A stretch of 64,000 bases of DNA from Atriophallophorus winterbourni (taxonomy: Eukaryota > Platyhelminthes > Trematoda > Plagiorchiida > Microphallidae), in contig JACCGJ010018760.1 in NCBI GenBank assembly GCA_013407085.1, forward strand, positions 1-64,000, in the 5' to 3' direction. Each line of letters starts with the position of its first letter. Position 1 is the first letter of the stretch. The notes beneath the pieces were generated by a model. It saw nothing but the letters and a program-made list of their open reading frames with translations. It did not search any database and was not told the DNA's origin. This document shows, one piece after another, positions 1 through 64,000 of the stretch. The translations under genes and the position numbers were made by a program.

Positions 1-309
1 GCACCGGATATGCTTTCCACAATATTGCCCAACCGATTATTGAGAGAGAAGACCAAGGCTTCAGAGAAGTTCGTATGGCAGCTCACTTCCAATAATAATC
101 AACATGGTTTACTCATCCATATATATAGGCTGAGAATGTAAAAGGAAATGACCTTGGAAAATAGCACATTAAAACCGTGTCAAAGACTCGATGGACCAAT
201 CAGAATAAAGGGCGAATATGATCAAAATATAATCATGATTTTCGCGCCAAATAATTCAAATCTATGTTGACATAGTGTCAATATAGAGTCGTAATATCTT
301 CAACAACCT
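1..309. other. unrecognised AT-rich flank
   Basis: No ORF, inverted repeat or window-internal repeat was recognised here. A retroelement 5' region starts near 310. Confidence 0.4.
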
Positions 310-2543
310 GGGTGCCATTGACTGAGGACGTGCTGCGGGTTCCAAGGTTGTTCGAAGGCCGGGGCGGTTTTTGGGGATAAGCTCCCAAGTCTAAAAATGC
401 TCCCTATGGCACCGCTTCGCTATAGCCTCTGGCAACAGTCCAGCTTCTGGCCTGCACGCGTGGTCCTGTGTGACCCGGTGGAACTGCTTCTACTGACAAG
501 AGAAAGGGCGAAGGCGGCTGACTGCGCCTCAAAACCAGCATGCTTCGGGCAGGTGGAGCTCGTAAGTCCATGAAGGCGGTCCACCTGGGGGAAGGAAAAC
601 CATTATCTCAAAGCTCCACTGCTTTGTAGCTACATCCAATCATGAAAAGGCTTCAGGAGTCAACCTCGAAGGAAAATCCGGAGCCGGAGTCCCGTTAGGC
701 AGTCCTAAGTTGAAATATCACCTTCGTCCTGCCACTCCTCGAACGGCAATCATTGTCAAAACGTATCGCTTATCTGTTCATTTGGGTTCCAGTGATGCCG
801 TGGAGAGGAGCACTTGCTGCATGGGCAACAGCTAGTTCTCCATATTGAACTGCCCTGGCGTACATCACAACGCACCAATGGAGAGGACACTCCATTCCGC
901 TTCTACGGAAAATAACACGGGAAGCAGCAGATACCGGTTAAAAGCTATGGCTTGACTGGCGTAGAGCTAAGCGCCTGGGCTGCTTTCGACGGTGGTAGAG
1001 ACTTCCAGGTCTCACTGGACGGCTACCGCCCGCCTCAAGCTGGGCAGCCCCCAGTCAATAAGGTGCCGTCTCGCCACGGTCTGCTATCCTCATTGGGTGC
1101 ATGGGGATTAGGAATCAACCGACAAGCAGACTGTATTTTTTCGCACCAGCGAATCGAAATACCAAACAACAAATGTCAGTTCTGAAACTTGGAACCTGCA
1201 ACGTCCGGTCCATGCTTCCAGGATTTCATGACGACGTCTCGAATATCAGAGGCGTTAGAAAGTCCGCCGTGATTAAGAACGAGCTAAAGAGGCTGAATGT
1301 CGACGTGGCTGCCCAACAAGAGACGCGCTTTCCAGACACTGGTAAGCTAACAGAAAGTGATCACCCATTCTTTTGGAAATGAAGAGGTTCCGATGAGCCT
1401 CGACTGCATGGAGTTGGGTTTGCCGTGCGAAACGACATATTAAAAGCAACAGAACCGAGCAGCAGCGGGAGCGAACGGATTTGGACCCTAAATCTGAGGT
1501 GCATTACTGGTACCATTACGTTGGTCAACGTTTATGCACCGACGCTCTCTGCGACGCCTGCTGAAAAAGACGCTTTTTATCATAACCTCACAGCCGTCCT
1601 GAAAAACGTACCACAGAAAAACTGTTTAGTGGTATTGGGTGATTTCAATGCCAGAGTTGGTGCAGATTACGAGTCATGGCAAAACTGTCTCGGAAGGTTC
1701 GGCGTAGGTAAAACCAATGAAAATGGGCAACGCCTTTTAGAATTGTGCACACAGTTCAATCTTTGTGTCAGTAACACCTTCTTTCAAACAAAACCACAGC
1801 AAAAGTCTCTTGGAAGCATCCTCGCTCTAAGCATTGGCATCAGCTTGATCTTATTCTTGTTAAGCGTACTAATATAGGAAGAGTGCTCCTCACTAGATCA
1901 TATCAAAACGCAGACTGCGACACTGATCATTCACTGGTCTGTGCAAAACTGAAGCTCCCCCACACGAGATTTCACCGCACCAAATTGTCTGCTAAGCCTA
2001 GGATAGACGTCACTCGCATGTGCGAACCTAATCTAACTGCGATATTCGCAAAAGCCTTCATGGACGAGTTCAACAAGACAACCCCACTTGAATCTGCTTC
2101 AGAAAACTGGGAATTGATAAAAAGCTGCATATGCCGAGTCGCACTTTCCACTTTCGGTCGAAGAAGCTCGAACGAGCCGACTGGTTCGAAGGAAACGCTT
2201 CTGAGATGACTGCTGTGCTGGATGACAAACGCTCAGCATTCTTGAGGTTCAAAGGTATGCCAACAGATGAAAACTTACGTCTTCTAAGAGCAGCTAGAAA
2301 TAAGGTCCAACAGACTGCAAGGCGTTGTGCAAACGACTATTGGACTGAAGTTGGCGTCAATATTAAAAAAGCTGAGGATACCGGCAATTTTCACGGTATG
2401 TATGATGGGATCAAGAGAGCCATTGGCCCAAACAAACTTAAAACGGCTCCCATTAAGTCTTTATCTGGCAAACCGATTGTCGACAAAACTCAACAGATGG
2501 AAAGATGGGTAGAGCACTTCTCCTTCCTCTACTCTAATCTTGA
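310..2543 (+). mobile_element. RTE-clade LINE, 5' region plus endonuclease, truncated
   Basis: This is a degenerate RTE-type non-LTR retrotransposon. The first ~250 bp (for example GGGATAAGCTCCC near 375) match, in the same orientation, the head of the ~570-bp R570 repeats found at 15.0, 21.3 and 37.6 kb, so this is probably the 5'UTR. It is followed by an APE-type endonuclease of the craniofacial-development-protein-2-like kind (1171-1960), then the linker that normally leads into the RT (2131-2540: WTEVGVNIKKAE, GNFHGMYDGIKRA). The expected RTE RT is missing. At about 2545 the reading frame passes into an unrelated CR1/Jockey-type RT, so the 3' half was lost or replaced. Confidence 0.75.
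1171..1960 (+). pseudogene. APE-type endonuclease of the RTE LINE
   Basis: The domain would nick target DNA to prime reverse transcription. Visible motifs in order are GTCNVRSM (catalytic Asn region, ~1190), QQETR (catalytic Glu, ~1315), GDFNARVG (Asp/Asn, ~1640) and DTDH (terminal Asp-His, ~1920). All catalytic positions are present, but the frame is broken by a TGA at 1381 and by a frameshift near 1800 that is restored around 1880. It is recognisable but not functional as read. Family assignment rests on motif order and general similarity to CFDP2-like proteins, not on an alignment. Confidence 0.8.
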
Positions 2544-2544
2544 T

Positions 2545-3674
2545 CGCAGGGCAACTGTACGTATCGATGGTGTGATGTCTGGGGAAATCGAAGCCACTAG
2601 CGGTGTCCCACAAGGTTTGGCACTGGGTCCGGTTCGTATCGATGGTGTGATGTCTGGGGAAATCGAAGCCACTAGCGGTGTCCCACAAGGTTTGGCACTG
2701 GGTCCGGTTCTCTTTTTGGTCTACATCAACGTCCTTCCGAAACTTGTCACATCCACAATGGTTCTCTTTGCGGATGATGTTAAACTTTGGATGCGAATCA
2801 CGTCAAGCGTGGACTGTTTGCGCTTACAACGCGATTTGGATATATTTAACAAATCAACTGGAATGGACGACCAAAGAAAGATACCTAGGCGTATGGATTA
2901 GTGGAAGTCATAAGAATAGCATGCAATGCGAAGCAGTGTACAACCGAGCTAGCCGCATGCTAGGTATGCTTCGGCGTATTTTCGGACATTTTTCCCGTGC
3001 TCATAAATACGTATATTAACCCGGTGATGGATTACTCAGTGCAAGCTTGGGCACCGTGGCTACAAAAGGACATCAAGCTGCTCGAGAGGATTTATCACAG
3101 AGCAACCAAAATGGTTGGCTGCCTCCACAACATACTATATGAGAATCGACTTGAGCATCTTAATTTGGATACACTGCTTCGTAGACGGGTTCGATTTGAT
3201 CTAACCGTAACTTACAAAATAATGAACTCAAAGGCGCACACTCCGAGGCATCTATTTCGCCTCCGGTCAAGCCATGTCACAAGTACTCACCCACTGGAAT
3301 TTGATATTCCACATTCCCACCGGAACCGCCGTCGGTTCATCTATCCGGTGCGTTTGTTTCTTTTGTAACTCCCTACCGTCAGATGTTGTCCAATCATCTA
3401 GTGAAATTATTTTCAGGAACAAATTGGATATATTTATGCGTAGTAATTTCACCCTACATCCCGTTTATATAACATGATCTTTTTCCAAACGAATATTTGT
3501 TTTTTCATCATACCGCGACAATACATGAAATTTTTTTGTAACTACAAAACTTTCGATCTTCCTAATGCCTCAATTTATTTTGTAGATATATTCATTGTCC
3601 TTATACGAATATCCTGTGGTGTTGTACAGCGACGAGCTTTTTTATACCGTAAATTATTGAATCTTGAATCTTGA
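2545..3674 (+). mobile_element. CR1/Jockey-like LINE, RT core to 3' tail
   Basis: This is the second half of a different LINE. It carries GVPQG, then LFADDVKLW (polymerase YADD-type motif, ~2770), then the C-terminal region DYSVQAWAPWLQKDIKLLER (~3030) and FCNSLPSDVV (~3365). The frame shifts near 2860 and 3270. About 200 bp of 3'UTR follow, and the copy ends in a short iteration of ATTGAATCTTGAATCTTGAG (3655-3674), as LINE tails do. The fingers part of the RT is absent because the element begins at the junction with the upstream RTE. Confidence 0.7.
2560..2709 (+). repeat. 75-bp in-frame tandem duplication spanning the GVPQG motif
   Basis: Two adjacent copies (2560-2634 and 2635-2709) appear identical. 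Each encodes 25 residues containing SGEIEATSGVPQGLALGP, so the RT motif around GVPQG is present twice without loss of frame. Confidence 0.93.
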
Positions 3675-3865
3675 GGTGCCAAAACTCTTGGTACTGAGCA
3701 TAGCGATGTCCGGGATCCTGAGCAAAAAACGGATGTCGGCCGATTATATCGGAGTCGGCGATGTAATATACCCATTAACACGATCCCAGCCATCTTTGAC
3801 GCATACTCAACTTATCAGCTTAAATACTCATCACCCAACATATTTATACTGATGAGACATTAAAA

Positions 3866-4200
3866 GTTTGTACACAAACGCACAATGCTTGATGAATAAA
3901 TTACCCGAGCTAATCGATCTTCGTGAAAAATATTCACCACTCCTGATAGCCGTAACAGAAACCTGGTTCAATCAGCATTTAGCTGAGTAGGAAATTTCCA
4001 TTCCAAGCATGTTTCTGTTTCATCGTGGAGGAGGAGGTGTTGCTATTTATTATGATCAACACCTCACGTTCATAGAAATCGCAGAAAACGATTTGATACT
4101 GGAAAACACACTGTTGGGTTCACTTGAATTCGCAACAGGTGAAAACTGTGTTGTTGGTGTGATTTACCAACCACCGTCAACAGCATACAATGCTAGTTTA
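3866..4200 (+). pseudogene. CR1-like endonuclease N-terminal fragment
   Basis: The frame reads SLYTNAQCLMNKLPEL, then LLIAVTETWF (catalytic Glu), an in-frame TAG at 3988, then GGGGVAIYY and VVGVIYQPPS. This is the start of an APE endonuclease of a CR1-type LINE. It stops exactly where a Ty3/Gypsy RT sequence begins in the same frame. Confidence 0.7.
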
Positions 4201-4202
4201 GT

Positions 4203-4662
4203 TGAGAAAACTCAGCTTGTTGTTTCCATATATCAAGACGACATTATTATTCATGCACCCGATAATCGTGTTCACGATCAACGTTTATTAGCTTTACTCT
4301 CTCGTTTCAAACATTATAACGTGAAATTAAATCCGGATAAATGCATCATTTCTGTTGATGAGATTGATTGTCTTGGATACCGCGTATCGTCTAATCGACT
4401 CCGTCCAGATCAGAATCATCTTAAAACTCTGGTGGAAATGAAATCGTCAAATACTTTTAGTGAACTCCGTCCAAGTACCGGTATTATATTAAATAAAACC
4501 GGAAGAACTATGGTAAAAATACTTGATCTGGAAGACGGAACTGTGCACAAGCGTCATTCAGATCAAATCAACTATCAGTATTCAAGTCAGTTGCGTTCTA
4601 ATACTGGTTGCGTTAGCAATCATAACACAATACCTCTAGATTCTTCCAAGAATACTAAATAA
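4203..4662 (+). pseudogene. Ty3/Gypsy RT and integrase-end fragment, fused in frame to a LINE endonuclease
   Basis: YQDDIIIHAP (RT catalytic box with preceding Tyr) is followed by LNPDKCIISVDEIDCLGY and RLRPDQ, which are standard Ty3/Gypsy RT features. After about 70 residues the frame passes to GRTMVKILDLEDGTVHKRH-like sequence, which resembles the extreme C-terminus of a Ty3/Gypsy integrase, so RNase H and most of integrase are deleted. The open frame 4009-4662 therefore joins parts of two elements over 217 codons. RT identification is firm; the integrase end is a weaker call. Confidence 0.65.
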
Positions 4663-4925
4663 TGTCAACATGTCAGACGATCGGATAGACTGAGGAACAA
4701 ACCTATTCGAGATTACAAAATTCCGAGGACGATTGAGAACTGCGGTGGATGTCGTGATTATTCGAATAACAATCAATAATACTATACTTGTATGCCACTG
4801 TTATATAGGGTTGGTACAACGAACCACGATGTTCAGACACGGAATCACAAAGTGATTCTTGGTCACACTCAAGGCGCTTATGGATGACCAAGTATGTGTT
4901 GCTCACATCCCCATTCCGTTCCACA

Positions 4926-4962
4926 CCACTACCGGTTTCTGGCTGTTGCCGTCGTCAGGTGG
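4926..4962 (-). ncRNA. hammerhead ribozyme motif, array unit 1
   Basis: Read on minus: CCAC, core CTGACGA (position 7 is variable in hammerheads), stem II GGC/GCC with loop AACA, GAAA, stem III ACC/GGT, cleavage triplet GTA, then GTGG pairing back to CCAC. All invariant core bases are present. Weak points are a C.A pair at the core end of stem II and a loop-less 3-bp stem III, which suggests action as a dimer. Confidence 0.72.
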
Positions 4963-5065
4963 AGACAGTAGATCGGGTTCAGTGAGCCTTTGAAACAGTG
5001 GATAAAGGTAAACAAGGATATACTTGTATGCCAACTGTTATATAGGGTTCGTACAACGGACCAGA

Positions 5066-5213
5066 TTTATTCATAGATTATATGCAGGTAAAAAGCTATG
5101 CTTTACAAGACCCACAAAAATGTACATCGGTTCGGATGGTAAAAAATATCAATATATTGTTAGATTATTGTGTCAAACATAAAAACATACTTTTCCATGT
5201 GGATATCTAGTGA
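5066..5213 (-). mobile_element. LINE 3'-end insertion inside the hammerhead array
   Basis: This stretch interrupts one repeat unit between the GGTTCGT palindrome and GATGTTCAGAC. In reverse complement it matches the LINE 3' end at 10.73-10.88 kb (shared CATGTGGATATCTAGTGA and CCCACAAAAATGTACATC). It is a heavily 5'-truncated LINE insertion that arrived after the unit formed. Confidence 0.8.
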
Positions 5214-5310
5214 TGTTCAGACACGAATCACAAAGTGATTCTTGGTCAAGCACTCAAGGCGCTTGTGGATGACCAAAGTAATGTGTTGCTCACATCCCCA
5301 TCCTTACACA

Positions 5311-5349
5311 CCACTACCGGTTTCTGGGCTGTTTGCCGTCGTCAGGTGG
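5311..5349 (-). ncRNA. hammerhead ribozyme motif, array unit 2
   Basis: Same layout as unit 1, with CTGACGA, GAAA and cleavage triplet GTA intact and stem I CCAC/GTGG. One extra C lies in the 3' strand of stem II. Confidence 0.68.
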
Positions 5350-5549
5350 AGACAGTAAGATCAGGTTCAGTGAGCCTTGAAACAGTGGTAAAGTGGTAAA
5401 CAAAGTTATACTTGTATGCCACTGTTATATATAGGGTTCGTACAACGAACCACGATGTTCAGACGGAAATCACAAAGTGATTCTTGGTCAAGCATCAGCC
5501 GCGCTTATGGATGACCAAAGTAATGTGTTGCACATCCATCCTTTACACA

Positions 5550-5587
5550 CCACTACCGGTTTCTGGCTGTTTGCCGTCGTCAGGTGG
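5550..5587 (-). ncRNA. hammerhead ribozyme motif, array unit 3
   Basis: Intact core CTGACGA, stem II GGC/GCC with loop AAACA, GAAA, stem III ACC/GGT, cleavage triplet GTA and stem I CCAC/GTGG. Confidence 0.72.
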
Positions 5588-5751
5588 AGACAGTAAGATC
5601 TGTTTCAGTGAGCCTTGAAACAGTGGTAAAGTGGTAAACAAAGTTATACTTGTATCCCAAAGTATATATTGTTCGTACAACGAACCACGATGTTCAGACA
5701 CGGAATCACAAAGTGATTCTTGGTCAAGCACTCAAGGCGCTTATGAATGAA

Positions 5752-5795
5752 CTGTCTCCATCTGATGACGGCAAACAGCTAGAAATCGGTGAGGG
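5752..5795 (+). ncRNA. degenerate hammerhead motif in inverted orientation
   Basis: CTGATGA and GAAA are present, with CGGC-AAACA-GCTA between them. Stem III has become ATC/GGT and the cleavage base is G, which hammerheads do not accept, so this copy should be inactive. It is on the opposite strand from the rest of the array. Confidence 0.55.
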
Positions 5796-5837
5796 TGTGT
5801 ATGGGAGGGGGTGTGAGCACCACAATACATTGAATGT

Positions 5838-6520
5838 GTTCTGTTTGCAGATGGTCTAAAAATCTGGAGGTGGATATTTTCTGCTGCAGATTGTGATATA
5901 AAACAATGGAATTCGGAAACCGTGTCAGATTGGGTGGTTCCTAATGACATACCATTTAATATATAGAAAAGCAAGATGATCTAACTAGAAATGAATATTT
6001 TGTGGGCACATTGACTCGGAACTGAAATCTTGGCATGGATCATTGAAAAAACCCTTGGAGTATAAATTAGCGAGAAGCTGAAAAGCACAGTTTGCTTCTA
6101 GAATTTCTATCGTAGGCCAGCAGATTGTTACGGATATTTCAAAAAAAATTGGAAGATTTTTGCAAGTAACGTTACCAAGGTTAATTAATGTCTAACATTA
6201 CAAAAAGATGGAGTATGTTAGTCATGGTTTCTTTACTTCGGAGAGGTTTTGCCACTTTTGATATACTTATCGAAATTAACAAAGCTAGTGATAGTTATTC
6301 GAAATGTTCCCTACACCGAAAGATCGCGACGTTTGGGTCTATGCCACTTTAACCGATGGACGATACGGCGCGATATTATCCTTATTTCTGTGACTACTAA
6401 TGAGTACCATGTTCTTTGAAATATTCACAAATTTGATCACGACGGTCCATAAAGGAATTTATAGAATTGTCTACCGAGAACATCCACTAAAACACTTGTT
6501 TGAGGTGTGTGATGAGAAAG
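5838..6520 (+). pseudogene. degenerate CR1/Jockey-like reverse transcriptase remnant
   Basis: It starts with VLFADGLKIWR (the catalytic FADD has become FADG) and, after frameshifts, continues with a C-terminal LINE pattern near 6295-6410 (RNVPYTERSRRLGLCHF, RRDIILISV). It is many mutations away from coding and abuts the end of the hammerhead array. Confidence 0.5.
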
Positions 6521-6529
6521 TGACACACT

Positions 6530-7950
6530 GACATATCATATCCCACTACATCCTATTTTCACGTATTGATTGCCGGGCGTTCTTTCACCTTCCATGACAT
6601 GCGGTGGACTCTCTATGTTCGGCAAACATTGAAGCAAACTAACATCATTCATGAGCCCACATTTGTTATATTCGTTTAATGTTTTTGCTTCGATTCACAC
6701 CGTAACGAAACTGCACATGTGCTATGATTTTCCGGACCGGACAGGTTGCTATGTTCCTACCGATTGTTGGGTATTTGTGTCAAGCACATTTCCTGTTTGA
6801 GCATCCGCGGTGGAATTTTAACACATACCGACGGACTACAATACCATTAGCATTGCAACATTTAAGTGATTAGAGGTCCGTGGATTTCACTTCACATTGG
6901 CAACACATGCGCAGAGATAAAGCACACAATCAGGTCATGAAGCGTGAGGTCACAAATTCTCATGCAATCCAAAAACAATGAAGACACTCGATGACCAACC
7001 AAAACACGACATTTCGATTATGGCTTGTTATTTGTTTATCATCACACAACAACGTGCCCAACATTGTTGTTATTCAATTGAATTGAATAAACACAATCAA
7101 TGTCTGCAGATGCCACAATAACAGTCAAGTCTTGGTACGAAAGGCGTATCGGCTCGTTGGCCCACAATAGACCTGTAGTGAAACAAGAGATTTCCAACAA
7201 GTGTACATTATAATAATGCAACAGATGGGCTCAACGTATAGCGCCTGGTATGACAAGAAGGTTACACCTCAGGTCAAATGGTTTGCCTGGTTATATCTCA
7301 TGGATTACATCGACGATTAATTAAAGTTGCTACCATACAATGTGGTTCATTTTGTTAACAATATTAAGCTTGGAAAACAATTCGATTCCACTGCTTAATG
7401 TTTGAGGCTACAAAGCAATTTTGAGGCAACTTACGTATGGTTGATGAAGGATAAGCTAAGTTGCAATTCAATAAAGACAAATAGAAATAGCAAGCACTAC
7501 ATTTACATCCAAGATTCAATATTTATGGCGCAAAAAGCTATTTGATGTACAATACCATAGGATATACGTATAAAGGTTAAACAAAATCGTACTTTAATGT
7601 TTGCGGCCATGTGATTCAAAGAAGGAGCCAAATTAATTCCAATTGTGACATGGAGAGAGGAGATTTTGATAGCAAATATATATTTGGGTTTATTTGTTTC
7701 CCAGGAGAGTGTGTGTGTAAGAAGGAAACACTAAGGGATTTCAGTAAACAGGGGCGAACACAGTAGTTTGTTCCAGAAACACTGCGCATTGGTGTTTACT
7801 CAATTAATACTGGTTTTGGTATGTAACGATGACGAGAGAGTCGGACCTTTGTGGTTATTTGAACCGTCTTCTGAATTTGAGTTTTCAATATATTTGCACG
7901 GTAATGCTTCACTTGTGTTTCTGAGGCTGTCTTTAACGTGTTTATTCTGA
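6530..7950. other. no recognised feature
   Basis: Only short, unremarkable ORFs and no similarity to other parts of the window were seen. It may be unique host DNA. Confidence 0.4.
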
Positions 7951-7952
7951 CG

Positions 7953-8666
7953 TCACTGGAAATATATTTGTTGTGAGGTCACCAAGTGTCTGACGAAGTC
8001 TGTCATAACACTTGTTAGGAAAGCAAGTTTCAAAGGATTTGGTCCATCACCGTTGTAATGGGATGACCGGGGTATCTTGAAGGTACTCGCAACGACACAC
8101 TTCCGCGCTGATATCGTTTCTGCGATGTAAAGCCACTGTTTGTAGTCGTATTGCTGTTGTTGTTTCACAGTCTTCATCGTATTGACAGCCTATGGAGCGC
8201 CTAGACTGCGCTCATTGCTCTTTGTACGAACATCGAGACGTCCGTTTCTTTCTCCCCAGGTTCTATCGACGTAGATCCCAGTATTGCATTCGGGAAACTC
8301 ACGTAGCAAGTAAGAATTTAAAAGAACGGTATCCATATCCTTCTCAATACTTAGTGTTGCTTTCAGTGGGAAGCTTGGGTGACGAGCCAAACGTGTAACT
8401 GCTGTAGGTCTGATGGTTTCCGAACCCATAATCGTACAGAGGTTGGACCATTGTTCTAAGTCGTATCTCTGTCTGTTCCAAAAATGTTTAACGCTGGATT
8501 CCTGCAAGTTGGTACAGATTACACTGAAATGTTTCGCGAACATTTGCGCTGTGACCTTCGTATTTGAATCCGATAGTTTCAGCTGAACCTTCAGATGAGC
8601 GGAGGGCTTGGTCTTTGTAAACTTTTTGTTGTCATATAGCAATTTGGACTGTTTGGAACTGAACAA
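7953..8666 (-). CDS. two adjacent unrecognised ORFs (158 and 74 codons)
   Basis: ORF 8666-8190 and ORF 8177-7953 follow each other on minus, 12 bases apart. The first has a basic N-terminus (KLLYDNKKFTKTKPSAHLK) and a stretch (TAQMFAKHFSVICT) that loosely recalls the endonuclease-RT linker of LINEs. No domain, signal peptide or membrane segment is evident. They could be a degraded element, host exons or chance ORFs. No function is claimed. Confidence 0.25.
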
Positions 8667-8955
8667 CCTCAGGATAGTGTCGTGTGAAGCTGCATGCGGT
8701 AGTGTGAATAAAAGCGTGCAATGTGAGATGGCGATTAGCGTAAGGTGATGATGTTTTGAATTTTTATTACATCAGCATCAGGAAATTTATCGCCGATGAT
8801 CGTAACGTACTTACACCCAACAATGAAAGCTTGGACGCTAAAACGCCGCCCGCCAAGAAGCGAAAATTGGGTCTATTAGTGTTCAAGAATTTTCAACTAT
8901 CTGTTCACGGTAACCGTTTTAGAAAAATATTAACATTGATGTTATTGGACCAAAG
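8667..8955. other. no recognised feature
   Basis: One 95-codon plus-strand ORF (8756-9043) contains a basic run TPPAKKRKLG but no domain was recognised. Nothing else was seen. Confidence 0.35.
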
Positions 8956-9039
8956 GGTTTTAGTGGAGGGATTTAAATATGCAGTCTCAAATATTCAGCA
9001 TAACTGGCTGCACTTGCACAGTCGCCCTCAAATTTCACT

Positions 9040-9415
9040 TTGAAATACGCAGGCGATATAGTCATTGGATGTGCAGTACTGACAAGCGACTCTTCGAATC
9101 CGCTCTCTACCGTTTTAGATGAAATTACTATCTGGTGAAAAGAGAGATGCCGAATACCGAAAAATATACTGAAATTGTGTTCACTAACCTGTGTGGTCAA
9201 CGTCGCAAAACAACTTGCAGTAATCTGAATTTATCTAAAATGAAGTCCTCAGACCTGACTAGAGGGAAATACGTCAAGTATCTAGGCATAACCATATCCA
9301 ACAATCTAACTTGGACCCATCATCTACTTACTCAAGTTCGTGGGTTTTCTTTTTATGCTTTCCGTCATCGTTCTTTCAGCGTTGAGTCTAAGCTAATTCG
9401 TTCCGTATAACTGTT
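9040..9415 (+). pseudogene. CR1-like reverse transcriptase fragment
   Basis: FALKYAGDIVIG (~9040; the YADD box altered to YAGD) is followed after a stop at 9118 by REMPNTEKYTEIVF and KYVKYLGITISNNLTWTHHL. This is the palm-to-thumb region of a CR1-type RT. The catalytic Asp change and the stop make it non-functional. Confidence 0.65.
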
Positions 9416-9539
9416 ATTAACGCACTCACTGTCAAAGTTACTTCACAAGCAATTACCGATGTTGATCACGAACAATGTTATTTGAATGAACGAATAGTTG
9501 ATATAATACGGTAATTCATAGGCTACATGATTTTATTTA

Positions 9540-9845
9540 TAGATGCTATAATTTACAAACAGCACGAAACCGGTCGTGGGTGTGTGATGGAAATGCATGC
9601 AAATGAGCTATTTGGTTCATGGTCATGGATTCGAACCCAGTCTAAATGAGTGTGGGCTCATGTGATTGAACAGGTTAGTCGTACCCACCTTACCCAAAAG
9701 TGGCATACAAGCGCAACTTGTTTACCATTGTTCCACTGTTTCAAGTGCATGCGGATCCTGATCCTACTATCCCTACCTGATGAGTGCAAACGGCACGAAA
9801 CCGACCGTGGGGTGTGTGATGGAAATGCATGCAAATGAGCTTTTT
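9540..9845 (+). repeat. hammerhead repeat, subfamily b, partial dimer
   Basis: Two copies in tandem: ACGAAACC recurs at ~9562 and ~9795, a 232-bp period. Each copy ends with GATGGAAATGCATGCAAATGAGC-like sequence. The first copy lacks its CTGATGA half but keeps CCGGTC-GTGGG; the second keeps CTGATGA but has a changed cleavage site. The linking sequence (ACTGTTTCAAG, GCGGATCCTGATCCTAC) is specific to this subfamily. Confidence 0.7.
9772..9811 (+). ncRNA. hammerhead motif with canonical stem II, broken cleavage site
   Basis: CCTAC, CTGATGA, GTGC-AAACG-GCAC (four perfect pairs with the preferred G-C next to the core), GAAA, CCGACC, GTGGG pairing back to CCTAC. Related copies read CCGGTC where this one reads CCGACC, so the conserved U before the cleavage base is lost here. 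Confidence 0.7.
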
Positions 9846-9849
9846 GTTC

Positions 9850-10569
9850 AAAATGGAAGTGGGCTCAAATCAACACGCAAATGATATTGGTGTCAAACGA
9901 ACCAACAGCAATTGTGAGGAGAACCAAATTTCTCTAACTTTTGTTTGCAGCAAGATGAAATTGAATTGTTGCGCGAAATTAAGCTGATTTCTGTAGTATT
10001 CGGTGTCAATGTGACCAGCCATGAACCTTGTCCAGATCTAGTTAGGGGTTCAGCATGTCATCTGTGGAGTTTATCTCACACCAAATCTTCGCGAAGATAA
10101 TAATCTTTACTAGCATAACTTCTTGAACACGGAATGTTGGCTAACTTTTTTAATCGTAATATACCCAGGGGAACGGTGAGTTTATGCGGTTGCAAACTTG
10201 AGTTGATCAGATACCGGACTTTGAATACCAACGGTAAATTAGGTTGGTATATTAGACGAGGTTAGACTAAGCTTCATGCCACAGAATAATGCTATCACTA
10301 CATATGCCGCATCTGATTATAAAGCTCGTTTAAAAAGAGTGGTGGCATCGGGTAAATACACTTTTCGTTTCTTCGAAAATGTTTGAAGCATACTGAGAAA
10401 TTCTACACTGTGGTCAATGAAGCTGAGCTTGTTGGGAAATTCAATGCACCAAATGCTTCATATCGTTTTAAACCTGAATTTCTAATCAATTAATAGCAGG
10501 TTGTGTTAGAAAAATAAATAGTTAATAGGATAAACCACAGATGTAGAACAACCTCAACCTTGCAGTCAC
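9850..10569. other. mostly unrecognised sequence
   Basis: No supported gene. The stretch leads into a LINE C-terminal fragment at 10570 and may include its decayed upstream part. Confidence 0.3.
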
Positions 10570-10890
10570 TTGTTTCATCTTTCCCATAACACACATCTGT
10601 GTGATCACCAATCTCAACGTTACCAGAAGCATAGCAGGTTGAACTGTCGCAAATATGCATTTTCCGTTCGCAATGTGCAATTGTGGAACAGTTTACCTAC
10701 TCATGTGGTACAATCGGGAACCATTGACGTTTTCGAGAAATCACTAGATATCCACATGGACAAGTGTTTTCAAGTTTGAAAATAATCTCTAACAATATTT
10801 TGATATTTTTACCATCCGACCCGATGTACATTTTTGTGGGTCTTCTAAAGCTTTTTACCTGCATATCATTTATGAATAAACCTCAAAGGG
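10570..10890 (+). mobile_element. LINE C-terminus and 3' end
   Basis: The ORF 10570-10779 reads SRLNCRKYAFSVRNVQLWNSLPTHVV, the usual C-terminal end of CR1/Jockey RTs, with stop at 10779. The 3'UTR (10780-10870) ends near ATGAATAAACC. The same 3' end is inserted in reverse at 5066-5213. Confidence 0.72.
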
Positions 10891-10894
10891 AACC

Positions 10895-11755
10895 TAATTG
10901 CTAATCCTCCAGCTTTTCCGGTAAATTTAGGTCTGCAACAACCAGATAGGGCATACTTATTCGCCTTCATGAAATGCCAAAAATACCATCAAATGCTTGT
11001 ATGACGATGTGTAATACTTGGCGAATAGAATAACCGAACCGCTTTGATCGGCACATATCTTTAGCTACATTCGGAGATGACTAAAACCTCCTTCAACTCT
11101 CGGTCTGATTCCAACGTCACACCCGACCGCAATCGAAGAGATCGGCTATCGTGCCCCGTAGAGACTGCCGTGCGCAACGGAAATGAACTCAAACCGTGAT
11201 CGAAGAGATCTTCATCTCTCAGCGTTTCGTTCGAGAACAAACAGTTTCACCAGCTCGTTAAGTCTAATATCGATGCAGGTACTAGATCATAGAGAACCGA
11301 ATCGCAGATTTCAATGCATAAATTTAACATCTACTCAATTTTAAACGTTAAACGAAATCAATTTATGTAATGAATGCTTTGAGTATTACCCCTTCCTCAT
11401 TTGCAACTTCATCTTTCACTGTCTTTCGCTCTGGAGTTGCAGGTTCTGACGAGTTCTCATGTATTTAACCAAATTAATACGCGCGTGTACTTTCCGCACC
11501 TATTTATTAGTAGATATTCGAAGAGCATAATAGTCACTGACTATAGAGAAACTATACGTCTAATCCCAATTCTTAAAAATTTATAGAAACTATCGCCGCA
11601 CTGACTGTACGTCGCAGTTGCTCATAGCATCTAAAGATTTGTGTTACGACGCATGGTTTCGAGTTATCAGAAGATGCTTACCGATTTACCTACCGAAAAT
11701 ATCGCTCAACAGATAAACTTGCATATGACATATCAGGTACACTTAATAGGAAATC
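10895..11755. other. no recognised feature
   Basis: No ORF of note and no repeat shared with the rest of the window were recognised. Confidence 0.35.
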
Positions 11756-11756
11756 G

Positions 11757-11878
11757 AAAAGTGTACAAGGCTCACTGAACCTAATCTTACTGCCTCCACC
11801 CGATGACGGCAAACAGCCAGAAACCGGTAGTGGTAAGGGATGGGGATGTGAACACCGCAATACAGTGTACAAGTTTAT
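11757..11878 (+). repeat. partial hammerhead repeat, subfamily a
   Basis: About half a unit (AAGGCTCACTGAACC through GGGATGGGGATGTGAAC), in inverse orientation to the 4.8-5.8 kb array. Confidence 0.75.
11796..11833 (+). ncRNA. hammerhead motif with a core mutation
   Basis: CCAC, CCGATGA (the invariant U4 is C), GGC-AAACA-GCC, GAAA, ACC/GGT, GTA, GTGG. Pairing and cleavage triplet are kept; the core change should abolish activity. Confidence 0.6.
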
Positions 11879-12058
11879 TTCATGGATTCCGCCAATGCCT
11901 TTCCCTATTCACGAAATTTTCTGAAAGTGGTGGTCCACTGACTATCACTGAATCGGGTTCTAATTAAAAGGCCACCGTTAGCAAACCATCCTTGTTTCCT
12001 TTATACAGCTACTATTACATACACCGAGCATTGACACCAAATATTCCTCGGGTTCCCA

Positions 12059-12517
12059 TTAGTGGCTTAGAGTTTGGAAGATGTAATATTTAGCAATAGA
12101 GGAAAATCTTCGTAGCTCAGAATGTGGATGGCGTTCACCTTGTGTTCGCCGAGCTTGCGTAGTTGTTCTTGGACGTTTCGTCACCAGGCTAGAAGCGTCC
12201 TGTAGTTGGAATTTGTTGGTTATTATACCGTTTGCCTGTCGGTTCACGGACACTCTCGCGTTGATTTTCCTTTCAAGTCGTTTTGTCAGGTCTTCGTTTA
12301 TCCGTCTGTATGTTGTTGTATCACGGAGTAGTTGTTCAGCTTTCTCGATATATTCTGCCTTGTTCATTACGACGGTCATTCTTCCTTTGCCAGCGGGAAG
12401 TATAACGATGTTCTGGTCTCGTTTCAGTTTGTTCAATGCTTTGATTTCCTGTTTATTGAGTGACGTATGTTCTATGTTTGCTCCCCCGCCATTAGACTCA
12501 CCTGCATTATTCTTCAC
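12059..12517 (-). pseudogene. Penelope-like element RT N-terminal fragment
   Basis: The frame reads EIKALNKLKRDQNIVILPAG, then KGRMTVVMNKAEYIEKAEQL and DTTTYRRINEDLT. This block is characteristic of the N-terminal RT part of Penelope-like elements (PLEs). The frame then shifts; a second frame near 12090-12150 holds the part that would precede the first conserved RT blocks. No GIY-YIG endonuclease is seen, so this is a ~460-bp remnant. Hammerhead repeats lie on both sides (11.76-11.88 and 12.88-13.17 kb). Animal PLEs are known to carry hammerheads in their terminal repeats, but the complete ribozyme next to this copy is on the other strand. Confidence 0.72.
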
Positions 12518-12756
12518 ATCATCTAAGCATTCCTATTTATTTATTTTCTTGAAAAGAATGTCCTGTCAATCAACAGAGGCATTGCGGTTATTGTATGACT
12601 GAGTTGTCTCCGATGATTTGATTCGAAACATGACCCATGATCGACACCTTGAACTTGTATGATTGATCAGTGTCATTTCGTCCAGTATTGCCCACCCACT
12701 GCAGATCATTCTTCTACAGGGGAAACGAATTATTCGAAAATGAAAAAAATTCACAC

Positions 12757-12875
12757 ATTTTTAATTCGCTCGTTATTTAGACCGGTACCTCGATGATCAA
12801 TAGAAGACGCGACTGACTATTTGGATTTCGATATGAAATCTCAACGTGAATCTTTTTTAGAATTTTTGTGCTGCA
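12757..12875 (+). repeat. left direct repeat flanking a hammerhead insertion
   Basis: It matches 13168-13312 over ~115 bp (TTAATTCGCTCGTTATTTAG, GAAGACGCGACTGACTATTT). The pair brackets the hammerhead repeat at 12876-13167. Confidence 0.85.
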
Positions 12876-13167
12876 GAATCACAAAGTGATTCTTGGTCAA
12901 AGCACTCAAGGCGCTTATGGATGACCAAAGTAATGTGCTGCTCACATCCACATCCCTTACACACCACAACCGGATCTTGTGTCTGAACATCGTTGTTCGT
13001 TGTACGAACCCTATATAACAGTGGCATACAAGCATAACTTTGTTTACCACTTTACCACTGTTTCAAGGCTCACTGAACCTGATCTTACTGTCTCCACCTG
13101 ACGACGGCAAACAGCCAGAAACCGGTAGTGGTGTGTAAGGGATGGGGATGTGAGCAACACATTACTT
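12876..13167. repeat. hammerhead repeat, inverted partial dimer
   Basis: It begins exactly at GAATCAC-AAA-GTGATTC. Up to ~12974 it has the array orientation (the truncated ribozyme ends in ACCGGAT); from there it continues in the opposite orientation through a full ribozyme. The two halves are thus head to head. Confidence 0.8.
13094..13131 (+). ncRNA. hammerhead ribozyme motif, intact core
   Basis: CCAC, CTGACGA, GGC-AAACA-GCC, GAAA, ACC/GGT, cleavage triplet GTA, GTGG. It is identical in core and pairing to the array copies but lies on plus. Confidence 0.72.
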
Positions 13168-13312
13168 TGTACATATTTTTAATTCGCTCGTTATTTAGAC
13201 CGTTACCTGGATAATCAATAGAAGACGCGACTGACTATTTGGATTTCGACATGAAATTTCGACGCAAACAAAGTCTACGTGAACCTGTTTTTTTTATAAT
13301 TTTTGTGTCGCA
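13168..13312 (+). repeat. right direct repeat flanking the hammerhead insertion
   Basis: Counterpart of 12757-12875, with scattered substitutions and a small insertion (GCAAACAAAGTC) near 13262. Confidence 0.85.
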
Positions 13313-13645
13313 ATTAATAAGATCGTTGAAAAGCTTCTGACAGATGGCCATACAAAGCCATCAAATTCATTTTCCTTCACCGATAACAGAAAATCATAAT
13401 CAAAAACAACAAAGCTAGGTGAAAACCGAACTGAAAACGCCGGGATCATACACGACGAAAGACATCAACACCATTAAACGTTCATTAATGGGGCATTAAT
13501 ATGCATATAAAAACAGGCTTATTGCTGTAACTAAAACAAATGGTATTGATCGAATTTTTGTGTTAATGGATTCGTTGCATAATTCAGCCTTTAGCTTCTG
13601 ATAAGACGGGTGTTCCGAGAAGAATTGCAAATTTAGACACTCCTC
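13313..13645. other. no recognised feature
   Basis: AT-rich sequence between the direct repeat and SINE-1; nothing recognised. Confidence 0.35.
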
Positions 13646-13648
13646 ATT

Positions 13649-13893
13649 CGTATGCACGGATGTGCAATCGTGCAGCATTTCTGTGCTGTACGGCTAACAT
13701 CGTGCTAAATTGATTGACCAACGGTAGTGAGCTGCATGCTGAAACACGTTGCAGTCTCACTACCATTTCTATTTCATTTTCCCCCTCATATCTGTCTAGG
13801 CCTGGGCAACCTGACAGTATCTTAGCCCACGTGCAGTCTGAATGTGCGGCACTTTGCCTGGATCAGGCATGTACTTTCATACCATACCATACC
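13649..13893 (+). mobile_element. SINE-1 copy (near full length)
   Basis: A ~240-bp short interspersed repeat seen about 15 times here. It starts near GCACGGATGTGCAATCGTGC, passes GGCCTGGGCAACCTGACAG and GCGGCACTTTGCCTGGATCA, and ends in CTTTCATACCATACC. The simple-sequence end (CATA or ACCATACC) marks the 3' tail. No convincing pol III A or B box was seen, so its origin is open. Short ORFs across it are shadows. Confidence 0.8.
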
Positions 13894-14205
13894 ATTCTCG
13901 ACATCTCTGTACCAACAGAATTACAGGTGTACTTTTCTTCGTTTAATATTCAATGGGTTCCACGTAGATGTATTAGTGATGCTTCCGGTGGGCACGTTAA
14001 ATCAAATGCGCCGATGGCTTCGTCCTTGATGGTCGCAGGTCCAGGAACTTCTTGGTAGTTTGGTGAGACACCTATTTACAAACGCCCGGAGCATATAGAC
14101 TCAGCTATCAATAATATCCGATGACTATTTAATCACGGTTAAATCTCTATGCTAAAGGCAGATTTACTAATTCCAAATATGGTTAACTGCGATAGCATGA
14201 TGAGT

Positions 14206-14437
14206 GTATGGTATGGTATGAAAGCACAAGCCTGATCAAGGCAAAGTGCCGCACAGTCAGACTGCACGTGGGCTAAGATACTGTCAGGTTTCCCAGGCCT
14301 AGACAGATATGAGGAGGAAATAGAAATGGTAGTGAGACTCCAGCGTGTTTCAGCATGCAGCTCACTACCGTTGGCCAATCAATTTAGCACGATGTTAGCC
14401 ACACAGCACAGAAATGCTGCACGATTGCACATCCGTG
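14206..14437 (-). mobile_element. SINE-1 copy, opposite orientation
   Basis: Reverse complement of the copy at 13649, 310 bp away, so the two form an inverted pair. It lies just beyond the 3' end of the SOCS-box gene. Confidence 0.8.
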
Positions 14438-14439
14438 CA

Positions 14440-14684
14440 CCTCAGACGGTACACCCTAAAGAAACAACTTAACTGGAAGAAATAAAGAATGCAAATGGAA
14501 AGAACTATATTATGTCAGTAAATAAGAAATTATTGTCAAAAAGGACAAAAATAAATAAGGGGAAATTGAGGAATATAACAGCGCATTGAAATCAAGAAAA
14601 GTCAGAAAGTTTGAATAAATTACATGAATCAAACAAAATAAAAGAGAGGCGTGAAAAAACACGACGGAGAAGTGAGACAGCCAC
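14440..14684 (-). other. likely 3'UTR of the SOCS-box gene
   Basis: Sequence directly after the stop codon of the minus-strand gene. No clear AATAAA was found on minus before the SINE, so the end of the transcript is unknown. Confidence 0.35.
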
Positions 14685-14846
14685 TCAAAGATGAAATTCA
14701 CAAGTTTCGCTTGGCGCGGATACGGTGTTGAAGCTTTCCGCTCTGGAGAGACAAGAACCAGTACAGCTAAATGATGGTTGGAATCGCAAATAGGCGAGCA
14801 GGCATGCAGGCAGGTCTAAATTGTCCAACATTTCTTCACGCACCAT
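14685..14846 (-). CDS. SOCS-box gene, last coding exon (Cul-box and C-terminus)
   Basis: This exon completes the SOCS box. After the acceptor GGTCTCCAG it reads MVREEMLDNLDLPACLLAYL, that is, the spacer, the LDLP cullin-box motif and the following YL, then about 33 residues to TGA at 14685. It is in phase 0, matching the phase-0 donor of exon 20084-19875, which ends in the BC-box SLQALIRQKILQ. A SOCS box binds Elongin B/C through the BC-box and a cullin through the Cul-box, which makes the protein a candidate ubiquitin-ligase substrate receptor. The join across a 5.0-kb intron rests on phase, splice signals and motif continuity, not on cDNA. Confidence 0.7.
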   Translation of the reverse strand: MVREEMLDNLDLPACLLAYLRFQPSFSCTGSCLSRAESFNTVSAPSETCEFHL

Positions 14847-14989
14847 CTGGAGACCATAAAAAGGACCGCGTGTCAACGATGGCATGTATAATAATAGATA
14901 ATTAGATTGACACCAGTATGACAGGCACCCCACGGTTTTCACTAACACAAATCATGACAAAATTCAGAACGATTTCTTCCAACAAAGAA

Positions 14990-15505
14990 TTCTAAGTAAA
15001 AAGAGATCTTAACGGGGGTGGCAATGGGGATAAGCTCCCAATGTCTATAAAATGCTCTCAGATGGCGCGCGCGTCTCAAATAACCGCCGACAACAAAGTC
15101 TAGCAGAACTGCTTCTAACAACAGGAGAAGGGGCGAGGGCGAGTGACTAGCGACTAAAAGCCAGCTTGCGTTGGGCAGATGGAGCTCGTTAGCCTGGGAG
15201 GGCATTTCATCTAGGGGAAGGCAAACCCTGATTTTAAACCGTCGCTGCATCGGGAGAAAACCCTGATGAAAAACCTGGAACAGAGTCTGGCAGACGGTTA
15301 GTTGGTGCAAACCACCTTTTTCTGGCCACCCCCTGCTACCTTGCAGGTCACACTTGGTTGTGCAAAGGCTAGAGAAGCTGACTCGAACAAACGCCGGTGG
15401 TGCTGAGGACGACGCTTTGTACCCAAATTATCAAGACTCTTTATGACTCGCGGAAATTTCGAAACCCACTCATCCTCCATTTGGAGATAGTCGCACAAAA
15501 CTAAA
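14990..15505 (-). mobile_element. R570 non-autonomous RTE derivative
   Basis: Read on minus, it has R570 features: the RTE-like head, GGTTTTCTCCC and CCTTGCAGGTCACACTTGG-type sequence in the body, and the RTE-2-like end with GAGATAGTCGCACAAAA at 15482-15500. It is non-coding. It lies in the last intron of the SOCS-box gene. Confidence 0.65.
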
Positions 15506-15509
15506 GGTC

Positions 15510-15840
15510 ACCCAGTGTGCATTGCTATGCAAAGTGTTCAGTTTGAGTGAGGAAATTCGATTTGGGTAATGAAAAATGATAAATCCTCTCGAACAGATTT
15601 ACGTTGAACAGGCCAAGATTGATATACCACAGAAAAGGCATGCATATTTTGTGTATATGGGTAGGTCTCAGACGTGAATAACGTAAATATCCTTTGGCAC
15701 AGGGCATACTTTATTGCAGGTCGTTTGACAATGCTGCCCCAGTTCATTGTTAGAAAAGACCTGAATACTGAGAGTGTTTTCGGTGGCAATAAGGCTATGT
15801 GGTGCATGACAGTAAAAAAGCTACAAGTTTCATAGCTTTA
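15510..15840. other. intron sequence, nothing recognised
   Basis: Overlapping minus-strand ORFs up to 89 codons with no recognised domain, inside the last SOCS-box intron. Confidence 0.35.
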
Positions 15841-16432
15841 AGTCATCATCACCATCATGAAGCACAAGTCTGGAGCCAGACAAAGGGCCAAGCAATACGA
15901 AGCAGAAAAGGCAGATAAGCAAGCGCGTGAAAAAGGGAAAGCAGGCAAGTGGAATATGTAACAGCAAATGCGCAAAAAGCATATTGTTTTTTGTAGTTTC
16001 GCTGCATGTGATTTTGTGATTTTTGGTTTTGTTTGTTTTTTGTTTATCAAATGTAATATAATGTAATAATAGTGTACCGGATAAAAGATTAGGACACAAT
16101 AAAATCACTGGCGCCAGTGACTTCTACTTGCAGCCATATCTCGTAAGGTTTCCAGTCAACTATTAGGTGGAGCTTTCGGACCCCACCCAGGCAAATAAAT
16201 ACGCCCAACTAAGCCTAGCGATACGGTGAGCTTCTTCATCCCAACGCGCTACATCGTGCACTGGCCACCCGATCTTTTCTCCCAGCTTCTGCCAGGCTCT
16301 GGGAATAAGGCGCGGTACGGTAAACGGTGAGGAGGCATTTTTAAAACATGTCGTAACCATCGCAAACGAGCAAGAATCAGCATTTCTCTCACTCCGTGGC
16401 CACCTGGTCCTAACACTCGCTTTTAGGTCTCA
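15841..16432 (-). mobile_element. RTE-1 copy A, 5'-truncated 3' end
   Basis: It begins with the tail CATCATCACCATCATGAAGC (ATG repeats on minus) and matches the RTE-1 3'UTR and C-terminus seen at 17957 and 34090. The C-terminal coding part (16163-16430) has frameshifts. It breaks off at 16432 next to unrelated DNA. Confidence 0.8.
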
Positions 16433-17089
16433 ACCTTCACCGTTTATTCAAGACTTCTTTATACCATGGTTGTATGGAGGTTGACCACGCGACACTTGCT
16501 AAAGATGCTATGCTGTCCAGGAAGTTATTTTGCTGACGTAACTCTACTCGTTGAAAATATTAATTAAATGTATATAAGTCTTCTATAGATTCCGTTGATT
16601 TGTATGTCACAGATATGTTGGGAAAGTTGGATATCAATCTACCACTCTATTTGACGACCGTCAATAAAAAATATGGTAATGGCCACCGGAACGATTAACC
16701 CTGTACAAATAGTCTGAGTTTTGTCGGCAATCGGGTTACCATGTCGTAGATGACACCGTCAACTTTGAACTGACACCGACGACCGAGTCCTGGCTATCGC
16801 TGTGGAAGACATTGTTTCTCCCGAACCGGACTGCTTAGTCATTCGAAACGCTGTGGAGTATGAGACGATCATGTGATTGTGATGCACATCGACAGGAGGC
16901 CAACAACAAATAGTCAAGACAACCAACTAGGGTTAACACAGGTTTTGGCCAGTGGATATCAGGGAAAAGAATAGCACCAGTGAGGTTGCCCTGACTTGGG
17001 CGAAAAACGGTTATTAGTATTTCTATCATATGATGAGGAATTTGTGGGAACAGCGCTTTACCGGTGGCAATCAGTTTATTGTACACCGT
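16433..17089. other. intron sequence with a short dispersed repeat
   Basis: Bases ~16780-16895 match ~26300-26410 in reverse orientation (CGGACTGCTTAGTCATTCGA against CGGACTGTTTAGTCATCCGA). Translated at 26.4 kb, it gives a cysteine/histidine pattern (CRTDCSSRIGLFSHPKRC) recalling the finger found in some flatworm LINEs. The rest is unrecognised. Confidence 0.4.
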
Positions 17090-17090
17090 A

Positions 17091-17311
17091 ATGCACGGAT
17101 GTGCAATCGTGCAGCATCTATGTGCTGTGCGTCTAACATCGTACTAAATTGATTGGCCAACGGTAGTGAGCTGCATGTTGAAACACGCTGGAGTCTCACT
17201 ACAATTTCTATTTTCTTTCTCATATCCGTCTAGGCATAGGCAACCTGACAGTCTCTGACTGTGCGGCATTTTGCCTGGATCAGGCTTGTGCTTTCATACC
17301 ATACCATACAC
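17091..17311 (+). mobile_element. SINE-1 copy
   Basis: From GCACGGATGTGCAATCGTGC to CTTTCATACCATACCATACA; the central part has a deletion before GACTGTGCGGC. Confidence 0.8.
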
Positions 17312-17314
17312 CGT

Positions 17315-17950
17315 AAAAAATCCAAAAACTAATCAGGCGATCAAAATTTTTGAAACGACCGGTATCTTGCGATTGATTTCGTGCTGTTCACAAGCATGAG
17401 GAATAGAAAAGTTCCCATGGAAATAGCACTCGCAACAACCCGAAGACCGACGCGGTCACTTTATCCAGGCGGCATTCTAAACGGCTAGCTAGGAGTGATG
17501 CAAGCAGCTGCCGCTCGGTTCTCGAGGTACTTGTCGAGCAAGAAATTCGCGCAAAAACAAAAAAAGATTATCCTCAACCGAAATAACGGAGGCTGCTTTT
17601 GGATCATAAGCGTTTATAACACAAACGCTCTTTGGTGCCAACTTTGATCACGGTTTATGGTGTTCACTTAGATGAAAACAAGTGCGACATCACGCATGTT
17701 CGAAAGTAAAGCGGAGTCATGAAGCGCCATGTGAACAACGGTCGATCTGATAAACAGAGACTTTGTCGAGCCGATATTTCACGATTCGTTTGACATCAGA
17801 ACTGCGTATCGGAAAATGGTTGCACACAAACACATCACGTAATGTGTGGTCTATTGATTAATAAATAGATTGGTGTTAGAAGCGAACGCGTGCAACCAAA
17901 CACACAAAGTTCAGTGAACAAGGTATTTCGGAGGTAGTTAGGACAAGCAC
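17315..17950. other. intron sequence, nothing recognised
   Basis: No coding potential or shared repeat was seen. Confidence 0.35.
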
Positions 17951-17956
17951 TAGTTT

Positions 17957-19017
17957 GCTTCATCATCATCATCAGGAAGCACAAGTCTGGAGCCAGACAA
18001 AGTGCCAAGCAATATGAAGCAGGCAAGCGGAATACGCAAAAGCAAATGCACAAAAAGCAGCTTGTTTTTGTAGTTTCACTACATGCGATTTTTTGTTTTG
18101 TTTTTTATATAAAATAATACCGGACAAAACGAATTATGATACACATAATAAGATACACTGGCGCCACTGGCTTCGGTTTGTAGCCATATCGTGTAAGGTT
18201 TCCAGCCAACTATTAGGTGGAGCTTTCGGACCCCACCCAGGCAAACGAATACGCCCAACTGAGCCTAGCGCTAGGGTGAGTTGCTTCATCCCAACGCGCC
18301 ACGTCATGGACTGGCCACCCGATCTTTTCTCCCAGCTTCTGTCAGGCACTGCGAATACGGCGCGGTACGGCAAACGGTAAATAGGCATTCTTAAAATATG
18401 TCCGAACCATCGCAAGCGAGTAAGCATCAGCATTTCTCTCAGTCCGTAGCCACCTGGTCCTAACACCCGCTTGCAGACATCTATATTTGTAACACGATGC
18501 TGCCACCGAATGCGAGCAATTCTACGCAGGCAACGGGTATCAAAAACAGAAAGCCGACGGACATCTTCCGCTCGGATAGACCAGGTTTCGCAGCCATAAA
18601 GGAGTGTAGCACGCACCACTGCGTTGTACACTCGGCCTTTAGTATGGAGTGAAACATCGCGTCGACGCCACAGGTGGCGAAGGTTAGCAAACGCTGCACC
18701 CGCTTTGCGAACACGATGTGAGATCTCGTCCTCGACACAACCGCCAGTGGAGATACAACTGCCAAGGTAAACAAAGCTGTCGACCAATTCAAGATTGACA
18801 TCGCACACAGTTAGGTTTGGAAGAGAGCCGCTCCAATCCTGGGTAAGTGTTTTACACTTGTTAGGCGCAAAGCACATGCCATACCTTGAAGCTTCAAGTG
18901 AAAGGCGGTCCAGGGCTTGTTGCAGTTAAAGCTTTTCTCAGGACATCGTCGATCGCGAAGTTAAAAAGGAACGGCGAGATAGGACAGCCCTGCCGCACCC
19001 CGCTGGAGTGGCTGCCA
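17957..19017 (-). mobile_element. RTE-1 copy B, 3' half with deletion of the catalytic box
   Basis: The tail (CATCATCATCATCAG) and 3'UTR are followed by an open frame of 247 codons (18877-18134) covering the RT C-terminal half (FVYLGSCIS, RVYNAVVRATLLYGCETW, LPGWGPKAPPNSW). Compared with copy C, about 100 bp are missing near 18925, and these encode LEYADDIALLGDD. The RT active site is therefore cleanly deleted, while the flanking GVRQGCP region resumes upstream up to ~19017. Confidence 0.85.
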
Positions 19018-19084
19018 ATCTGTCCCGAAATTAGTCACTTGCAGCGAAAAGGAAAGCTTATGAAGATATTACTCTAGTAAACAT

Positions 19085-19311
19085 GGAGTATGTATGTATG
19101 TATGTATGTACGAAATCACAGAATGGTGTACAGTCAGAGACCACTAAGATACTGTCAGGTTGCATGGGCTTAGATAGACGTAAGAAATAAAAATTAAAAC
19201 GGCAGTGAGATTCTAGCGCGTTTCCGCATTTAGCTCGGTACATGTGACAAATAAATTTAGCATGGTGCTGGCCGCACACTACAGAAGTACTACATGATTG
19301 CACATTCGTGC
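19085..19311 (-). mobile_element. SINE-1 copy with TATG tail
   Basis: It begins on plus with five TATG units (19088-19108), the reversed 3' tail, and ends with CATTCGTGC. It is more diverged than other copies. Confidence 0.72.
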
Positions 19312-19514
19312 AACATGGAGTAGTATAACGTAAATGGTGACACTAGAGTGACGTAACGCTGTGTACTGGAAACAACTAGCGAAGGGTTAAGCAACAAACA
19401 GGTGATGGCGAGGGAAAGGAATCCACAAGCGCGGCGGAATACGAACCGGGACTAGCTAATTGAAATTCAAACAGCCCCGCAGTTCCTTTAAAATGACGTA
19501 GGCACCAATATATT

Positions 19515-19715
19515 TTGGCGCTCACATCCACATCCCTTACACACCACTAACGGATTTTGGCTGTTTGCCGCTATTAGGTGGAGACAGAAAGATAAGGTTC
19601 AGTGAGCCTTGAAACAGTGGTAAACAAAGTTATACTTGTATGCCACTGTTATATAGGGTTCTTACAAAGAACCACGATGTTCAAACACAGAATCACAAAG
19701 TGATTCTTGGTCAAG
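19515..19715 (-). repeat. partial hammerhead repeat, subfamily a, degenerate
   Basis: It shares ATAGGGTTC, GATGTTCAAACACAGAATC, AAAGTGATTCTTGGTC and the ribozyme region (19543-19580) with the array. The ribozyme core is mutated (CTATTAG in place of TCGTCAG), so it should be dead. It lies in the last intron of the SOCS-box gene. Confidence 0.75.
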
Positions 19716-19874
19716 CAGAGCTACGCAACTTTTTATTTTAATTTAAGTGCATCTTATGTATGTATTTATATGTGTATGTTTGTATGTATAAAAATAAGTC
19801 TGATTCTGGGCTGAGATACCGTCAGCTTTCCCCGGTCAAAACAGAATAATAATAATATAATCATCATCGAATAC

Positions 19875-20084
19875 CTGCAATATTTTCTGCCGTATCAAAG
19901 CCTGCAGTGAAGGTGGTGGAGGGAGTTGATAGACCAGAACCACTTCAGCCTGCCGCATGCGTGTCTGCGAATCACACTGTCGTTGTGAGGTGAGTTGCTG
20001 CTGCAGGACACGACAGGGGGGAAGGATCGGAGATGAAGAAGTCAGATTTCGAGGCGAACTGTTCAACGACGAAGTTCCGCCATA
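19875..20084 (-). CDS. SOCS-box gene, penultimate exon (BC-box)
   Basis: Exactly 70 codons in phase 0 at both ends: acceptor GTTTTTTTCTAG before 20084, donor CAG|GTATTC after 19875. The encoded segment is Ser/Pro/Gln-rich at first and ends VYQLPPPPSLQALIRQKILQ. The SLxxLxRxxI pattern is the BC-box half of a SOCS box, with Ile where Cys is common; the Cul-box half lies in the next exon. Confidence 0.75.
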
Positions 20085-20427
20085 CTAGAAAAAAACAAGA
20101 CGTCTGGACTTATAAACACTACGATCCATTAAGATTAATGGATCGACTTATTATGCTCATTGATAATTCCCACACGCTAGATGGCAATCTCATTAAAAGT
20201 TAATCTTCGTTATAGACTCGATCAAAACACATCATAATGCCCACTAGAACGTCTTCATATCCGAGGGACTTTATCCCATGTGTATCAAGATACCATTGTC
20301 AAAAGGAACTGCCTATTGAAAAATTGCGATCTCGTTGATATCATGTGTACGCTTTTTGAGAATATTACTTATGCGTACTTTGGACAGAATTAGTTGATTT
20401 TTAACAATAATCTGAAGCCGAAATTTC
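20085..20427 (-). other. intron sequence, nothing recognised
   Basis: Part of the 2.4-kb intron between exons 23588-22476 and 20084-19875. Confidence 0.4.
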
Positions 20428-20800
20428 TATTTTCATTCTCATATCTGTTTAGGCCTGGACAACCTGACATTATCCCAGCCCACGAGCAGTCTATGACGGT
20501 GCAACACTTCGCTTGGGCGTTAATACAAACACACAATGGAATTATACCAATAGATGTAACAAGCTACGCGCATCTTTACAAATGCAGTACATGCAACACG
20601 GGTTGATGCATATACATACACAACTACAACGATTCATAAATAAAACAATACATAAGACTATACAAACATACTTTTATACATACATATATATATCCATACA
20701 AACATAAATGCCTACATACATACATGAACGCATACACACATTCATACATACATACATAAATGCATACACACATACAGACATACACACATAAATGACCCGA
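20428..20800 (+). mobile_element. SINE-1 3' part with expanded CATA tail
   Basis: CTCATATCTGTTTAGGCCTG to about 20520 is the 3' half of SINE-1; a long imperfect (CATA/CAAACATA) tract follows to ~20800. The direct continuation supports CATA as the SINE tail. Confidence 0.7.
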
Positions 20801-20939
20801 ACATGGTCAACTGAAACTAGCTAATGATAAAAATGCCTTAAACAGCTCACAGCTGAAGATTCTGGGTTCAGCAGAACAAAATTTACGAATCAAATCGGGG
20901 ACAATTTCAGCTTGTAAGTAACAGGCCAGTACAACCAAT

Positions 20940-21185
20940 CTCTTCAATCATTCATCAGGTAGGCTCAGGATCCGCATGCCTTAAACAGTGGGAAAATGGT
21001 AAACAACTTGAACATGTATGCCACGGTTTAATAATGCTGCTACGGTCAACCCGTTGCATAACATGTCCGCGCGCACACATGGATGGGCTAAAGCAATCAG
21101 TATTTACATGCATTTCCATCTAACACACTCCACGACCGGTTTAGTGCAGTTCGCATTCATCAGGCAGGGACAGTACGATCAGGAT
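20940..21185 (-). repeat. hammerhead repeat, subfamily b, two copies
   Basis: TCATCAG (reverse of CTGATGA) occurs at 20952 and 21157, a 205-bp period. The second copy reads, on minus, CTGATGA, ATGC-GAACT-GCAC, TAAA, CCGGTC, GTGG: a changed GAAA but an intact cleavage triplet GTC. Confidence 0.65.
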
Positions 21186-21269
21186 CTGCATGCCTTAAAT
21201 CAGTGGAGAAATGGTAAAAAAAAGTTTAGCTTTGCCACTGTGTCAAAGCATGCGGATTCTGACCCTACT

Positions 21270-21845
21270 TTACTTACTTTACTTTTGTGCGACTATCTCC
21301 GTCTGGAGGATGAGCCGACTTCAATGAAGATTCTTCGGAGTTTGGGTACAAAGCGGCGTCCCCAGCACCACTCGGCGTTTGTTCGAGTCAGCTTCTCTAG
21401 CCTTTGCACAACCAAGTGCGACCTGCAAGGCAGCAGGGTGTTGCCAGAAACAGGTGGTGTGCACCCACTAATAGTCTGCCAGACTCTGTTTCAGATTTTT
21501 CCCCAGGGTTTTCTCCCAAAACCGTTCCCGCGATCGGGTATCCCGCAAGGCAGCGGAGGTTTAGAATCAGGGTTTTCCTTCCCTTAGATGAAATGCCATC
21601 CCACGCTAACAAGCTCCATCTGCCCGATGCCAACTGGTTTACAGGCGCCAGTCACTCACCCTCGCCCCTTCTCCTGTTGGTAGAAGCAGTTCCGCCGGGC
21701 TTGGGGAGCCACTCGTGCAGGCCAGAAGCTGGACTTGGTTGTCAGAGGCTATTTGAGACGCATGCCATATGGGAGCATTTTAAAAACAGTAGGAGCTTAT
21801 CCCCACTGCCACCCCCCGGCTATGACAACCTTTGGAACCGATCCT
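21270..21845 (-). mobile_element. R570, full-length non-autonomous RTE derivative
   Basis: Read on minus, it starts near GGTTCCAAAGGTTGTCATAG with the 5' block shared with the RTE at 360-560 (GGGATAAGCTCC, GTCCAGCTTCTGGCCTGCAC, GGGAAGG) and ends with CATCCTCCAGACGGAGATAG and TAAAGTAAG, the 3' end of RTE-2. It therefore joins an RTE head to an RTE-2 tail with no RT between. Plus-strand ORFs up to 189 codons across it appear fortuitous. Confidence 0.7.
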
Positions 21846-22103
21846 ACTTTACCTAGCTGATGAGTGAAAAGAACACGTGGTGTAGTGCGTGATTGAAATG
21901 CATCTGCAAGCCTACGAGTTTAACCATCTAAATGTGTGCGAGCACGTGTGATTGAACAGGTTGGTCATACTAGCCTGATATAACAGTGGCTTACAACCGC
22001 AACTTGTTTACCATTCTTCCAATGTTTCAAGCGTATGCGGATTCTGACCGTATATTCACCTTACCTGATGAGCGTGGGTAGCACGAAAGCAGATAAATCG
22101 GAG
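21846..22103 (+). repeat. hammerhead repeat, subfamily b, degenerate dimer
   Basis: CTGATGA at 21857 and 22065, a 208-bp period. The second copy keeps CTGATGA and GAAA, but stem II pairing is poor and the cleavage region is lost. Confidence 0.6.
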
Positions 22104-22475
22104 ACATTTGGAGCACCCGTCTTATGCAATCTCCATATCTTCTGGCAAAATAGTATGCAGTGGAAGTCGTATGGTTAACGGTCCTGCCGAAATATAACTC
22201 TTTTAATGTTCTAATCGCTTGTGGGAATAGGTGACTACCACCACCTCAATGCACTCAGTCAAAACAGAATCAACGGCCTAGGTGTAAAACTGATACTTTA
22301 ATACGTTTGGTATTCAGTTTAGTGGTTTTCAATGCGTAGCACTGCATAGGTCACGAGTGAACCACAAAACAAACACGCTTTACAAAAACGAGGTACTAGT
22401 AAAACTTTTCAGGAGCGACAAGTATTAAGTTGACAAAAGCAAATCAAGCACGTGATGCGTAGGACATACGATTAC
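22104..22475 (-). other. intron sequence, nothing recognised
   Basis: Start of the intron after the large SOCS-box exon. Confidence 0.4.
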
Positions 22476-23588
22476 CTGACTTGGATCGGGAATAGAGTCA
22501 CTCGGGGAGTCAAATTTACGCGCCCCGATGTTAATGGCAGGCTCTGAATGTCGAAGTGCAGTCGGAGTGGGAGGATGATGAAGATCGCCAACAGACAGGG
22601 TACACACGGATGCGGTCTGTTGTGACGCGAGCGGAAAGCTTGATCGATTACGCACCGGGATGTACATTTTCGTAAACACTGCTAGCCTCGCACCACAGCG
22701 ACTCATTGTGGGCATATAGTTAGTAGGACAGGTGTGGATCGGGCAAACGGGTCGATCAAAGCGGAGGGTGTGAATCCTGGTCAAAGTGTCTGAGTCGAAT
22801 ATGGTCAACCATAGAGTGGTGCAACCGGGTAAGGTAGGAACACACAAGGACGGTGAAAATAGACCCAGAGACGGCGTATCGCAGTGACCATGACTACTGG
22901 TGGGAGGATTTGGTAGAGCGCTAAATGGGTGTTGGTGAAGCAGACGGGTACCATCGATTTCTAACCCTGAATTTGGACTTGGAAATGCACAAGGTTGAGT
23001 GAAATCCTCTAAAATCATACAAGGGAGCAGCACCGAATTGGATTGGTGATTTATAACCGAGCAACGGCATTCGCGATGTTCCGTGGACACGACAAATGAA
23101 AAGTAACCATCACGGGAATAAAATATGTTCAAAATATTCGGAGGAGGGAAAGTGACGCCATCCGTTAAATGAGCCCTTCTTCTTCCTCCTCCAGAAATCG
23201 AGCGAAAGTTACTAACGGGAGAACCTCTCCCGGCAAGTGAAGGACAGTTGAAACTGGTGGTGGTTGCAATGGTTTCCCATGTAGGCAGAACCATCAAACT
23301 GATACTGGGTTTGTGTTCATTCACCGAGCTCAAATTGGATATCGCGATTCGTGAGCGCAAAAAGCGTGGATCGAATGCGAAGCGATTTGTGGTCAGTTGA
23401 GAGCCAACCGGCAGCGAGAAATCGGGAGCGTGTGCGGTGTGGAAATCTTGCGGACGCGTTCGGTTTTGGTCCTGATTAGAGCCAAGCGGGTGGCGGTGTG
23501 GAATGAATGGGGCGAAGCGAGAAGACGGAGCGACGTGAGTGGCTAGATTGATTTCCATCAAAAGTTCACAGCCCTTAAGGTCGTACAA
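22476..23588 (-). CDS. SOCS-box gene, large central exon
   Basis: 371 codons, phase 0 at both ends; acceptor TTTAACTTTCAG, donor CAG|GTAATC. It starts LYDLKGCELLMEINLATHV, passes a low-complexity Pro/Ser/Arg region, then conserved-looking cores SLMVLPTWETIA, YSRDGYFSFVVSTEH and TLWLTIFDSDTL, and ends after IHTCPTNYMPTMSRCGARLA and a polar tail. Short hydrophobic strands between polar turns suggest a beta-propeller, but no WD or Kelch signature is clear and the ortholog was not recognised. An open frame extends 5' (to 23639) and 3' past the splice sites, so the exon could be misread as an intronless 404-codon gene. Together with the C-terminal SOCS box it is a candidate substrate receptor of an Elongin-cullin ligase. 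Confidence 0.78.
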
Positions 23589-23873
23589 CTGAAAGTTAAA
23601 CAGAGACCGATCATAATAAGTAGGTGAGCATACGATCAAACAGGCAGGAAATGGAAATCTAATTTAACTCGATAAATCAATGCATCGTTTGGTTTCTTAG
23701 ACGCACGCCAAAGTTACTGAATACAACAGAAGTGTTCAAACACTGGATAAAATTGTATGTATTGTATAGTAAACCTTCCAAAAGGGAATTAGCCGCTAAA
23801 TGGCCTACCATATTTCCGCGCATTGTCTAATAAAAAAACTTTAAAAAACAACAAAAACGTATTGTTACATCTT
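23589..23873 (-). other. intron sequence, nothing recognised
   Basis: Upstream intron of the large exon (23589-28703 in all); this part holds no recognised repeat. Confidence 0.4.
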
Positions 23874-23955
23874 TTATCTCATATCTGTCTAGGCCTGGGC
23901 AAGCTGACAGCATCTTAGCCCACATGCAGCCAATAACTGTGCTGCACTTTGACTT
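23874..23955 (+). mobile_element. SINE-1 fragment
   Basis: Internal piece (CATATCTGTCTAGGCCTGGG to CTGCACTTTG) directly abutting the tail of RTE-2. Confidence 0.7.
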
Positions 23956-25570
23956 ACTTTACTTTACTATTATGCGACTATCTCTTCCTGGAGGATGAGT
24001 CAGCTTCGTTGATGTCACGGATTGCAGCCACCCACTCTCGACGGTCAGAAGCGAGATCCGCGCAGATTTTAAGCCAGGTCAGGTCCCACGTGCAGCATCC
24101 GTAAACCGATCGTAGACCAAGCAGCTCCACATCAGATCTCACGGTGGCGAGCCAAGTCTTTACTTGTCCTCCACGACGACAACGCCATTATGCGCAGGGT
24201 GTCGGCGATAGTGTCACCCTGGTCAGTTGAGTGTCCGAGCGTATCAGGATGTGGCCAAACCATCTCAGTCGGTGTTGTCGCAATATCGAACTCAGGCGAG
24301 GGATATCAAAACAACGGCGGCGAACCTCGTCATTCGTTACACGCTCCTCCCATCGAACGTTGAGGATTCGTCAGAGACACCAGTGGTCGAAAACCTCTAG
24401 TTTCCGCATATCCTTCACCCGCACAGGCCACGTCTCGCATCCATAAGTGGGAACTGGGTGAATCGCCGCTCTGAAAACGGGCAGCTTTGTACGTCGGCTG
24501 ATTTCTCTACGGCTAAAAAGAACCCAACGTAGACGCGAAAACGCCGTGCGCGCAGCTTGTACACGGGCCGGTATCTCATCCTTGGCTTAGCCTGACGGTA
24601 CCACGGACGAACCACGGTAACGAAAAGCGTTCATCATCTCCAAGTTCTCGCCACCAATCTTGAGAGGCAGATGAGGTTCAGTGGCGGTGGTAAAATACTT
24701 AGTTTTGCGTGTGTTGACCCGTAGACCCAGCATAGAAGCAAATGAGCTGTGTCGTTCCAGGATCATCCCCGAAGATTACGATGTCGTCGGCATACTCCAA
24801 ATCGGCAATCGAGACGCTTGGACTCAGCATTACACCAGCGTAACTTGAAAGCGTCTGCTTCATTGTCCAATCGATCGCGAAGTTGAATAGCACAGGGGGC
24901 AAATGGCACCCTTGCCGGACACCAGTCCTAATGGGGAACGTCGAGGACACCATTCCATATGCGCACACGCGGCTCTGAGTGTATGAATAGTACGCTTGTT
25001 TGTTTGTCCGGCATACCATCCGCCAGCATCACACTCCACAGCGAATCTCGGTCGACGGATTCGAAGTCGATGAAACAAGCAGTTGTTGCCTGCTGATAAC
25101 GGTAACGATGTTCCAGAATCCGACGCAATGTGAACAGCTGGTCGACGCAACCCCGACCTCGACGAAAACCGCCTTGGTTGACTCTTGTACGTATATCCCT
25201 CTCCTACGTAGAGCGGCATAAGAGAATCACTGCAAAAACCTTCGCGGTGATGTCGATAAGACTGATGCGACGGCAGTTGTCAAACAATGAGGCATTACCT
25301 TTCTTCAAGATGGGGATCAAGAGTGAAGTGCCCCAGTCGCGTCGAAGCTCCTTTAGTCACCTTATCTTACGATACAAATAATGCAGTGGCTCAATCAGAA
25401 CGGAAGAACAGGCCTTGTACACCTCAGGGGGGACGCCGTCTTCGCCAGGGGACTTGTTGTTCCTTAGTCGACCGATGGCTCCGATGATTTCTTCGCGCGT
25501 TGGCTGATCGCAGGAAACATTATATGCCTCAATAAACTTAAGTGCCTCTGGAAGAGACGTGTTTTGAGCT
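23956..25570 (-). mobile_element. RTE-2 LINE, 5'-truncated, frameshifted
   Basis: The tail (TTACTTTACTTTA on plus) and the 3' end (GAGATAGTCGCATAA on minus) are followed, reading minus, by RT pieces in three frames: PTREEIIGAIGRLRNNKSPG with DGVPPEVYK (25357-25530), FRRGRGCVDQLFTLR-like sequence (~25160), GVRQGCHLPPVLFNFAID (~24940) and LEYADDIVIFGDD (~24780, catalytic box intact). It is cut at a TATA tract near 25580. Frameshifts make it inactive. It sits in the largest SOCS-box intron. Confidence 0.8.
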
Positions 25571-25584
25571 TGAGTTTGATATAT

Positions 25585-27059
25585 ATATATATATATCGTA
25601 TAAATCATAGCGTAGATTTTCTTCTTCAAACTTCTTACTAGATCGACTACTGTGAATAATAAGTTTTCAAGACTGAACACAGTCAAAAATACATTTTACT
25701 TTGTGATTGAACCAGTGTTTCTTCAGAGTATCTAAGCCTGTTCACACACTGACTGAATAAGCAATTTTTGATTTGAATTTCTGTTCCTTCATTCAGGTGA
25801 ACAGAATTACAGTCAGAAACACAAAGTAATGACGAGGTAAACATGTGATGGTATTTCAACTTTTACCGGTTAGAAAACAATTTCGTTAATGATTTATCTA
25901 ATAAAGTGAACGTAATTTCCGGAGTCATATTAGTTGATTTCAGACGCCAGTGTAGAACTAAACTTGCCGGACAAGCGAATGTGAATGGAATGCTCTCACG
26001 GCATAAAAAGACCCAGTATAGTGTGCGACGAATAGGCAATGGTGTTAAGTCAGGATATGAAGGAGGCTTAGTACAGCAAACGACGGACAGGCAGTGATAG
26101 AACGTCATTCAGGTAGCACGGACGAAATAGTATTGAGACGCGTTCAGTCAGGTTTGCAATTCAACAAATGTTAATAATGCGCTACAACCGTCAACAAAAT
26201 TCAGTTTACAAGATACAAGCGCAAACCTTGTTTATGCCTCAATGCAAGTAAAAATCTTGCTATTGAAGTCAGTAAAAATCGAACACAGGATGTTGTTGGC
26301 TTCCTTCGTTTGATGCCCACCATGTATGTGCATCACAAGCGCATGTCGGTTTCGTGCATTACAGCGTTTCGGATGACTAAACAGTCCGATTCGTGAGGAA
26401 CAATCTGTCCTGCAGCGCTCAGATATTTCCATCGACAGGATGCTAGGTTGCATATGGACGCTTTCTATGCTGAGAGGACGTGCCGCTAACGAATAATCGA
26501 GTATACGCGAAAATGTTTACGAATAGTTGGCATTTTGACTACATAAACACACAGCACCAAATTGTGACCAATATACGTCTCGGATTGAGACATGATGCTC
26601 TAACATAATCCATGTCTAAATAACAAGTATTTCCACGATTAAGAAGAGAATATCTAAATCGTCGGAGAAGAGCTCTGCGATTCGTCGGAATGTGTTGTAG
26701 CCAGAGCATTAGTGACCCTGATTATTAAACACCATTTATTACAAGATTTTGAATTCGGTCTAGCATTCATGGCAATGCTAAGTGCGCACATCTCACTATA
26801 TGAAAGGATCCAAGCAATCCAATTTCGCAGGGGCGTTCACCACAGACACGACTCCAAAAAAGAAACTGCAGATTAACACGCGCGTGGCAAAAAGTTGCGT
26901 GTCGAAAGGTTTTGAGCAGTCAGCGTTGTAATTATAATCAAATCGTATACGAACGATTCTGATAGACAGAAAATGTCAACAGATAGCTGATGCGAGGTAA
27001 CAGCCAATTCAGCATGATGATCTCAGAGTTCTGAGATTCGATCACATATTCACTATTCG
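25585..27059. other. intron sequence, mostly unrecognised
   Basis: The only shared element is the ~110-bp repeat at 26300-26410 (see 16433-17089). Otherwise nothing was recognised. Confidence 0.35.
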
Positions 27060-28290
27060 GAAAGCTCTAGAACATCGCCACACTTATAGATAGCCAATTG
27101 TAGCGATCTCTCTTGAATTCAAGGTTGCCTTTGATTTGGTCGATAGGAATAAATTATTTAATACTTAATTACACAAAGGTGTCTCGCAAAAGGTGTACAA
27201 TAGCCTGTCACTCAATTTTTCTACGAGTAGTGGTGTCAGACAAAGGTGTCCATTTTCATCATTTTTGTTCAATTTTGTAACGCAGGCATACTGACAGCGA
27301 ACATTTAGATAGGATGCGAATAGAAACTTTTATGATTCAGATTATGCGTACGACGTAGTTCTTTTCAATCCCTTTAGGGATTCTCAGGCTACTTTAGACT
27401 GATTATGTAGTATCATACCATCATACGGTATACGCTTCGCACCTTCCAAGTGCCAATTTCTGTTATAGGATATTGATCCGAGTGAAACTGCGCTAAGCCC
27501 CAATAATGAGGAATATGCGGCTGTAGACTGTTTTACCTAATTGGATAGTTGCATTACTAGCAACGGTTGTTAAAACTAGGAAATCTCAGCTCGCATTTCC
27601 AAAACCACGACAGCTTTTCATAACTTGGGTCATCAGTGGTGTCAAACAGGCTTGTCTATGAAGATTAAGGACAGAGTCTATAAGGCTACAGTTCGCGCGG
27701 TCTTACTGTACAGATGAAAAGTCTAGACACCGAGAAAAGAAGAAATAAGACGTCTCTGCACCATTGCTGGAGCTAGTTGGCATCATCGGGTACGTAACGC
27801 AACTGTCTGTAATAGAATCTTTGGTAGCGACGTAGAAATCGAAAACAAGTTAACATGCATAGACTTCGATGGTTTGCCATTCGTAATATGTAATGGCTTC
27901 GTTGTAAGGGAGTTTGTGACTTGGCTCAGGCAGACAATTGCTCTGACTGTCAAACTAGCTGCAGTTGGTGCGGCCAATCTCCAAGTTTGGGGTCCAAAAG
28001 ATGCGAATTCGCAGTGGCTTCTTACCCTTAGTAATATGGCTCAAAATCGTGCTCAGCGGTGGTCTTGTTGTAGACATCGTTTGGAGTGTTTGATTAATCT
28101 TGCCTGTTGTCAAGTGAACTGGCGAGGAAAGCTTGTTATGATGCGTGACAGTGAAAGCCGAAGGAAGCTGTCATGCTGATGTCGCTCTACTCGTTCACAT
28201 CACTTGCTTGAATACATGTTTGATTCGAGATGTAGGCACCTAATCCCAGTGTGTCTGTTCCTAACATTTTATAGGTTCGGTAGCTCTTTA
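27060..28290 (+). pseudogene. RTE-3 LINE remnant, heavily mutated
   Basis: Plus-strand RT motifs, with stops and shifts between them: LEFKVAFDLVDRNKL (motif A, catalytic Asp), SSGVRQRCPFSSFLFNF, DYAYDVVLF (YADD changed to YAYD), GIRFAPSKCQ, RVYKATVRAVLLY and, near the end, WGPKDANSQWLLTLSNMAQN. The 3'UTR from ~28100 is shared with fragments at 30.0 and 32.1 kb (AAGCTTGTTATGATGC). It lies in the intron downstream of exon 28918-28704. Confidence 0.75.
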
Positions 28291-28703
28291 GGTCCCACGC
28301 TTCCTCCTTTTTAGAATTTTCACCATATCGCTGTTGTATGGCAGTTAAGAACTCGGTAAATGTTATTGGTGCAATGCTATTCATGATGAATAGGCCATGG
28401 AGGTACACAAACCACGACATCAAGTTAAGCACCAGTCTCGACGTGACCCAAATATCGCTCGAAAAAAACGAAAAAGGTTAAGCGACGTATGGCCTTGGTA
28501 ATCGTAAATTTTGGAAGTATCGAGGTTATAGAAAAGTAGAATCTTATCAAATAACCTGTAAAATATTAAAAAATATAAATATTCAAGATCTTGAAGCAGA
28601 TTAACTCTACGCTTTGCTCTATGTAAATATCTTGTTCCTAATGAAAAATAATGACAACCCACATAATCGAGAATAAAAGCCGCACCGTGTATCAAACACT
28701 CAC
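28291..28703 (-). other. intron sequence, nothing recognised
   Basis: Intron start after donor GTGAGT at 28703-28698. Confidence 0.4.
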
Positions 28704-28918
28704 TTGCAAAATAGCAGCATGCCCTCCAGGTTGAGATGGAAGACAAATTAAACACCAATTTCCATCCGGTGAGATCTTTCCAAGCACTGATTCCGGATTA
28801 AAATTCAAAGTTTGTTTGCCGAACGAACCCAGAAATTTGTTTAATCTCAAATCCAAGATGGCAAACTCTGTGGTCATGTGTCTTGTTAGATGGATCACAG
28901 CGAGGCCACAACGGGTGG
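28704..28918 (-). CDS. SOCS-box gene, internal exon
   Basis: 215 bp: two bases completing a codon, then 71 codons; acceptor GTTTTAG, donor CAA|GTGAGT. It encodes TRCGLAVIHLTRHMTTEFA, then LDLRLNKFLGSFG and GKISPDGNWCLI, ending GGHAAILQ. The SPDGxWCLI pattern and the run-on into LYDLKG of the next exon look like successive strands of a propeller blade. The upstream phase (2 bases) complements the single base left by exon 29371-29214. Confidence 0.75.
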
Positions 28919-29213
28919 CTAAAACTGATTTGAAATGCAGATTCTAACACAATGTGGAGCTGAAACTCAAAGGCACTTACGTGTATGGAAGACAACCGCG
29001 CGGGGATATGATTGTACTCAAAATGTTCAGCCATTTTCGAGAACCTTTTCCGTTTTCTAACAGAGAACACCGGGGCTGTCTTTCGATAGCTAATGAGATT
29101 TTGCCGAGTCAAACAAAAGGCAGTGGTACATTCGTTTGGTACTTGAAAGCGACATGAAACCGGTTTGTCAGGGAAGTTGAAACAAGCTACAAATAGATGT
29201 TATCCAAGCATAC

Positions 29214-29371
29214 CTCCATGACACATTTGCCACACTTCCGGAGAGCATTGGTGAATAATACCCCAAGGAATAAAGGGAGTAGATGTGGAGATTTTCGGCA
29301 AAGACGTATTAAACCTTTTCGTAGAATGTGCCAACTTGCTTTCATCGAGACCCATGGCCAAATGCCAAATG
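29214..29371 (-). CDS. SOCS-box gene, upstream exon
   Basis: 158 bp, acceptor GTTTTTCAG, donor GGAG|GTATGC. It reads IWHLAMGLDESKLAHSTKRF, then STPFIPWGIIHQCSPEVWQM and CHG. It enters with one base and leaves with one base, which fits the two-base start of the next exon across a 295-bp intron. Nothing further upstream was identified, so the start codon and first exon(s) are missing from this model. Confidence 0.6.
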
Positions 29372-29491
29372 CTGAAAAACATGGTAGCGTTTGGTTCATC
29401 AGTTAAATTGCAAAAAAGTGTTGAGTTCCTATAATCATACAGATTAGCGTAGGATAGACATTAACAAATGATATTTGTATGGCCAACGTAT

Positions 29492-29600
29492 TGTGGTGCT
29501 CATATCCCCATCCCTTACACACCGCTACCGGTTTCTGGCTGCTTGCCGTCATCAGTTGGAGACAGTAAGATCAGGTTCAGTGAGCCTTGGATTTCTGATC
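29492..29600 (-). repeat. partial hammerhead repeat, subfamily a
   Basis: Half a unit (CTCATATCCCCATCCCTTAC to TTCAGTGAGCCTTGG). The ribozyme segment 29522-29559 has core CTGATGA, GAAA and GTA, but stem I pairs poorly (CCAA against GCGG). Confidence 0.7.
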
Positions 29601-29994
29601 TAGACTAAACTGAGCATTTCGTTGGCCTGGGTGAAATGTCGAAATGCTGCAGACACTTTAGACTGCCTTAGTAGTTTTGTCACAAAAGTCAGCCCCGATA
29701 TAAGCGATGCCAAAACCAAGGCATTTTCTTCTACTGTTCCACAAGGCATCCAAACATTATGTGTCAAGAATGTGATCAGTCTTAAAGTACTTCAGTTCCA
29801 GTATTTTAGTTGAATGATGAAGCAAAAGATGTAGTAATGTTAAGGATTAATCGTTGGCGTAATGCGTTTTACAGTTGAAATGCACCCTTTAGTGCAGGCT
29901 TCGGATCAATCTCAAAACTAAAATACATGTTTACTAAACAGCGATCAGCCCTATATTACTTAATGGATGTATGACGTGGCTTACCGTACATTTA
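29601..29994. other. no recognised feature
   Basis: A 63-codon plus ORF (29622-29813) was not recognised; nothing else was seen. Confidence 0.3.
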
Positions 29995-30230
29995 AAAAGG
30001 ATATGATAAAATCGTTAAGATAGGGAAGGCGGGAGCATAAAAGCTACTGAGCCTTCGAAGAATAAGCACAAAATCGCTGGGATAAGGCACCTACACCTAT
30101 AATCAAACACATATCCAATCAAGTTTGGTTAACGATTGGAGTGACACTAACACGACCGCTTCCTTGCAGCTTTCACTGTCATGCATCATAACAAGCTTTC
30201 CTCACCACTCCAATGGACAACCAACAAGAT
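29995..30230 (-). mobile_element. RTE-3 3'UTR fragment
   Basis: It shares AGGCACCTACACC, TTTCACTGTCATGCATCATA and CAAGCTTTCCTC with 28100-28280 (reverse) and 32035-32310. Confidence 0.65.
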
Positions 30231-30414
30231 TAATTAAACACTGTAAGATTATACCTATAATAAGACCGCCACTGAATACGATTTCAAGCCATAACACGGA
30301 TAGTAAGAAGTCACTGGGGAATCTGATCACTGGTCGGCCCAACAGAATTTAGAATAGCTGGCAATGCATTCATCTGATTGACTCAAGTCAAAAACTAGCA
30401 GCCCTTGTCACGAC

Positions 30415-30455
30415 ACCATTTCGAGTTGGTCCATTAGTTGGAGAGAATTCGTAGA
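30415..30455 (-). mobile_element. short RTE-1 fragment
   Basis: GTTGGTCCATTAGTTGGAGA and following bases match 36250-36295 of RTE-1 copy C. Confidence 0.6.
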
Positions 30456-30461
30456 AACTAG

Positions 30462-30712
30462 TTGTACGTATGTGCAATCGTGCAGCATTTCTGTGCTGTG
30501 CGGCTAACATCGTGCTAAATTGATTGGCCAACGGTAGTGAGCTGCATGCGAGTACACGCTGGAGTCTCACTACCATTTCTATTTCCACACTCATATCTGT
30601 CTAAGCCTGGGCAACTTGACAGTATCTTAGCCCACGTGCAGTCTCTGACTGTGCGGCACTTTGCCTGGATCAGGCTTGTGCTTTCATACCATTCATACCA
30701 AACACGGCTATT
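30462..30712 (+). mobile_element. SINE-1 copy
   Basis: Near full length, GTATGTGCAATCGTGCAGCA to CTTTCATACCATTCATACC. Confidence 0.8.
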
Positions 30713-30714
30713 TT

Positions 30715-31203
30715 GGAGGAGTATTGTATCCCAAGCCATTGTGGACGGAGATTTAAAGGTGGAACAGTGACGCTTTGAATGATAGGTATGTATGTATGAA
30801 AGCACAAGCCTGATCCAGTCAAAATGCCGCACAGTGATAGACTGTACGTAGGCTAAGATACTGTCAGGTTGTCAGGGTCTAGACAGATGTGAGAAACAAA
30901 ATATAAATTGAAAAGTGAGACTACAGCGTATTTCAGCATGCAGCTCACTGCCGGTGGCCAATCAATTTAGCACGATGTTAGTCGCACAGCACAGAAGTGC
31001 TATCACAATCGAGACCAACCTTCCAACCCAAAATGCTCGTTTGAAGAAAGACAACACACATGTACATCCGTATCTTCAGCTAAGATAACGATGTCACTCC
31101 TCGGTGCAAATCCATTGAGTCCTTGTAATTTTCCATAGAACTCATCATTTACATGATCTGAACTACAGTTGGTCGGTGCGTAGACAGCGACAACCAAGAG
31201 GTA
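30715..31203 (-). pseudogene. RTE-1 endonuclease split by a SINE-1
   Basis: Bases 30715-30785 and 31005-31203 are consecutive parts of the RTE-1 endonuclease (compare 37925-38270), separated by an inverted SINE-1 at 30784-31006. The right part reads VVAVYAPTNCSSDHVNDEFY and IVILAEDTDVHV, so the catalytic GDMN has decayed. About 80 bp of endonuclease are missing at the insertion point. Confidence 0.75.
30784..31006 (-). mobile_element. SINE-1 copy inside RTE-1 endonuclease
   Basis: TATGTATGTATGAAAGCACA to CACAGCACAGAAGTGCT; the TATG tail lies on the left, so it is on minus. Confidence 0.8.
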
Positions 31204-31446
31204 TATGTATATATGTATGAAAGCACAAGCCTGATCCAGGCAAAGTGCCGCACAGTCAGAGACTGTACGTGGGCTAAGATACTGTCAGGTTGCCCAGGCC
31301 TAGACAGATATGAGGGGGGAATACAAATAGAAATGGTAGTGAGACTACAGCGTATTTCAGCATGCAGCTCACGACCGTTGGCCAATCAATTTAGCACGAT
31401 GTTAGCCGTACAGCACAGAAATGCTGCACGATTGCACATCCGTGCA
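31201..31446 (-). mobile_element. SINE-1 copy
   Basis: TATATGTATGAAAGCACAAG to GATTGCACATCCGTGCA, a near full-length copy that ends the RTE-1 endonuclease fragment. Confidence 0.8.
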
Positions 31447-31626
31447 AGAGGTAGTTGCGTTAATTGCGATAGCGGCATTTTGTGTACGGGCATTGTGGTC
31501 TTACCGTAAGAAGGCAGCTGTTGACTGGCTAACAGAACGATACATAAACCAGCTTGACCGGAGCTTAGGGGACTCTATCCTGAGGTGTTATCTAAAAAGC
31601 CTTAACAACAGAGCTCAAGTCAAGAT

Positions 31627-31721
31627 ACTTCAAGACTGAGACTGAGTTTGTCTGACTTCAATCCATCAACCATCCTGGTAAGACTAGCTTTGTGGGCGAC
31701 CAAGGAAACAACCCAGTATAA
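31627..31721 (+). repeat. fragment of the element at 36.8 kb
   Basis: TTTGTCTGACTTC, CCTGGTAAGA and ACCCAGTATAACTCAATG match 36817-36903. Confidence 0.6.
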
Positions 31722-31726
31722 CTCAA

Positions 31727-31970
31727 TGTACGGAAGTGTAATCGTGCAGCACTAATGTTCTGTGCAGCTAACACCGTGCTAAATTGATTTGCCACTGGTA
31801 GTGAGCTGCATGCGAATACACACTGGAGTTACACTGCCATTGTTATTTTAGATTCTCATATCTGTCTAGGCCTGGGCAGCTTGACAGTACATTAGTCAAG
31901 TGCAGTCTTTGACTGCGCGGCACTTTGCCTGGATAAGGCTTGTGATCTCATACTTGTGATCTCATAACTC
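31727..31970 (+). mobile_element. SINE-1 copy
   Basis: TACGGAAGTGTAATCGTGCA to CTTGTGATCTCATACTTG; it has a duplicated end (GTGATCTCATA twice). Confidence 0.75.
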
Positions 31971-32018
31971 AATGTGTCATAAAGGAACATAAACCATCGC
32001 ACATGTCAAGGTTCGTAT

Positions 32019-32315
32019 CATCATCATCATCATCAAAGACAGCAATACAACGGTAGCACGTACCGAATGCTTAACTGCCATACAACCATGAAAAAGTAAA
32101 ATCCTAAAAGATGGGGAAGGGTGGGACTTAAATTGCTTCGGCTTCTATAGAAGAGTAAGCACAAACAAACTGGGAAGAGGTGCCTACACCTCGAGTGGAA
32201 CATACATTCAAACACGTTTCTTGAACGAATAGAGCGACATCAGGACGGCAGCTTCCTTGCGGCTTTCACTGTCATGCATCATAATAAGCTTTTCTCGTCA
32301 CTCCGCTTGACAACA
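32019..32315 (-). mobile_element. RTE-3 3' end with ATG-repeat tail
   Basis: It starts at (CATCAT)n 32019-32034 on plus and continues through GGTGCCTACACC, GCTTCCTTGCGGCTTTCACT and CATCATAATAAGC, shared with 28.1 and 30.1 kb. Confidence 0.65.
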
Positions 32316-32639
32316 TACAAGTATCAGGATAAAAGGTTAAAATACTAAGCTGATCAAAGCTTTTCTCTGAGGAGCTAGATGCCCTTCGGCTAGACACCAT
32401 ACAAAGAAGCTCGCATAGGATCATTTTCGGCTCACGATAACGATGTAATGCCGTCCATGATAGTGATGAAGTGTAGTTCTAGAATAAACAGTCTCCGGAC
32501 TTGATCACTAGCATGAGGATAGACGTGTATAAAGAGGTCTGGATAAATAAGTTGCCCATCTAAAACTATGCTGGACAACATGGGTAGTATCACACCTACA
32601 AACAATTATGAAAATACAGGTAAAAATGACAGATCCCGT
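32316..32639. other. no recognised feature
   Basis: Nothing supported. Confidence 0.3.
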
Positions 32640-32722
32640 GTTTTCTTGCTTATCTGCTTTTCCTGCTTCATATTGCTTCGCACTTTGTCTGGCTCCAGAC
32701 TTGTGCTTCATGATGACGATGA
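32640..32722 (+). mobile_element. RTE-1 3'-end fragment
   Basis: TTCTTGCTTATCTGC to CAGACTTGTGCTTCATGATG: the RTE-1 terminus in plus orientation with its ATG-type tail. Confidence 0.75.
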
Positions 32723-33009
32723 ATCTTTTTATAGATATTGTTTTTAATTAATTCTCGAATTTTCATATGCATAGAAAGAAAATGGTATTTAAAACGAAAA
32801 CTAATTTTTCGATCTTTTCAGCTAGTGCAATAGGCATAGGACTCTACGTGGCTGATAAGATAATCGATAGTCCAAAATGTTTGTCAGTGCAACGCTTCTG
32901 AGGAGCCAAAGTTGGTTATTTTTGTCCTTTGATATTCTTATCGAATACGATGGGAAATGATACGCCGAGACTTCACCAGGTCACCCTTCAGTCTTGTATT
33001 GATGTTCTA

Positions 33010-33128
33010 TCCTATTTTTTCTCTCATATTTGTCTACGCCTGGGCAACCTGACAGTATCTTAGCCCACGTGTAGTCTGTGGCTGCACGTCACTTTGCTTG
33101 GATCACGCTTGTGCTTTCATTCATTCAT
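33010..33128 (+). mobile_element. SINE-1 3' half
   Basis: CTCATATTTGTCTACGCCTG to CTTTCATTCATTCATGCAT, with a CATT-type tail. Confidence 0.75.
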
Positions 33129-33129
33129 G

Positions 33130-33514
33130 CATTTCAACGGTAGGTGCTGAATCAATTTAACAAACACACAGATGAGTACACAGTGTTTCGTTCGAAGTTG
33201 TATTGGTACAACTAATATCGAAAGAAATTGACTTAGTTGTTGAAGCACTGGTATTTTGTGGTGGCAATCGAAAGCGCTACGGCCCAATAGGGAAAAAGCT
33301 ATAAAAGAGAGGAGAGATAATGTATAAAAATGAAAAAAGTCGTTTGGAGGTGACCCTCCAAAAACCTTTCCTAAGAAATTCTTATCGATAGGAACTTTGG
33401 CTTGGATCGGGCTGCATTGATTTACCCGATCTACAGACCACATCAGCCCATCTCCTTAGCGTACAATTGTCCGTAGTACGTGATCGTTTAGGAGGTACAT
33501 GCGTCTTGGGATCT
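33130..33514. other. no recognised feature
   Basis: A 108-codon minus ORF (33443-33117) was not recognised and is probably chance. Confidence 0.3.
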
Positions 33515-33745
33515 AGATGAACAGTTGGAGAGAATTAACAGAAAACCGTGTTGAGCAACAAGGGAAGTCAGAGTACAACTATCCAATGCGGCTGTTTCCA
33601 AGGAGGTTTGTATCCCACTTCATTGTTCATCGATACTATTTTGGGGAAATGTAGAAAGATGCAAACTCAAATTGGTCGAAAACCCTTGGAGAACCAGGAG
33701 ATCATTAAGCCTGGCAAGATTCAACTGCCTTGCAACGTTTCACAC
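33515..33745 (-). mobile_element. RTE-1 fragment (endonuclease-RT linker)
   Basis: It matches 36255-36472 of copy C (ACTATCCAA, TTTCCAAGGAGGTTTG, ATCGATACTATTTTGGGGAA). Confidence 0.75.
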
Positions 33746-33762
33746 AAAAACGCATCGAGAGC

Positions 33763-34089
33763 TTACTTTACTTTACTTTGTGCGACTATCTCCTCCTGGA
33801 GGATGAGTCGGCTTCAAAGAAGATTCTTGGGAATTTGGGTACAAAGCGGCGTCCCCAGCACCACTCGGCGTTTGTTCGAGTCAGCTCTCTAGCCTTTGCA
33901 CAACCAAGTGCGACCTTCAAGGCAGCAGGGAGTTGCCAGAAAGAGGTGGTCTACCAGACTCTGTTCGAGGTTTTTCCTCAGGGTTTTCTCCCGAAGCCTT
34001 TCCCGCGATCGGGTATCCCACAAGGCAGTGGAGGTTTAAAATCAGGGTTTTCCTTCCCTTAGATGAAATGCCCTCCCAGGCTAACGAGC
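33763..34089 (-). mobile_element. R570 copy, head truncated
   Basis: On plus it starts with TTACTTTACTTTACTTTG and GCGACTATCTCCTCCTGGAG and runs to GAAATGCCCTCCCAGGC. It stops exactly at the CATCATCATCATCATG tail of RTE-1 copy C. Confidence 0.7.
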
Positions 34090-36480
34090 TACATCATCAT
34101 CATCATGAAGCACAAGTCTGGAGCCAGACAAAGTGCCAAGCAATATGAAGCAGGAAAAGCAGATAAGCAAGCGCGTGGAAAAGGGAAAGCAGGCAAGCGG
34201 AATACGCAAAAGCAAATGCACAAAAAGCAGCTTGTTTTTGTAGTTTCACTGCATGCGATTTTTCGGGTTTTTTTGTTTTGTTTTTGTTTTTTGTTTTTTT
34301 TTATGTAAAATAATACCGAATAAAAAATTATGACACACATAATAAAATACACTGGCGCCACTGACTTCGGTTTGTAGCCATATCGCGTAAGGTTTCCAGC
34401 CAACTATTAGGTGGAGCTTTTGGACCCCACCCAGGCAAACGAATACGCCCAACTGAGCCTAGCGCTACGGTGAGTTTCTTCATCCCAACGCGCCACGTCA
34501 TGGACTGGCCACCCGATCTTTTCTTCCAGCTTCTGTCAGGCTCTGCGAATAAGGCGCGGTACGGTAAACGGTGAGTAGGCATTCTTAATACATGTCCCAA
34601 CCATCGCAAGCGAGCAAGCATCAGCATTTCTCTCAGTCCGCGGCCACCTGGTCCTAACACCCGCTTGCAGACATCTATATTTGTAACACGATGCTGCCAC
34701 CGAATGCGAGCAATTCTACGCAGGCAACGGGTATCAAAAACAGAAAGCCGACGGACATCTTCCGCTCGGATAGACCAGGTTTCGCAGCCATAAAGGAGTG
34801 TAGCACGCACCACTGCGTTGTACACTCGGCCTTTAGTATGGAGTGAAACATCGCGTCGACGCCACAGGTGGCGAAGGTTAGCAAACGCTGCACCCGCTTT
34901 GCGAACACGATGTGAGATCTCGTCCTCGACACAACCTCCAGCGGAGATACAACTGCCAAGGTAAACAAAGCTGTCGACCAATTCAAGATTGACATCGCAC
35001 ACAGTTAGGTTTGGAAGAGAGCCGCTCCAATCCTGGGTAAGTGTTTTACACTTGTTAGGCGCAAAGCACATGCCATACCTTGAAGCTTCAAGTGCCAGGC
35101 GGTCCAGGGCTTGTTGCATTATATGAGGGTCGTCTCCCAGAAGTGCGATGTCATCGGCATACTCTAGATCGGTCGCTCGCTCACCCGGCAGAAGTTCAAC
35201 ACCTGTGCCCACCAGTCCAGCTAAAGCTTTTCTCAGGACATCGTCGATCGCGAAGTTAAAAAGGAACGGCGAGATAGGGCAGCCCTGCCGCACCCCGCTG
35301 GAGATATTGAACGAGGACGACAATTGTCCGTACGCTCGAACCCTGCCCGAAGTTTGGCAATATAATGCTTTCAAGATCCAAACATACTTCTCGGGCACTC
35401 CATGTCTCAGTAGACAGTTCCAAAGTCTTTCACGATCGATTGAATCGAATGCCGCTCGGATGTCAAGGAATACCACGATAGTTGGTTTACGAAAAGTGTG
35501 GCGTTGCTCCAGTAACTGACGGAGTGTGAAAATTTGATCTATGCACCCTCGGCCGGCACGAAACCCAGTTTGCTCCTCACGGATTTGCTCTTCCCGTTTG
35601 GTACTCAATCGGTGAAGCAGAATGGACGCCAGTATTTTAGGAGCTACTGAAATGAGACTGATACCCCGATGGTTTTCACAGGAATCGCGCCGTCCCTTTT
35701 TGAAAATAGGAGCAATTATTGATTCTCTCCAAGGGATCGGAACGCGTTCCTCAGCCCATATGTTGGCGAACAGCGCTTGAAGTTCGCGAACTAAAGCGAA
35801 ACCGCCATCTTTGAACAATGACGGAGGCAAAGCATCAGCACCTGATGCCCGATGGCGCTTAAGGCTCCGGACTACACTGTAAATCTCTGATTGAGTCGGA
35901 GCCTCAAGAGAAATCGACCATGGGGTACAGTGTTCCGTATTCTCGAAATCAGTGGGTGCAGAAGGCCAGTTAAACTGTGCTTCAAAATGTTCTGCCCATC
36001 GCTCCATGCGTCTGTGCATGTTAAAAACTGGCAAACCATCTGCTTCACGTATCAACGCACTGATGCCTGGTCGCCCGCTTCCAGTTGTTCTGATGAGTTG
36101 GAACAATTTTCTGAAATTGCCTACAGCTGCCGCAGATTCCATTTCCGTAGCCTTAGAACTCCACCAACTTTCCCTGTCGGTTCTCAAACTGGCAACCAGT
36201 TTACGTTTAATAAGCCTTCGTGACGCATCATGTATGCTATCAGCAGAAAGCAACCGACGTTGGTCCATTAATTGGAGAGAATTCGCAGAAACCCAGTGCT
36301 GAGCTACACGGGAAGTCAACCCACAACTATCCAACGCTGCTGTTTCCAAGGAGGTTTGAATCCCACTCCATTGGTCATCGATACTATTTTGGGGAACTGT
36401 AGACAGATGCAGACTCAAATTGGCCTGAAACCCTCGGAGAACCGGGAGATCGTTAAGCCTAGCAACATTCAACTATATTT
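34090..36480 (-). mobile_element. RTE-1 copy C, longest RT-bearing copy
   Basis: The ATG-repeat tail (34093-34108), ~230 bp of 3'UTR and a long RT frame. The 5' end is replaced at ~36480 by other sequence. Endonuclease pieces of the same family lie beyond, at 37060-38700. Confidence 0.88.
34328..36472 (-). CDS. RTE-1 reverse transcriptase, open over 714 codons
   Basis: The longest open frame in the window. After a linker (~1-230) come the RT blocks: HRASGADALPPSLFKDGG (~205-225), WRESIIAPIFKKGRR (~250), HRGISLISVAPKILASILL (~270), VVFLDIRAAFDSIDR (motif A with catalytic Asp), SGVRQGCPISPFLFNFAID (motif B) and LEYADDIALLGDD (motif C), then thumb and C-terminal parts ending RDMATNRSQW. All catalytic residues are present and the frame has no stop, so this RT may have been active recently. 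The N-terminal APE endonuclease needed for target priming is not in frame. The start Met is arbitrary, because the frame is cut by the junction at 36480. Confidence 0.88.
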   Translation of the reverse strand: MNVARLNDLPVLRGFQANLSLHLSTVPQNSIDDQWSGIQTSLETAALDSCGLTSRVAQHWVSANSLQLMDQRRLLSADSIHDASRRLIKRKLVASLRTDRESWWSSKATEMESAAAVGNFRKLFQLIRTTGSGRPGISALIREADGLPVFNMHRRMERWAEHFEAQFNWPSAPTDFENTEHCTPWSISLEAPTQSEIYSVVRSLKRHRASGADALPPSLFKDGGFALVRELQALFANIWAEERVPIPWRESIIAPIFKKGRRDSCENHRGISLISVAPKILASILLHRLSTKREEQIREEQTGFRAGRGCIDQIFTLRQLLEQRHTFRKPTIVVFLDIRAAFDSIDRERLWNCLLRHGVPEKYVWILKALYCQTSGRVRAYGQLSSSFNISSGVRQGCPISPFLFNFAIDDVLRKALAGLVGTGVELLPGERATDLEYADDIALLGDDPHIMQQALDRLALEASRYGMCFAPNKCKTLTQDWSGSLPNLTVCDVNLELVDSFVYLGSCISAGGCVEDEISHRVRKAGAAFANLRHLWRRRDVSLHTKGRVYNAVVRATLLYGCETWSIRAEDVRRLSVFDTRCLRRIARIRWQHRVTNIDVCKRVLGPGGRGLREMLMLARLRWLGHVLRMPTHRLPYRALFAEPDRSWKKRSGGQSMTWRVGMKKLTVALGSVGRIRLPGWGPKAPPNSWLETLRDMATNRSQWRQCILLCVS

Positions 36481-36950
36481 ATATATATTTTTACACAATC
36501 ATTTAAAAATGACAAAGTGCCACCCAATCAATTTGGGTGTGGGCGTGATACTACCCGGTTGCCCAGGCCGAAGTAGAGGAGTTGATCTTGAGGACTCCCG
36601 CCTCAAGCCTTTGGCCCGAAAGCCTAACCCGCAAGGCAGCGGAGCGAGATTAAGGATCGCACCTATCGGGGCCGGATACTGTAGGTACAGTTCACAAGCC
36701 ATTCGCGAGGTAGAGACCAAGCAGGGACTCCCGACATCATCCCAACCAGTCGAGCCGGTGAGCCTTGTGGATTCATACGCCTCTTCTGGTATACAATGTC
36801 CGCGAGGGACAAGGAGACTGTGTTTGTCTGGCTTCTCACCATTGACCAACCTGGTATGAGTAACTCTGAAGATGCCACGAAGACATCACCCAGTATAGCT
36901 CAATGGATCATCGAGGCACGCAAGCCGCTGCACCACGTCAAGGTCCAGTC
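36481..36950 (+). repeat. unclassified GC-richer dispersed segment
   Basis: A non-coding block containing GGTTGCCCAGGCCG and a stretch shared with 31627-31721. It lies between RTE-1 RT and endonuclease parts and resembles a retroelement 5' region. ORFs on both strands here look fortuitous. Confidence 0.45.
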
Positions 36951-37022
36951 TCGGCGCAACGGTCCAGTCTCGGCGCAACGGCGTCCAGTCTCGGCGCAAC
37001 GGCTCCAGTCTCGGCGCAACGG
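36951..37022 (+). repeat. minisatellite, 4 units of ~18-20 bp
   Basis: CCAGTCTCGGCGCAACGG is repeated four times with 0-2-base spacers. It lies at the broken end of the RTE-1 endonuclease. Confidence 0.9.
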
Positions 37023-37059
37023 AAAAGGTGGTTTTGTTTTGTTTGTGTTTGTACCGCGG

Positions 37060-37606
37060 AAACGAGTACGAGCGGCAATCTTGCACACTCCCTCGCCAGG
37101 AGTAGCTGATAGCAATATGGTCAATTTGCGTGAACAAGGCCGCCGATGGAGATCTCCAAGTGGAGCAGTGGCGCTTCGAATGGCGGAAGTTAGTGCTGGC
37201 AAGGTACAATCTGTGCCCTGAGCACAAGTCAAGCAATCTTTCGCCGTTGTCATTACGATGACAATCGAGACCAAACCGTCCACCCACGAAATGCTCGTTT
37301 AAGGATAGACGGCCAACACGTGCATTCATGTCTCCAGCAAGGACAACGATGTCACTCCTCGATGCAAGTCTAATGAGTTCTTGTAATCTTCCATAAAACT
37401 CATCCTTGTCACGTTCAGAGCTACAGTTAGTCGGTGCATAGGCAGCAACCACAAACAGGTCGCGGGATTGGTTGCGAAATCGGCCTTTTTTTTGCACGAA
37501 CCCTGTAGTCTTACTGCACAAAGGCGACTGTCGACTGGGATCCAGTCTAACAGTGCGACCTCAGCTCGCTCACTCAAGACGATTCCGACACCAGCTTGAC
37601 CAGATA
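37060..37606 (-). pseudogene. RTE-1 endonuclease, partial (piece 1)
   Basis: Two frames: AEVALLDWIPVDSRLCAVRL (37622 frame), then after a shift FVVAAYAPTNCSSERDKDEF, IVVLAGDMNARVGRLSLNEH (catalytic Asp/Asn) and ALFTQIDHIAIS. The N-terminal third is missing because an R570 piece cuts it at 37607, and the C-terminal SDH part is lost at the 36.95-37.06 kb junction. Confidence 0.8.
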
Positions 37607-37822
37607 CATCTGCCCGAAGCAAACTGGTTTTCAGGCGCCAGTCACTCGCCCCTTCTCCTGTTGGTAGGACCAGTTCCGCCGGGCTCGGAGAGCCACTCGT
37701 GCAGGCCAGAATCTGGACTTGGTTGTCAGAGGCTATTTGAGACGCATGCCATATGGGAGCATTTTATAAACAGTGGGAGCTTATCCCCACTGCCAACCCC
37801 GGCTATGACAACCTTTGGAGCT
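37607..37822 (-). mobile_element. R570 head fragment between two endonuclease pieces
   Basis: It matches 21620-21840 (GTCACTCGCCCCTTCTCCTG, GAGCCACTCGTGCAGGCCAG, GGGAGCTTATCCCCACTGCC). It separates two RTE-1 endonuclease copies. Confidence 0.75.
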
Positions 37823-38700
37823 TAGCACAGACTAACGCATGATTTGACTCTAGACAGGTATCCCAGTATGAACGGCAATCTTGCACAATCACTCGCCACG
37901 AATCGCTGATAGCAATATGGTCAATTTGCGTGAACAACGCCGCCGAGGGAGATTTCCAAGTGGAGCAGTGACGCTTCGAATGGCGGAAGTTAGCGCCGGC
38001 AAGGTAGAGTTTGTGCTCTGAGCACAAACTAAGCAATCTTTCGCCGTTGTCATTACGATGGCAATCGAGACCAAACCTTCCACCAACGAAATGCTCGTTT
38101 AAAGATAGACTGCCTACACGCACGTTCATGTCTCTAGTTAAGACAACGATGTAACTCCTCGGTGCAAGTCTAATGAGTTCTTGTAATCTTCCATAAAACT
38201 CATCCTTGTCAAGATCAGAGCTAAAATTAGTCGGGGCATAGGCAGCAACTATAAACAGGTTGCGGGATTGATTGCGAAATCAGCCTTTCTTGCACGAACC
38301 CTGCAAAAAGGCGACTGTCAGCTGGGATCCCGTCTAACAGTGCAACCTCAGCTCTCTCACTCAAAGCGATTCCGACAACAGATTGAGCAGATACCATGAC
38401 ATCGTCATCAGTGGACAGACGTAGATAGTGTAACTTGCGTAAGTTCGAAGTGTTAGACAATCGTATAACTGAGCTAGAGTTATGCATGCGTGTTTCCGAC
38501 AAACAGCACACATCGACGTCGAGGCTATCAAGCGTGCGAGCCGAGACTGCCTGCTGTCCGATGCTAGCTAAAGTCCGTACATTAAGCGCCGCTAATTTGA
38601 ATGGTACGCGCGGGCGGAAGAACGCTCTGGAGGCATTCGAAGCAGGCAAAATATTCGAAGTGGCTAAATTTGGAAAGCTCAATGAACAAGCTGCACTTCT
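37823..38700 (-). pseudogene. RTE-1 endonuclease, nearly complete (piece 2)
   Basis: The start region FKLAALNVRTLASIGQQ (catalytic Asn) and VDVCCLSETRMH (Glu) come from ORF 38682-38227; after a gap with shifts, NVRVGSLSLNEHFVGGRFGL, QIDHIAIS and LESNHALVCAKL come from 38129-37803. GDMN is degraded (ATTTAGAGAC-type change at ~38130), and the final SDH is SNH, an Asp to Asn change at the catalytic position. Not functional. Confidence 0.8.
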
Positions 38701-39001
38701 GTTATGGCTACCGGAAGAACCATAAAACGGAAAACAGTATTTAAAAAAGTTTGCATGCAGCAGAAAAGCAGAGACTTCAGGCGTGCAGCAAAATGTTTCA
38801 TTCGAAGTCCAATGTTTTCCCTGGTTTGCCTTTCAACTGGGCGACTAGTTTCTGCATCTTAATACGAGAATAAATCGAAATCCTGTTTGAGTAAAACGCT
38901 AAGTTCAAACATGCGTTTCCTGCTGTTTTGTAGCGAGCCCAGGAACTATGAGTGAGGGGTTCCCGTTCTCGAGTAAACCAACAAACTTGAGTAGTACACT
39001 A
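38701..39001. other. no recognised feature
   Basis: Possibly the RTE-1 5' leader on minus; nothing decisive. Confidence 0.3.
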
Positions 39002-39115
39002 TGTACGTATGTATGAAAGCACAAGCCTGATCCAGACAAATTGTCGTACAGTCAGAGACTACACGTGGGCTGAGGTTGCCCAAGCCTAGACAGATATGAC
39101 AAAAGAAATGGTAGT
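39002..39115 (-). mobile_element. SINE-1 3' half
   Basis: TATGTATGAAAGCACAAGCC to CAGATATGACAAAAG. Confidence 0.72.
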
Positions 39116-39525
39116 AGTACACTATTTATGTCAGCTGCTTAAATCACATGAGAATACTGTAGATTTCTGATGTAAACATGCGCAAAACTTGTTCCAGATT
39201 AAATACTGTTGCAGCAGTTCACTTCCCAACAAGCACAATGATACAACATACACACAATGAGAATTCCGGAAGTCGGAACATAAAGTTGTATGGAATGGTG
39301 TATGATAAAATGTATATTGAAATAGTGATAGTTGCACAGCCGGTTGGCTGGATTGTTGTTGACAGGTTCTGTGGTTGGGACGCAGCCGGTTGGTTGGAGG
39401 ACGATAGCCGCCCTAGCGGCAGCAAAAGGGAAACGACCTCCGACGTGCGCAGCGTATTGTTCGACAAAACAGAAGGGTCGGCATAAACGATAATCTAAAA
39501 TCGGATAACCAACACTACCATTTGC
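39116..39525. other. no recognised feature
   Basis: Overlapping ORFs of 82-110 codons on both strands, none recognised. Confidence 0.3.
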
Positions 39526-39695
39526 AGTCAATTTAGTTCAATTTAATAAGGACAGTAAGTGGCTAACGAGAAAATCGAGCGTTTAGAATTTTCTCGATGG
39601 AAAGCTGCAGAGAAGCAACCACCACTGACAAAACGTTTGTTCTAATTGTGCGTTGGATATCCTTGACGATCGCGACGCCAATATATTATATTATA
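39526..39695 (-). mobile_element. CR1 3'-end fragment
   Basis: AGTAAGTGGCTAACGAG, AAAGCTGCAGAGAAGC and CGATCGCGACGCCAA belong to the CR1 3'UTR also seen at 41641, 47576, 48682, 52140 and in both LTRs. Confidence 0.7.
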
Positions 39696-39699
39696 TTGT

Positions 39700-40170
39700 A
39701 TTTAGGAATGGGATGAGCGAGTATCTAATGACGAGGCTCGCCACCGTTCTTTTGATATCCCTCGCCAGATTTCGATATTGCGACAACACCGACTGAAGGT
39801 TTGTCCGCATCCTGAGACGCTCGAACGATGAACTAATCAGGGTGACAGTATCGCCGGCACCCTGCGCTGAATGGTGTAGCGTCGCGGAGGACAAGTGAAG
39901 ACTTGGCTCGCTACCGTGAGATCGGACAGTATCTTAGCACACCTGCAGTCTCTGACTGTGCGGCACTTTGCCTGGATCAGGCTTGTGCTTTCACATCACA
40001 TCACGATCGGTTTACGGATGGCGCACATGGGACCGTACCTGGTTTAGGATCTGCGCCGATCTCGCTTCTGATCGACGAGTGTGGGAGGGTGAAATCCGTG
40101 ACATCATCGAAGCCGAATCATCCTCCAGGAGGAGATAGTCGCATAAAAGCAAAGCAAGTAAAGTAACTAT
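39700..40170 (+). mobile_element. RTE-2 3' end interrupted by SINE-1
   Basis: It matches 23956-24390 in reverse: the coding remnant RHRSFDIPRQISILRQHRL, then GTCGCGGAGGACAAGTGAAG, and the end GGAGATAGTCGCATAAAAGC with AAGCAAGTAAAGTAA tail. A SINE-1 piece lies at 39926-40006. Confidence 0.78.
39926..40006 (+). mobile_element. SINE-1 3' half inside RTE-2
   Basis: ACAGTATCTTAGCACACCTG to GTGCTTTCACATCACATCA; RTE-2 sequence resumes at CGATCGGTTTACGG. Confidence 0.78.
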
Positions 40171-40194
40171 TTAAAAAGCACCTGGTTATGAATT

Positions 40195-41030
40195 ATGCTG
40201 GAAAAATTGAAAGCAATTTCTCTTCACCAGTACGGTAAGAAGTCAGTCAAAGAAGAGTTGTGCAATAAAATAAGAACTATGGCATTTACTTTATTTACCA
40301 GATAGTGCTGAAAATCGTTAACTGCCTAATTATGCATAGCAAATAGGAGGAGTATTCAGGAAATCGCTTACCCAAACCACACATAAATCTCGCGACAGAA
40401 CTGCAGGATATAAGTTCTTCTGGGAGCCGGTTCCGGAAATTTACCACCCTGAGACTGAAAACGTTTTTCCGGGAGTCTACTCTACATCGCTGCTTAGCAA
40501 GTTTGAGCGAATGCCCGAAAGTGCCCAGCCCGGGACTTAAGGCAAAGAAGTTGTTCATGATAACGCCGCTTAAACACTTCAAGATCTAAAAGGTTTCAAC
40601 TAAGTCACCTCTCAAACGACGGCGCATAACGGAGAAACGCTATGGGGACTTTAGGCGTGGAGCGTACGTTTTTTTCGCTGACCCTCAATCATACGAGTTG
40701 CGAGACGCTGTATGGTTTCGAGTCAAACGATGTCGGTCTTGTAGTAAAAGCACCACGCTTGGACACAATATTCTAAATGCGGCCGAATTAATGCCTTGTA
40801 AAGTGGCAGGAATACATCGGGTCTTCTGTTGGATAGCACGGATCGCATCCGACAAAGCACTTTGCGAGCACGTTGAGCTGCAGCGGCGCATTGGTCCTCC
40901 CATTTGAAGTCAGTAATTACCAGTACTCCCAAATCCATAGCACGTTGTGTGGCGTTAACACTGAGAGAATTTCCCGAAAACGGGACTGAAAGCTTATCAA
41001 ACAGGAATAAGGTTATTGTCACAAACGTTG
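40195..41030 (-). mobile_element. CR1 3' end fused to an RTE-2 tail (copy 1)
   Basis: Minus-strand frames: LSVNATQRAMDLGVLVITDF, then ALIRPHLEYCVQAW (41022-40723), and VFSLRVVNFRNRLPEELIS (40582-40295), that is, the RT thumb and C-terminus of a CR1. The 3' side runs straight into the RTE-2 tail at 40170. The same join recurs at 62.3-63.3 kb. Confidence 0.8.
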
Positions 41031-41640
41031 TGTCCTCTGATTGGTTGATTATTTGATTGGCTCTGGTTCACCATGTTTTCTAATTTCTCTATCCTTTCGA
41101 TTTTATCGATAGCGATTTTCTGCTCTAATTTTCTCCTCTCTCTTGCTTTTCTTTTTCTTTCCATTTCGTCGAGTCTTGCCTCTGCTGGCTAATTGAGATA
41201 AAGGAGAGAGAAATTAGAAAACTCTATTTAGAAATAATGCTGAGTCTTCTTACCGATGACGAAAATTATTTCGAAAATATCGTCGCCCCCGAGGTTCGAA
41301 CCTGGGACCTCACTCCCCCCAGCGAAGTACATAACCACTGCACCACGACCACATTAGCTAAAATTATTCTCAATAACGTTCTGACATCTGATTGGTCGGT
41401 TATTTGATTGGCTAAAATTATTCATTTACACAAACTACACCGTTTGTGTAAATACTCTTAGCCAATTTCAAGTTCTATTAAGGGGTACCGGACCAACATT
41501 TGTGCTGCATCTTTTGTATTATGCGCTAATATTATTCTTAGACTTCATATCGCACAATACGAAGAAATTAATTTCAAAGTCTTTCTTCGTGCACTGAAAC
41601 TTAATCAAAGCCAACTCTTTTCAACAGTATAGGGTAATTA
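41031..41640. other. AT-rich sequence around the tRNA-like segment
   Basis: CTGATTGGTTGATTATTTGATTGGCT-type sequence occurs on both sides (~41038 and ~41389) of the tRNA-like segment; 41031-41281 is pyrimidine-rich. This could be the body of a tRNA-derived repeat. Confidence 0.35.
41282..41352 (-). tRNA. tRNA-Pro-like pseudogene or tRNA-derived repeat head
   Basis: On minus there is a canonical A box (TGGTGCAGTGG) and a perfect B box (GGTTCGAACC). The D stem GTGC/GTAC pairs; the anticodon stem TCGCT/AGTGA pairs but encloses GGGGGG; the T stem has one mismatch and the acceptor two. The arm GTGAGGTCCCAGGTTCGAA resembles tRNA-Pro. The G-run anticodon loop lacks the invariant U33, so a working tRNA is unlikely. 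Confidence 0.55.
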
Positions 41641-42023
41641 ATTCAGTTCAGTTCAGTTTGCACAGGACAGTATGTGGCTAACAAGCCAATCGAGCGTCCA
41701 GAATTTCTTTTGGTGAAAGGCTGCAGAGAAGCACCCACCACTGCCAAAACGTTTATTCTTTTTGTCTATTTCAAATCTTCGCCGATCACGAAGCCAAGAG
41801 ATTATCCAGGTTCAACTTCGGAAGCCTCGCGTTATAGCCGATGCTGGAAAATGAAAAAGCAGTTTCTCTTCACCAGCACGGTAAAAGGTCAGCTGAAGTA
41901 GCATTGTGTATAATAAAACAAAAAACACAGAGAACTCTAGCCCTCACTATATTTACTGGATAACGCTAAAAGATGAAAAACCTAAGCTTGTATAGCAATT
42001 AAGGAGAGTATTGAGGAAACATC
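41641..42023 (-). mobile_element. CR1-A 3'UTR and tail
   Basis: On plus it starts TTCAGTTCAGTTCAG (the TGAAC-repeat tail), then GTGGCTAACAAGCC, TTTCTCTTCACCAGCACGGT and the extreme RT C-terminus. The thumb region is deleted between this part and 42024. Confidence 0.75.
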
Positions 42024-42860
42024 TCACAACTTTTTTAGTTTCAGTGGAAGATCCCAGTGATATGACCAGTTCATGACCCGCTCAAGGTCGTGCATCAAGG
42101 TATCTTCAGCCGTTGATCCGATGAATTTCACATCATCCGCGAAAATGAAGCATGGGCACTTCAATTCGGAGGACAAGTCACGGATGAAAATCAGGAATAG
42201 AAGAAGACCAATTACCGAACCTTGCGGTACACCACTGATCACGTCGGTTTGATTCGACAGCGTAGATCCTACTCTCACTCGGAATGTCCTACCAGTAAGG
42301 AAGACCTTTATCCAAGCAAGTAGACTACTCCGTATGCCATTGGCTGCAAGCTTAATCTCTAGAAGCCGGTGATTTACGGAATCGAGAGGCTTGCTAAAGT
42401 CTGGGTAGAGGGCTTCGACAGGCTTCCCTTCATCCATCCTTTTAATGACAGTATTGAGAAAGCTAAGAAGGTTAGTCAGGTAGGATCTACCCTTAGGAAA
42501 TTCATGCTGAGTTACACTCAACAGAGAATGCCGACAAAGATGTTGACAGATTTTATCACACAGCAGTTTTCCCATTACTTTCGAGACGATGCTGGTCAAG
42601 CTGACCGGTCTATTGCTACCAACAGTTGACCTGCAACCACCCTTGTGTATAGGTACCACTATGGCTTCCCTTCACTTACTTGGAACAACTCCTAGTTGCA
42701 GGCATGAATTAAAGACCTGGCAAAACGGTTCGACAAGCACTGAGGCAAGATTTGTAAGCATAATGGAGTAGATGCTGTCCGGTCCCTCAGATTTGTTGAC
42801 CTGGACATGGATAAGTGCGTCAAACATCTCAGCCTCATTGAAGGACATTTCAGTAAGATG
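42024..42860 (-). pseudogene. CR1-A reverse transcriptase, palm half
   Basis: Two frames: FNEAEMFDALIHVQVNKSEG, PDSIYSIMLTNLA (42860-42672) and VPIHKGGCRSTVGSNRPVSL, ALYPDFSKPLDSVNHRLLEI (DFSKAFD altered), ISGVPQGSVIGLLLFLIFI and FIFADDVKFIG (42659-42024). The catalytic FADD is intact, but motif A reads FSKPLD and a frameshift separates the halves. It is the continuation of CR1-A interrupted by LINE-B. Confidence 0.82.
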
Positions 42861-44742
42861 CAATCTACTAGACATTGATCCGCTATGGTTACGCAGAATT
42901 CGCCTTAATCTTTTTCTTTTCTTCCGAATCATCACAGAGCACCAAGTTAAGCTTAGATCTACCATGCGCTTCCAAGATTGCAATCGTTCTGTACGACGTA
43001 ACCGAATGAGGCTATTACATATTCCCCTTACTCGCACTAAAGTTCGACAAAACCTCTTTTTAATTAGGTATGCGCATCTTTGGAATTCTCTTCCACTCCA
43101 TTTCCGCATGTGCACATCTGCAGGTAAATTTAAAACACTCGTAGATTCTCTTACTGCTCCATCGCTATGCGAAATTCTGAAAATAAACACTTCTATAGAC
43201 AATATATTTTGTCACAGTATTCCTGGTTATTGAACCAGTTGTATGTATTTTGTACACTAGCACACATATAGAACTGTTCACAATGTCCGAAATACATGGT
43301 ATTATTAAGTGTCATGTTAATTAGTGTCTATGTATGTTTCATCTATTTCTACTCTTCCCTCATATCTGTCTAGGCCTGGGCAACCTGACACTATCTTAGC
43401 CCATGTGCAGTCTCTGACTGTGCGGCACTTTGCCTGGATCGGGCTTGTGCTTTCATACATACATCAAAACCTGGGACTAGTATTATATGTACCTTTACTT
43501 TTTGTATCTCTTTAGTCAGGTTACTTAGGGTCTATGTATGTTACATCTATTTCTATTCCCCATTTCATATCTGTCTAGGCCTGGGCAACCTGACAGTATC
43601 TTAGTCAGGTTACTTAGGGTCTATGTATGTTACATCTACCTCTATTCCCCATCTCATATCTGTCTAGGCCTGGGCAACCTGACAGTATCTTAGCCCATGT
43701 GCAGTAACCTTATCGTTTCAATTCAGGTTTATATCGTAAACAAATGTCTCTAAAAAAATAGAAACATCTAAAAAAATTATTTTTCTGATTAGATATTTAT
43801 AACGCTGCTGTAGTGTCAGGTTACATAGGGTCTATGCATGTTTCGTCATAGGTTGGGACTTGCATCACATTTTTCTATTTGTCACATTGCCTTCCATGAC
43901 ATTTTCTATACACCATTATGTATATATCTTATAAATGTCACATTTTTATCCAAACTTGCAAAAAAATAAAATCTACCAAAAAAATAAAAAAAAGTAAAAA
44001 AAAACCTGAAAATGTACATTCTTATTTTTCAAATGATGAACTATTTTACTTTGATGACCTCTCACCATGATGGTGAAGAGAATATCTTTCATTATATTCC
44101 AGTGTCTTCGAATACCGAACCATCAGTGAAACTGGCTCGAAATCTATCTGCTTGAGATTTGTTTCATTTGCGATTCACTCTCCTGCAGATAACGAAAACC
44201 CGGCTGGTGAACACATTTTGGCTCGAATCGTCGACAATTCTTCAAGAGTATTGGAGTACACAGCGTACCCTACTCCCATGCTTTTAACCACACCCTCTTT
44301 CATCCCCCAGAATTTCTTAGATTTTCTTATTCTGATGGATTTATGTTCAATTTTCCATCCTCTCAACCAATCTCTCCGTAAAAAAACATAAATTGATACA
44401 TATATAATTTATTTATCAATTTTTTATGACAATTTATTACAATTCACTTCACATTTTCCATAATTACCTTCCATTTATGTTCTCCATGTTTTCCCATCCT
44501 TGCAATTCGTAAATTCTGACAAAATTTAAATGAAATCTTATTGTTATTAGACATGAAGATTTTTTCTTACTTTCTGTATATTCGTTTCCATTATTGAACG
44601 GAAAAAATGTTTAAAAATCCCGCTCACTTCGGTCATTTGCACCGTTATATTTTTTTTCTTTTGCTGTTCCAATTTTGATAAACTGATCATGTATTACATG
44701 CCTTGGATATCCAAGAATATATATTATTATTATTATTATTAT
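42861..44742 (+). mobile_element. LINE-B 3' part inserted in CR1-A
   Basis: Plus-strand C-terminal frame DPLWLRRIRLNLFLFFRIIT, VRQNLFLIRYAHLWNSLPLH to HSIPGY (stop ~43233), then a ~1.5-kb 3'UTR and an ATT-repeat tail (44725-44742). A second copy at 56.4-57.8 kb shares both coding end and UTR. SINE-1 pieces interrupt the UTR at 43335-43710. Confidence 0.82.
43335..43710 (+). repeat. SINE-1 pieces and a 92-bp tandem of SINE plus UTR
   Basis: A SINE-1 3' half (43345-43466), then two ~92-bp units (about 43514-43605 and 43606-43697) each joining GGTTACTTAGGGTCTATGTA (LINE-B UTR) to GTCTAGGCCTGGGCAACCTG (SINE-1). The unit was duplicated after the SINE arrived. Confidence 0.8.
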
Positions 44743-46003
44743 CTAATACATGGACACCAGTTGTCAGGTTGAGCAGATCTGACGGTGCGTTTGAAGCATT
44801 ATCCCGTCGTTGAACGCTACTGAAAAACCCTGAGAAGGCAATCGCCTTAGACAGGTCGGTATCGGCAACTTTTCCGTCCTTCAGTTTCAAATCCCCTATG
44901 TTATCCCTAGTTTTTCCTTTTGACTGTGCGTAGCTATAAAAACTTTTCGGGTTGGATTTAGCATCCCTAGCTAGAGATAACTTAAAATCCTGTTCAAGCA
45001 CACGTTGTAATTTAACACAGGTATTCCGAGCGGTTTTGTAGCAAGCCCAAGAACCAGAAGTAAGGGATAGCTTATAATGCCGCCATAGACGATCCCGTTT
45101 ACGGGTAGACCTACGGACTCGAGGAGACCACCAGGGTGGCCTTCGATGCCTTCTCACACACTGTAGCGGAGCGTGCTTGTCTTGTAACTCGTTTAGATAC
45201 TTAGAAATTCTATCAAAATTTTCATTTACATTCAAATCGCTAGATATCTGAAGGGAAGATTTTGAAGTCTGCAAGAGTAAACCCCAGTCTACACGCCTAA
45301 AATTGCGTCTAGGACGAGAGAAAGGTTTGCGAAAACGCAATATCGCTTCGAAGCTTATCATTACGTGATCACTTTTGCCGAGCGGCGGTAGGTACTTTAA
45401 ATGACTAATGGCTTCTAGCTGGGACGACAATACCAAGTCAAGAGTGGATGGAGTGCATCCATGGCGAAACCTTGTAGGATCATTGACATGCTGGTGCAGC
45501 GCATGATTATGGAGCCATTCGAGAAAGGTGTCAGATTGCTGGGTGACTAGACCAGTGGGGAGAGGCCAATCTATGTCTGGAAGGTTGAAATCACCCAAGA
45601 TAAGTACACCGTGAGCTGAGTTAAACAAACCGTCGAGTGTCTCAATGAGCTGTGTAAACTCCTGTACGGATGCACCGGGAGTGACGTGAACACAAGCAAT
45701 TGCGAGCGATGACTTGTAGCAAGTCAGGATACTCGTAACCACTTGGACGTTTTCAATGGCTAGAGATATCCCTGTACCCATGTTGTGCAAACCATACTCC
45801 AACAGCAGTGCAACGTTACCGCCTCTCCTATCGCCCGGCCTATCGCATCTTATGACGAGATACTGTTCACTGATGTTTACCGGCACCTCATCAATCGCAG
45901 ACAGCCAGGTCAGAGAAGGCGCAATAACCCGTGGGTGTAACTGAGCCACGCAGAGAGAAAGTTCAGCCCACTTATTCCTGATGCTGCATACATTTGCATA
46001 CAA
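44743..46003 (-). pseudogene. CR1-A endonuclease and linker
   Basis: An open frame of about 420 codons: MYANVCSIRNKWAELSLCVA (Asn), then VIAPSLTWLS where ETWL is expected, so the catalytic Glu is replaced by Leu; GVLILGDFNLPDIDWPLP; STLDLVLSS; GKSDHVMISF (Asp-His intact). The linker (RRPPWWSPRVRRSTRKRDRL, FYSYAQSKGKTRDNI) follows, then the frame meets the ATT tail of LINE-B at 44742. Apart from the Glu change it is well preserved. Confidence 0.85.
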
Positions 46004-46035
46004 TACTTGGGCACTGGTTATTCGTGCTTCTGAAA

Positions 46036-47354
46036 CTAGTCCTGTTTGGCCCTCGGTCGAAGCACCCGAGGGAGCTGCACGTTTTTTGGCGTGCTACTTA
46101 GAGCAGGAGCATCAGTTTCGGCGGCCTCTTGCGTTAACGTAATTGACCGTTGCCTGACAATTGAGACCGCATCCATAGAAGAGAAGCAACTACTGGAGTC
46201 ATCTTCTCGGGTGCCATCGTCAGTTGCGCTAAGACAGTCAACGTCATCTGGGCCGGACAACAAGACTAGTGGCATAGTGCTGTTCGGTATGCCCGTCTGT
46301 GACTGAATAGCGTTTTGCGCTGCATCCGGGTTAAGAATGACCGATGTTCTCATGGTTAAGTTTCTCCTATTGGAATCAGAAGAATTTTGCCGAATCCGGG
46401 ACGGAGGGTTGTCGGGCTTCACCTGACGTTTATCTAGCGTTAAGTTTGCGATATACTCAGCCCTAGCCAGGAATGCATCCCGATCCGCCTGATAATTAAA
46501 TTCAACCAGGATTGGTCGAGGGCAGTTACCCATCCTCCATCTTCCTACTCGGTGGATTCGCACTGTGGGAGTAGAAGGCTTCATATCCACTATTCGGAGA
46601 AGATCGTTTATACCCTACGATCAAGATCTCTGCGAGACTTAGATTCCTTAATAAATGGTCCCGCTCGGTTAAAAACTAGTACATTTCTAGTTCTAGATTT
46701 CGGAGCAGAGGAATTGCTGTGCAGTGTTTCGATTTGCTGACGCAAACCATTTAATTCCTGAATAATTTGCTCCAGCACAGGCGAACCGTCATCAATTGAA
46801 TGTTGCCGTTTTTGTGTACTAACCTTACTGGCCTTAGTACGCTTCTTGAAGGTTGCAGCTACATTGGCCACCTTGGGAGTTGCAGCTTGCCAGGGTGGAC
46901 GGGTTACCTGGCTAACCTGTTCGACTTTTCTCTCGGCTGCAGGTGATCTAGATTTTTCATTTGCACGTTTTTTCAAAGTTCTCCTTACATTGGCCTCCTT
47001 GGGAGGATGGTGTAACTGGTTAACTTTGTTAACTCCCGCCCTGACTGCAGTTGTCCACGGGCTCATGTTTGTGCACAAAACAGATGCATAGGTTTGAGTG
47101 GGTACGACGTTAGACGTGCTGAGCGAAATTTCACTATTTTGAGGTTTTACAATAATAAAAGCAGCGTCACTGGCAGCCTTATGGCAGGAGCTGCAATACC
47201 ACTGTACCCAGCGATACTTTGCATAAATCCCATAGTGAGATTTATGTATGCCAGAGCAGCTAGGCTGAGCCCAACGCTTGCACGCTGTGCACTCAATGCC
47301 CATGACCACTTTTTTGCAGCAATTGCCGTTGAGGCAAGCATTAACTGTACTCAT
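46036..47354 (-). pseudogene. CR1-A ORF1 (PHD-like finger, coiled coil, RRM-like end)
   Basis: The first frame (47354-46608, 248 codons) starts with a PHD-type cysteine pattern (CLNGNCC, CTACKRWAQPSC, WYCSSC), with Gln in place of the usual His ligand. It passes basic Lys/Arg-rich repeats and a short heptad-like stretch (VLEQIIQELNGLRQQIETL). After a frameshift near 46608 a second frame (46590-46036) has RIHRVGRWRMGNCPRPILVE, resembling the RRM-like end of CR1 ORF1. ORF1 proteins bind element RNA. ORF2 follows 32 bp after. Confidence 0.75.
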
Positions 47355-47575
47355 CTTACGGCGAAAAATATAAGTAACGATAATGTACCAGAAAGATTTT
47401 AGATTGATTTAATCACAAGCGTAATTAATCAGCACGAAATATAATGGACGATTTGCTTCTTATGAGGTAGCAAAATAGTTAGACTATTTTACAGTAATTT
47501 CACAGAATAGCGAAAAAGCGTAATAATTTTTAGCAGAGCGTTGAAAATACAACCAAGTTGAACGCACCGCGCACT

Positions 47576-48680
47576 GTTCAGTTCAGTTCAGTTCAAGTTC
47601 AAGTTCAAGTTGCACAGGGCTGAAGGTGGCTAAAGGTCAATCACGCGCCCAGATTTCCTTCGACGGTATGCGGTTGAGCACCCGGCACTTCGATATCGAG
47701 TATACAGTTCGTACATTTCACACGTTCTTGTTTCCGAATATCTGGAAAGTAAGGTAGGGTTTCTCTTCACCAGCACGGTGAGAAGTCAGCTATTCAGGAA
47801 ACAATGCAATAATATGCGTGAACAATGTGTGGTGTATGAAATCACTAGCCTAGTCGAGGTAAAGTGAAACACAGTCATAGACTGCATGTGGGCTAATTTG
47901 CTGTCAGGTTGTCCAGGCCTAGACAAATATGATAAAAATGTAAAAATACGTTTTTTATAGTTTTCCATTAGACAATGTGCGGAAATATGATAGAACATTT
48001 AACGTCTTATTCCCTTTTAAAGCTCAACACATTTGGGAGGCTTACTATACAATCTGGGAGCTTGTTCCAGAAGTTGACCACACGTTTGCTGAAAAAGTGC
48101 TCACGTGCCAGCAACCTGGGAATACTCTTAAGAAGTTTCATAGAATTACACCTTGTAGCTGCTTTAGGGGCAAGTTTAAGGATTTCAGTAATATTACCAC
48201 TCGTAAGACCCTTTGGAATCTTGAAAGCTTCTATTAGGTCACCTCGCAGCCGCCGTCTCTTTAGTGAGAACAAACCGAGGTCCTTGAGTCTAGCCTCATA
48301 GGTTTTACCTGTCTGACCCTCAACCATCCTAGTCGCAAGGCGCTGGACCCTTTCGAGACATGCTATATCTTTTTTTAAGTACGGTGCCCAGGATTGAACG
48401 CTGTACTTCAAGTGGGGCCGCACGACTACTTAGTATAAGGGAATGAAGATTGAAGGTTTTCGGCAAGATAACGCTGAGCGAAGTCTGAACAATTCTCTGC
48501 GAGCCTTGTTTGCAGCTTCGACACATTGAGTAGCCCATTTAAAATTGCCTGTTATAGTAATGCCAAGATCCTTCACTTTCTGAGCAGCCGCTATTCTGAT
48601 AGTTCCTTCACCAACTTCTAGTTGGGTTGTTGCTAAATCGGTCGTCAGAAGACAGCTCTTCCCCAAGTTTAGTGGTTGAA
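47576..48680 (-). mobile_element. CR1 copy (3' third) with SINE-1 in its UTR
   Basis: Tail (TTCAGTTCAGTTCAG...) at 47576-47610; RT thumb and C-terminus in two frames: KVKDLGITITGNFKWATQC (48666-48430) and MRPHLKYSVQSWAPYLKKDI with FFSKRVVNFWNKLPDCIV (48423-48007). A SINE-1 (minus) lies at 47826-47945. 5'-truncated at 48680. Confidence 0.8.
47826..47945 (-). mobile_element. SINE-1 3' half
   Basis: GTGGTGTATGAAATCACTAG to GCCTAGACAAATATGATAAA. Confidence 0.7.
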
Positions 48681-48681
48681 G

Positions 48682-48838
48682 TTCAGTTCAGTTCAGTTGC
48701 ACAGGACAGTAAGTGGCTAACGAACCAATCGAGCGTCCAGAATATCTTTCGGTGGAAAGCCGCAAGCAACCACCACTGCGAAACCGTTTCTTATCATTGT
48801 GATTTGGATATTCTCGACGATCGCGACGCCAAGAGATT
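48682..48838 (-). mobile_element. short CR1 3'-end fragment
   Basis: GTTCAGTTCAGTTCAGTTGC and GTAAGTGGCTAACGAACC to GAGATTAG; a second tail follows at 48839. Confidence 0.7.
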
Positions 48839-51800
48839 AGTTCAGTTCAGTTGGCACATGATGCCAAAGTTGGTTCATTTTTCTATGGTATCCTCGTCGT
48901 ATGCGATGGTGCGTCCGGTGTTTTTCAAGCTGCGACTAAGAAAAGCGGAAAGGGTTTCTCTTCACCAAGCCGGTGAGTGGTTAGCTATCAAAAATTGGTG
49001 CGTTCATTTAAAACATGACATTTAAAACAAGGCATTAAATAACAGAATTTTTTTAAAATCGTGGTGAAGACCATAATCATTCAAAATGAACAAAAAAGGA
49101 CTATTCTGTTGACAGACAACCTGCATATTCACGGGAAAAAGTCTGGGAAAAGCCCAAGCCACAAGGCATCTAAACCTTATTTGAATGCACCTATTGATGT
49201 GCAAGCTATTTGTTCCTCAGGCAGCTTGTTCCAGAAGCTTACCACTCTTTCACTGAAAACGTGTTGCCTAAGGTTCAGACGGCTGTGGTTTTTCGCAAGC
49301 TTCAATGTATGTCCTCTAGTTGAGGGGTTGATCGCTCGACAGAACAGGATTTAACAACCCTCGTCGCATAAGCCTCTAATGATTTTGAAAGTTTCTATGA
49401 GGTCACCCCGTAGACGCCGACGCCAAAGGGAAAAGAGACCTAAAGAAATTAGACGTTCTTCGTAGGGTTTCCCTAACATACCTTCAACCATTTTGGTAGC
49501 CAGTCGTTAAACTCTTTCTAATAGCAATATGTCTTTTTGAAAGAAGGGGCTCCATGCTTGCACGCAGTATTCTAAATGCGGCCTGACAAGCGCCGTATAT
49601 AAAGGGATAAACACTTCAGGCGTTCCACATGTCAGAACGGATTTTAGCCAAAGAGTTCTCCTCTAGCTCGTTATGCAACTGTGGCACATTGCGCAGCCCA
49701 TTTAAAGTCCGCTGTTACGACTATACCCAAATCCTTAACCCTCTGAATAGATTGAAAGTCGATCCTACCGTTATTCGCAGTTGCTGTAATTCTGTCGACC
49801 GCTGTAGACCACCGATGACATTTACTATAGTTCAGAGGAAGATCCCAATCCTGCGACCATTTATTGACCTTTTCAATATCTCTCAACAAATCACCGTGAT
49901 CACTGGATCCGGTGAATTTGACATCATCAGCAAACATGTAGCAGGGACATGACAACTGCGATGCCAGATCATAGATGAAGATTAGAAAGAGTATTGGGCC
50001 TAATACTAAACCTTGTCGGACTCCACTGGTAGCTGTTGCAAATTCAGAACTAGTATCGCCTACACGGACCTGCAAGTATCTATCACGAAGAAAACTGGTT
50101 ATCCAGTCGTGAAGCTTACCAGAAATGCCTTTCGCCGCGAGCTTCATCCCTAGGAACCTGTGACTAACCGAGTCGAACGCCTTACTAAAGTCTAAGTAAA
50201 AGACCTCTACCCGTCCGCTTTCATCCAGTGTCTTGGAAACTCTATCTAAAAAGCATAGAAGATTCGAGAGACACGACCTTCCTTTAAGAAAGCCATGTTG
50301 AACCGTGCTTTATGATAAATTGTGCATGAGGTGGCTGCACATCTGATCACTGATAAGTCTCTCCAAGGTTTGACATAAAAACTAGTCAAGCTTACCGGTC
50401 AGAAATTCTTAGCTATGTTTGCGCAACCTCCCTTTGGAATGGGTACGACAATAGCTTTCTTCCAGTCATCTAGTAGGATGCCTTTACAGAGTGATTCGTT
50501 CTATAACTCACATAGAGGCTCTGCTAGTACGTTTGATATTTCCTTTACAATTATAGAATGCACGTCGTCAGGTCCGGCGGATTTATTTCCGTCTAGATTC
50601 TTTAGGACACGCGCGACATCATCCGTGCAAAAAACTACTTCGCTTAGTGAGGCAATCATTTCCGTACTAAGAGTTGGGACTGAGTGAATCGCATCGCCGT
50701 CATCCATTCTGTGTACGCTTTGAATATAATCCAGCAAAGCTACTGCCTTTTCGCGGTCAGAATTGGCTTTCTCGCCATTTTCTATTATTAGTGTACCTAT
50801 GTGCTCCCTTGTCTTACCCTTAGACTGAATATAACTAAAATACTTCTTAGGGTTCTTTTAGCAGATTTCGCCAGGTAAGTTTCATAGCTTCGCTTACGCT
50901 CCCGTTGTAGCTTTACTGTGTTGTTTCTGGAAGCCTTATAGCACGACTAATTTCTATAGGTTGGCAAGGCTATATATGTCCTCCAGTGTCTGTCGCGCCT
51001 AATAATTTTGCGCCGCACAACAGGATTCCACCAAGCTGGCTTGCTCTTCAGCCGTGTAGGTCGAAAAGGACAGTAAAGGTCTTGAAGACTCAAAATATTG
51101 CGCTTAATAACCGACCATTTTCTCTCGATGTCATTGGTTTCAGAGAACCAGTCACATTGTGAAGCGGAAAGCCCTACGGCATTCCAGTCAACTCGATTTA
51201 GATTACGCCGGTATTTGACTGGTGGCTTATGAAAACAGAGAATAGCCTGTAATATTATGGTGTCATGGTCGGTTTTCGCCAAAGGTGATTCGTAAGAGAG
51301 GTTTTGGACATCTTTAGGACAAAAGTAGGTCCAGTGTAGATGGTGAATGTCCATCTCTGTACCTAGTTTTCTCACTTAAGTGCTGATGAAGCGCACTGGA
51401 GTGCATCCAATCGAGATATACCTGAAAAATTCTATTAGAGGTCGTCTGCGTGTCCCAGTCAATACCCGGTAGGTTAAAGTTACCTATTAAATAGACTCGT
51501 GGGGCAGTTCTGAGCAACCTGGTAAGATGTTCCCTAAGTTCCTGGTCCTCCTCCTCAGAAGCGCCGGATGCCCTGTATGAGCAGCCTAACGCAAAAGAGA
51601 GCTTATCGTCTATGACGATTGTCGAGACCAGCTGGATGCCAAAGGCGGTCATTTTGAGGCCATAGTCTTAGTATTTAATACCATGCTGTAGTAATATTAA
51701 AGCTCCTCCTCTGAGTCTACCATCTGGTCTATCCGATCTGATGGCTGTATATGTAAAAAGAATATCAACTGGAATAATGTCTGTATCTTGAAGCCAGGTC

Positions 51801-52110
51801 TCTGATAAACCTAGGATCCTAGATTTACTGCAAGCATTTGTGTATAGTCTGCTCACAGCATTTCGATATACCCCGCCTAATTTCGGAGAACCCGCGAACG
51901 CAAATCCCGAGGTATTATTAAGTTATTTGGTACGTCCAAATTAATGCTGTGTGGAGAATCTACGTCGCTGGAAGGTTGTGGCGTATAGGTTCTTAATGCA
52001 GAAGCGTTGAGCGCATACGAAGCGAGGCTTTCGTTGGCTGATTCACAACTTAGCCAAGATTCGTCGCCTATAATTTCTATCAGCACTTGAGCGTTCTTGA
52101 TTGAAATATC
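48839..52110 (-). mobile_element. CR1 copy 2, near complete but decayed
   Basis: From the tail (AGTTCAGTTCAGTTGGCAC) through RT and endonuclease to an ORF1 end. Frames include CRKPSIFIPLY-type thumb (~49600), SGVRQGLVLGPILFLIFIYD and YMFADDVKFTGSS (50147-49671), NLDGNKSAGPDDVHSIIVKE (50737-50501), NRVDWNAVG and KPAWWNPVVRRKIIRRDRHW (51375-50947), LIGNFNLPGIDW (GDFN changed to GNFN) and STLDLLLS (51652-51314), LGLSETWL (51856-51668). Many frameshifts; inactive. Confidence 0.82.
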
Positions 52111-52139
52111 CGCTGTTGCGGAGTTATTCCATCGGCGCT

Positions 52140-52312
52140 TATCTGGATTGCAGAGGCCGGTAAGTGGCTAACGAACGAACCGAGTATCCAGAATTTTTTT
52201 CGTTGGAAAGCTGCCGAGAAGCAACCTTAATTGCCAAAAGATTTTGTTCCTATTGTGCGTTGGATATCCTTGTCGATCGCGACGCCAATATATTATTTGG
52301 ATGGTATTTAGT
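52140..52312 (-). mobile_element. CR1 3'UTR fragment
   Basis: GTAAGTGGCTAACGAACG, AAAGCTGCCGAGAAGC and CGATCGCGACGCCAA; the tail is lost. Confidence 0.65.
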
Positions 52313-53288
52313 ATCAGTATCAGTATCACAGGGCGATAGTCGACCAAGTCGAAAGGATGGCCAGATTTTTTCGAGGGTGTGCTTAAAAAACACAACTACC
52401 AGGATTGATTCGTAAGTGACACAGGCGTGTGTAACTGTGAATGGAAGATTGGAGAGGTCTCATCACCGAAAGGTGAGAGAGTTATTGCATGTTGCATGTC
52501 CAATTGAATAAAAAGACGATGGACAGCAGTTTATTTCAACAAATACGAAATAATGAAAAAGAAACACTTTTCTGTGTTTCAAAATGATTTTCCGAATATC
52601 TTTTTGGTTTTTTGATCATAAATATGGAGGGTTTTAGATTTAAGTCTAATGCTCCTGGAAGGGCACATGCCACCGTCCGTCCAGCCTTTGTTAGAACGCA
52701 ATTACTGAGGTTGCCATGATTAGTTCTGCGGGAAATGCGTTCCACTCGTTCAAAATACGGATGCTTAAAAAGTGCGTTCTGGATTCGAGCCTAGTGTGCT
52801 GTTTACTTAGCTCAGTGGTTCTTAACCTTTTTGGTGGTACCGAACCCTACAAGTTCCATACATGTATTCATCGAACCCTTCGTGGTTGGAAAAATTAAAT
52901 GTGTTTTTTGTTCCAATTCAAAACATATGTATAAAACTATATACTGTATGAATGCACAAACTGTCTCATGCATCATTTGCACACAAAATCACTGTGTTAA
53001 AAGAAAAAACCATTACAACATAAATTTCGCACATGAACAAACACGAAATGAATATTTACCGCTGATCAATGTGATCGTTGTTCTTGCCTCACAGCGACAA
53101 TTTCAAGAATGCGCGGCTTCGTCTTGGCAAGTGCCACTCTCATATCATTTTCGCAACAAAGTTTGTTTTTTCTCCGTTTTTATGTTTACCATCATCAAAA
53201 AGGACTGCTCGCGAAGATATGTTGTAACAAACGGTATGAAAATTTTGGGGGCTTTCTTAGCAATAAGACGGTACGCAACGACTTGATG

Positions 53289-55552
<2,264 letters not shown>

Positions 55553-56395
55553 CCATGGTAAACCGTTGAAACCCAGAAAAGGACTTACCGAACTCCTAGG
55601 GTTCGATCGAACCCAGGTTAAGAACCACTGACATAGCTTAAGAATGTGCCGTCGTGTACCAACCAAAGGAGAGAACCGGAAGAAGTCATCGAATTAGGGA
55701 CAACTTAATCCTATGACAACTTCAAAGGTCTATATAAGATCCCTGTAAGTTGCCTCCTTCTAACCGAGAAAAGTCCTAGTGCTTATAGAGGATTTTCATA
55801 ATTGGTGTATGCTAACCCCTCGACCATGCGAGTGGCCAGATTCTGTACCTTTTCTAGCTGCACGATATCCTTCTGGTAATACGGCTTCCATGCCTGGATA
55901 CAGTATTCTAAATGTGGCATTACTATTGGGTTGTAGAGGGACAATAGCACCTCAGCTTTTCTGCAAGTGAGGGCTGAACGTAGTCGGAAGAGTTCCCTCC
56001 TAGCCCTATGAGCCACAGCAGCACATTGGTAAGCCCATTTAAAGTTTGCGGAGACTACGATTCCTAGGTCCTTAGTAGACCTCACGCTACGGAACTCCGT
56101 GTGAGCGGAATTCGTAGAGACAATCATGTTGCCTGCCAGTGTAGAGATCAAGTGACTCTTATCTAGGTTAAGGGGAAGATCCTAATTAACCACCCATGCT
56201 GTTACAGCTACCACGTCACTTATCAGATCGGAGTTATCCGACGTATTGACTATTTAACGTTGTCAGCAAACATATAACAGTTTGAGCGCAGTTGGTTGTC
56301 TAGATCATCAATGAAGATGAGGAACAGCAACGGCACAAAGACTGAGTTCTAGGGAACCCCAATCGTTATATGCGCACTTGCGAAGTGAGGATCAT

Positions 56396-57835
56396 CTAAA
56401 CTGGCTCATGCATAACACCTTCTGCAGAAATTAGGGATCTTGGATTTAGATACTCCTTTTCTCTTAATTTCAGTGAACAAGCTAGACACCTCATCGCGAG
56501 AGCAAGACAAAACTTTTGCTCAATTAACCATGAATTCCTCTTACGCGAGAGTAAAATAGCATTGTATAAGATGAAGGTCCTACCAATTCTTGATAATGGT
56601 AATATCATTTATTCTCACATGGGTAGGCGCGATTGTTTTCTCTTAGAGAGATTTCAACGTACTTTCAGCAAAATAACTTTGGGCTATTCTAACCCCTTGC
56701 CTAATCTTGAAAGATGTAATTTGCTGAATGCTGAACCACTATGGCTACGCAGAATTCGCCTGAATCTGCTTATTTTCTTTCGAATCATTACTCAGCAAGG
56801 AAATAAGCTTCAGTCTGCCATGCGCTTTCACGATTATATTCAATATGATCTGCGCAATCAAACGAGGCTGTTGAATATCCCTATGTCTCGCACTAGAGTT
56901 AGACGTAACTTCTTCTTAATCAGATATGCGCAACTTTAGCATTCTCAATCTCTTCATTTCCGTATGTGCACATCTACAGGAAAATTTGAAACGCTTGTAG
57001 AAACTCTTACCGTTCACTCACTATCCCAAATCCTTAAGATAAACTCTTCTCTAGATATTCTATACTCTCATGGGATCCCAGGTTTCTAATTCCACATCTT
57101 TCTCCACATATTAGTATATCATGATGTCTTATGCTATTCTCTGGATAACTGGCCATTCAAGTGTCAGGTTACCGCACCCTAGATATGTTGTTACATCATC
57201 TTCTTCGAATAACGAACCATTACTGTAATTGGCTCGAAATCTATCCGCCCGAGATTTGTTCCGTATGAGATTCATTCTCCTGCAGATAACGAAAATCCGG
57301 CTGGTGAACAAATTTTAGTTCGATTCGTCGACAATTCTTCAAGTGTATCGGAGCACAGCACCATACTGCCTGTTCCCTGCTATCAGCCACACCCTCTTTC
57401 GTCTCCCACAATTTTTTAGATTTTCTTATTCCGATGGATTTATGTCCCCTTTTCAATCTTGTTAACCATCCTTTCCGTAAAAACATGAATTTATGAATAT
57501 ATAATTTATTTATCTTTTTTTTATTACAACTTTATCACAATTCGCACCAGCTTTTCCATAATTACCTTCCATTTCTGTTCTCCATTTGTTTCTTGCATCC
57601 TTGCCATTCGTAAATCTTGACATAATTCAAATGAGATTTTATTTCTATTAGACATTGAAAATTTTTTCTAACCTACTGTATATTCATTTCCCTTACTGAA
57701 CGGAAAAAAATGTTCAAAAATCCCGGTCCCTTCGGTCAATTGAACTGTACTATTTTCTTTTGCTGTTCAAATTTTGATAAACTGATCATGTATTGCATGC
57801 CTTGGATGTCGAAGAATATATATATATAATCTATA
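56396..57835 (+). mobile_element. LINE-B copy 2, 3' third
   Basis: C-terminal RT frame: KIALYKMKVLPILDNGNIIY, CFLLERFQRTFSKITLGY, EPLWLRRIRLNLLIFFRIIT and RRNFFLIRYAQL (stop ~56937, then a frame shift to HGIPGF ~57085). A ~700-bp 3'UTR matches 44080-44742 and ends GCATGCCTTGGATGTCGAAG. It meets CR1 copy 4 head to head at 56395. Confidence 0.8.
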
Positions 57836-57878
57836 TAATTTATAGAGAGATTAGATATGGATATATATTATCAGATAG

Positions 57879-57924
<46 letters not shown>
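57836..57924. repeat. TA-rich tract and (TA)n microsatellite
   Basis: A pure TA run at ~57878-57924, the target of the Tigger-like element. Confidence 0.9.
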
Positions 57925-57925
<1 letters not shown>

Positions 57926-59055
57926 TCAAATCTCAGTACTATGCCACCTGTTGGGGCCGAGCAAGAGTGGCATAGTAGCAAGAGTGGCGTAGTAACGAGA
58001 TTTTGTACAAACGGCTTTATTTTCTGAAGTCCATCATTTATTTGCCCAATCGATCAGTCCAAAGCTCTCAGAAATCGTCGGCTGACGCATCTTCTTACGT
58101 CGGATCTCGTTCATCTCGTTGTCTAGCCGATCACACGCTTGCATCAGTCTCGTCCAGGTTGAAGACTTCATCTGCAGAGAACTGCCTGCGTAAGGGCCGG
58201 AGAACCTGCTGCTGCCAATCAATAAGGGATTGGGAATTCACCGCTCCAGCTTCGCCCTGCACTGTCTTGAACGTGACGCCATTGAGCTCCTTGAAGCTGT
58301 TTAACCAACCGTCGCTCGCCATGAAATCTGGGATGTGCATCAGCTCGGCCAGTTTTATCGCCTTCTCCTTGATCAGATCGCCGCTGACAGGCAGATTCAG
58401 TCCTCTCGCTTGCTCCAGCCACATCAGCACTCCCTCCTCAAACTTCGGACCGTGAGGCTGCGTCAGCTTCATGCGCTTCGATGGAACTCCAGCTTTGATT
58501 GCAGCTTTAATTGCATCCTTCGTGCTGAGAATGCCCTTCACAGTGGTTCTCTTAACTTCGACGCCTATTTCTTGCTAATCTCCCTCGCCAACTTGGACTG
58601 ATTCGGCTCCTTCTTCGCAGCATCGATGATCTCGAACTTCTCCTTCAGCGTAAAGTCGGTTCGCTTGCGTTTCTGAGCTGGCATTATGGGGTGAATTGTT
58701 TGAAAAATACCGATGTCACTGTTGTGAGTGTCTGTTTGTGCGCGCGCTTTCGTGAGTCTATCTATTGATACTTGAAGCAAGAGTAGGAAAGAGTCTTCTC
58801 GTTGTGCGTCAGATGATTGGCTTGTTGTAGCTGGCGTCAGGGAGAAACATCGCGTGTTTGACCGTAAAACAGGCTGACTATATGCGTAGAATGCGCAAAA
58901 ATGCACCTTTTAATAGTCACAGAATAGTGGCATAGTAGCGAGAGTAGGGAGTGTCATAGTAAATTTATTTTGTATTGAATTTTGTCGGGACCGAGCAAAA
59001 CTGGCATAATAGCGAGAGTGGCAAAGTAACGAGGTGGCATAGTACCGAGATTTCA

Positions 59056-59056
<1 letters not shown>
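57925..59056 (-). mobile_element. Tigger/pogo-like transposon, internal deletion derivative (1,132 bp)
   Basis: Terminal inverted repeats of 25 bp with two mismatches (inner part GTACTATGCCACCT at both ends), flanked on each side by TA in TA tracts. Subterminal blocks with GTGGCATAGTAGC and GAGTGGC(G/A)(T/A)AGTAACGAG recur near both ends in direct orientation and could be transposase sites. The transposase reads on minus but lacks its catalytic core. Confidence 0.88.
58034..58683 (-). pseudogene. Tigger-like transposase with DDE core deleted
   Basis: It starts MPAQKRKRTDFTLKEKFEII (CENP-B/pogo-type helix-turn-helix, HTH). A 1-base loss in an A-run near 58572 shifts the frame; then GVPSKRMKLTQPHGPKFEEG, LMWLEQARG (second HTH of the CENP-B type), FMASDGWLNSFKELNGV and DEVFNLDETD, the first catalytic Asp of the DDE domain. 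Immediately after, the sequence jumps to a C-terminal-like end (DRLDNEMNEIRRKKMRQPTI). The other two acidic residues and ~200 or more residues are missing compared with a full transposase of about 450-500 residues. Confidence 0.85.
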
Positions 59057-59097
<41 letters not shown>

Positions 59098-59155
59098 ATA
59101 TATATAGATATATCTATAGATTATATATTATTATATATGTGTGTGTGTGTGTGTG
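59057..59155. repeat. TA and TG microsatellites
   Basis: (TA)n 59057-59095, AT-rich, then (TG)n up to the LTR start. The TG run may be an expansion of the LTR's own first bases. Confidence 0.9.
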
Positions 59156-59842
59156 TGTAACGACCAGAGTCGCTGTTTAACGCGTAGACCACCCGTTTCT
59201 TAGTTCGACAATTCAAAACAATGAATCGAGTTTACTACGGTTCTATTAACATGATTAATAGACAATAACAATGGGAAAACCTCAACTGTACCGGGTTGTA
59301 CAAATGACGTGGGCCACAAATGCTCAAATGTTCCAAATGACATCAATAAATTCAGTTCAGTTCAGTTCAGTTTGCACAGGACAGTATGTGGCTAACAAGC
59401 CAATCGAGCGTCCAGAATTTCTTTCGGTGGAAAGCTGCAGAGAAGCACCCACCACTGCCAAAACATATATTCTTTTTGTCTGTTTGAAATCTTCGCCGAT
59501 CGCGAAGCCAAGAGATTATCCGGCCAATGCTGAGAAAATAGACGTCAAAAATGTCTATCAAATACTAGACACTCAAATTGGTGTCAAAATCCAAGTGCCC
59601 AAAATGGCAACCAAATTCAACAACAATGTCCGACAATAATGAATTAAAACAAAAGGTACACCAAATATGTGAACAGAGTTCCAATAAGACAATTACAAAA
59701 GGCAAGGTTAAACATCTCAATTATAAAGCAATAATAAACAAAACCAAATTCAAGTCACAAAAATCAGTATTTTATAAAAGTAGGTAGTAGAAAGGAAAAA
59801 GAAGAATTTCAAAGCTACACGACACTTAACATGTCTCTTACA
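59156..59842 (-). repeat. LTR (left copy, 687 bp)
   Basis: It begins TGTAACGACC and ends CTCTTACA, so TGTA...TACA. It is the same length as 61445-62131 and differs at roughly 25 positions by eye. It carries a CR1 3' end at 59351-59520, at the same place as the other LTR. Confidence 0.88.
59351..59520 (-). mobile_element. CR1 3' end captured inside the left LTR
   Basis: TTCAGTTCAGTTCAGTTTGC to CGCGAAGCCAAGAGATTATC, the CR1 tail and 3'UTR; the twin is at 61639-61808. Confidence 0.85.
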
Positions 59843-61444
59843 CCTCCCACCAAATTCTCCCATGGAGTCAAAATGTGTAATCAACCTAGCTTAAGTGTCT
59901 GCAACCTACAATTCGTAAAGCAAACAGAAGGACAATAGAATAAATCAAGTGACTTTATTTAGTGGCGATTCACACACGCCACGTCGCATCACTATCACTG
60001 GACACATGTGGCTTTTTATAGGGAAAACGTTCGCTAGAGAAAGACCCACCACGTTCTCCGGTTCTGCCACCGTCCCCTACAATGAGCTCATGCATGTTAT
60101 CCCACCCGAACGAGCCTTGTGTATTGCATCCTCAAATAACGATATTTCGCGCCATCTAAACAAGTCTAATCTACAAAATATTATTAGTGTATCATGAGTT
60201 CGAAACACAAATGGCTCCTCAGGTACACAACGGAACACTTTACTCCAATCATATGGATTGTCATGGCTACCATCTGTCGACCCAATTTCGGCTGATTCAG
60301 TGTCATGTGAACCAGGCTTACTATTAATTTGTGCTGAATAGGTGTCAGGTGAGCCAGGCTTGCTCTCCATCTTATTTGAATGAGTGTCGGAAACTTCAAT
60401 CACAGAATCCGACTGAGCTAATTTACTGTCAGGTAACTCGGCTTTCTGAGCACAAGCGACAACACAAAACTTGAACATCCTTCAATTTTACACCAACAGA
60501 AAGCATTTCTTGACAGTTAACGAGGCTAACAGGCCTTGCTATGTAATCTTTTAGACATTTGCACAATTGACCAATTCGACTCCAATCAATACAAGCTCGA
60601 CGTAACACGAAGTCTGTGAGTTGCTTAAACGTAATTTCTAATCCCTCGCAGTATATAGCGTTCTTTAGATCAGCCCACTGTTGCTCTAACACAGCCGGTA
60701 AAATATGCACAATATACTCCAAAGTGTCACTTGCATTCAAAACCGCCTGGCACTCCAATGGAGTTAGGGCAACCTGACTTTTATGCATTGACGAAGCGAG
60801 AACCGCAAAGCCTTCTGATTGGCCAATTAGTCGTCGGGCCTCTTCCATTTACTCATCTAAACCAGAGTGGGCTACAAGACAAGGTAGACCTGATGTTGTT
60901 TTATAACAGGTACCACGAGTTAATTTAGAGATTGTATCATTACCAATCGCTAAATCTTGCTCTAATTCGAGTGCCCGTTTAGTAGGTGCATAGTTACAGT
61001 CGAGTCCATGTCTACCAACTGATGGACACTCGAAATCGTCTGCGCCATCTTTTAGGGACCGACCCGCTTTACACCCTAATATTGCTGAGCGTTCAGGCAT
61101 AATAGATGTACAAAAATGATTTTAAAACACAAAATAAATGAACGTAACCAGGAGTTCAACAAAATTCTCCGAAGGAATCGAGCTTCAATTTTCGAATTCG
61201 CGCAGATTCACGCAATTCCGAGGACGAAGTTGAGCAGTGAATCCACCAAGTTGAATACTGCTTCGATTGCAACAAACCAAATAGTATTTTCTCCTAGACA
61301 AATACGAGAAGGAAACAGAACAGAATGGCGGCACGAAGATCCAAGTTGATCGTTGTTCGAATAGGCAGAAGATCCAAATTGACCGTTTCCAATTGAGCAA
61401 TTCAATTTTCTGTTCCTTCAAATAGAACAATCAATGTTGAGAAC
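59843..61444 (-). mobile_element. internal region of LTR retrotransposon, gag only
   Basis: Only 1.6 kb between the LTRs. On minus, the purine-rich GGTGGGAGG directly abuts the left LTR (59843-59851), as a polypurine tract should for a minus-strand element. No protease, RT or integrase was found and no obvious tRNA-primer site was seen after 61444, so it is non-autonomous. Confidence 0.7.
60077..61100 (-). pseudogene. BEL/Pao-like gag remnant
   Basis: Three consecutive frames: 61100-60849 (MPERSAILGCKAGRSL, cysteine-containing), 60848-60429 (ALTPLECQAVLNASDTLEYI, LPAVLEQQWADLKNAIYCEG, ITFKQLTDFVLRRA) and 60478-60077. The middle block has the spacing and wording of Pao-type gag (LP...W..., F..L..F...RA). 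The last frame carries three imperfect 12-14-residue repeats (SKPGSPDTYSAQIN, SKPGSHDTESAEIG, STDGSHDN). A single stop at 60849-60851 splits the first two. Family assignment is by pattern only. Confidence 0.55.
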
Positions 61445-62131
61445 TGTATCGACTAAAGTCTCTGTTTAACGCGTAGACCACCCGTTTCTTAATTCGACAA
61501 TTCAAAACAATGATTCGAGTTTACTACGGTTCTATTAACATGATTAATAGACAATAATAATGGAAAAACCTCAACTGTACCGGGTTGTTCAAATAACGTG
61601 GGCCAAAAATGCTCAAATTTTCCAAATGACATCAATAAATTCAGTTCAGTTCAGTTCAGTTTGCACAGGACAGTATGTGGCTAACGAGCCAATCGAGCGT
61701 CCAGAATTTCTTTTGGTGAAAAGCTGCAGAGAAGCACCCACCACTGCCAAAACGTATATTCTTTTTGTCTGTTTGGAATCTTCGCCGATCGCGAAGCCAA
61801 GAGATTATCCAGCCAATGCTGAGAAAATAGACGTCAAAAATGTCTATCAAATACTAGACACTCAAATTGGTGTCAAAATCCAAGTGCCCAAAATGGCAAC
61901 CAAATTCAACAACAATGTCCGACAATAATGAATTAAAACAAAAGGTACACCAAATATGTGAACAGAGTTCCAATAAGACAATTACAAAAGGCAAGGTTAA
62001 ACATCTTAATTATAAAGCAATAATAAACAAAACCAAATTCAAGTCACAAAAATCAGTATTTTATAAAAGTAGGTAGTAGAAAGGAAAAAGAAGAATGTCA
62101 AAGCTACACGACAATTAACATGTCTCTTACA
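61445..62131 (-). repeat. LTR (right copy, 687 bp)
   Basis: It begins TGTATCGACT and ends CTCTTACA; partner of 59156-59842. It is followed by an (AT)n tract. As the element reads on minus, this is the 5' LTR. Confidence 0.88.
61639..61808 (-). mobile_element. CR1 3' end captured inside the right LTR
   Basis: Same segment and position as 59351-59520. Confidence 0.85.
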
Positions 62132-62159
62132 ATATATATATATATATATATATATATGT

Positions 62160-62328
62160 ATTATTAAAGAAACGGTCGCTTAGGTGTGCTCGAATCCAGC
62201 CCAGAAGGTTTCCTGATACTCCTATAGCTGAGAGTTTCAGAAGCAAGAGCCGATGGTTGGTGAATCAAAAGCCTTGCTGAAGTCGAGATAGAAGACTTCC
62301 ACAGCTATACCATCATCCATGACATCAA
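62160..62328 (-). pseudogene. CR1 RT fragment with motif A
   Basis: On minus: DDGIAVEVFYLDFSKAFDSP (DFSKAFD intact), then a shift and HRLLLLKLSAIGVSG-like sequence. It joins an RTE-2 tail at 62330. Confidence 0.65.
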
Positions 62329-62329
62329 C

Positions 62330-63280
62330 GAAGCCAACTCATCCTCCAGGAGGAGAAAGTTACACAAAATTAAATTATCTATTTTGGAAGCACCTCGTTA
62401 TGAATTATGCTGGAAAAATTAAAAGCAATTTCTCTTCACGAGTACGGTGAGAAGTTAGTCAAAGAATAGTTGTGTAATAAAATAAGAACTATGACATTCA
62501 CTTTATTTACCAGATAGCGCTGAAAATCGTTAACTACCTAATTATGCATAGCAAATAGGAGGAGTATTCAGGAAATCGCTTACCCAATATGCGGTCCAAA
62601 CCACACATAAATCTCGCGACAGAACTGCAGGATATAAGTTCTTCTGGAAGCCGGTTCCAGAAATTTACCACCCTGAGACTGAAAACGTTTTTCCGGGAGT
62701 CTAGTCTACATCGCTGCTTAGCAAGTTTGAGCGGATGCCCGAAAGTGCCCAGCTCGGGACTTAATGCAAAGAAGTTGTTTATGATAACGCCGCCTAAACA
62801 CTTCAAGATCTAAAAGGTTCCAACTAAGTCACCTCTCAAACGACGGCGTATAAGTGATGAAGGGTTTAGAGACTTCAGGCGTGCATCGTAAGGTTTCAAT
62901 CGCGAACACTCAATCATACAAGTCGCGAGACGCTGTATGGTTTCGAGTCGAACGATGTCGTTCTTGTAGTAAAGGCACTACGCTTGGACACAATATTTTA
63001 AATGCGGCCGAAATAATGCCCTGTAAATTGGCGGGAATACATCGGGTCTTCTGTTGGATTGCACGGATCTCAGCTGAAAGAAGCACTTTGCGAGCACGTT
63101 GAGCTGCAGCGGCGCATTGGTCCACCCATTTGAAGTCAGTCCTAACCAGTACTCCCAAATCCTCAGCACGCTGTGTGGCGTTAACTCAGAGGGAATTTCC
63201 GGAAAACGGGACTGAAAGCTTATCAACCTAAACTTGAACTCAAGGTCGCGTGGAGTGAATTTCTGAGGTTCCAATTGTCT
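62330..63280 (-). mobile_element. CR1 3' end fused to an RTE-2 tail (copy 2)
   Basis: The RTE-2 end (CATCCTCCAGGAGGAGAAAG) at 62340-62375 is followed by CR1 3'UTR and C-terminal frames (62806-62534 with VFSLRVVNFWNRLPEELIS; 63274-62978 with FRPHLKYCVQA). The join and the next ~850 bp match 40105-41030 closely. Confidence 0.8.
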
Positions 63281-63458
63281 TTCAATACAAGTCTTGTGGT
63301 TGAATATGGAATCAGTTTCCTTCTCTGATTCAATTGAAGTCTTTATTTACAACCATATACGTGTCTGGGGATTTACTGAGAAGTATTTCCCGTGAAACCT
63401 GGTAAATTGTTTTCGCAATCTGCTGCGCCATTCACGATTCACTGCAGGCTACGTTACA
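63281..63458 (+). other. leader of the ORF at 63459
   Basis: Sequence between CR1 copies, probably the 5'UTR of the next element. No promoter motif was recognised. Confidence 0.4.
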
Positions 63459-64000
63459 ATGACTTCCTCGCCGTGCTTCAAGTGCGCCAAGAAAGTTATT
63501 TCCTCATCTAAAGCCATGCAATGTTCAATATGCAGCTGCTTGATTCATACCCGATGCTGTAAAATGGAGGACACCAGTTATCAGGCGTTGAGGACCTACC
63601 ATGAGCTGTACCTTCATCTCATCTGTGAAGCGTGCATCCCCCGTCTGGAAGCCTTGCAGTCCTCCCACTTGTCAAATAAGGAAGATCTACATATAAGCGC
63701 CTCCATGGTGGTTGATGATTTACAAGGCAAAAGTGTTCCGGCTGATAGTGAAACACCCCCACTCGGTAGCACACCGAAAAAGAGCAAAGCTGTGTCATCC
63801 GGACACCGGACGAAAACTAGAAGGAATAAAATTGTTGCACTGCCATCGAACGTGCAAGTGGAATCTGCCTCTTCAGACATTGCGGAACATCTGGTCACGT
63901 CTAATGAATTAGAATCCAATGCTAGCGCCACATATGCCTCTGTAGCCGCCATAAATACAGATGCCGATACTGCAATCTGGTCCAATATTTCGAACATAGT
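63459..64000 (+). CDS. CR1-like ORF1 with PHD finger, open to window end
   Basis: From ATG 63459 the frame is open for 180 codons and leaves the window. Residues 6-59 form a complete Cys4-His-Cys3 PHD finger: C6, C9, C22, C25, H30, C33, C56, C59 (CFKC, CSIC, HTRCC, CEAC). A Ser/Lys-rich basic stretch (~105-135, TPKKSKAVSSGHRTKTRRNK) follows. The layout is that of ORF1 of CR1-like LINEs, as at 47.35 kb. All ligands are present and no stop is seen, so this may be the 5' end of a better-preserved element. A host PHD protein is possible but less likely here. Confidence 0.72.
   Translation, partial: MTSSPCFKCAKKVISSSKAMQCSICSCLIHTRCCKMEDTSYQALRTYHELYLHLICEACIPRLEALQSSHLSNKEDLHISASMVVDDLQGKSVPADSETPPLGSTPKKSKAVSSGHRTKTRRNKIVALPSNVQVESASSDIAEHLVTSNELESNASATYASVAAINTDADTAIWSNISNI

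Follow-up and report, generated by a model that had tools for sequence, protein, structure and literature searches.

Hammerhead-bearing tandem repeats in a digenean-fluke-like genome and the enzyme that might move them

The 64,000-nucleotide stretch of DNA analysed here (the window) contains a tandem array whose units carry a hammerhead ribozyme motif, which raises the question of whether these repeats are mobile elements and, if so, which enzyme copies them. A preliminary description had reported tandem repeats of ~238 bp at 4770..5822, and the unit length was confirmed as 238-239 bp. The tandem arrangement held up in part: an array does exist, but with a total extent of 4783-5832 it is not a plain tandem, being interrupted by an unrelated 148-bp repeat (5064-5211) and terminated by an inverted piece (5751-5832). 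Likewise, the four hammerhead copies noted earlier, three in the array and one at 13094-13131, were found again, but they are joined by further copies in elements E3, E4, E5, E6, E7 and E8. These sequences are judged to be a real family of hammerhead retroelements, one that is probably partly decayed. Its main interest is that the ends of the elements could show which enzyme moves retrozymes.

Eight elements in two subfamilies

Every element was mapped on one scale of unit coordinates, 1-239, whose count starts at the predicted cut site. The window holds eight elements (Table 1) belonging to two subfamilies, A (E1 to E5) and B (E6 to E8). The subfamily-A unit is 239 bp long with a GC content of 0.448, and the subfamily-B unit, at 231 bp with a GC content of 0.472, can be aligned to A throughout its length. 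Elements are dispersed, occur in either orientation and are variously truncated, and direct joins from one unit to the next are present in both subfamilies. With respect to size the family resembles retrozymes, in that tandem units fall in the range of ~150-450 bp, GC content is <50% and the frames leading from the hammerhead are short. Two of the truncated copies, E4 and E5, have the same start (unit 175) and nearby ends, and perhaps represent a distinct short form of ~110 bp.

The unit includes a TATATAA motif, and in some copies the hammerhead contains an ATG. Among nine copies, this ATG is present in E4, E6b, E8 and E1inv, and E2 and E1c read ACG instead. In E4 and E6b, reading from the hammerhead ATG meets no stop for at least 22 codons and reaches the shared 3ˊ end considered below, and others among the copies have stops. 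Open frames of this length are common by chance.

Table 1. Positions of the elements, their hammerhead motifs and associated features in the window
Feature	Positions	Strand	Description
E1, array of ~3.5 head-to-tail subfamily-A units	4783-5750	minus	239-nt period; unit position 40 to 147
E1inv, inverted 5ˊ piece of E1	5751-5832	plus	faces array head to head; covers unit 198 to 38
Hammerhead E1a	4926-4962 (core 4936-4958)	minus	core intact; loop II one base shorter; cut site predicted 5ˊ of 4929
Hammerhead E1b	5311-5349 (core 5321-5345)	minus	core intact; one additional C in stem II; cut site predicted 5ˊ of 5314
Hammerhead E1c	5550-5587 (core 5560-5583)	minus	complete core, 4-bp stem I; C.A at stem II base; cut site predicted 5ˊ of 5553
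Unrelated 148-bp repeat inside third E1 unit	5064-5211		86% alike copy at 10743-10880
E2, inverted 5ˊ piece	12877-12973	minus	unit 86 back to 234
E2, direct piece	12981-13170	plus	unit 90 to 38 of next unit
Hammerhead E2	13094-13131 (core 13098-13121)	plus	complete core, 4-bp stem I; C.A at stem II base; cut site predicted at 13127/13128
E2 flanking direct repeat, left copy	12753-12872	plus	
E2 flanking direct repeat, right copy	13171-13310	plus	94 aligned bases, 92.6%
E3, subfamily A	19504-19717	minus	near unit length; core decayed
E4, short subfamily-A copy	29481-29589	minus	unit 175 to ~46; core bases retained; stem I broken, 2/4 pairs
E5, short subfamily-A copy	11766-11863	plus	from unit 175; core positions C3U4 = CC
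E6, subfamily B	9556-9850	plus	one 231-nt unit and partial ones
E7, subfamily B	20950-21242	minus	decayed; >1 unit
E8, subfamily B	21836-22088	plus	decayed
Penelope-like N-terminal-part fragment	12149-12481	minus	best E 6.6e-9; within 157-aa open frame

The hammerhead motif

In the three E1 units the motif runs in the order CCAC-CUGACGA-stem II-GAAA-CCGGUA-GUGG. The earlier observation that these copies and the one in E2 keep all invariant core bases proved correct: CUGANGA, GAAA, U16.1 and H17 are retained in all four, and each also forms four of four stem I pairs. The strict hammerhead layout proposed for every unit applies to the order of the core but breaks down at stem II, given the deviations of E1b (an additional C) and E1a (the loop) and a closing pair (10.1-11.1) that is C.A in all eight aligned subfamily-A copies, so that an intact stem II is not seen among them. 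A G-C pair at the stem II base occurs in only one of ten aligned copies, E6b. This alignment of ten copies leaves out four that are truncated or decayed. Five of the ten retain a complete core (E1a, E1b, E1c, E2 and E4), which in all of these except E4 is accompanied by the 4-bp stem I, and the other five each have a core base missing. In E1inv, the cleavage position is occupied by G.

Stem III consists of the loopless palindrome ACCGGU. For this reason a single copy cannot form stem III, and activity would need two copies pairing; two such palindromes can indeed pair with each other to create a continuous 6-bp stem. This anatomy supports the previously suggested combination of a very short stem III with hammerheads that would work as dimers. 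When a double hammerhead was imposed on two E1c cores, its computed energy was -23.7 kcal/mol, compared with -5.8 kcal/mol for a lone core lacking stem III. In both cases a different fold has a lower predicted energy, with minima of -26.4 kcal/mol for two cores and -9.4 kcal/mol for one. Folding of the unit as a circle was barely better than that of shuffled sequences for subfamily A (z -1.97) and not better for subfamily B (z 0.31).

Two features, the C.A pair at the stem II base and the loopless stem III, count against activity. Such defects need not be fatal, because axolotl retrozyme hammerheads with comparable defects cut better as dimers. PMC7229834 (Cervera and de la Pena 2020) describes two of them: in one, stem III is a single pair that carries a palindromic tetraloop, and in the other the stem II base is U.U.

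A search of the window with the Rfam hammerhead models, which the preliminary description had named as a check, did not favour the motif. Across the whole window no match reached the gathering score, the array region (4400-6200) gave no match even at E<=10, and no hammerhead was found in the E2 region (12500-14000). The only match is a weak one in subfamily B, where the E6 copy at 9771-9812 scored 21.1 bits against RF00163 (Hammerhead_1; E 0.012 in a 401-base search), short of the gathering score of 34. This copy has a proper stem II (GUGC/GCAC) and has lost U16.1.

Using a full-motif descriptor that allows one stem II mismatch, we found three sites in the window, where 0.05 were expected from 60 dinucleotide shuffles (largest count 1); E1b, with its additional stem II base, fails this descriptor. 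Since the three sites derive from one repeat lineage, they correspond on their own to a window-wide event of ~5%. Pairing in register is seen in 80% of cells, compared with 28-45% after sliding, and the covariation score was matched by 3 of 500 shuffles. Covariation as such is thin, however, as two pairs are changed on both sides, a number also obtained in 105 of 500 shuffles, and one of the two comes from the copy with G at the cleavage position. Conservation of the core columns is not significantly higher than that of the flanks (1255 of 20000 random column sets), and a special conservation of the hammerhead core was rejected on this basis.

Passive satellite DNA, in which the hammerhead-like motif is dead or due to chance, would be in keeping with an array that goes unmatched by Rfam, a C.A pair at the stem II base and a core that lacks excess conservation, and such motifs are expected at a rate of ~0.05 per shuffled window. 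We nevertheless regard this explanation as very unlikely in view of the separate weak Rfam match in subfamily B and the presence of dispersed truncated copies, two of which have flanking direct repeats. A chance origin is improbable because subfamily B is matched separately, if weakly, and because the pairing sits in register. Judged by its sequence, the motif very probably represents a true hammerhead lineage in which many copies are dead.

Insertion anatomy and candidate carriers

The inverted and direct pieces of E1 and E2 are contiguous in unit coordinates, with 198-38 followed by 40 onward in E1 and 234-86 followed by 90 onward in E2. Such abutting coordinates are expected if the 5ˊ part of one RNA was copied inverted. 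E1 is over three units long and E2 over one, which means that the copied RNA was a multimer or a circle, the alternative being growth of the array after insertion.

Two elements are flanked by direct repeats. E5 lies between 10-bp copies of AGTGTACAAG at 11760-11769 and 11864-11873, and E2 lies between copies of a repeat of at least 94 bp that, in the window, is present at the two flanks of this element only. Both agree with the target site duplication (TSD) of >4 bp that retrozymes have when one is present. A repeat of at least 94 bp is unusually long for a target site duplication. The test for flanking repeats covered seven elements, all but E8, and at the ends of five of these (E1, E3, E4, E6 and E7) no exact words of 7 or more were found; the 7-mers seen at E1 and E6 are away from the ends or within the element.

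The 3ˊ ends of the elements are partially clustered. By their BLAST edges, the ends of E2 (38), E3 (23), E4 (46), E5 (29) and E6 (44), five elements out of eight, fall at unit 23-46. The remaining ends are at 147 in E1 and, by estimate, at about 209 in E7 and about 232 in E8. The unit profile was built from segments trimmed near unit 39, and the profile ends were not used for E2 to E6. Clustering of five ends in 24 nt was equalled by 1828 of 100000 random sets and clustering in 13 nt, with the ends of E3 and E5 extended by hand, by 166 of 100000, both widths having been picked post hoc from data already seen. Because these 3ˊ ends are past the cut site, reverse transcription of the copies concerned began somewhere other than the 3ˊ end of the ribozyme product. 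No poly(A) or simple 3ˊ tail occurs at the element ends inspected. The truncations, inverted 5ˊ pieces, flanking repeats and 3ˊ ends suggest retroelements and point less to passive satellite DNA.

The explanation we put first, with a confidence that stops just short of even, is that these are short non-autonomous retroelements of the animal-retrozyme type, which carry a minimal type I hammerhead of the newt and Penelope sort, reside in a digenean-fluke-like genome and are copied by a Penelope-type reverse transcriptase. In this scheme the tandem locus would be transcribed, and the hammerheads of two units, paired through the ACCGGU palindrome of stem III, would cleave at GUA^GUGG and release ~239-nt RNAs, which might be circularised. 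A Penelope-type reverse transcriptase would start internally, ~25-45 nt downstream of the cleavage site, and read one or more units. The outcome would be copies that are 5ˊ-truncated and at times 5ˊ-inverted, some with target duplications.

Penelope-like elements with minimal hammerheads have reportedly been described, by Lunse in 2017 and by Cervera in 2014. According to PMC11167929, a Penelope element acts on both DNA strands, which it cuts and extends, and starts reverse transcription inside the RNA, downstream of the hammerhead; this internal start accounts for the genomic 'tail'. In the Penelope element of Adineta (PMC3846280) the pLTR measures 218 bp and the tail 31 bp, the 5ˊ side carries an inverted pLTR and the TSD is 9 bp long. 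The elements in the window recall this anatomy in part, with 3ˊ ends at unit 23-46 in five of eight and inverted 5ˊ pieces in two of eight, but have no ORF. More broadly, they resemble Penelope-like elements in having a minimal hammerhead, a (partial) tandem arrangement, an inverted 5ˊ piece, 3ˊ ends past the hammerhead and TSDs in some copies, and differ from them in that no reverse transcriptase (RT)/GIY-YIG ORF lies inside the units or is joined to them. The start sites in PAc are 111-118 bp into the ORF and the hammerhead cut is at 26, whereas the 3ˊ ends in the window are ~23-46 nt past the cut. The open frame of E4 and E6b, running to the shared 3ˊ end, also faintly recalls a Penelope pLTR plus tail.

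Protein comparisons used the best 120 of 1675 Penelope-like proteins at E<=1. Named sources among these best 120 are mostly flukes and tapeworms, and the few bacterial bins among them were taken as contamination. Compared with this set, the window has one place at E <0.01, the N-terminal-part fragment listed in Table 1, whose sense is opposite to that of the direct pieces in the adjacent elements E5 and E2 and which is joined in sense to no unit. The units have no meaningful similarity to the best 120 proteins (translated units, best E 0.018). Peptides from the hammerhead frame of three real copies reached a best E of 0.060 against the same set, at a place that is not N-terminal, and many of the compared proteins are N-terminally incomplete. 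The possibility that the unit encodes a hidden Penelope N-terminus was also pursued with a 52-aa composite peptide, which gave no candidate, and by eye in 21 long Penelope proteins (several apparently N-terminally incomplete), which revealed no counterpart. A 412-aa frame at 22425-23663 was rejected as a Penelope ORF, having no Pfam family, and no Penelope contigs were confirmed in a viral contig collection.

No Penelope coding part, and hence no RT/GIY-YIG ORF, is attached to any of the eight elements. As there is no direct link between a unit and a Penelope ORF in the window, we infer the carrier. The anatomy suggests, rather than proves, that Penelope elements either move this retrozyme-like element or gave rise to it. 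A more specific proposal is that a Penelope-like element of flukes shed its ORF and that the unit corresponds to its pseudo-LTR and tail, which spread as a retrozyme. We consider this doubtful, but if it were true, retrozymes, or this lineage of them, would be direct Penelope derivatives, and the genomic 3ˊ ends would be set by Penelope's internal start of reverse transcription and not by the ribozyme cut.

The same features could be read as the debris of full Penelope-like elements, consisting of solo pseudo-LTRs with tails that formed arrays by template jumping, with no independent retrozyme family. Unit length, tail-like 3ˊ ends, inverted 5ˊ pieces, the TATATAA motif and the ATG in some hammerheads all fit a pLTR. 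However, the lack of a coding part on each of the eight elements and the direct unit-to-unit joins in both subfamilies argue against debris, which we judge to be quite improbable.

A different carrier is conceivable, namely a LINE unrelated to Penelope that moves a SINE or retrozyme of the Smalpha type. The inversions would then reflect twin priming, and the cluster of 3ˊ ends would mark a transcript end or a LINE recognition site. Inversion and truncation at the 5ˊ end are traits of LINEs too. LINE frames that include endonuclease and RT domains are also abundant in the window. LINE-type frames on the minus strand are located at 34328-38832, 42024-47408 and 49671-50309, and some have endonuclease, RT or DUF6451 matches in a Pfam search that covered 30 of 74 listed frames. 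Among the best 120 of 177 matches of the longest LINE frame, the best is 66% over the whole query, with shorter matches of up to 75%. The named matches within these 120 are mainly from Dicrocoelium, Trichobilharzia, Schistosoma and Paragonimus, mostly at ~50-60%, and the others are from snail, insect and tapeworm together with a few bacterial names, which were taken as contamination. On account of these mainly fluke matches we call the genome digenean-fluke-like.

An exact 75-bp tandem duplication is present at 2560-2710 within a LINE reverse transcriptase frame, and a 332-aa frame at 53561-54559 (minus) has a below-cutoff match to DUF4371 and is possibly a transposase remnant.

A LINE carrier would also suit units that have no coding similarity to the best 120 of 1675 Penelope proteins, and there is a precedent among flukes in Smalpha, an element that resembles SINEs and contains a type I hammerhead (PMC8490949). 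Two observations weigh against it: the element ends inspected have no poly(A) or simple 3ˊ tail, and 3ˊ ends just past the hammerhead together with inverted 5ˊ pieces are what has been described for Penelope (PMC11167929 and PMC3846280). We consider a LINE carrier unlikely on this evidence and retain Penelope-type copying as the preferred reading.

Comparison with known systems

The kind of element encountered here is already known, as there are published cases both of tandem repeats in flukes whose hammerheads have a short stem III and of retrozymes in platyhelminths. This family itself may be new. No description of it was recognised in a literature search that had most subscription papers outside its reach. 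DNA-pattern scans of viral contigs and genome contigs with the motif gave no matches; these collections are viral, bacterial and archaeal and so are silent on novelty.

Among flukes, the closest published parallels are the Schistosoma mansoni elements W25.2, W26.2, W27.2 and W36.2 (Smalpha), which according to PMC8490949 are tandem repeats with type I hammerheads. The likeness also lies in the extremely short stem III and in the occurrence of full and partial copies, which for the W-elements are autosomal. Published unit sizes of the W-elements are different, W27.2 being 403 bp long and W36.2_W001 335 bp, for example, and the comparison is one of descriptions, not of sequences.

Metazoan non-LTR retrozymes with such units, platyhelminths included, are described in PMC7229834. 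The present family agrees with them in its short low-GC tandem units, type I hammerhead, lack of a long ORF and TSD of >4 bp when present, and amphibian retrozymes with a weak stem III likewise act as dimers. It differs in that stem III has no loop at all, the stem II base is C.A and the family is known from DNA alone. The same paper names LINEs or Penelope elements as the movers of retrozymes, with Penelope elements as strong candidates that have yet to be demonstrated in this role. With 3ˊ ends shared past the hammerhead in five of eight elements, together with inverted pieces, the question of what moves retrozymes becomes testable from genome sequence alone.
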